Shown piece after piece: positions 1 to 38,279 of a DNA stretch of 38,279 nucleotides (position 1 is the stretch's first letter; every line of letters begins with the position of its first letter). Below the pieces are notes generated by a model. The model made no database searches. It was not told the DNA's origin and was given only the letters and a program-made list of their open reading frames with translations. The stretch spans positions 1 to 38,279 of the forward strand of contig JAFNKG010000017.1 of assembly GCA_017883965.1 (NCBI GenBank), read 5' to 3'. Made by a program: the position numbers and the translations under genes. The DNA comes from Candidatus Methanophagales archaeon. GTDB lineage: Archaea > Halobacteriota > Syntropharchaeia > Alkanophagales > Methanospirareceae.

Positions 1-99
1 GTTCCCCTATATGGTGTAAGGGGCTTGATGGTCGAATTGAAATTGATTAGCTAGGATATGGCTTGGGCAACAAGCTAGATAAGAGTTTTACTACACAAC

Positions 100-363
100 C
101 GATAATGGATGACATATGGAATAATATACAAAAACCTGCGTTTTAATCACGGATCTTAGTGAGAGAAACCAAATGTATTTTATGAGCTTGGACTTGCACA
201 TGCTATTAACAAAGAAGTAATTTTAATTACACTAAATCGAGATGATATCCTATTTGATTTTCAGCATTGGAAAGTTATCATTTATAATGACTCAATATCT
301 AGAGGGAAAAAATTAGAAAAAAGATTAAAGGATACTTTAGAAACAGTATTAGGAGAAAATTGA
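100..363 (+). pseudogene. Decayed C-terminal part of a TIR-like / nucleotide-binding domain protein
   Basis: Reading across frameshifts gives ...DKSFTTQPIMDDIWNNIQKPAF / ITDLSERN / NVFYELGLAHAINKEVILITLNRDDILFDFQHWKVIIYNDSISRGKKLEKRLKDTLETVLGEN*; the D-L-S-x-R-N-(P)-N-V-F-Y-E-L-G-L-A-H-A signature is typical of TIR-like nucleotide-binding proteins. No intact ORF in the track. Confidence 0.6.
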
Positions 364-519
364 GTATACTAACGGAGTATAACAAAGTATATCTGGCTTC
401 TATGCTTCGCAACTTTCTAAAAAAGCTGAAAACGGTAGACATAGGACTTGATGTGTCGCACCCAGCCAGATATTGGATTACCAAAATAAATTGCATCTTT
501 CTTTAAATGTGATTAGGAA

Positions 520-1875
520 GTGAAAGGGTGGAAAAGGAGAAACAACCAAATGAAACATGAATTCCTAACCATGGTCTTGAATGACATTAAGCGAAATGCA
601 GAACTTTCTTGGTTTTTCAAGCACCTGTGGGTACCAGATTTAACGTTGGCAAAACTGTTCTTTGCCCATCGGGCTCAATTATTCCCCACAGAGGGATCTG
701 TGAGCCTTCCGCTTCTCTTCTGGGACAATCTTGAGGCTGATCAACTTCAACCAAGCGACATCGCGGTAGTAAAGACTGCTGCAGAACTTGGGGCTATAAA
801 GAGTAATCAATGGTATACAATGATTCAAAAAATATTCAAAAACTTATTCGGAGCATTCAAAGATCTTGTTTTGTACTTCCTAATTGAATTCATTCGCCGA
901 AACGAGCAGTTGTGCAAGTTGGTCGAAAGTGAGAAGTTCTCATTCCGTATAATGAAAGAAACCCTTACAAACTATGAAACACTGGATCTTGAACTATTTG
1001 ACCAATTCCAAGAAAAAGGATCTAAGTTTAAAGAGCTAGCAGATTTTGAAATAGACGATCCCATAGCAAAATCCAAGCTAAAGCAGGTGGCTGAGACAAT
1101 TGAGGACTCATTCTTAGGAAACGTTTCAGAGATCGTGCCGGGGTTTGTGCGAGTGTTAAGCGACTATGCCACCCTTCTGGCACCGGTATACTATGGTTGG
1201 CACAAACATCTTGTGCAGTTACGCAAGACCCAAGATGTTAGCCCTGAAGAATATACTAGGATACTCTCTAATTTGTACACCCTCGATCTAGTGCAAAATA
1301 TTAGTACTTTTGTATGGTGTCGAAGTTGTCGGGACTCTCCCCAAATTTATCAATCGGCTTCACAAATTAGTCCAGACCATCTAAAAATGGCTTGCTTGAA
1401 TTGTGAGAGGGAAATGGATATAGGATCCATCTTCAGGCTTCATGAAACGATTCCGAACTGCATTTTATCACAAGATGGTCTGCTTTGCATTGCTGTTGCA
1501 TGGCTCCTAGATAAACGCGAAATTGCATACAAATACGCTCAAAAAGGAACAAGTGAGTATGATTTCATCTGTACAATCCCAAAAGGGACTGTTTTGATCG
1601 AATGCAAAATGTTCCGAACCGATAGAGAAGAACCCGCGGTAGTCACAAATCTTGAACAAGGTATCATACAAATGGTGCGGCACGTTGAGGAACTGCGCAC
1701 TGAAGGCATGGACATAGTGGGAATGCATCTTTTTTGTAACTATGAATCGGATATTCTCCTAAATGCTGTTGAGACGCTAAAACAAAAGCCCAAATCTGGC
1801 AAAAGAATTCAGGATTATAACATTGTAATCACAAGTTATGCAGACATCCCGGATCTCCTCAAAGCATTCAAATAG
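520..1875 (+). CDS. Zinc-ribbon containing PD-(D/E)XK nuclease-like protein
   Basis: 451-aa ORF; WCRSC...ACLNC zinc-ribbon-like cysteines, then YDFICTIPKGTVLIECKMF matching D...ExK of the PD-(D/E)XK fold. Start may be GTG 520 or the ATG at 550. Confidence 0.65.
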   Translation: MKGWKRRNNQMKHEFLTMVLNDIKRNAELSWFFKHLWVPDLTLAKLFFAHRAQLFPTEGSVSLPLLFWDNLEADQLQPSDIAVVKTAAELGAIKSNQWYTMIQKIFKNLFGAFKDLVLYFLIEFIRRNEQLCKLVESEKFSFRIMKETLTNYETLDLELFDQFQEKGSKFKELADFEIDDPIAKSKLKQVAETIEDSFLGNVSEIVPGFVRVLSDYATLLAPVYYGWHKHLVQLRKTQDVSPEEYTRILSNLYTLDLVQNISTFVWCRSCRDSPQIYQSASQISPDHLKMACLNCEREMDIGSIFRLHETIPNCILSQDGLLCIAVAWLLDKREIAYKYAQKGTSEYDFICTIPKGTVLIECKMFRTDREEPAVVTNLEQGIIQMVRHVEELRTEGMDIVGMHLFCNYESDILLNAVETLKQKPKSGKRIQDYNIVITSYADIPDLLKAFK

Positions 1876-1953
1876 TCATTTGTATATTGAACTCATAGTT
1901 AATGGAACTATCTAACTTTTTATCTGCCGCCTTCAACAAGATCACGGGACCTT

Positions 1954-4900
1954 TTGAAAACAATGGCAGTCTTCTTTGAACAGACCGAATACCCCGAGAA
2001 GCGAAAAGACGAGAATTTTCTACAAGGGTTAGGGGATACTAAGGAGTTCAAGGCCCGATACGTATTCCAGCTCGATCTTTCGGAGAAGGGAGTACAAACC
2101 CATTGGGGAGTAATCAAACATTCTATTTTTGGGGAGTCGGAGGTTGAACCGTGTGTCAGATCCCTCTTGGGCAATATTGCTTCAGACTATCACTTACCAA
2201 CGAGCAGTTTTAAGCAGGTCAAGAAGCCGCCTTGGTGGTGGTTGGCCCCCCAAGCCACGGTGGCCTTTGAACTGCAACCCTCTGTCAAACTTTATGAAAC
2301 CCAAGTTACAATCCGACAGTATCCCGTCCAAGTGATTGATACCCACCGGAAGGCGCAACACCTCTTAGAGCTGGTTCGGATCATTGCCCAGAAGAGCAAA
2401 CCGCCCATCTACCCCTTGGCGGTACAGATCCTGTTACAACCGGCGCGCCCGGGCTCTACTCGGATGCGGAAGCAAAAACGACGGCCAGGCGAGCAGTGGA
2501 CGGAAGATAGCTATAAGATCACTCAACAAGAAGTCCGTATTGCGGAACACCAGCGGGGGAAGGTCTATGGGTATTTTAAAGTAACCGTCCGCATCTTGGC
2601 TCCGAAGCTGGCTATTCATCTGTTGGCAGCTGTTAATAAAGAGTTTTCATTTAAAAAAGCCGGCGCCCGTAAAGCTATTGCCCGCTTCAACACTTGGACA
2701 TTTGGTAAGAAAGTTGGGATGTCCACAATTACGCTAAAGCGTTTATTAAATATCCCTACCGGAGACGTGTTCGGACGGGAGTTCTTGAAGGCACCCACGG
2801 TTTCAAAATTTCAGGGCCGGATTCACCGCACCGAGCCTTTCGAGGACGAAGGGTATCTATTGGGCTATGACGACGACGGTCAACCGATTCACATCACAGA
2901 TCATATGTTACGCAGCCATATCATAGTAGTGGGTGCAACAGGGATCGGCAAGACCAGCACGTTACGCCAGCTTGCGAGGGAGTTATCGTTCAATAGGTCA
3001 AACCGCCTCTTGGTAATGGATTTTGCCGGAGAATATGGTACTCTGCTGAAGGAAGGTGGTTTTATTCTACTCCGTCCAGGCTCGACGGACTTCCCGCTGG
3101 GATCAACTTTCTGGACTGAGCGCAGACATTAGAGATCAGTCCTTCTGTAGCGACAGGGTGGATCATGAAGATCCTGAACAACTTTGTCCGCCGCCAGGGG
3201 GAATTCACCCCTAAGATGCGGTCGATGCTGCGGCAGGCAATCCAGCGCCTATTGGAAAAGGGAGGCACCCTCTTCGATCTGGTCAAGAGCTTAGAAAGTA
3301 TGCGCACGGAACTGCGCGGGGCACGCCGCGAGATCAGGGCGAAAGTTGGGAGATTCGAACCTCTCACCGAGGACGAGGAGGCACTGTTGGCAGACCAACC
3401 GAGTTACGATCTTACGGTGGAGGCCCTCATCAATCGGCTCATCGAACTCTATCAAAGCCCCCTCCGCAACGTCTTCTATGTCGAACGCACGACCGTAAGC
3501 CCGGACGACCTGCTGACGCACAATATTGTCATAGACTTAAAATTCCTTCAAGAGCAGCAAGTCTCCCGCGATCTGATCCAGTTGTTCATGGAGTTCCTGC
3601 TCCTCTACATCTTTCAGACGGTGATTGAACGCCACAAGGGCCGTTCCTCACTGCGCAATATTATTCTTATCGAGGAAGCGCAGCAACTCACCCCTGAAGT
3701 GTTTCAGAAGCCGACGGCGATAGACGGGACGCAATCGGAATCAATGTTGGGGACGTTGGGAGGGTTTGGGTTGTCCTTCATCTTCGTGTCTGCGCAACCC
3801 CACAAGGTGAGTCAAGCCATCCTAACGAACACCCACACCAGCTTGGTCTTCGGCATGAGCCGGGGTGCAGAGGCGCACACCTTCGCTCGGAAGTTGGGAG
3901 TAGCCCAGAAGGAAGTTGCGCTGCTTCAATGGGGGACGCTCCTCTTGACCTCCCGGGGAAAAGGGGTTTCGAAGGTAACTGCAAACATTCAAGGCGCCTT
4001 AAGCGAAGCCGAACAGAGGGCTGTGGAGGAGTTTCAGCTCCAATTCCTTCCTGATCTCCTGAAGAAAACCCGCGCCCACTACACGCCGTTACCAGCCCCT
4101 CCGAAAGGGGAATACGCTAAGGTAATGGACGCGATTGAATCCTATACAGTTCGGAGCGAAGAGCAACCCACCGAGTCTAAGAGAGAGCTTGGGTGTTGGG
4201 CTCAATCCTATTGTCAATTATGCAAGAGAAACTCCCGAATCTTCAAGGATGCCCTTACTCTTGCAAAGAAGTTTTGGAAGCGAACAAACAAAGGGCAACT
4301 CCGATCCATGCTAAAGCTCTATCCACAACACCCCGAAACCTTATACCAAGGACTACTCACCTTTATCCAGCAGCAAAAAGGAGATAATGCGGTTTCCAAT
4401 CCAGAACTAGTCGCGTTCTGCGCGCACTGGTGTCTCTTCGAGATGGCCTGTACCAGCAAGACGACGATGGCGGTCTGTCAAGACCTTCTTACAATGGGTG
4501 AAGAGGAACTTGTCCGCCACTTGGTCGACCTGCCCGGTGTTAAGCGTCTCCTTACGTTAGGGACGCAACTGCTCGACATGACACGAACAGCTTTTTCAAT
4601 CCATGATGCCTTTTGTGGGTTATGCCCCCTGGAGAAGGGCCTCCGCGAGATGTTTTGCGCCCGATACCGAGATAAAGCGTTCACCCTCCTTCAGGATGAA
4701 CCCCTCCTCCAGCGCCTGCAGCGCGCCTATAACACCGAATACCGCCTATTCCTCCAAACATGTTTTGATGAGTTGATCTCCAAAAATCCCAGCGTTTGTT
4801 ATTGCCTTGCTACCTCGTTCCTACGCGGTGTCCGGATCACACCGAAGCAACGCCAGGTACTGATTGAACAGACGGAAACCTTCTTAGCCAAGCAGGAGAC

Positions 4901-6002
4901 AGCCACCCCCCCGATAGAAACCCGCTTGCGAGAGGCCGCAGAGGATGTTCGGCAGATCGTCGCGGAGGATCTACTGAAAATTGAGGTACAAACTCTATCC
5001 TTAGGAACAGCTTACCGTGTTGCTAGCGCGATAAATGGCGGGCGGATTTGGGCGTTTGCGGTTCAAATCTTGGGAGCGGCGGTTGCTTACCACGAAGAGG
5101 GGAAAATTCCTACCGATTTTCCGGTTTCCGCCCTTCCTTCGATGTTGGGGGAATTACATCGGTGGGGATGGTGGTTCACCCCGGAGCAACGGGAACGATA
5201 TCTTCACCTCCTAAGAGAACCATCTTTGGAACGCCCCAGCTCCAAGTCAAGGGTAGAGAACGCTTTTTTGGAGGACGAAATTGAAACTGTAGATCTTAGT
5301 GTTGCCAGAACTTCGGAGATTGACCGCGCCATTGAGGTTATTGAGGAGATTTTTGCGCAACACAGAGGGATTGTGTCGCGGGGGGAGTTCATACAACAGT
5401 TAAGCGATATGGGTGAAGGAATAACTCAAAGAGTGTTTTACAAGATCATCGACAAACTTGGGGCCAAAAAATTTCGACTTGCCATCCAGAAACACGGCCA
5501 AGATCCTTCCCAAGTGAGGCCAGAAACCCACTTCGTGTCTCCTGCTTATCACAAGATCGATAACCTCCTTGATATGTCCGGCGTGATCCATGATTTTTGT
5601 TTGCAAGGAGTGAAGAATTTTCTCGCCATGAATTGTTCCGTTAAAGACGGAGGTCGCCACGATTTAGAAGATGAAAAACTAGGGATCAGCGACCTGTGGG
5701 CGACCTACGGGAAACGGATAACATACATAGAATTTACCACCGGAGGGCCGAAGGCGATGCGAACGGCAATCCAAAAGATCTCTAAGCACATAAGCGCTAA
5801 CAAACCTGTTCTTCTAGTTAGCCTAGAAAAGCCGCCGCGACGCCGACAATCGGGAGTGAGTGTCAAGTCCAATCGGCGAGAAGCGCTGGAAATAGCCGCT
5901 GAAGAGAAAATCGTAATTAAAGTCTTCACGTTAACCAACCTTAATGAATTACTAGCTTGGTGTATGGAGGGTAAACTGCAATATGACCACCCAATAAGGT
6001 GA
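1954..6002 (+). pseudogene. HerA/FtsK-like ATPase with long C-terminal extension, split by an apparent single-base frameshift near 3120
   Basis: ORF 1954-3132 has Walker A GATGIGKTSTLRQLA and LLVMDFAGEYG and ends abruptly; ORF 3165-6002 has ILIEEAQQL (Walker B-like) and FVSAQPHKVSQAILTNTHTSLVFGM. The second frame is open from 3120 (AQTLEISPSVATGWIMKILNNFV...), so a 1-nt shift joins them. Confidence 0.75.
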
Positions 6003-6217
6003 TGGAAATGGAACAGAAGAATCTTAGGCCCTTTAAAAATGTATTACCCTTGTTCGATCGACAAGCACTTATTGTTGGGACAAAAAAGATTCAGCAAAAC
6101 ATGAGAAAGATCGATCTGAAATTCCTGTAGCCCAGAACGATCGCGGAGCTCGCAGAAAACATTCGAGTACTAGCAGCGATCGTTGAGGTTGTTGTAAATA
6201 AAACATTATCCATATAA
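6002..6217 (+). other. Small ORF (71 codons) with one in-frame TAG at codon 43, start overlapping the HerA-like stop
   Basis: MEMEQKNLRPFKNVLPLFDRQALIVGTKKIQQNMRKIDLKFL*PRTIAELAENIRVLAAIVEVVVNKTLSI*; ATG at 6002 overlaps TGA 6000-6002. Confidence 0.3.
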
Positions 6218-6370
6218 GATTTTTCCACCCCCGGTTTCGGTAGTATCACAGTATTTTTAGGTTTAGCCTTCTAAAGACCAACTGACGCGGAGACGAAAGG
6301 TTCAAACGAAGCAACCGAGTTCACCACACTCGTTTTGTTCTTCTTTGAGCCCGTCAATTCAAAAAATCTT

Positions 6371-6619
6371 TTATCCTGTTGAAGTGTTATTCTCTTCTAG
6401 GCGGAGCCGCACTAAAGTCGTTTTTTCTGAGCGAATTATTTCCAGATGTAGTGAGTGTTGAATGTAGGTGATCAGCTCAACAACTCCTTTAACAGTCCGG
6501 TAATGCATCCCAGACTGTTTAACGATCTCGGTGAGAGTCATCCCTTCCCCGTGAGGTTTTTTGGCGAGCAAAGCGAAAATCTTCTCGGCCTGTTTTATTG
6601 CTCGAACCATTTCCATCAC
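6371..6619 (-). CDS. Small winged-helix/HTH protein
   Basis: 82 aa, EKIFALLAKKPHGEGMTLTEIVKQSGMHYRTVKGVVELI resembles a wHTH. Confidence 0.55.
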   Translation of the reverse strand: MMEMVRAIKQAEKIFALLAKKPHGEGMTLTEIVKQSGMHYRTVKGVVELITYIQHSLHLEIIRSEKTTLVRLRLEENNTSTG

Positions 6620-6701
6620 TATTTCTTATAATTCAAAAAAAATTATTTAAATATTGTTGATTTTTGATTATAAGAGTTAAGTTACTTACCGAACTCCTTA
6701 T

Positions 6702-7158
6702 TTAAGAATGAATAGATAGTAGAGTAAAGATTTCCTTTCCCAAAGCTACAATTTCTGCTTCAGTTTCTGATTCCAGAGGAGGGAGTTCAGGAAGCTCGGT
6801 GGAAGGTTGAAAATATGGTAGATATGGGATAACGTTCTTAGAGATATCATGAGGTATGATGAGGACAAACTCTCGGATCAAGTGATTGAGTACTACGGGG
6901 ATATCCTCTATTTCTGAACGGTTTAACCAAAAATAAGTATTAAGGACTAAAGTATTTCTCGCACGGGAGCTCATACTCGCATTGAGCGAACACGCCCGGA
7001 TTATCGAGTACAGGGTCCCGACTCTTAATAAAAGAAACTATTATATTTGAAGCGGGTGGACCATAACGCTTTTGAGAGGTGGCGCCCTTCTGATTTTCAA
7101 CTCCGAGTCGAAAGACAATTCCACTCATCAAGTGTTTTATCTTTTTTAAGCCCGTCAA
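6702..7158 (-). pseudogene. Uncharacterised protein, possibly one gene split by a frameshift (72-aa and 90-aa ORFs overlapping)
   Basis: Two overlapping minus ORFs (6940-7158 and 6702-6974) in different frames, each ending or starting at the overlap. Confidence 0.35.
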
Positions 7159-7228
7159 ATTAAAATAACAGTTAAAAAATATTAAAAGAGTGAGAAAATG
7201 TGTATATGTATCTTAAGGATACCCCGAC

Positions 7229-7537
7229 TTAACGATTAAAAAATTCTGTAATGGCTTTTATAACTTCTACAGACTTTTCTCCAACATATTTCAAGTAATT
7301 TATAGTTATTTGTTGTTGGCAAATTCTACAAGAACCTTTAGGAATAATATATTCGGGTAATATTACTGCGGATATTTCCATAGGGATGAAATCGGGGAGG
7401 AGTGAATAATTTTTTTTCGTTCCGCAATAACCACAAAGGGGGTTTTCGCATTTTGCACAAATATAATTTGCTTTTCGTTTTTTACAATTAAAACATAAGC
7501 CTGCATTAGGCTTTCTTCTTTTGGGCAATTTCCTCAT
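7229..7537 (-). CDS. Small cysteine-rich zinc-binding protein
   Basis: 102 aa with CFNCKKRKANYICAKCENPLCGYCG and CRICQQ motifs. Confidence 0.6.
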   Translation of the reverse strand: MRKLPKRRKPNAGLCFNCKKRKANYICAKCENPLCGYCGTKKNYSLLPDFIPMEISAVILPEYIIPKGSCRICQQQITINYLKYVGEKSVEVIKAITEFFNR

Positions 7538-7719
7538 CCCTATAAAGAAAAACTACGCTATGTTCCCACTTGGATGCGTCTAGGACGATGTGGCTAATGT
7601 GGCTCTTCATGGTGCCCACACAGGGCCGAACGGTGCGAAATAGGACCTCCGAAGTCGAACCAATAGAACGGAACCGTTCAATCACTGAGCTTTTTTTGTG
7701 GAGATGTTTTAATTAGGTT

Positions 7720-8373
7720 TTATTCTTTTAGTATTAAGTGCGTATTACAAACGGGACATCTAAAAACCATTTCTTGTGGAATGTGAGCATTATACGATGA
7801 ACGACAATTACTACATACTATATCCCACCCCCTAGGCCTCTCTATAGATTTACCGAAAAGTACATGTCCTGCTATTGCTCCTCCAATTCCCCCCAAAAAC
7901 GCCCCTCCAACTTTATCTTCTTCAGCTAATGCAGCACCAATTCCTGCACCCGTTAAAACGGTCGGCAATATATGAGAATCATCATAGGACTCAATAATGT
8001 TCCTTATGTAACCGAACCAATCTTCAGTCATGGAAAAAATTACATAGTGTCTTAGATACGGTGTCACAACAGAAATGCTATCGAGCTGCGAGTAAGGTTC
8101 AAAGACCCAAATATCCTTATTTTTTGCAATGCCGGTTTCCCAGACGACCCAATCTCTTGTATGAGGTATTTTTTGCACATTCTGGCTTAATATAACAAAT
8201 ACCGCATTTGAATTTTCTATATCTTGCATTACTTTGGGTGATGTTATTTCACCTGTGAGAATTTTCTCAAATTCTTCAAAGACTGCTTTTACCTTAGTGC
8301 CTGCAAATGCACTTGAAAAGAAACCCACTAGATCTTGATCTCTCTTGCTGTGCGATACAAATATCTGCGCCAT
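7720..8373 (-). CDS. TIR-domain protein with glycine-zipper segment and C-terminal zinc ribbon
   Basis: 217 aa: N-term AQIFVSHSKRDQDLVGFF and WVVWETGIAKNKDIWVFEP (TIR-like), then GAGIGAALAEEDKVGGAFLGGIGGAIAG, then CSNCRSSY...RCPVC. Confidence 0.7.
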   Translation of the reverse strand: MAQIFVSHSKRDQDLVGFFSSAFAGTKVKAVFEEFEKILTGEITSPKVMQDIENSNAVFVILSQNVQKIPHTRDWVVWETGIAKNKDIWVFEPYSQLDSISVVTPYLRHYVIFSMTEDWFGYIRNIIESYDDSHILPTVLTGAGIGAALAEEDKVGGAFLGGIGGAIAGHVLFGKSIERPRGWDIVCSNCRSSYNAHIPQEMVFRCPVCNTHLILKE

Positions 8374-8441
8374 ATTTATTCATCCCCTTTTGCTATGTCG
8401 CCTAACATTCCGGTTCAATTTTCTTTGGATTTGAGTTTGAG

Positions 8442-8736
8442 TTACCACAAAAATCCATTCAAGTCTCTCGTCGTGAAGATTAGACCATTTTCATCCAGGA
8501 GGTCTATGGGAAGGGGGATTCCATCGGATTTTACCTTTATCATCAATTCCCCAAGGTATTCCCGCGTAATGTGGGTGTTCAACAATTTTATACATATACT
8601 CCACAAATGCTGGATGCCAGTCTCTACCTCTCCCCCCATATTTAAGTTGTTTAATTAACGCTAATAACTTCCGTTTTTTTAATTCCTTTTCATCTGGCTT
8701 TTTTCCTAAAAAAGTGTCCAAATACTCAATAGACAA
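8442..8736 (-). pseudogene. Short uncharacterised protein, probably frameshifted
   Basis: 81-aa ORF (8491-8736) ends while the other frame continues PIDLLDENGLIFTTRDLNGFLW*. Confidence 0.3.
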
Positions 8737-8780
8737 ACTATTTGCGCTCCCATAACATCTTACGAAAAAACAATATGGAT

Positions 8781-9746
8781 CTAGGTGCTAGTTAAGGTTT
8801 GGCGTAGTGAGGTTAGTTCTTCCTTTGCTCTCTGAACCCTGCTGTTATGCTCCTTTCTGCTGAGCACCTCGTCTTTATTCCATACTTTCCTTTTTAATAT
8901 AAGGCAGATCTTCCACTTCTTCTCCTTGCAATAGTTCAATAACCATTTAACGTCTTCTTTAGAGAGTTCACTGACCTTTTTTTTAAGTACTGGCCAGGAA
9001 ACTTCACGAGGTCTATAGGTATCGATATACATTAAATCTATATGGTAATCATCGGAAAGATCTGTGAAAAGTTTATGAAGTTGCTTTGCCTCCATCTTCG
9101 CTAACGTTTTCTTGACGTTCTGTTGTTGTTCGATGCATATTCCAAAGTAAAAGTCTCTTTCTGGAGGGCCTCCACTGGCAAGCAGAAAGTTCGCAACTGT
9201 CTTTTTTCTGAAGCAGTGTACTTCATCAGGTTTTTGAACATTTAAATCAAAAGGCTCCCCAATAACCTCTCTATAGGTTAAGAGCGTAACTGCCCTCTGT
9301 CTAACCTTGTACAGATATTCGCTTCTGCTCAATCTTGGACTTACACTGGACTCCAATTCTTCCTTAACTACACCACTGTCATTTATGGACAACAGACCCA
9401 TGCGTAGACGCCCCATCATATTTTTTAACGTCTCCAAGGATCCGGTGTCGAGCTTAGGTGCTGCTAGATAAACGTATGGGAAGACCAGTTGATATTCTCG
9501 GGCTTGGGTTAAGCCAGTTTTCACAAGTGAGTGAATTGGTTTCGTACCTTTGCATTCGACAGCAACTGCTTCGATCTCATATTGTAACTTGTGCTCCTCG
9601 TTAATCCAGCGGAACGCTACAACGTCAGGCCTCACCCCGATATTAAACTCCATTTTGGGTGAGAAATAGCCTTGCTCTTCAAAGTGTGCTTTGACAGCAT
9701 CTTTGACTTCACTCTCTTTCAATTTCAACCCTCTTCGAACACACAT
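8781..9746 (-). CDS. PD-(D/E)XK nuclease-like protein
   Basis: 321 aa; N-term VKDAVKAHFEEQGY...IGVRPDVVAFRW...YEIEAVAVECKG matches (E)-x-x-D...ExK of the restriction-endonuclease fold. Confidence 0.6.
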   Translation of the reverse strand: MCVRRGLKLKESEVKDAVKAHFEEQGYFSPKMEFNIGVRPDVVAFRWINEEHKLQYEIEAVAVECKGTKPIHSLVKTGLTQAREYQLVFPYVYLAAPKLDTGSLETLKNMMGRLRMGLLSINDSGVVKEELESSVSPRLSRSEYLYKVRQRAVTLLTYREVIGEPFDLNVQKPDEVHCFRKKTVANFLLASGGPPERDFYFGICIEQQQNVKKTLAKMEAKQLHKLFTDLSDDYHIDLMYIDTYRPREVSWPVLKKKVSELSKEDVKWLLNYCKEKKWKICLILKRKVWNKDEVLSRKEHNSRVQRAKEELTSLRQTLTST

Positions 9747-9997
9747 GTTAATGTCAAAGACTTTTTTGACATTAGTAGTTATTATTATATAATATAATGA
9801 GCAACATTATTTTTGAATCCCCCCATTTGTTATGTGTAGAAAATCTAAAGTGATTTGATATCTTCAGCTTTTTTAGATTGATTATATGGTTTTAGATCGT
9901 TTCAACAGTCAAATTATGATTCCTATAATATTTTGCAAGGAGGAGTCCTTAGTTTTTTCACCTAGCTTCTTTTTAAAAGCCAGCGGATTTGTTGTAA

Positions 9998-10564
9998 TTG
10001 GCATGTTTTGCCAATTCAATTCATTCCGAAATCAATTTGTTTATTAAATCCTTTATACAAGCTCTAAGTGGAATGTCAAGTGCTAATCTCATCGATTTCA
10101 TCGCAATCGGTGCTTTTATTATAGCGGTTCTCGATCTTTTCTATATATGGTATTCTAACCGTGTCCAAGGCCCTAAATTTCTCCTAGCTGATGTCTGGGT
10201 AGAAAGAGCTTGGATTCCTCCAGCTAATGACCATCCCCCTTCTTGTCGAATAATGTCGTTTTATGCGAATACTGGCGATCGACTTGGTGTAATCTCGACA
10301 CTATCCGCATCCCTCAGAGTGAAAACGAAAGCACAAGAATTTGTGACTGATAGATTAAATTCTTCATTATTAGAGATGCGAATGAAACCGAATTGGTATG
10401 AGAAAAAAGTATTTTCCTTTCTTTTGCCAGTAGAAGCAGAAGGATGGACAGAAGGAGAAATGACGGTGAATGTAAGAATCATTGACCATGAAGGAATACC
10501 AGAGATTACAACTTGGAAATTTAACATAAATTCCTCGAGTTCAGAAAAAGTAGGAGGTAGATGA
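9998..10564 (+). CDS. Membrane-anchored uncharacterised protein
   Basis: 188 aa with hydrophobic FIAIGAFIIAVLDLFYIWY; true start may be ATG at 10070; stop directly precedes the next ORF. Confidence 0.5.
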   Translation: MACFANSIHSEINLFIKSFIQALSGMSSANLIDFIAIGAFIIAVLDLFYIWYSNRVQGPKFLLADVWVERAWIPPANDHPPSCRIMSFYANTGDRLGVISTLSASLRVKTKAQEFVTDRLNSSLLEMRMKPNWYEKKVFSFLLPVEAEGWTEGEMTVNVRIIDHEGIPEITTWKFNINSSSSEKVGGR

Positions 10565-10741
10565 GTGAGTGAAATAACAGGGACAGTTGAATGTCCGCAT
10601 TGCCAACAAAAGTTTCCAGTTCGTGTGCGAATGTGGGGGGATAGCTCCAGAGGTGGAGAAGGGAGAACAGGTTTCCAACTTGCAATAGAACCTCTTTCTT
10701 TAAGACTCCCTGCCGATCGCAAATTAGATGAATTCATGTAA
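10565..10741 (+). CDS. Small CxxC protein ending RLPADRKLDEFM (GTG start, absent from the supplied ORF track)
   Basis: GTG at 10565 right after TGA 10562-10564; VSEITGTVECPHCQQKFPVRVRMWGDSSRGGEGRTGFQLAIEPLSLRLPADRKLDEFM*. Confidence 0.5.
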   Translation: MSEITGTVECPHCQQKFPVRVRMWGDSSRGGEGRTGFQLAIEPLSLRLPADRKLDEFM

Positions 10742-10747
10742 ACAGGG
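10706..10747 (+). repeat. Direct repeat copy 1 (att-like candidate), overlaps the 3' end of the small CxxC gene
   Basis: ctccctgccgatcgcaaattagatgaattcatgtaaacaggg; 2 mismatches to copy 3 over 42 nt, 3 to copy 2. Confidence 0.85.
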
Positions 10748-11050
10748 AATGGGTCGGCAGCTTTCGGCAGATAACACTAGTAAAATCAAACCAAGCTAAA
10801 AGTGAAAATGGCAAAGTAAAAACCTGGACGATTTCACCTTATAATTACTTATACAAAGTAGATACCAACAAATCCCAATGAAGTAATCGAGTTGGATACA
10901 CCTCCTAGGCATTCTATGTCTTTTCATAAGTCAAGGATAGCAGTGGTAATCATTTATTCTTTTAATTGTCAGTATAAAGTTTAAGAAAAAAAGATTTGAA
11001 CAGCAGCTTTTTATTTACTGGACTTTGCATATTTTTATGGGGTTACACTC

Positions 11051-12163
11051 GTGAATCAGGGATTAACAGTGTTAGTTGCTTCCGAAGATGAGATTGAGGA
11101 TATTCTTAAAATCAATAAAAGGATTAGTAGTGAAAGGGAGCTTCAGAGCTATTTAGCAAAATCATATGCTGAATTTTTATTAAATCGTGGTTGTTTGAAA
11201 AAAAGGTCAAATTTAATTTTCATTGAACCGTGGTCGTTTGAAAAAGAGGTAAAACCATTTAGAAGAAAACATGATTTAGTGTTTTTGAATATTGAGGAAT
11301 TTCCTCCGATTTTTTTGCTGATTGAAACAAAATTTAAGCCTGCAAAGCCGAACGATCCCTTTGGTTATCTTGAGGAGGCAATAGAGCGCGTTAATTTGTG
11401 GAAAGACTTTGGAGTTCCTAACATAAAACCTCTATCGGTTGCCTGCGCCCCGAAAGAGCTTCAAGATAGCCCTTTATTGCCTGCATATTGTGCCGTGTTT
11501 TCTTTTCTTAAGCAAGTAGGAGCAAAAAAAGATTATGATGAGATTTGGAGGGATACTGAGACCCTAGATAAGAAGAAAATCTTGGGTATCTTCGATGATG
11601 AGGATATTGCTGAGTTATCATACAACGAATTAAGGGAAGAGTTAAGAAGAAGAGATTTACCAACATCGGGGCGTCGTACTACACTTGAGAAAAGGCTTAA
11701 AGAATCTCAAGAAACGCTTGAAGAGAGTGAAGAAGGTGAAGAAATCACCTGTCTTGATATCATTGTCGAAAGTCAAGATTGGTGTTTACGAAATGGAATT
11801 GAGAAGATTCGCCTTTATCAAACAAAAGAGGAGTATGAGGTTTCAATAATTATAATACCTCCAAACTTTCCTGAAATTATATTTCACCTTTTTCAGGCTT
11901 CTTATGGGCCGGGGGGATCCAAATATAAATTTTGGAACACCGAGTATAATCGAGACCAAGAAGATCAGCCGATTTCATCTGATGACTTAGCCAATCGAAT
12001 GATTTTCACACCAACTGAGGCTAAATCCCAATTAATCGGCTTACGTATAGTTACTGTCTCTCCTAATGCTGAAGAGTATTCTGATACCTTAACAAGTGTA
12101 ATATTTTATCTAAATGAGTATTGTAATTCATGGAAATTACTAACAAAGATGAAATTAGATTAA
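11051..12163 (+). CDS. PD-(D/E)XK-like nuclease with SAP domain
   Basis: 370 aa; KHDLVFLNIEEFPPIFLLIETKFKP (D...ExK) and LSYNELREELRRRDLPTSGRRTTLEKRLKES (SAP motif). Confidence 0.65.
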   Translation: MNQGLTVLVASEDEIEDILKINKRISSERELQSYLAKSYAEFLLNRGCLKKRSNLIFIEPWSFEKEVKPFRRKHDLVFLNIEEFPPIFLLIETKFKPAKPNDPFGYLEEAIERVNLWKDFGVPNIKPLSVACAPKELQDSPLLPAYCAVFSFLKQVGAKKDYDEIWRDTETLDKKKILGIFDDEDIAELSYNELREELRRRDLPTSGRRTTLEKRLKESQETLEESEEGEEITCLDIIVESQDWCLRNGIEKIRLYQTKEEYEVSIIIIPPNFPEIIFHLFQASYGPGGSKYKFWNTEYNRDQEDQPISSDDLANRMIFTPTEAKSQLIGLRIVTVSPNAEEYSDTLTSVIFYLNEYCNSWKLLTKMKLD

Positions 12164-12445
12164 CTTACATAAATTACCTCTGGGTAGTCGACATTGAAGG
12201 TTTTGAAGTTAATTGTCTCTATTGTTCTTGGTTCACTCCAGTCTGAGGTTAACAAAATATATTAGAAATAGTTTGGAATGTTTAAACCCTATTGAATAAA
12301 CTTTTATTAAAAAACCCTCGACAAGTCCATTCCCTCATCCCAAAAATCTCTGCTTCGTTATTGGTGAGCTGTGAGGCTTTAAGAGTGCGCCGATGCGATA
12401 TAATATAAATATTAGTTTGGCAATATCATCGACTAAACGGAAGAA

Positions 12446-13672
12446 GTGCTGGTGTCTTCTTTGAAGAAGATCATGGAGTTAGTCTGGGGGAAAGAAATTA
12501 CCGCGTTATCAGAAAGCAAGATCCGAAACATGACTTTGCCTGAAGTCGAAAGAATCTCAACACTTCTGAAACGAATCAAAATCGTCTTGACAGATGCTTT
12601 TGTCTTCACAACCTGTTCCATCTTGTATCCAAAGGGGAAGGATTTCAAGGATTTTTGGACGTTAGGCTTGGAGGAAGAATATACTGATATGAAGACTGGG
12701 CAACCCATTTTCCTAGGTCTGGATCTTCTTTTAGGAATATTCCTGCGAGCTCCTCTGGACAATGTTATAATTTGGCCTCAGCCCGAACTCGGCGTTCTTC
12801 TCGACTATGCTCCCCCTCCCCTAGTGGGTGAAATCGAACCCGTCTTAAAGACGCAAATTGAACGGTATTTCGCAAGCTATGAAACAATAAAGGATATGTT
12901 TGAATCAAGAAAGTACAGATTTCAGGGAGATGTGGAACTGCAAGCCCTAAAGACCGTAGTGTTGGGATTTGATTGGGATGATCAATCGGACCGCACACAT
13001 ATATGGTGGAGTCAAGAAAAGGATGCTCCAATCAATCTTGGGGAGGTACCCATCTCAACTTTAATCTCAGAATTGAAGCGTTTGTGCGCTGAAAAAGGTG
13101 TAGAAGTTCTTACGCTACCTGTTTTTGTGAATGAGGCCACTCAAATCATGGGAAAGGACTTTAAAGATATATGGAATATAAGGAGAACTAAAATCTTTGC
13201 GCATATTACTCAGCGTTTCCCTCAAATTGTTGGAATCCTCCAATCCTATTATTTGGATAAAAGCACAGAGTGGCTTGATAAGGCGCTAACTGCCATTAGA
13301 AAGGAAGAATTTGAGTATGCTGTAGTTGAATCATGTAAAACTTTAGAAGCTCTGTTAAAGGTAATCTACATCTGGGATAGAAATGAAATCCCACCCGAAA
13401 AACCCCTTGGAACGCTCTATAACTTGACAAAAGAAGTTATTGAAATAAAACTGAATCCAACGATAAATTCCGCTATTTCAAACATTATTGATCCGCCTAA
13501 AATTCGAGCGAAAGCAGTTCATGCAACTGATCCAAGCCGAGGAGAGATAGAGGAATCAGATGCTGTCCATTTATACCTGCAAGTACAGTTACTAGATCGA
13601 TATTTGAGATACAAACTCGGTGAGAAAATCAAGAAGGGAGTCCCACACGATTTGTTTTACAGAAGTTATTAA
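12446..13672 (+). CDS. HEPN-like (Abi-C-type) C-terminal domain protein
   Basis: 408 aa; LDKALTAIRKEEFEYAVVESCKTLEALLKVIY ... RAKAVHAT (Rx4H) ... DAVHLYLQVQLLDRYLRY pattern. Confidence 0.5.
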   Translation: MLVSSLKKIMELVWGKEITALSESKIRNMTLPEVERISTLLKRIKIVLTDAFVFTTCSILYPKGKDFKDFWTLGLEEEYTDMKTGQPIFLGLDLLLGIFLRAPLDNVIIWPQPELGVLLDYAPPPLVGEIEPVLKTQIERYFASYETIKDMFESRKYRFQGDVELQALKTVVLGFDWDDQSDRTHIWWSQEKDAPINLGEVPISTLISELKRLCAEKGVEVLTLPVFVNEATQIMGKDFKDIWNIRRTKIFAHITQRFPQIVGILQSYYLDKSTEWLDKALTAIRKEEFEYAVVESCKTLEALLKVIYIWDRNEIPPEKPLGTLYNLTKEVIEIKLNPTINSAISNIIDPPKIRAKAVHATDPSRGEIEESDAVHLYLQVQLLDRYLRYKLGEKIKKGVPHDLFYRSY

Positions 13673-13779
13673 TATATTGGTTTTTTTGAGAGTGATTGAT
13701 CAAGCTGCTTATTAAACATTGAAGAACACTGGTACGCAATTTGGAGGTCATTCTTCTAATCCAAAGCGAAGTGTAGTTA

Positions 13780-13829
13780 GTTCCGGCTCCCTGCCGATCG
13801 AAAGTTAGATGAATTCATGTAACCAGGGG
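13780..13829 (+). repeat. Direct repeat copy 2 (att-like candidate)
   Basis: gttccggctccctgccgatcgaaagttagatgaattcatgtaaccagggg; 48/50 identical to copy 3. Confidence 0.9.
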
Positions 13830-14162
13830 AGGGGGCAGTAGTTCATAGCAGTTCGGATCGCAGACGACTTATATCGAACACACGACGGGCGGAAGGGACC
13901 CAGCTTTATTTCTTATTACCAAACTTTAAGTATAATTTCGAACTAAAGTATATTAATGATGTCTTTCCCCGAAAGAATGTTGGAGAATTAATTCCTCCTT
14001 GGAGTGAGATTTTAAGAAATTTCCAATCTCTGAACTACTCTTATTTTTTGAAAAAAAAAAGCACAAAAATGCAAAAAACGCCAAAAAATGTGAGGATCAC
14101 TGATAGAAGAAAAAACACAAAAAATATGACACTTGGGGTAGAGGTCGCCAATCGACTGGTTA

Positions 14163-14684
14163 TTATTTGGATACATAATAACTAAATGGGATTTTTTCCC
14201 ACTCTATATTCTCTGTATAGCGACCTACTACTCTAATTTCCAGTATAGCTTGAAAATAGACTTCAATTGGGAGGAGTGCTTCTGTATAGCGAATTTCAGG
14301 AACTCTTCTCACCTTATCGAGTAGATTTTTCCTACATTGAAGAAGAAGGCGTTCAGTAAGTTGTATTACATCTAATTCTCGCATATACGGGTGCCGTAAA
14401 TGAATCGATTCGTGGATTATTGTGCGCATATTCGTATCAAAAAGAAGGATGAAATCTTGGCCATTGCGAGTCACTCCGCCAATATGTCCGCCCCTTTGGG
14501 GAGTGTTCCTGATTAATATGGGTGCATAAAGGATTGCTTTGGGGGGAAGAAGATTGGGTAAAGCGTTAAAGATCAAATTGATATAAAATAGCAATAATTC
14601 GGGCGGAGGAAAGAAGGTAAACAGGTAGAACAGCTTAGGGAGTTGATCGTCCTTGTTCATAATTACACCCCTTTTAATCCACAA
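14163..14684 (-). CDS. Zincin-like putative metalloprotease
   Basis: 173 aa with IIHESIHLRHPYMRE (HExxH) motif. Confidence 0.45.
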   Translation of the reverse strand: MWIKRGVIMNKDDQLPKLFYLFTFFPPPELLLFYINLIFNALPNLLPPKAILYAPILIRNTPQRGGHIGGVTRNGQDFILLFDTNMRTIIHESIHLRHPYMRELDVIQLTERLLLQCRKNLLDKVRRVPEIRYTEALLPIEVYFQAILEIRVVGRYTENIEWEKIPFSYYVSK

Positions 14685-15342
14685 TGACTTGCCCGAGTAT
14701 GTGGCGCAACACCCAGTTGTCTAACGGTGTGATACCAAAGGATTCAAGCGTGTCGGTATCGGCATGGAATAAGGCGTAATCTTGCACCAAGAGCGAACTT
14801 CCGCCCGCAATCACTTGGAAGGTCACATGGGACTCGATATGCTGGGGACTGCGGATTTGTTTGATGGCGGTCATTTTTCCAGTAGCGAGATTATGGACTT
14901 GAAGTTGCACATAGGTCTGCGTCCAAGCCAGAATAATTTGATATCAGGTATCATTTACCCAGTAGAATGCTTCGGTGCGTTCCACTTCGAGCCTATTCCG
15001 AACGCGGAGGTAATCATGATCGATCCAACAATAAAAGTTTGTGTCGGCGTAGAAGTCAATCTTGCAGTCACTAATGTCAGCGAATTTGACCGTCGCTGTC
15101 AAGACACAATACGCATAGGTCTTCTTGGACATCATCTGCTGGTCAGCAGGGATGGTGACTTGTCCTTGTGCTGCCCACGAAAATCCAATATCGTCGGTGA
15201 AGAAGTTCCAGCGGCGGGTATCCTACCCGACTAAGGGATCGCCATCCAGAAGTGTTTCCACATCCGGGTGATCTTGGGCTAACCTTTCACCTTCACGTTC
15301 TGATAAGAGGAGGGTGTGTTCAGAGGAAGAGGTTGACAAGTA
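14674..15342 (-). pseudogene. Decayed uncharacterised gene with two in-frame stops (TAG 15223-15225, TGA 14944-14946)
   Basis: Same frame reads YLSTSSSEHTLLLSEREGERLAQDHPDVETLLDGDPLVG*DTRRWNFFTDDIGFSWAAQGQVTIPADQQMMSKKTYAYCVLTATVKFAD...FYWVNDT*YQIILAWTQTYVQLQVHNLATGKMTAIKQ...ILGQVIVD*. Confidence 0.5.
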
Positions 15343-15524
15343 TCACGCATGGAAATAGGATGGAGTCAGGTCAGAGGATATGCGTTTTTTTTACGCCTTT
15401 TTAAGGCGCCGCATATATGTGGGGGTTCGTTTTGTTTAATGAAGAACCCAACAGGCTCTTCTCTTGCTCAGGGTAGAAGTCAAGGGAGCGTCTATCCGGT
15501 GGCTTTACAAACATGGCACAATAG

Positions 15525-15960
15525 GCGGTCTCGATTTGTATCTCAATTCTTCGATTTGTCGAAGAAACTCTGCATCTACAAAGCTTTGATAGATATACTT
15601 TATTTGCTGCCCACAACATTGATATCCAAGATATACCTGTTGCAAATCAATTTATTGTAAAAGTTGGTTCTGAAGAGGTAACAAGAACAAAAACCGAAAT
15701 GGTTTCGGTCTTTACTCTTCTAAAAACCCCGGAAAAGAAAGGTAGAGCTCAATTTTTGAAGACGCACTTGGAGGGCAACAAGCTATAGAACCTATCAGAA
15801 AGTTTTTCAGGGTTTAAACGTCGAGAAAAACCGTTTTAAAAAAGAACATTCAAGTCGGGTTGCCAGATAAAGTACGCATGCTACGTCAGAAAACCCACCT
15901 CTATAATCCCCTCCTCCTCCCCGGTGAATTTGAATCGTTATTGTCCGATTCAGGACTTCA
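15525..15960 (+). pseudogene. Gene relic(s), frames broken
   Basis: Open frame 15525-15788 (FVEETLHLQSFDRYTLFAAHNIDIQDIPVANQFIVKVGSEEVTRTKTEMVSVFTLLKTPEKKGRAQFLKTHLEGNKL*) without a 5' start, followed in another frame by PDKVRMLRQKTHLYNPLLLPGEFESLLSDSGLHV*. Confidence 0.3.
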
Positions 15961-16019
15961 TGTTTGAGAATGGGCTCGTGCGCGGGCTTTATGTGAAAGA
16001 AGCAGCAATACTTAAATGG

Positions 16020-16050
16020 GTTAACATATATTAACTGTGCTATATATATT
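16020..16050 (+). promoter_or_regulatory. Candidate operon promoter/operator (TATA-like box and inverted repeat)
   Basis: GTTAACATATATTAAC (16020-16035) inverted repeat followed by tatatatatt (16041-16050), about 190 nt upstream of the operon's first ATG. Confidence 0.35.
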
Positions 16051-16240
16051 CTAACATTTGAAGGAGGCGAGATCCGAGGACCTCCCTTGGATAAGGAAAG
16101 GAGTTACAAGGAAAAATCTAGATTAAGCCTGATTCAAGAGTTAGGTTTATGAAGCAGTCTGATATTAATTAGCAGGTTGGATTAAGATTAAACTAATAAA
16201 AATGCATAATTAACTCCAAACAACTAATGGGAGTAAATAA

Positions 16241-16927
16241 ATGCCGTGGAATTTAGTAGATCCACTAAACGATGCAAGATTAGAAGATCCAATCACAGGA
16301 AAGCGTAGAATATTTTATCTCCCATTAGTAAGTATTCCACTCGGTTTGGAGGCTGTAGAGACTGGAAATTCATTAAATCAAATTGAAAATACTTCATCTA
16401 ATGCATCTGATGACATTATTAAACCCTACAAAAAGTATTACTACGCTTTACGAACGGAAAATCCCAATAGGATTTATTCCAGAACTGCAAAAGCAGCTGT
16501 TGGTTTCGCTTACGATTATAGCTCTCCTGAAGAACCGATTTGGCAACGGGCGGGATGGGTGAAATTAGATTTTAATGACGATGAACACCCTTGGTCTGAT
16601 GATATCGCTCCAGATCAAATTCTTGCAATTTTATTAGACGTTTCATTAACTAAATCCAATGTTTCTGCAATGATAAAACCAAAAGAAGCAGACAGAGAGT
16701 TTATAAGTCTTTCACAATGGTTAGGGCACCCTATTTTTGATGAAGTAGATAATGCGTGGAAATACAGGTATTATGACACAACAGCAGATTCGAGCAACGA
16801 ATATACCTACCGTCTCAAGCTAATGAGTAAGGTAAGTTTGTTGTTAATTCAGTACAAGAACGAACTGTTCCAGTTCCTAATGGAGGACCATAAATGGCTG
16901 AGAAGTGGAACTTGGTCGACTTGTTAA
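16241..16927 (+). CDS. Uncharacterised operon gene 1; N-terminus paralogous to gene 2; 3' end probably frameshifted (natural stop probably TAA 16891-16893)
   Basis: 228 aa; MPWNLVDPLNDARLEDPITGKRRIFYLPLVSIPLG. An alternative frame after about 16830 reads KFVVNSVQERTVPVPNGGP* and stops exactly before the next ATG. Confidence 0.6.
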   Translation: MPWNLVDPLNDARLEDPITGKRRIFYLPLVSIPLGLEAVETGNSLNQIENTSSNASDDIIKPYKKYYYALRTENPNRIYSRTAKAAVGFAYDYSSPEEPIWQRAGWVKLDFNDDEHPWSDDIAPDQILAILLDVSLTKSNVSAMIKPKEADREFISLSQWLGHPIFDEVDNAWKYRYYDTTADSSNEYTYRLKLMSKVSLLLIQYKNELFQFLMEDHKWLRSGTWSTC

Positions 16928-18585
16928 GCGAACAAAATTCTGAAGACCCGGCTTCAGGAAAACGCAGGAGATTCTATCTCCCATTTGCAAGTGTACCACC
17001 GGGAATGGCAGATATAAACAGAACTATCACGGTTAACAAGAATCTATTCCATCCAGAAGATGGTCAACTAATTCCACATGATTTTCCATTTTTCAATATT
17101 GAAATCAAGCTGCCACCGGGATCGCATTTCTCTGATGATGGGGTTCTACCTGATCCTGCAATTCGCTTACATGCAATTTCAGATGGATTCATTACGTTTA
17201 AACCAGCTACAGATCCTACTAAAAATAGCTTAATTTTGGAGATACTCATACTTCAATTTTATCAATTAATGCTTTCTAAAGTAAAGTGGTGGAGACGTTG
17301 GGTAGAAGCAGGTTGTATTCCACATACTATTATTTATGAAAATATTAATAAAGCTCATCTTGCACTTTTACTTAATACAATCCAAGCACCCATAACTGGA
17401 TCGAGTGATGTCAATGGGGAGTCAATTTTTGGATTGAAATTCCCTGTAGAGCTCACACAAGACGATAAACCAAATTTTATTGCTGAATTTTTAGCTGGTA
17501 ATCAAGAGACATTCTTAAGAGCCGAAGCTGGCGCTTACATTGGAAAAGTAGCAGCAAAAGATCCTGCTGAAGCTAATAATCCAAATTCTGACAAAAAATT
17601 ATCTATTAAAGTTCTCTATCATGATCACACGGATTCACAACCTCACATGATGAATCCTCGTGAACTCTTTCATCTCCTATTTGGTGACAAATCAATCGAT
17701 TATGGTGGTTCTTATGAAGCTCGAAATCATCCACTTCTTTTACGAATAAATGAGGTTGGGCAGAGTCAAAATGATAGAATTGAATCTAAACGAATGTTAC
17801 TTCGACCACCACTACGGACTTGGGCGCGTTTGAGATGGGAGGCCGATCAAGAAGTTACTGTGGAGGAGTATAGGAAGCAATGGGGAAGATACATAGATGG
17901 AGATGAACTACAGGGTGATCAGGTAATTGGTTCAGATAGATTTTATCTATCAAGGGAACATACAATAGGAGTCTTATCCGGACGAGGATTTTTTGATGGA
18001 CCTTATAATGAAAATAAATGTAATCTTTTTGTTTCTGATATCTGTTTAAGGGCGGGGTATAGAGTAAGAGCATTAATTGATGATAACGACTATGTAGCTT
18101 ATTATAGGGTTGGTGATTATGCCAATAATGCTATAAAATTTGTAGACTATCGTGATAAAGAGGGTTATGCCGAAATAAGAAATAGCAATGGAAAATTGTG
18201 GGGAAGAAAATGGGCCTTAAAGTTTGTGCGCATAGATCTTGGGAGTGATAGAACAGAAGAACTTAATAGAATGATGAAGGAGGAAGGTCGCTGTTTTATT
18301 CTATTGTTACATAGACTAGATGGTACTTCTGGACATATTGCAATTGTAAAATTAGCTTTAAAGGATCCCGAAGAAATGGGACGATCACCATTATGGCGTA
18401 AACCCCCTGCTAATGGTCTGAACAAGCTTAAGGCACAGTATTATGAAGCAGTTCTAGATGGCGCAAAAGATCGGGAAATGTACCGCAGAATAATTCCTTA
18501 TTATGATTTATTTCTTGTTGAATTATGTCCTGGAAAGGATCCTGATACTTTAAGTGGTCTAGCAGACCTAATTGTCCTTAACTAG
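16894..18585 (+). CDS. Operon gene 2: protein with NlpC/P60-CHAP-like C-terminal domain
   Basis: 563 aa; N-term MAEKWNLVDLLSEQNSEDPASGKRRRFYLPFASVPPG; C-term NENKCNLFVSDICLRAGY ... SGHIAIVKL (Cys/His spacing like NlpC/P60 or CHAP amidases). Confidence 0.6.
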   Translation: MAEKWNLVDLLSEQNSEDPASGKRRRFYLPFASVPPGMADINRTITVNKNLFHPEDGQLIPHDFPFFNIEIKLPPGSHFSDDGVLPDPAIRLHAISDGFITFKPATDPTKNSLILEILILQFYQLMLSKVKWWRRWVEAGCIPHTIIYENINKAHLALLLNTIQAPITGSSDVNGESIFGLKFPVELTQDDKPNFIAEFLAGNQETFLRAEAGAYIGKVAAKDPAEANNPNSDKKLSIKVLYHDHTDSQPHMMNPRELFHLLFGDKSIDYGGSYEARNHPLLLRINEVGQSQNDRIESKRMLLRPPLRTWARLRWEADQEVTVEEYRKQWGRYIDGDELQGDQVIGSDRFYLSREHTIGVLSGRGFFDGPYNENKCNLFVSDICLRAGYRVRALIDDNDYVAYYRVGDYANNAIKFVDYRDKEGYAEIRNSNGKLWGRKWALKFVRIDLGSDRTEELNRMMKEEGRCFILLLHRLDGTSGHIAIVKLALKDPEEMGRSPLWRKPPANGLNKLKAQYYEAVLDGAKDREMYRRIIPYYDLFLVELCPGKDPDTLSGLADLIVLN

Positions 18586-18621
18586 GTATATTAAAATTGG
18601 AAAAATGAATGAGGTGTAATA

Positions 18622-21600
18622 ATGTCAAATTACTCTGCATCTATAACCGATTTTCTTGAATTATTCCCGGAATTAGATTCATTAATAAACTCAATTTCAG
18701 ATTCACTCCAAAAAATAGGTATAAGTGGAGTTTCTATATCTATTAATGGAACTTCATCCAGTATATGGGGAGATCCTCCTCCTTTACTTAATCATGATGA
18801 TTATTTAGCAACCCTTGATCCTCCAGACTATCTCCAAGCTTATGAAGAATTAGACAACCCTCTCATAGATCCAACTGTAATTTTATCTGAACCAGCTCCA
18901 GAGGACATTTCGATAAATGAGGGAATATACACACCTAGCCAGTATACACTCACTCTCCTATTAAAAGTCCTAAGTGAGGTTGTAATCCAATTTGCAGGCT
19001 TTGATGCAATTAGTCTTGTTTTGAATCCAAGTGGATTTGAAGCAAGTATAACGTTCACTGATGATCAATTTATAAATTTAGGAGTTGGAATAGGAGTTGG
19101 AATCAGATTTTCATCTGATTATTTGCAACCTATGAAAAAAATCACGGAATCTGGTGGAAATGTACAATACGAACCGGATGAAAGTCGTGATTATGTTCAA
19201 GTTGAAATAGCTAGTGCCACGATAACAGTCGATGCAGAAGGCGATTTTGATGTTGAGGGAGGTTTAGGGTTTCAAATAGATGGTCCTGTGATGATTGGGG
19301 AAACAGGAATTATTTTGGAAAACCTTGATATTGAATTGAATTTATCTGGAACTGGGGCTCGACCCGCTGGAACTCCTGATGATTGGAAGGGATTCATGAT
19401 TAACAGTGCAAAATTGGCCATTCCAGATCTTTTTTCGGGATCTATTGATATCACAGGCCTCGGGATTGGGAGTGGGGGAGTCAGTGGCCACATTGGAGCC
19501 AACTTACACATTGATGTCGATGAGGAACGCAAAAATTTTCGGGATTCTACTGAATTGAAAGTCTCCCTTTTTGGAGGAAAATTTGAAGCGGCTCTAGGCG
19601 GAGTAGGTATTACCTTCCTTGAAAATGTACCAACGGAATTTTCTGTTGGAGGCGCCTTGAAACTACCAGTATTCGAAAGAATTGTACGGTTTAACATTGG
19701 TATAGGAGATGATGGAGAGTATATTGGTCAAGTTTCAGGGTATGCTGCTGGTGAGAAAATTTTATTATTTGGCTCTCCTCCTGAGGAAACCCATTTAATG
19801 TTGGAAAGCGTTTCAGTCAGTCGCCAACCACCAGACACGTACGAACTTGCTCTTAGGGATGTTGATTTAGCGATTAAACCCGGCGATGATGGGTTACTAC
19901 AAGAAATTCTTCCTGCAGATGGAATTACCGCGACTGTTGGGGATGATGGAGACCTTATCTTAGGATATTCGTCAAGCCGCGGAGTCTATTTTGAAGGAGG
20001 TAGCATTGAGATTGCTATCCCTCTTCATAAAACATTTGGGCCCGTCACACTTGATGTTCTGTACATTGGATTTAGTTCTTCTGGTTCAACTACGCTTTTA
20101 GAATTAGCCGCTACTTTAGGGGCGAAAATTGGTCCGGTGAGTGGGAGTATTGATAGAATGGGTATTGCCTTGCCCATCACTCCCAACGATAATGGCAATT
20201 TTGGACCTGTGGATATTGGATCTCCCAGATTCAAATTTCCTGATGGGATAGCTCTAGGATTTTCTGGTAATGGGATAACGGGTGGAGGCTCTATTTTTCG
20301 AAACGAAACCCAATATGCGGGTTCGTTTGAACTTAAACTCACTACTTTTGGTATAACAGCCCTTGCAGTGATTGACACCGAACCCGTTTTTTCTTTCATT
20401 GTTGCTATCTTTGCGGAGTTAAATATCCAACTAGGAGCTGGGTTCAAACTTTCAAAGGTGGGCGGTCTTCTAGGTATTCATAGGACGGTGTCTCATCAAA
20501 CCATCGCTCCAGGAATTCAAGCTGGAATCCTTGACGACCTTTTATTTCCTACTAATGTCGTTGAAAATGCCCCTCGTGTTGTTCAAAACTATGCAGCTGC
20601 TTTTCCAGTGCGAAGAGATCAATATTTATTTGGCCCCGCGGTACAAGTTGGATACGGGACCCCCACATTAATTTCAGCTAGTCTTGCTATCCTTCTGGAA
20701 TTCCCCGATCCGTTTGCTATTACCATTTTAGGAAAAATCACCTCAAAAATTCCTGAAGCGGAACCAATCGTGCAACTGAATCTTGGAATAGTGGGTGTAA
20801 TTGACTTTCCAAATAGGTATATGGCCATGTATGGATCATTATACGATTCTCGTCTACTTAGGTTCACACTTTCGGGAAATATGGCAATGACTCTGAGCTG
20901 GGGCTCAGAGAAGAACTTTATTTTTAGTATTGGCGGATTTCACCCGAGATACAAAAAACCTGAAAATTTTCCACCATTTGGAGCACCCCCCCTCAGACGA
21001 TTGCAAATAGCTTTTTCAAACTATGTGACTCTAGAGACGTATTTGGCGATAACAACAAATACATTTCAAGTTGGTGCTCGAGTTGATGCACGATTTTCAG
21101 GTGCCGGAGCTAAAATACATGGATATCTTGGGTTTGACGCATTAATTCAATTTTCTCCTCTTTATTATAAAGTTGAAGTTGCATCTGGATTTTCTGTTAA
21201 ATTCAAAGGAAGATCTCTTGCCAATATAGAATTTGCTGGGTCTTTAAAAGGACCAAATCCTCATAAAATTAAAGGAAAAGCATCTTTTTCGATTTTATGG
21301 TGGGATGTTAAAGTTAAAGTAAAAAAGACCTTTGGTCAAGAGAAACGGGAAGTAGTAGAAAAAAATGATCCTTGGGAACTATTAGAACCCGCAGTTAATC
21401 GTCCAGAGAGCTGGGAACCTATTGTACCTCAATGGGCGCAGAAAGGAGTAGTATTTAGAGACGCTTCTAAAGTTCTTGGATTAGTTCATCCTTTAGGACA
21501 ATTAAAGTTCTCACAAAACGCTGTACCTATTAATTATACAATTGATTGGGTAGTAACCGGAGCGCCTAAGAATTTTTCAAGATTTGAATTAAATACTAAT

Positions 21601-22140
21601 GGTCCAAACTTGATCACTTCTACTGCCCAAGATTATTTTGCTCCTGCGCATTGGACGAAACTAAGTCAAAGTGAGAAGTTAACCGCTAAATCAACAGATC
21701 TAATGGATTCGGGTATAATCATAGAAACCGATGCAGTCGATTTTGATCTAGATTCTCCCTCCCAACGCGAGATGAGTTATGAAACTGTTGTTCATTCCAA
21801 GTTTGAGGAAAGAAGAAAGGTTACTGTAGCCTCTTTCAAACCTAACCTTTTGCAGATTACTTTACTTCAAATGTCAGCTACCGCTTATCGAGTTAATTCA
21901 CTAAATCACATCTCTACACAATATAATTATGGTCATATTGAGCCTGCAACGGCAGTATCGAATGAAAACTTTGTGACTGTTGATGGAAATCTTGAGAAAG
22001 TGACAGAAGCAGAGTTAGTTGGATCGTTTAGCCAAGCAGTTACCCGGAATAAATTACAAGATTATCAGCGTTCACATCTCGAGGATATGCGAGAGTTCCA
22101 AGTAATTTCCGAATTTGAATTAGAGGGAGCGATCTTATGA
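18622..22140 (+). CDS. Operon gene 3: large beta-rich protein, resembles DUF6603-type proteins (from memory)
   Basis: 1172 aa; Gly-rich alternating beta-strand pattern, e.g. GNGITGGGSIFRNETQYAGSFELKLTTFGITALAVIDTEP...GLLGIHRTVSHQTIAPGIQAGILDDLLFP. Confidence 0.6.
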   Translation: MSNYSASITDFLELFPELDSLINSISDSLQKIGISGVSISINGTSSSIWGDPPPLLNHDDYLATLDPPDYLQAYEELDNPLIDPTVILSEPAPEDISINEGIYTPSQYTLTLLLKVLSEVVIQFAGFDAISLVLNPSGFEASITFTDDQFINLGVGIGVGIRFSSDYLQPMKKITESGGNVQYEPDESRDYVQVEIASATITVDAEGDFDVEGGLGFQIDGPVMIGETGIILENLDIELNLSGTGARPAGTPDDWKGFMINSAKLAIPDLFSGSIDITGLGIGSGGVSGHIGANLHIDVDEERKNFRDSTELKVSLFGGKFEAALGGVGITFLENVPTEFSVGGALKLPVFERIVRFNIGIGDDGEYIGQVSGYAAGEKILLFGSPPEETHLMLESVSVSRQPPDTYELALRDVDLAIKPGDDGLLQEILPADGITATVGDDGDLILGYSSSRGVYFEGGSIEIAIPLHKTFGPVTLDVLYIGFSSSGSTTLLELAATLGAKIGPVSGSIDRMGIALPITPNDNGNFGPVDIGSPRFKFPDGIALGFSGNGITGGGSIFRNETQYAGSFELKLTTFGITALAVIDTEPVFSFIVAIFAELNIQLGAGFKLSKVGGLLGIHRTVSHQTIAPGIQAGILDDLLFPTNVVENAPRVVQNYAAAFPVRRDQYLFGPAVQVGYGTPTLISASLAILLEFPDPFAITILGKITSKIPEAEPIVQLNLGIVGVIDFPNRYMAMYGSLYDSRLLRFTLSGNMAMTLSWGSEKNFIFSIGGFHPRYKKPENFPPFGAPPLRRLQIAFSNYVTLETYLAITTNTFQVGARVDARFSGAGAKIHGYLGFDALIQFSPLYYKVEVASGFSVKFKGRSLANIEFAGSLKGPNPHKIKGKASFSILWWDVKVKVKKTFGQEKREVVEKNDPWELLEPAVNRPESWEPIVPQWAQKGVVFRDASKVLGLVHPLGQLKFSQNAVPINYTIDWVVTGAPKNFSRFELNTNGPNLITSTAQDYFAPAHWTKLSQSEKLTAKSTDLMDSGIIIETDAVDFDLDSPSQREMSYETVVHSKFEERRKVTVASFKPNLLQITLLQMSATAYRVNSLNHISTQYNYGHIEPATAVSNENFVTVDGNLEKVTEAELVGSFSQAVTRNKLQDYQRSHLEDMREFQVISEFELEGAIL

Positions 22141-25100
22141 GTTTAACGCAATTGGGTAAATATACGTTTTTGCCATGGATTAGATCAGGGATAGGAACTT
22201 TAATTACCGTCGATGAGGATACTCTAGTAGATCCTAGGGCTACAATCAATGTACAAGCGAATATTCGCAGGTTTGATCTCGCTGGTAATGAAGCTGCAGC
22301 ATATCCAGTCCAAAGTGGAGAAATGAAGATTCATGGACCTGGAGATGTCCAAGGGCTCATCAAAAATATAATTATAAGACGTTACCCTAAACCGAATACT
22401 CCTAATGCCGAAGAAAACAAATTTGCGTTAGTGGAATTCTCGCAGGGGGATTTCCCATGGCGATTTACACCAGTTAAACCGAAAAATTCAGCTCCAGCAC
22501 AACTTCGTCCATGGCTTTGCTTAATTGTTTTGAAACAAGAAGAGTTTAATGGCCCTACTACTGGCAGTCTATTACCACAAATAACTATTCTCAACCCACA
22601 AAACTCTTTACCGGATTTAGCCCAAATTTGGGCATGGGCACATTGCCAAATCACTGAAGAGGTAAATGATCCTGACCGATTAAGTGAAATATTAAGATTT
22701 GAGCCGTATAAGGTAACTTCGAGGATCCTTTGCCCACGTAAGCTCGATCCTTTAACAAAATATTATGCGTTTCTTGTTCCAACATTTGAAGCCGGCAGAT
22801 TGGCTAGTCTTGATCTAGGATCAGAAAATTTGTCTGGAATTCAATTAGCATGGGATGTCTCGCAGACAAATCCATTACTTATTGGTGTTTATGATTGGTG
22901 GACTTTTACTACTGGACCTGCGGGGGACTTTGAATCACTTGTACGAAAACTTCATCCTGATATTTTGGATGAAACCGTAGGTATCCGAGATCTTGATCTA
23001 ACTGATCATAATTTTACCCCTGAAATTCCCCCGCTGTCTAAACCACTTAGTTTGGGAGGAGCCTTATGGTCGAAAGAAGCTTTTGAAAAACGAAAACAAA
23101 TTGACGTTTTCAATTATACAGTAACTAATCCAGGTTCCGATAGTCCAACTTCAGATGAAATTAAAGCGCTGATTATTAAAGAAAGAACATATATTGATAT
23201 AGATGAAAAATTTAGATGGAATATTCATAATCCGAGAGCTACTGCTGAGGATCCAATTATTTCCTTACCAAAATATGGAAAGTGGCATGCGGGAAAGCGG
23301 TTGGTTACTAGGATTACAAGTGATCCTCAAGATTATAAATGGATAGATGATCTGGGTACCGAGTACTGGGTACCGAGTGATTTGCTGAATAAAATTCGAA
23401 ATGATCCCCCATATCCATGGTTTGAGCAGCTAAATTTAGATCCTGCGAATCGCGCAGCTACGGGTCTTGGGACCGCAATCATTCAACAACTACAAGAAGA
23501 AATAATGGCTGCTGCTTGGGATCAAGCAGGGGAGATACTTGCTGTCAACAATTTGCTTAAGTGGGCCCAGCTTGCCCGAATAGTTTCAGAAAATTTATAT
23601 GAAAAATCTTTTCAACATATGACCCCTGATGGGTTAATCCTTCTGACTTCACCCTTACATCGTAAATTAAAACATAAAGAAAATAATAAACTGTTTCATA
23701 AAATTTTTCAGGATAGTCCCATTCCGTATGCGTTCTTCTCTCCAGCATTTAAAAGACTGATTCGCCGACGCGGTAAAGTTCACCGGAAATTCTTTAATTC
23801 CGATAACATTCTGACAAACAATCTCCTTCATATCTTTAATACTAATCCTTCAAATCCCGATCCTAATCCTGCAACAAGCGACGATTTGTTGACATTTGAT
23901 AATGCGTTACAAGATGCAAGTCTGGAATTACAAGACGCAACTGAACAAGATTTTCAACAATCCATTTCCTCTTGGTGGAAGAAACTTCTTCTTTGGTTAA
24001 TGTATTGGAGTTGTCGAATCATCATATTATACCCGATTTGCCTCCTTCTCAGATTCATCATTAGACTATTATTTAGGTATCCAATGAATGATCCATTATA
24101 TGATCCAAGAAATGTTGAAACTTTTCGACGTGAAGCAGAGAATATAGAAGCAACTATTCCACTGGCTAGTGATACAATTCCGTATATTCAAGGTGAAATT
24201 GTCCCATTAGAACAAATTCATACAAAATTGTTAACAGGATTGCATCCTCACCGTACAATTCAGTTAAAAATCTTAACACAGGTGAAGAGACCAACTCGAT
24301 GGAATGAGGAATCTAAAGACAAACTAAATCCTAATATCATGGCTTATTTCAAAATAAAACGCCCGATGTATGAACCATTACGTGATATTTCACAGGAGTT
24401 ATTATTACCCGGGGTAGGAGAAATTAAACAGAATATTATCAGTTTACTTCAGACGAATTCAGTTTTTGTTTATAGCCTTTTAACTGGATGTAATCATGAA
24501 ACCGCACGAGAATGTTTGTGGCGAGAATTTCCAACGGATTTACGAGGTTCATTTATTCGACAATTTTGGGATCCAGAAATTGCAGTTATGAGAGAGCGTC
24601 TAGAAAAGTTAAAACAAACTGGGAAAAATATTAGAGATAAATTGACTCCTGAAGAGGAAGAAGAAATCGTAGAAAAATATCGTGACATACCTGAAATTCA
24701 TAAGTGGAAGAACATATCGCTAGGAGAAAGCTTAACCGATACTTCAGGAGAAAGAACGGTCCTTATTATCAAAGGAGAGGTGTTACGACGATATCCATCA
24801 ACCGCTATCTATGCCATTCGCGGTATCTTTCACCAATATACGGAAGGAGCGGAGGAGGTACCGACAGTCGCCCTTCCAACCGTAGAAAAACCAAATGGAG
24901 ATCTTTATTACCCAGAAAAAGCAGAAAATGAGGAAGTAAAATATCCAATTTTTCGAGGTACAATAGAACCCGATATCACCTTTTTTGGATTTGACATTCC
25001 CCCAGAAGAGGTTCGTGGTAATCTAGATGACAGATCAAACGATCAGAATGCTGGTTGGTTTTTTGTTATCCAAGAACAACCCTCTGAACCCGTATTTGGC

Positions 25101-25364
25101 TTAGATTTACCAGTCGGTGACTCTCCTGGAGCCATCAACAATTGGAATGATCTGACATGGAGTCATGTCAGTTTATCTTCCTCTCGGCATATTAAAATCA
25201 AAGATGCTAATGAACATAGTGAGCTAAAACAAAATGGTAATGGAAGAATTTTATCTTATATGTCTGGAGTGGAGTGGGGAGCTGACGCGGCTGATATGGC
25301 GAACATCACATTACAAATGCCTGTACGAGTAGCTACTCACGCATCAGAAATGGTAGAAGAATAA
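22137..25364 (+). CDS. Operon gene 4: uncharacterised 1075-aa protein with internal hydrophobic segment
   Basis: ATGA overlap with gene 3 stop; VYDWWTFTTGPAGDFESLVRKLHP; internal KKLLLWLMYWSCRIIILYPICLLLRFIIRLLF. Confidence 0.6.
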   Translation: MSLTQLGKYTFLPWIRSGIGTLITVDEDTLVDPRATINVQANIRRFDLAGNEAAAYPVQSGEMKIHGPGDVQGLIKNIIIRRYPKPNTPNAEENKFALVEFSQGDFPWRFTPVKPKNSAPAQLRPWLCLIVLKQEEFNGPTTGSLLPQITILNPQNSLPDLAQIWAWAHCQITEEVNDPDRLSEILRFEPYKVTSRILCPRKLDPLTKYYAFLVPTFEAGRLASLDLGSENLSGIQLAWDVSQTNPLLIGVYDWWTFTTGPAGDFESLVRKLHPDILDETVGIRDLDLTDHNFTPEIPPLSKPLSLGGALWSKEAFEKRKQIDVFNYTVTNPGSDSPTSDEIKALIIKERTYIDIDEKFRWNIHNPRATAEDPIISLPKYGKWHAGKRLVTRITSDPQDYKWIDDLGTEYWVPSDLLNKIRNDPPYPWFEQLNLDPANRAATGLGTAIIQQLQEEIMAAAWDQAGEILAVNNLLKWAQLARIVSENLYEKSFQHMTPDGLILLTSPLHRKLKHKENNKLFHKIFQDSPIPYAFFSPAFKRLIRRRGKVHRKFFNSDNILTNNLLHIFNTNPSNPDPNPATSDDLLTFDNALQDASLELQDATEQDFQQSISSWWKKLLLWLMYWSCRIIILYPICLLLRFIIRLLFRYPMNDPLYDPRNVETFRREAENIEATIPLASDTIPYIQGEIVPLEQIHTKLLTGLHPHRTIQLKILTQVKRPTRWNEESKDKLNPNIMAYFKIKRPMYEPLRDISQELLLPGVGEIKQNIISLLQTNSVFVYSLLTGCNHETARECLWREFPTDLRGSFIRQFWDPEIAVMRERLEKLKQTGKNIRDKLTPEEEEEIVEKYRDIPEIHKWKNISLGESLTDTSGERTVLIIKGEVLRRYPSTAIYAIRGIFHQYTEGAEEVPTVALPTVEKPNGDLYYPEKAENEEVKYPIFRGTIEPDITFFGFDIPPEEVRGNLDDRSNDQNAGWFFVIQEQPSEPVFGLDLPVGDSPGAINNWNDLTWSHVSLSSSRHIKIKDANEHSELKQNGNGRILSYMSGVEWGADAADMANITLQMPVRVATHASEMVEE

Positions 25365-25379
25365 AAGAAGGTACGATTA

Positions 25380-28300
25380 ATGATTGATCTGGGACCAGAA
25401 TATCCAATATTGTTATTTCCAATAAGAATAGAAACAAAATACGCTGAGGAGGCTGGTGTAAAGAAACTACGAATCCGCTTCTTCCCTGATCAGGTTTCAA
25501 TTGAGGGTTTGGATCCTAGACTTACGCAGGAAGAATACGATGATGCCAAAGCATACTGGGAAGAAGTGGGAAAGTATGTAGGTACAAGTGAATTTGAAAC
25601 AAAACGGAATGAGGTGTGGTTAACACTTGTGGAGGAGTATGATTGCTATAGAGCAAGTTATATTGTAAAGAAAGTTATAAATTACGATCCAACAACAGAT
25701 CCTGATCCAGAAAGCCCGATAATTCGCCCAGTATCCGAATTTGAATTCCGGAGTACAGAAGACCATGTATCCGCTAGTTATAACACACTCCCTAAAAAGT
25801 TTATAATCTATGGGGAGTATAATGATTCGGCTTTAACTCCTTTAGAACATATTGTCACCGAACCTACACTAGTAGCCGGGTTGAAGGTTAGTCCTCTTCC
25901 AATAGTTGTTAAAGCATTTGAGGGATCCATTCAGGCTCCTGTTGCGCCTCTACCGCCGCCATCCGATGATCCTTATGAAGATCTTGACGAAGAATTGAAA
26001 TGGATGTCTAATTTTGAGGAGGCCAAGAATAAAGGAATGGCTGCGGAAATACCACAAACTGATCAAGAATATGATAGTGGCTTTAAATATCTCATAGTTT
26101 ATGGAGTGAGGGATCACCAAACTCCTCAAGAAACAAAAGCAATGATTAAAAAGCTCTTTAATTCTCACCATTATGACCATGGTTTTAGTTTTCTCAAACA
26201 AAATACTCCTACAAATTTAATAGACGGACAGAATGACGAATTTTCCTCTGCTGATCCGGAGCCGGTAAATTGGCGGAATGATGAATTTACCCGACTCGAA
26301 GACGGTTCGGATGGAAAACTGTTTGAAAAAATTTTAGGTCTCGATTTTGTAGCCCAGGGCGTTCAAAATGCTAATATTCGTGAACAAATAGAATCTAAAA
26401 ATATGGCTTCAGCACTGTTTCCAGCAGTTCTGGGTTATTATTTTCAACGATTTTTATTTCACAATGAACTTCCCAATCCAATTCCTCTTGCTACTCTTAA
26501 ATCGTTTTTTGAAAATTATGTCTCTCCACCGGGCATTGTATTTCGGATAGGGCAGGTACCATATGGAGTACTACCAACAACAATCTTAAACCAATGGATA
26601 GATCAAGAACTAATTCCTCGAACAGATTATGTGAAGACTTTTTTTGGTAAGTTACAAGAAACTTGGTTGAAACTTGCTGAAGAAGTTCCTTCCGTAATGA
26701 ATCCAGAAGTAGATGTAACGCCAGAACAGAATTTGATTAATATTCTCTCAATGGATGCTCATTCTCATTCATATTATGTTAGAGGAGTCCGATTATTACA
26801 ATACGTATATTTTCTTGTATCTTATTTTTTTAGCTATCGTAAACCTTTTTCAGAGCTTCAAAATCTCCATAAAGAAAAAGCGGCTGCACTGTGGAATCAG
26901 ACATTTAGCCATTCTGAAGACCAAAACCCAACTAACCTCGAATCATGGTTCTATAATGTAGTACCAGGCGATGGCATTTCAGAATTAACTTATCCGCTTG
27001 TTGGAGATCCAAAATACATTAATGAATTAATAGACAATATTGATGAATACTATAGGAAAACAGAAGATGAACATGTAGCCAATTATCAAGACACTCCCTT
27101 ATTACAAAAGCTGTTAATCTTTTCAGCAAACTTTTTAGGAACATATAACATCGAAGATAATCAAAAACAGGAATTCATTGACAATCTTACTGTTTTATCA
27201 CAATTAAGCCCTGAAAAGTTAGAACTTCTATTGTTAAAAACATTAGATTACACATCATATCGATTGGACAGTTGGTTGACAGCTTTTGCGGCTCAAAGGC
27301 TACAGCAATTACGTTCTAACCCGGCGAATAAAAAAGGCTTATATCTTGGAGTATTTGGCTGGATAGAAAATTTAAAACCCAATGAAAAAAGTCCTGCTTA
27401 CGAGGGAGGATACATACATGGGTTTTCGCACGCCCATGCTAGCGCCTTGGCAATTGCTCGGGACGGCTATCTTAATCAGTTGAGTGATCCCGAAAAAAAA
27501 GATCTTCTAAAAATCAATCTTAATTCGGAGCGTACAAGAAACGCATTAGAAACATGCCAGGCTTTACAGAACATACCGTTGTCTGAATTTCTAGGAATGA
27601 AATTAGAAAGAAGGTTACATGATGCAGACCTGGATTATGTGATAGATGAATTTAGAACCCACTTTCCTCTACAGACCGATGATATTGAAGAATTATCAGA
27701 GGTTGTTGACGAAACACGGGAAAGAGTCGTTCCACGAAACTTGACAAATGGTTTGCAAGTTCAAGAGCACTGGAAACGTCTTAAAGATTCATTAAATGGC
27801 ATATCAATTCAAAATTTCCTAAGAACTGATGAAACTTGGAAGCCCTTCTATGACGACATCCAAAGGTACTTTTCAAGCAATCCAAATCTTATAGCCAAGC
27901 TTAGTTCTCATTTAAACTATTTACTTGATATTGTTGACGGATTATCGGATCTACTCTTGCTTGAAAGTCTCTATCAAGTTGTAAATCTCAAATTTGATCA
28001 TTCTGCTGCCGTTTTAGATGGAATGAGCGGCGATGGTCAAATTCCCCCTCTTGAATCTCCATACATTCCAATAACTGGGCCACGAATAACACGGAGAATA
28101 ATTCTTCCGATTGTAATAGATCCATTTACTGTGGGAACTCTCACTGTTCCAGCGGCAGATAGTAATCCTGTTGAGATGAATCCAAAGAAATTGGCTGAAC
28201 CGCATTTTAATAATATCCTTGCAAGTTATTACGGGGATCTTCGATTCTGGATATCTGAAAAAGATGAAGATGGAACTGTCACGAACACAGCTGAAGTTAC

Positions 28301-29732
28301 TTTATCCGACTTAAATTTAGAACCTATTGATTTATTGTTTATTCATGAACCTGAACTACGAAACAGACTTCTATATTATGGCAGAAATAATCTGACTTGG
28401 CAAAATGTTGAGATAAACGATTTCAAAAAACCATCCAATGAAGGAACGGATAAAATCTCTTTTTCAGAAGCTCAATTTATGATCAATTCCCTAAAACAGC
28501 TTGTCGGTAAAGGACAACCCCTAAGGTATGGCCATTTAGTTTCACCTCAAGGGAATGACCTAAATTACAAGATCTTTGAAGAATTATTTGAATTATTAGT
28601 TCGTTTATTGAATGTGGTGCATTTACTTCGTTATGTATGTCTAGAGTTAGGCAATGCCAAAGCTAATGACACAGATCTGGCAAGAAAAAGGGCAGCTCTT
28701 CTGCATGCAAGTTTCTTTGGAGTTTTATCCTCAGTTCCACTTACCCGAGAGGAAACGATTCTAGAAACAGCTGCTGATTTAAACAGTAGAATCAATTTAA
28801 TTGAGGCTGAGTTGAGCAACAGATTGGAACCCATCATACAAGAATTGTTTGTTAAACTGAAAGCATATGGTATAACTGATGATATTATTGATGATATTAC
28901 CACTTTTAAGGCAATTCTTGATTTCTTTGGTCCCAAAGTCACTGATACAAATACATTAATCGACTGGATCCATAGTCTAGTAGGAAACGCCAGTTTGACC
29001 CCTCAAGAAAACGAGCAAAACCGTCGAGAGTTTGCATCATTCCTATTGGAACGCTTATTGGATGCATTCAAGGGAATATTCAGGAATAACACGTTTCTTG
29101 TGCTTCCTCTATTTTCTCCTTTCAAAGTAATGCTAGAAAACTTGGAAAACAATAATGAAATCAATAAAAAAGGTCATAAATGGATGCAAAAGAATTCTTA
29201 TGTAAGACCGAGGTTAAAATTGTTTGACCGAGTCCTAGATTACAACGAAATATTTGAAACGGCCACTTTTTCGTTTTATTATGATCCCCAAAAATTTTCT
29301 CGAAGTTCAGATGAAATCTTGCAGAACGAAGAAAATCCTGTAGTACTTCTGGCAATTTCCTCTCATGGCTCCAGAGTCGCTAGTCCTCCTAGTTTTCCTC
29401 CAACCTCCGATTCAAATAAAAAGTTAGCTGGGCTCGTACTAGATGATTATACCGAAAAAATTGTCCATCCTGAACAAGAAACAGTTGTAGCATTTCATCA
29501 TAATAGTCCTAATGCGGAGCCCCCCCACTGTTTGTTATTAGGTGTATCTCCGAATGATAACGATAACTGGACTAAAGAAATGGTTAGGGACGTAATTCTG
29601 GAAGCATTAAAACTCGCCAAAATTCGTTCTGTTGATTATAGATCCTTAAAAGGATTATCAAATTTTCTTTCTTTAACTACACTTAACTCCTATGGTGATG
29701 AGGTGTATACAAATCTGTACGGTTTGTCCTGA
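25380..29732 (+). CDS. Operon gene 5: uncharacterised 1450-aa protein
   Basis: N-term YPILLFPIRIETKYAEEAGVKKLRIRFFPDQVSIEGLDPRLTQEEYDDAKAYWEEV resembles an uncharacterised bacterial family (PVRLETRF...YPDxxxxDxxEPxLTxxE) recalled from memory. Confidence 0.6.
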   Translation: MIDLGPEYPILLFPIRIETKYAEEAGVKKLRIRFFPDQVSIEGLDPRLTQEEYDDAKAYWEEVGKYVGTSEFETKRNEVWLTLVEEYDCYRASYIVKKVINYDPTTDPDPESPIIRPVSEFEFRSTEDHVSASYNTLPKKFIIYGEYNDSALTPLEHIVTEPTLVAGLKVSPLPIVVKAFEGSIQAPVAPLPPPSDDPYEDLDEELKWMSNFEEAKNKGMAAEIPQTDQEYDSGFKYLIVYGVRDHQTPQETKAMIKKLFNSHHYDHGFSFLKQNTPTNLIDGQNDEFSSADPEPVNWRNDEFTRLEDGSDGKLFEKILGLDFVAQGVQNANIREQIESKNMASALFPAVLGYYFQRFLFHNELPNPIPLATLKSFFENYVSPPGIVFRIGQVPYGVLPTTILNQWIDQELIPRTDYVKTFFGKLQETWLKLAEEVPSVMNPEVDVTPEQNLINILSMDAHSHSYYVRGVRLLQYVYFLVSYFFSYRKPFSELQNLHKEKAAALWNQTFSHSEDQNPTNLESWFYNVVPGDGISELTYPLVGDPKYINELIDNIDEYYRKTEDEHVANYQDTPLLQKLLIFSANFLGTYNIEDNQKQEFIDNLTVLSQLSPEKLELLLLKTLDYTSYRLDSWLTAFAAQRLQQLRSNPANKKGLYLGVFGWIENLKPNEKSPAYEGGYIHGFSHAHASALAIARDGYLNQLSDPEKKDLLKINLNSERTRNALETCQALQNIPLSEFLGMKLERRLHDADLDYVIDEFRTHFPLQTDDIEELSEVVDETRERVVPRNLTNGLQVQEHWKRLKDSLNGISIQNFLRTDETWKPFYDDIQRYFSSNPNLIAKLSSHLNYLLDIVDGLSDLLLLESLYQVVNLKFDHSAAVLDGMSGDGQIPPLESPYIPITGPRITRRIILPIVIDPFTVGTLTVPAADSNPVEMNPKKLAEPHFNNILASYYGDLRFWISEKDEDGTVTNTAEVTLSDLNLEPIDLLFIHEPELRNRLLYYGRNNLTWQNVEINDFKKPSNEGTDKISFSEAQFMINSLKQLVGKGQPLRYGHLVSPQGNDLNYKIFEELFELLVRLLNVVHLLRYVCLELGNAKANDTDLARKRAALLHASFFGVLSSVPLTREETILETAADLNSRINLIEAELSNRLEPIIQELFVKLKAYGITDDIIDDITTFKAILDFFGPKVTDTNTLIDWIHSLVGNASLTPQENEQNRREFASFLLERLLDAFKGIFRNNTFLVLPLFSPFKVMLENLENNNEINKKGHKWMQKNSYVRPRLKLFDRVLDYNEIFETATFSFYYDPQKFSRSSDEILQNEENPVVLLAISSHGSRVASPPSFPPTSDSNKKLAGLVLDDYTEKIVHPEQETVVAFHHNSPNAEPPHCLLLGVSPNDNDNWTKEMVRDVILEALKLAKIRSVDYRSLKGLSNFLSLTTLNSYGDEVYTNLYGLS

Positions 29733-29775
29733 AAGAGAATCCCAAGTGAATTGAGTATTAGTTGAGGAATTAATA

Positions 29776-31707
29776 ATGAATCAAACCTTAAAGCCGGATC
29801 TTAGTTGGGCTAAAGCCCCTAGCGTCCTTCGCGGCCCTCGCGGCTTATTACAATTTCAACTGCTCAGTTGGCAAAGATTAGAACCACATTCCCGAAGCAG
29901 TGATATTTCCAAGGGAGTTCAAGCAACTATTCATGATCCGGCATGGCTGCTATCAAGGCAATTAGTTTTAGGAGAATTTGAAGGAGAGGATGCTGCTTCA
30001 GTTGTCTATGTAAGAATGTCTGAAAATCATGATCAGATACATAAAATTATTATCGGAGGGGAAAATCTGGATTATGATCCAGAAATACCTCTGGAAGTTC
30101 TTATTGAAAAAACCAACTTGGAAGTCGCTACTTCTGATTCATCTGGGAAGCGAGACAAAAAACTTGATCTTCAAATGCGTGTAAAATTAGGTTTACAGTT
30201 TTTCAAGGAAATGAAAACAAGATTACAAGGAGTACTTAATTCAGATGAGATTGTTGCCCTAAAAAATTATCTTGCAGGTCAAGATGGTTATTTATTTCAG
30301 TTAAATGACCATCAAGCAAGATTTGAACTTAGTATTACTCATGATTTTTGTTCGATGATACAAAAGAGAGTTATCGACATCTATCAAGCATTTAATTCTG
30401 AAAATCTAGGTCCTGAATTACTGGGAAAGCTAGAAACATATTATAGCTCCAGAGATCCTGAATTCATAAATAATGTCGTGACAGCACTCCTTGAAGCGTA
30501 TAAAAACTTATTAGACTGGTGGAACGGTTCTAATAGTGAAACCCCATTTTTTGAAAAACCTACAAGTGATCATTCAGCTTGGGACCCTAGTAAACTGGAA
30601 TATAAGTTTAAAGTACAAGTAGGGCCTGATAATAACAAGCTTATCTGTGTAGCGGAAAGATATAAAGAGGATCACCTAAGTTGGCATTCATTCACTATAG
30701 AAAGCCATTCAGATAATTTCTTGCTTCCAGAAAGTTCTGATAATCCTCGTATTGTAATTCCACGGCATCTTCGGGTACCTGGACAACCTGTGAAGAGATA
30801 TTGGAACTTTGAAGATTCTTATGTAAATTTTGGCGCAATAACACCGAAAATCACAAATATCGCCACTTTGCTTCTCCTAGAGTTTTCATTTGTTCACTCC
30901 GCTGATTGGTATGTAATCCCCCTGACGATGCAGATGGGAACTCTTAGTCAAATTCAAGAATTGAAAGTTGTAGATACTTTTGGGGATGAAATAGAAATCA
31001 ACCCTGCAGGACAAACATCTCAAGAGCAAGAATTGCTAGATGAAGACGCAGCCTGGGATTCCTGGAACCCTTTTACACTTTCAAAAAAATATCAATATGG
31101 AACACGGTTGAATTCCAATTATCTCTTTTTACCGCCAGTTATTAGTGATCTTACAATTGGACCCCATCATGAAGAGATCAAATTCTTACGAGATGAAGTA
31201 GCCAATCTTGCTTGGGCGATTGAAAAAACATATCGAACCTTATATGGAGAAGCGATTTCGGGTTACGAGCACTATCATTATCGTAAGAATCAATTAATCC
31301 AAAATGAAGCTGAGATTCAAGCAGGAAGTAAAAATGCCCTTAAATTTACCTTTATGACCGATGTTCCATGGAATTGGATTCCATTCATTCCAGTTCATGG
31401 AGCAAAATTTTCGAGTGCCGATTATCCTGATCATCGCCAAATAGTATATCAACGAGGAGCCATGATCAACCGATATACTGATACTCCCGAACCAATTCGA
31501 CCTAACTCGCGATTATTAAATGAAGTTCCATCCCCTTATTTCGTCGATGAATCAATAATTCCAAGAACGGGTTTAATTTTATCGGAAAGATTTCAACGAA
31601 CTGTGTGGTTTAATGGAAAGGACTTTCTTTGGATAGGACAAAAGAAGATGATAGGAACTGGTGAGGGATACAGCGGTTTAATTTTTGATAAGGTTTCTCT
31701 ACCTTGA
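29776..31707 (+). CDS. Operon gene 6: uncharacterised 643-aa protein
   Basis: N-term LLSWQRLEPHSRSSDISKGVQATIHDPAWLLSRQLVLGEFEGEDAASVVYVRM resembles an uncharacterised bacterial family (WxRLEPxxR...DPxWLLxRQWQLGEFxGEDAGSP) recalled from memory. Confidence 0.6.
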   Translation: MNQTLKPDLSWAKAPSVLRGPRGLLQFQLLSWQRLEPHSRSSDISKGVQATIHDPAWLLSRQLVLGEFEGEDAASVVYVRMSENHDQIHKIIIGGENLDYDPEIPLEVLIEKTNLEVATSDSSGKRDKKLDLQMRVKLGLQFFKEMKTRLQGVLNSDEIVALKNYLAGQDGYLFQLNDHQARFELSITHDFCSMIQKRVIDIYQAFNSENLGPELLGKLETYYSSRDPEFINNVVTALLEAYKNLLDWWNGSNSETPFFEKPTSDHSAWDPSKLEYKFKVQVGPDNNKLICVAERYKEDHLSWHSFTIESHSDNFLLPESSDNPRIVIPRHLRVPGQPVKRYWNFEDSYVNFGAITPKITNIATLLLLEFSFVHSADWYVIPLTMQMGTLSQIQELKVVDTFGDEIEINPAGQTSQEQELLDEDAAWDSWNPFTLSKKYQYGTRLNSNYLFLPPVISDLTIGPHHEEIKFLRDEVANLAWAIEKTYRTLYGEAISGYEHYHYRKNQLIQNEAEIQAGSKNALKFTFMTDVPWNWIPFIPVHGAKFSSADYPDHRQIVYQRGAMINRYTDTPEPIRPNSRLLNEVPSPYFVDESIIPRTGLILSERFQRTVWFNGKDFLWIGQKKMIGTGEGYSGLIFDKVSLP

Positions 31708-31882
31708 AAGGGAAAGGAATCCGTCTCTATTTAAGGTTGGAAAAATATATATGTAATTAATAGGTGTATTTGAAGCATGGTGTGTCTCTGTCTATAATGA
31801 GAAATTAGAGAGGGTTTTGAATAGTAGATTGATCTTAATTCACACTAAGAGAGTGTTGGAGGAGTAGATAATTAGGAGACAA

Positions 31883-32026
31883 ATGGTGGAGACGCATTTT
31901 ATGGGAGGTTTAAAGGCTATAGTAACAGCGGGTATAGAAGTAATTGACGGTTTCATTACTATAAGGCGAGAATTGCCAAAACTACCTCCCCCGTTAAACT
32001 ATATTAATTTGCGAGTCAGTTGTTGA
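31883..32026 (+). CDS. Possible small protein (47 aa)
   Basis: ATG at 31883 after gagac; MVETHFMGGLKAIVTAGIEVIDGFITIRRELPKLPPPLNYINLRVSC*; ends just before the start of the next gene. Confidence 0.3.
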   Translation: MVETHFMGGLKAIVTAGIEVIDGFITIRRELPKLPPPLNYINLRVSC

Positions 32027-32031
32027 TATTC

Positions 32032-32964
32032 ATGGATATTACATATGATGTGGCTGCAATCATAAGTGCTATAGTTTGGCCTCTGATTATAGTGATAGTA
32101 CTATTAGCTTATCGTAAGAATATACTTGCGATATTGCCGTATGTTAAGAAGGTATCCTTTGCAGGATTGACGATTGAGCTTGCAGAAGTTAAGGCATTTT
32201 CGCCTAGGTGGTCTATGGGCTCAATTGATGTACGGCAAATGAAGGGTGTTGATATCGATAAGAGTTATGTGCAGTACTTTATAGATCAGTTAACAGGCAC
32301 TACCACTGCGGACTACGCCGTTATCGATCTGGGTAAAGGGGATAAGTGGCTCAGTTCTAGGCTTTTTATCCTTGCAATTTTGCTTGGGAGGATGATAGGC
32401 CTTAAATCATTTGTTTTCGTGGAAACGATGCCAAATTTGAGAAGGAAATACATTGGTTGGGCTGAACCTAGCAAAATACGTTGGGCATTTGCTATAGAAT
32501 TTCCTTGGATGGAAGAAGCATTTGGAAAAGCGTATGGGAATCTTCCGGAAATTCAAATTGTATCCAAAACGGGTAAGCTTGGGTCTCGCTTCAATTCAGA
32601 TGATCCATTTCAAGCGATTAACCTACTTCAAAATTTTGTATTTGAAAATAACAAGGACCCCCCTCCACTAATTAACGATAACGAATGGGTCTCCATTGGC
32701 CCTGAAGGACCTGAACAGTATTTGGAACATGCTCAATGGCTAAATGGCGATAGTATTGAAGACCTTCTTGAAAAGGATCTGAACAAATCTTATCTTGTTT
32801 CAAGTAAGCTGAAGGATATGAGTGAATCTGACCAGATCCGGCAGATGCTTTTACAATCAGGACGCTATGTTGCGATTACACGAGACGATATGAGATTTGA
32901 GAAGCTAATAGATCGATATATACTGCTAGAGAAGGTATCTAAGAGCTTATTAAGGGAAAAATGA
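32032..32964 (+). CDS. N-terminally membrane-anchored uncharacterised protein
   Basis: ORF track starts at TTG 32020; ATG at 32032 gives MDITYDVAAIISAIVWPLIIVIVLLAYRK (TM) then a soluble domain with YAVIDLGKGDKWLSSRLFILAILLGRMIGLKSFVFVE. Confidence 0.55.
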   Translation: MDITYDVAAIISAIVWPLIIVIVLLAYRKNILAILPYVKKVSFAGLTIELAEVKAFSPRWSMGSIDVRQMKGVDIDKSYVQYFIDQLTGTTTADYAVIDLGKGDKWLSSRLFILAILLGRMIGLKSFVFVETMPNLRRKYIGWAEPSKIRWAFAIEFPWMEEAFGKAYGNLPEIQIVSKTGKLGSRFNSDDPFQAINLLQNFVFENNKDPPPLINDNEWVSIGPEGPEQYLEHAQWLNGDSIEDLLEKDLNKSYLVSSKLKDMSESDQIRQMLLQSGRYVAITRDDMRFEKLIDRYILLEKVSKSLLREK

Positions 32965-33233
32965 ATATGTTGGGGGGTGGTCAAAAATACGTTTTTATAG
33001 TAATACCTCCCAAATTCGCTCCCCACTTCCTCATATTGGTGATTCTGTTGGATAGCGGCTTTGGCTCCGCGTTGGAGTGGATGAATAAAGAAACACACGA
33101 AACAAACCATATCTCTAGTGGATCATCTGTTAATCCCGACATAACATCATCGTTGCGTGCATAGGGGAGTTTCCTCGTCATACAATAGCGTTTTAAATCG
33201 TCAAAGAATTCTGATTGAATTGTAGCATTTATT

Positions 33234-33283
33234 GTTCCGGCTCCCTGCCGATCGTAAATTAGATGAATTCATGTAACCAGGGG
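33234..33283 (+). repeat. Direct repeat copy 3 (att-like candidate)
   Basis: gttccggctccctgccgatcgtaaattagatgaattcatgtaaccagggg; 48/50 identical to copy 2. Confidence 0.9.
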
Positions 33284-33428
33284 CGACGGCCGTTCTGATG
33301 AGAAGAAGGCGTGTTCAGGACGTGTTCACGCGACATTATGTATGATCTTACTGAGGGAAGCCAGGAGGTCTAGAGACTTCGAATTGGGTCGCAGGTCATC
33401 TTTCTGAGAGTCCCTCCCGGCGAATTAA

Positions 33429-34271
33429 CTAACCAATCGTATTCAAGCTCACAAGAACCAAGACAATAGCGAGTAGCAGATAATTTACAATCAACGCGAG
33501 GAGGGTGGCCCGTTCCCACGAAAGATGCTTCAAATCGCTTATAGCGGCAGATATTACTAGCACACTCCAAATCTGCGCCCCAACCTCCACAAGTAGAAGA
33601 GTTCCGGAGCTGATGGATTCTATGAGCTCCAATCGCGTTAGAAGAAAAACTAAAACTCCCAGAACTCCCGGTAGAACAAATATCAATGAACACGCAGTGG
33701 CAAGCGCCAGGGTGTTTTTCGGGCGTCCATAGACTTTTCTGGCTAACAGTTCCAAAGTTATGGCGCACAAGCTCCAACTACCAAGTCCCAGTAGGATCAC
33801 CTCATGGGGTTTAAGTCCAGAGCTCGCGAGCAGAAACGGACCGAAGACTACCGCTCCTATGCTGATAACGAACCAGAGAAAACTTAAAACAACAATAGCT
33901 CCTTCAACGAAGGAACGAGTTGGGTTATCAGCAAAAGAACGAAATAGCGGGGTGAAAACCTTGAGAGAGGGGATTGGAACTGGCTTTAGCTCCGAGACCA
34001 GAGCGCCCTCAGAGGAGTGCACAAGTTCGATCGCTCGCGCCCCCTTGGGGGTCAGCCGGTACTTCTTGTTGGGTCCCTGCTCGATCAACTCCCTCATCAG
34101 TCGCAAGTGATGATACAACGTCCCGGCCTGGAGGCCCATTTCTTCGGTAAAGATGCTATAGGACACTTCGCCTCGGTTGTGGATTTCTTCGAGGATTCTC
34201 CGGCGGAGGGGATGCGCAAGTATTTCAAAAATCGTCTGTTCGTTTGTGGTCTTCTTGCTCCCCGAGGTCAT
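33429..34271 (-). CDS. ArsR-like winged-helix transcription regulator with C-terminal multi-TM domain
   Basis: 280 aa; TIFEILAHPLRRRILEEIHNRGEVSYSIFTEEMGLQAGTLYHHLRLMRELI then several hydrophobic helices. Confidence 0.8.
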   Translation of the reverse strand: MTSGSKKTTNEQTIFEILAHPLRRRILEEIHNRGEVSYSIFTEEMGLQAGTLYHHLRLMRELIEQGPNKKYRLTPKGARAIELVHSSEGALVSELKPVPIPSLKVFTPLFRSFADNPTRSFVEGAIVVLSFLWFVISIGAVVFGPFLLASSGLKPHEVILLGLGSWSLCAITLELLARKVYGRPKNTLALATACSLIFVLPGVLGVLVFLLTRLELIESISSGTLLLVEVGAQIWSVLVISAAISDLKHLSWERATLLALIVNYLLLAIVLVLVSLNTIG

Positions 34272-34348
34272 ACCCCACCTACTTCCTAAAACAGTTATTT
34301 CCTCAAATGTTCTAAAAAAGGCATCGAAAAAAAAAAGAGAAAAAGGGC

Positions 34349-35524
34349 TTAGCCTTTTTTCCGTCGCAAAAGCACAGGCACCGAGACCACTAGCAGGGTT
34401 GCAACCAATGCTCCGAAGAACAGGTTCGCTATAGAGATGTGCGGAATGACCTCCTTCAATTTCTCCGCGATGATGCCCAGCTGCGGCAACGACACTCGAA
34501 TCCCTTGCGCGTATGAAAGGGCACTCAGGGGTGTCCCTATCTTCGGATCATGGATGATTTTCGATCCTAAGGGGTATAGCATATTAAACTTAAGTTCGCT
34601 ATACTCATCGTCGGATTCGTAATCGAATAACTCCACTTCAACCGTACCCGGACTTCCTTCAACCAGAACGGTGCTAACCCAGGTGTACTCCACAGAGTGA
34701 TCACCGATCGTTGCCTTCAAGCCCACGACGTTATCTTCAGCGTCTGTTATGTTAGCAATCGAAGTACTGGTCTCCAACATCGTTTCGAGAGCCAACTTGC
34801 TGGCTTCAGTCGAGTACTCGAAATTGTGGATCTCAATGTCGATCTTCAAGGTGGTGGGTGGGGTCTGTTCTCCGTTGATGACCGCGAACCCTTCAGGAGC
34901 GAACAATCTCACCAAGAAGACTCCTCCATCGCTAGTGGCAGTTATTTCATGCAAGGACTCACCATCATCAGATGCATCGGGGTCGTAGTTAATATCGAAT
35001 ACGAAGCCTTCCAGTGGATAGGGTTCTCCTATGGGATCTCCATCAGCGGTGTACGCAATGAGCTGGGTGAACTGAACCACCAGTTCGACATCGCTGCTTA
35101 CACTTTCTGCATCTGATCTGTACTCATATTTGATTCGAAGGCCCTCTTCTGCTACTAGCTCCGTCTTGAATTCGTCCTTGGCGCTAGCTTTGCGCTCCGA
35201 TTCGATTATCACTCGATTGCCATCCTGAAATGAGCGGACATTCCTGTCGAGTAACGCTTCAGCTGTGTCGATTATGCCATCACCATCGTCGTCCGGTTCT
35301 TCTTCCTCTTGTTCCTCTTCCTCTTGTTCCTCTTCCTCTTGTTCCTCTTCCTCTTCCTGTCCCCCTTCAATCCCTTCCCCAGGATCTACCGGCGGTTCTG
35401 GCTGGTTGTCATCTGCTAACACTGGTCCACCAACCACAAAGCCACCGAAAAGGATCGAGAAGGTCGCAATGAAGGTCGCAAGGAAAATCAAGGCATATTT
35501 CCGCTTTCTAGCTGTTTTCAGCAT
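34349..35524 (-). CDS. Secreted/surface protein with signal peptide, acidic linker and C-terminal TM anchor
   Basis: 391 aa; N-term hydrophobic signal, (QEEEE)n, DDDGDGIIDTAEALL calcium-loop-like, C-term NLFFGALVATLLVVSVPVLLRRKKG. Confidence 0.75.
   Translation of the reverse strand: MLKTARKRKYALIFLATFIATFSILFGGFVVGGPVLADDNQPEPPVDPGEGIEGGQEEEEEQEEEEQEEEEQEEEEPDDDGDGIIDTAEALLDRNVRSFQDGNRVIIESERKASAKDEFKTELVAEEGLRIKYEYRSDAESVSSDVELVVQFTQLIAYTADGDPIGEPYPLEGFVFDINYDPDASDDGESLHEITATSDGGVFLVRLFAPEGFAVINGEQTPPTTLKIDIEIHNFEYSTEASKLALETMLETSTSIANITDAEDNVVGLKATIGDHSVEYTWVSTVLVEGSPGTVEVELFDYESDDEYSELKFNMLYPLGSKIIHDPKIGTPLSALSYAQGIRVSLPQLGIIAEKLKEVIPHISIANLFFGALVATLLVVSVPVLLRRKKG
35299..35358 (+). repeat. 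15-nt minisatellite (ttcctcttcctcttg)n encoding the acidic QEEEE repeat on the minus strand
   Basis: About four tandem near-identical units. Confidence 0.85.
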
Positions 35525-36239
35525 TTTTCTTCCATTCCTCGTTCGATTTCGCTAATCAAAATAGTAGTAGTCTTAATATAAAAATTAATGCTTACAGAAG
35601 ACTGGAAGTGCCACCTACACTCCATTCGAGGTCTCCGCATGTAATCCCAAATCTTGGTGTTATCCCTAGAACGCTTTGAAACCGAGTTGCAATCCCCTCG
35701 CACTTCCTGAATTCTTTGATATCCTTCTTACCGGGTTGACGGGTTTTGATTGGGGCGCCTTCATACCGCACGGCGTTGCAAGAAGAGCTAGCGCCTTTTT
35801 TGTGTAGGGTGTTCGAAAAAGCTACTGTAATCCCCTTTTATTTGGCTTTAAATGGTATCTTACACCTTTGAAAACTGTTGTTACGTGCGATCCGGGTTAC
35901 TTCATGATCAGTGGATTAGATGTATCTACACACAAAAAGATCATCGGTTTAATTGTCTTCTATTCACAAGTGTCACAAAAGGTAGATTTACTGATCCTAC
36001 AACAGCTTGTAAACTCACACATCAATCACTAATTGTTCCAGTGGGTGAACTATTAGTGTATATTAGATGGGTAATCTGAAAGTGGGAAAGGGGAATTCAC
36101 TTCAGCAAGTTGGATCATCTCTCCGTGAACGGAGCTATTTCCTCAAAAGCTCAAGCATGTGTATCTTGATATCCAGAGTCACTAGGTTTGTGTGCTCATA
36201 GACTCATATTATATCGTGTAAAGGTTGTTTTCTAAAAAA

Positions 36240-37070
36240 TTAGATTAAATCTAACACCCAGAGAACCAAAAAGTTTGCATACAAGGCACCTAAGGCTAAA
36301 ACTAACACCTTTTCCAAGGCTAACATCTTTATTTTTCGTAAATTGAATACTTGAATTTGTAGACTCCAGACTTGGAGCCCCGTGACTATCACAAATGCGA
36401 TGGTCGCGGGAATTCTGGTGATCCCGAGTAAGCGAAATAGGAGATACCAAATGCTTAGGAAGAGGGTTTGTGGAATGAATGAGATCACCGTGATGAACCA
36501 TACGCCACGCAAGCCTTGGGGTCTGGCAAAGAAGTAGCGGGATCCGCCCTCAAAGAATAAAAAAAGGAAAAGACAGCTCGCTATAACAGCTAGAAGCGAA
36601 ACCGGGAACGAATACCCCTCGAAAAGAATTATATAGCCTGCAACTACTGAATTCATTGAGGAGGATAACCATCCCAACACGCTGATAATCAGCAGAGCTT
36701 CCAGAGACGAATGTATTGGAGCATGAACAAAACCATTAATCAGTTTTTGGAGGGACAGAGCCTTAAAGAATCGGTTCTTTTGGATTCCTGGTCCTTTTTG
36801 CGACGGTAATGTCGAAACAAAGTCTGTTCCAGTGTCGAGCAATTTACTCACTTGCACTCCAAGAAGACTGAAGCTATAACGTTTATCTTTGTCTTGAACC
36901 ACCAGTTCTTTCAGAATTCCAAGATGATGATACAATCTTCCCGGAGTAATTTGTAACTCTGCTATCAAGTCTGAATATGTGACGATCTCCCGTTCTGCGA
37001 TCAATCGGAGGATTTGTCGGCGAATTGGATGACCAAGAGCTTCATAGAATTCCTGTTCTTTATCATGCAA
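36240..37070 (-). CDS. ArsR-like winged-helix regulator with C-terminal multi-TM domain (paralog of 33429-34271)
   Basis: 276 aa; EFYEALGHPIRRQILRLIAEREIVTYSDLIAELQITPGRLYHHLGILKELV plus TM helices. Confidence 0.8.
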   Translation of the reverse strand: MHDKEQEFYEALGHPIRRQILRLIAEREIVTYSDLIAELQITPGRLYHHLGILKELVVQDKDKRYSFSLLGVQVSKLLDTGTDFVSTLPSQKGPGIQKNRFFKALSLQKLINGFVHAPIHSSLEALLIISVLGWLSSSMNSVVAGYIILFEGYSFPVSLLAVIASCLFLFLFFEGGSRYFFARPQGLRGVWFITVISFIPQTLFLSIWYLLFRLLGITRIPATIAFVIVTGLQVWSLQIQVFNLRKIKMLALEKVLVLALGALYANFLVLWVLDLI

Positions 37071-37304
37071 TGTTTTCAGTCACTCTCGTCCGATCTTTTT
37101 AGAGATCTTCTATGTTGTTTGTATTAATCCTATTGAGGATTAATTTCTTCCTGAACGGTAAACTGACTGAACCTACGATTGTTGGCAAGTTTTGATCGGC
37201 TTTTTAGATTCTTGACCTTCATTGATGAAAATAGAGTACCATGTATCACCTAAATACTCTCCTCCTTAACAGGTGTCATAAAACAGAAAAATTTCATTCT
37301 TGAG

Positions 37305-38141
37305 TTATCTACGCCTAGAATAAACAACAATGACTAGAAGGGCGGATGCTATGAGAACCATATAACTGTAATGGGTCGTTGTAATGCTACCAATCACCCC
37401 GGGAACTCCCCGGAAGCCGATTATTGGATCGTGCTCTAGGATATTAAATTGTGAGTATGCAAGGAAGACTGATTTTTTCTCTTTAGTTATCCCCACTGAC
37501 GCTATATCACCATCTACCTTTGCGATAGTTGATGATTCGAAATAAGCATTCTCTTCTAATTCCACCCCGTTCTCGAGTTCATAGGCGCCTGTATCCGAAT
37601 CTTGTTCCGAAAGGACATCAAATTGAAGTGCAAGCATATTTGTGGCATCATGCCACACCCAATTCGCAATTTGAATATCAAACTTGAGAAGTTCGGGCTG
37701 CTCGGTAGTATAATGATTTACCAAGTTTATGGCGGGGGTGTTTGCATTGTCTGGGGTGGAGAACGTGAAGGTTTGTTCCTTGTCATTCACGGCGAAGCTC
37801 CAGTCTGCGCTTGGCAAGGAATATTGTCCCTGTGGGATCGCCTCTTTGGAACTATATTTTCCATCTTCGTCCTCATCGGTGAACTCAATGAGCTTCATAA
37901 ACTTCACAAAATAGGTTCGATTATTTGGATCCGAGAATCGATAAAATGGTGGGCTTCCGCGTCCTACAAAACTAAAGATGTATCCATTTGAGCTTACTGT
38001 CGCCTTGTTTTCCTTGGCATTATATTCTACGCGTCCCTCATCTTGAGTGTCCGAACGCCCTGTAATTACTGGGTGAATAATGGACAAAATCAAGGTAATA
38101 GCAAGGATAAATTGAATAACGGACCGTTTCGACAAGTCCAA
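37305..38141 (-). CDS. Secreted/surface protein with signal peptide and C-terminal TM anchor (paralog of 34349-35524)
   Basis: 278 aa; FILAITLILSIIHPVITG signal-like, C-term YMVLIASALLVIVVYSRRR; shared core LLKFDIQIANWVWHDATNMLALQFDVL. Confidence 0.75.
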   Translation of the reverse strand: MDLSKRSVIQFILAITLILSIIHPVITGRSDTQDEGRVEYNAKENKATVSSNGYIFSFVGRGSPPFYRFSDPNNRTYFVKFMKLIEFTDEDEDGKYSSKEAIPQGQYSLPSADWSFAVNDKEQTFTFSTPDNANTPAINLVNHYTTEQPELLKFDIQIANWVWHDATNMLALQFDVLSEQDSDTGAYELENGVELEENAYFESSTIAKVDGDIASVGITKEKKSVFLAYSQFNILEHDPIIGFRGVPGVIGSITTTHYSYMVLIASALLVIVVYSRRR

Positions 38142-38279
38142 TCACACAACATACCTAAATCTTTTCGCAATAAAAGATTTCAGTTTTAAAGACCCAGAAG
38201 TCCAACCTCAAGCCGAATTGAGGTCTATTTTACATTCCCTGATTCAATTGCAATTCAATTAAATTGTGTGGTTATAGTA

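What the first reader, a model, noticed from the sequence alone, without database searches (positions are those of the whole stretch)
16241..31707. Operon of giant uncharacterised proteins (candidate undescribed multi-protein system)
Six plus-strand genes (228, 563, 1172, 1075, 1450 and 643 aa) lie end to end with gaps of 0-43 nt or ATGA overlap, so about 15.5 kb is probably one transcript. None carries an ATPase, polymerase, transposase or phage-structural signature I recognise. The N-termini of genes 5 and 6 and the beta-rich gene 3 resemble (from memory) large uncharacterised bacterial proteins. Conserved stoichiometric co-transcription of several >1000-aa proteins with a beta-rich member and a papain-like amidase domain suggests a large assembly such as a surface or particle machine, or a toxin-delivery or modification complex. 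Function is inference only.
Basis: partly seen in the sequence, partly recalled or inferred. Interest (0 to 1): 0.9.

Follow-up and report, generated by a model that had tools for sequence, protein, structure and literature searches.

The report
Modular enzyme-carrying complex, undescribed
A block of four giant proteins, always found together across many bacteria and archaea and absent from the literature I could search, appears to form a scaffold that carries an exchangeable enzyme (a phosphatase, phospholipase or protease), each enzyme matched to its own adaptor.

Summary
In detail: six plus-strand genes lie nearly end to end at 16241-31707. Genes 3-6 (1172, 1075, 1450, 643 aa) are a real four-gene module. 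They occur in the same order and orientation in 64 loci that carry all four at full length, and in the other loci wherever contig and reading frame permit. Hosts span about a dozen bacterial and archaeal phyla. In independent whole-genome searches gene 3 and gene 4 mark exactly the same 5 of 397 genomes, and gene 3 and gene 6 the same 12 of 300. Only gene 3 has a known domain (DUF6603, unknown function). Gene 4 models confidently (pLDDT 82, pTM 0.75) and matches no PDB fold.

The decisive find is modularity. The gene just upstream of gene 3 encodes a swappable hydrolase without a signal peptide: PhoD-like, PLD, subtilase, trypsin-like or M64. The first ~520 residues of gene 3 change with the hydrolase; its DUF6603 half and genes 4-6 stay constant. 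Gene 4 also has a hypervariable insertion holding membrane or binding domains.

Best reading: a scaffold (g4-g6) plus an adaptor (g3) that carries a cognate enzyme, probably outside the cytoplasm. Location, assembly and target are inferred.

The parts
16241..16927 (+). g1, 228 aa; its first ~47 residues resemble the N-terminus of g2 (47% identity); no homolog found elsewhere
16894..18585 (+). g2, 563 aa; occupies the place of the variable enzyme (payload) gene; papain/NlpC-like by eye only (CNLFVSD..SGHIAIV), unverified
18622..20178 (+). g3 N-terminal ~519 residues: the part that in relatives changes together with the upstream enzyme (putative cognate adaptor)
20179..22140 (+). g3 C-terminal part, constant: DUF6603 (Pfam match 20023-21672), long amphipathic antiparallel beta-meander in the model
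22137..25364 (+). g4, 1075 aa, core scaffold protein; confident model, no PDB fold match
23793..24224 (+). hypervariable insertion of g4 (here 144 aa, approximate limits, with a helix at residues 610-645 holding a membrane-like hydrophobic segment); elsewhere ~40-870 aa with LamG, PKD or FG-GAP domains
25380..29732 (+). g5, 1450 aa, core protein of unknown fold
29776..31707 (+). g6, 643 aa, core protein with conserved DPxWLLxRQ..GEF.GEDA and RDE.AN.AW..E motifs

Best explanation
Genes 3-6 encode a conserved four-protein assembly that carries an exchangeable hydrolase. g4, g5 and g6 form the scaffold. g3 is a two-part connector: its constant DUF6603 half belongs with the scaffold and its variable N-terminal half binds the particular enzyme encoded just upstream. 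The single-site insertion in g4 carries a membrane-anchoring or target-binding domain. The assembly probably acts outside the cytoplasm (cell surface or released) and brings the enzyme to an envelope, lipid, phosphate or protein target. Shown: the conserved module, the co-occurrence, the enzyme swapping, the coupling of the g3 N-terminus to enzyme type, and the variable g4 insertion. Inferred: physical complex, docking, extracytoplasmic location, target, and g2 as the payload in this archaeon.
For: The same gene order and strand hold in 64 loci with all four full-length genes, mostly with short gaps or overlaps. Co-occurrence is exact: DUF6603 above cut-off and g4 in the same 5 of 397 genomes; strong DUF6603 (E<1e-100) and g6 in the same 12 of 300. 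The upstream gene is a hydrolase of changing type: PhoD-like in 32 loci, S8, M64, PLD, trypsin-like, beta-lactamase-like, Het-C. Three Nitrospira loci at one genomic site carry PLD, M64 or PhoD, and nucleotide similarity is lost from the enzyme gene into g3 and resumes inside g3. Within one locus two g3 copies are 84-90% identical in the C-part and 23-27% in the N-part. Between Nitrospira loci the N-part is 31-95% identical for the same enzyme and 19-28% for different enzymes at similar C-part identity. Over all labelled loci the effect is 7.9 against a null of 0 +/- 0.86 (0 of 1000). The switch point is sharp. The window fits: its g3 is 48% identical to that of its nearest relative in the C-part and 19% in the N-part, and the upstream genes differ. 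The g4 insertions carry LamG, PKD, FG-GAP or a membrane helix, and haloarchaeal g6 a lamin-tail domain, which are mostly extracellular or surface-type domains.
Against: No signal peptides on core or (mostly) enzyme proteins and no export apparatus in the operon, so extracytoplasmic action needs an unknown route or lysis. No immunity gene was recognised between enzyme and g3. In the window itself the payload g2 has no recognisable enzyme family. About a third of the g3 copies have an upstream gene of unassigned type (26 of 79), and some PhoD-like members lack one or more of the metal-site motifs tested for. No protein-protein contact was tested.
Confidence: 0.55

Rival explanations
1. An intracellular defence (conflict) complex: g3-g6 sense an invader (phage, plasmid) and unleash the exchangeable hydrolase inside the cell.
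For: Swappable effectors, including proteases and PLD, are typical of defence systems; distribution is patchy and spreads between phyla and domains; no signal peptides; the window's left arm holds a HerA-type ATPase and a TIR protein; some copies lie next to recombinases.
Against: No core protein matches PADLOC beyond a single weak hit; flanks of other copies are not rich in defence genes; there is no NTPase, nuclease or nucleotide-signalling domain in the core; LamG, PKD, FG-GAP and lamin-tail insertions point outward.
Confidence: 0.25
2. A static cell-surface layer or hydrolase array: structural proteins that simply hold nutrient-scavenging enzymes (PhoD phosphatase, proteases) on the cell, with no delivery to other cells.
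For: PhoD-like phosphatase is the commonest payload, surface-type domains occur, and a membrane segment lies in the g4 insertion of the window and most of its clade.
Against: Enzymes and core lack signal peptides. PLD and Het-C payloads and the tight enzyme-adaptor coupling are more than a scavenging operon would need.
Confidence: 0.12
3. DUF6603 is itself a membrane pore or lipid-binding groove (like LptD, ushers or ApoB), and the system moves lipids or opens membranes for the enzyme.
For: The model shows ~30 long antiparallel strands with strong hydrophobic/polar alternation (2.95 against a null of 1.25 +/- 0.17); Foldseek top hits are FimD, SlpA, LptD and ApoB100.
Against: TM-scores are 0.29 or lower, so the fold is not the same; alternation is also expected of a buried sheet; pTM is only 0.51; many hosts lack an outer membrane.
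Confidence: 0.06

Closest known systems
Extracellular contractile injection systems (eCIS; PMC8213781)
   Same: Organisational logic: conserved core genes, variable payload encoded in the same operon, variable target-binding part, patchy spread over environmental bacteria and archaea, payloads without signal peptides.
   Different: No sheath, tube, spike, baseplate or ATPase domain in g3-g6. Four haloarchaea-like genomes with the module have no sheath gene, although the window's own genome does on another contig. No phage relatives of g3, g4 or g5.
Type VI secretion adaptor-effector modules (VgrG/PAAR/Tap-type, from general knowledge)
   Same: An effector gene and its cognate adaptor region are exchanged together beside a constant core.
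   Different: No homologous component was recognised here; the adaptor is the N-terminal half of a DUF6603 protein.
Pfam PF20248 (DUF6603)
   Same: Gene 3 is a full-length member (E 1.7e-108).
   Different: The family has no described function, partners or paper in the held library; the partners and the adaptor-payload link are new here.
Tc (toxin complex) particles (from general knowledge)
   Same: Giant multi-protein assemblies with an exchangeable enzymatic payload.
   Different: No significant sequence similarity of g3-g6 to any solved structure; the payload is a separate upstream gene, not a C-terminal hypervariable region.

Membership tests
DUF6603 (PF20248) | Pfam match above the gathering score | tested here: met
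   363.8 bits against a cut-off of 27, profile 1-501 of 502
eCIS / contractile injection system | Sheath, tube, baseplate or spike domains in the operon | tested here: not met
   No significant Pfam, NCBIfam or PHROG hit of that kind in g3-g6
eCIS / contractile injection system | Phage-tail ancestry (homologs in phages) | tested here: not met
   No g5 or g3 match in 50,697 phage records; no g4 relative in viral contigs
eCIS / contractile injection system | Depends on a sheath system in the same genome | tested here: not met
   5 of 13 genomes with the module have no sheath match, including 4 nearly complete archaeal genomes of the host's phylum
Known anti-phage defence system | Core proteins match defence family models | tested here: not met
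   Only one weak PADLOC hit, 12.4 bits, E 0.017
Known anti-phage defence system | Protects against phage | not testable with these tools
   Needs a plaque assay
Adaptor-effector module (functional class) | Adaptor part co-varies with effector type while the core stays constant | tested here: met
   g3 N-part 31-95% identical for the same enzyme, 19-28% for different enzymes
Adaptor-effector module (functional class) | Direct binding of adaptor and effector | not testable with these tools
   Needs pull-down or structure
Papain-like / NlpC-P60 hydrolase (g2) | Profile match with Cys-His site | tested here: inconclusive
   No Pfam, NCBIfam or PDB match; Cys and His segments seen by eye only
Large beta-barrel / LptD-like lipid groove (g3) | Same fold (TM-score above 0.5) | tested here: not met
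   Best TM-score about 0.29

The most novel reading that the evidence does not exclude
A new, pan-prokaryotic class of modular protein-delivery or enzyme-presenting particle, unrelated to phage tails or any known secretion system, built of three scaffold proteins with new folds and a DUF6603 adaptor whose N-terminus is exchanged together with its enzyme cargo.
Probability: 0.45. Interest if true: 0.95.

Novelty: categorically new. Interest (0 to 1): 0.87.

Why it matters
A four-gene machine conserved from haloarchaea and an mcrA-bearing archaeon to Nitrospira, Streptomyces, cyanobacteria and Bacillota has no described function, partner list or paper in the library I could search. The enzyme-adaptor coupling turns four 'hypothetical proteins' into a testable system. 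It predicts which protein pairs bind and which residues of g3 form the docking part. If it delivers or displays enzymes outside the cell, it would be a new kind of prokaryotic machine; if it is defence, a new effector-swapping family.

Tried and rejected
1) Known injection or secretion machine: no matching domains in four libraries; no significant PDB sequence relatives of g3-g6. 2) Phage or viral origin: no hits; BFVD matches of the g3 model are not meaningful. 3) Papain-like domain in g2: not confirmed. 4) A shared N-terminal tag of g1/g2 as a general docking signal: found only in the window. 5) A ~115 aa C-terminal domain shared by subtilase and trypsin-like payloads as a universal docking domain: found only in those two types, so not universal. 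6) Dependence on a contractile system: rejected. 7) Defence-island context of the module in general: weak. 9) A profile-profile comparison among g3-g6 timed out and was not repeated, so distant kinship among the four is untested.
Full report
OBSERVATION. The window is a whole contig (C45) of a 2.48 Mb, 92.7% complete genome. The host is an archaeon: it carries methyl-coenzyme M reductase genes and two of the archaeal 16S probe sites tested. Pfam, NCBIfam, PHROGs and PADLOC recognise nothing convincing in the six proteins except DUF6603 in gene 3 (E 1.7e-108). No paper in the held library mentions DUF6603 or its accessions; preprints are not held, so absence there is not proof.

THE CONSERVED UNIT IS GENES 3-6. 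A tblastn of gene 5 against plasmids found relatives in Streptomyces, Rhizobium, Gemmatirosa and haloarchaea. In these loci the same series, DUF6603 - g4 - g5 - g6, lies in order on one strand. A scan of 85,462 species genomes with a g4 alignment gave 80 loci. Profiles of all four proteins found the same order wherever contig ends and reading frames allow; 64 loci have all four at full length. The median gap is 3 nt between g3 and g4 and 8.5 nt between g5 and g6. Hosts include Nitrospirota, Actinomycetota, Pseudomonadota, Acidobacteriota, Cyanobacteriota, Chloroflexota, Bacillota, Bacteroidota, Planctomycetota, Gemmatimonadota, Goldiibacteriota, haloarchaea and Nitrososphaerales. That set was found through g4 and g5, so I tested co-occurrence independently. 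Among 397 genomes of the host's phylum, DUF6603 above cut-off marks 5 genomes and g4 marks exactly the same 5. Among 300 genomes of a class in that phylum (taken to be the haloarchaea), strong DUF6603 (E<1e-100) marks 12 and g6 exactly the same 12. The module is sparse: none of about 50 other genomes of the host's family has it. In the g4 tree the window groups with a Nitrososphaerales archaeon (46% identity) inside a well-supported clade with Bacteroidota, Planctomycetota, Acidobacteriota and a gammaproteobacterium, so transfer between domains of life is likely.

A SWAPPABLE HYDROLASE UPSTREAM. The gene just before g3 is not constant. In 32 loci it is a PhoD-like metallophosphatase. In others it is a subtilase (S8), a trypsin-like protease, an M64 peptidase, a phospholipase-D-like protein, a beta-lactamase-like protein or a Het-C-like protein. 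Catalytic motifs are present in all S8, M64 and PLD members tested, in 18 of 33 PhoD-like sequences under strict patterns, and in 3 of 5 trypsin-like ones. N-terminal hydrophobic segments are absent or rare in enzymes and core alike, while two exported-type neighbours score high.

ENZYME AND g3 N-TERMINUS ARE EXCHANGED TOGETHER. Three Nitrospira loci at the same genomic site (flanking proteins about 58-78% identical) carry PLD, M64 or PhoD. Nucleotide similarity is lost around the start of the enzyme gene and resumes inside g3. Several Nitrospira operons hold two enzyme-g3 pairs followed by one g4-g5-g6 set. Within such an operon the two g3 copies are 84-90% identical in the C-part and 23-27% in the N-part. 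Between Nitrospira loci the N-part is 31-95% identical when the enzyme type is the same and 19-28% when it differs, although C-part identity is similar (means 84% and 77%). Over all labelled loci the excess N-part similarity for same-enzyme pairs, after regression on C-part identity, is 7.9 points against a null of 0 +/- 0.86 (0 of 1000 label shuffles). Shuffles do not remove relatedness fully, but the within-operon comparison does. The switch is sharp and falls at window residues 519-537 of g3. A sister pair outside Nitrospira, L039 PhoD and L069 M64, shows the same (N 26%, C 64%). The window fits: against its nearest relative L080, which has a trypsin-like gene upstream, its g3 is 48% identical in the C-part and 19% in the N-part. 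I therefore read the N-part as a cognate adaptor for the enzyme and the DUF6603 part as the connector to g4-g6. Binding itself was not shown.

ANATOMY OF THE CORE. The g3 model (60 sequences) is poor in the variable N-part and good in the DUF6603 part: about 30 long antiparallel strands with strong hydrophobic/polar alternation (2.95 against a null of 1.25 +/- 0.17). Foldseek returns ushers, LptD, an outer-membrane protein and ApoB100, but with TM-scores of 0.29 or less: a similar architecture in general terms, not the same fold. g4 models well (pLDDT 82, pTM 0.75) and has no PDB match (best E 0.07), so it may be a new fold. g4 carries a single hypervariable insertion of about 40-870 aa: a membrane-like segment in the window and five other loci, FG-GAP in an actinomycete, PKD in a chloroflexote, LamG in a Nitrospira; a haloarchaeal g6 has a lamin-tail domain. 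This looks like an anchoring or binding site. No significant PDB sequence relatives exist for any of the four.

MECHANISM. Most likely (0.55): g4-g5-g6 form a scaffold; g3 docks to it through DUF6603 and holds the cognate hydrolase through its N-part; the g4 insertion anchors or targets the assembly; the whole acts outside the cytoplasm. Export route, stoichiometry and target are unknown. The main rival (0.25) is an intracellular defence complex with exchangeable effectors. It is favoured by the lack of signal peptides and, in this window only, by a HerA-type ATPase and a TIR protein upstream; it is disfavoured by outward-type insertions and by the absence of defence-family matches. A static surface array (0.12) and a membrane/lipid device (0.06) are less likely.

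COMPARISON. The logic resembles eCIS (PMC8213781) and T6SS adaptor-effector modules, but no defining part of a contractile system is present, phages lack relatives and several hosts lack any sheath gene. It is a member of Pfam DUF6603, which is a name without a function. I class the system as categorically new, with the reservation that preprints and closed journals were not searchable.

Noticed in passing
1954-3132 and 3165-6002: A HerA-type ATPase appears split over two ORFs: Walker A in the first, the continuation (Walker B-like ILIEEAQQL) in the second; matches PADLOC HerA and mad8 models. The stretch has higher G+C (0.47-0.53) than most of the window.
   Followed up: partly
7720-8373 (-): TIR-domain protein, similar to ThsB models; with the HerA-type gene it suggests a small defence island on the left arm.
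   Followed up: partly
33429-35524 (-) and 36240-38141 (-): Two tandem pairs of similar layout: a helix-turn-helix protein with membrane segments plus a protein with an N-terminal hydrophobic segment and a C-terminal membrane anchor.
   Followed up: no
G000:C36:14969-15403: The host genome has a phage-sheath-like gene (PF04984, E 3.8e-20, 808-aa open frame) on another contig, perhaps a contractile injection system or prophage in an mcrA-bearing archaeon.
   Followed up: no
L016, L019, L035, L083 and others, between g4 and g5: Nitrospira modules insert a conserved ~270-345 aa coiled-coil-like gene between g4 and g5.
   Followed up: partly
L030, L035, L044, L047, L007, L010 upstream genes: Unrelated subtilase and trypsin-like proteases share a ~115 aa C-terminal domain (..RR.A..WHR..GP..L..).
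   Followed up: yes
G434:C11:304433-305683 and G294:C1:2693563-2694006: Very weak DUF6603-like matches inside giant open frames (2886 and 2318 aa) in genomes of the same class without g6; possible distant paralogs.
   Followed up: no
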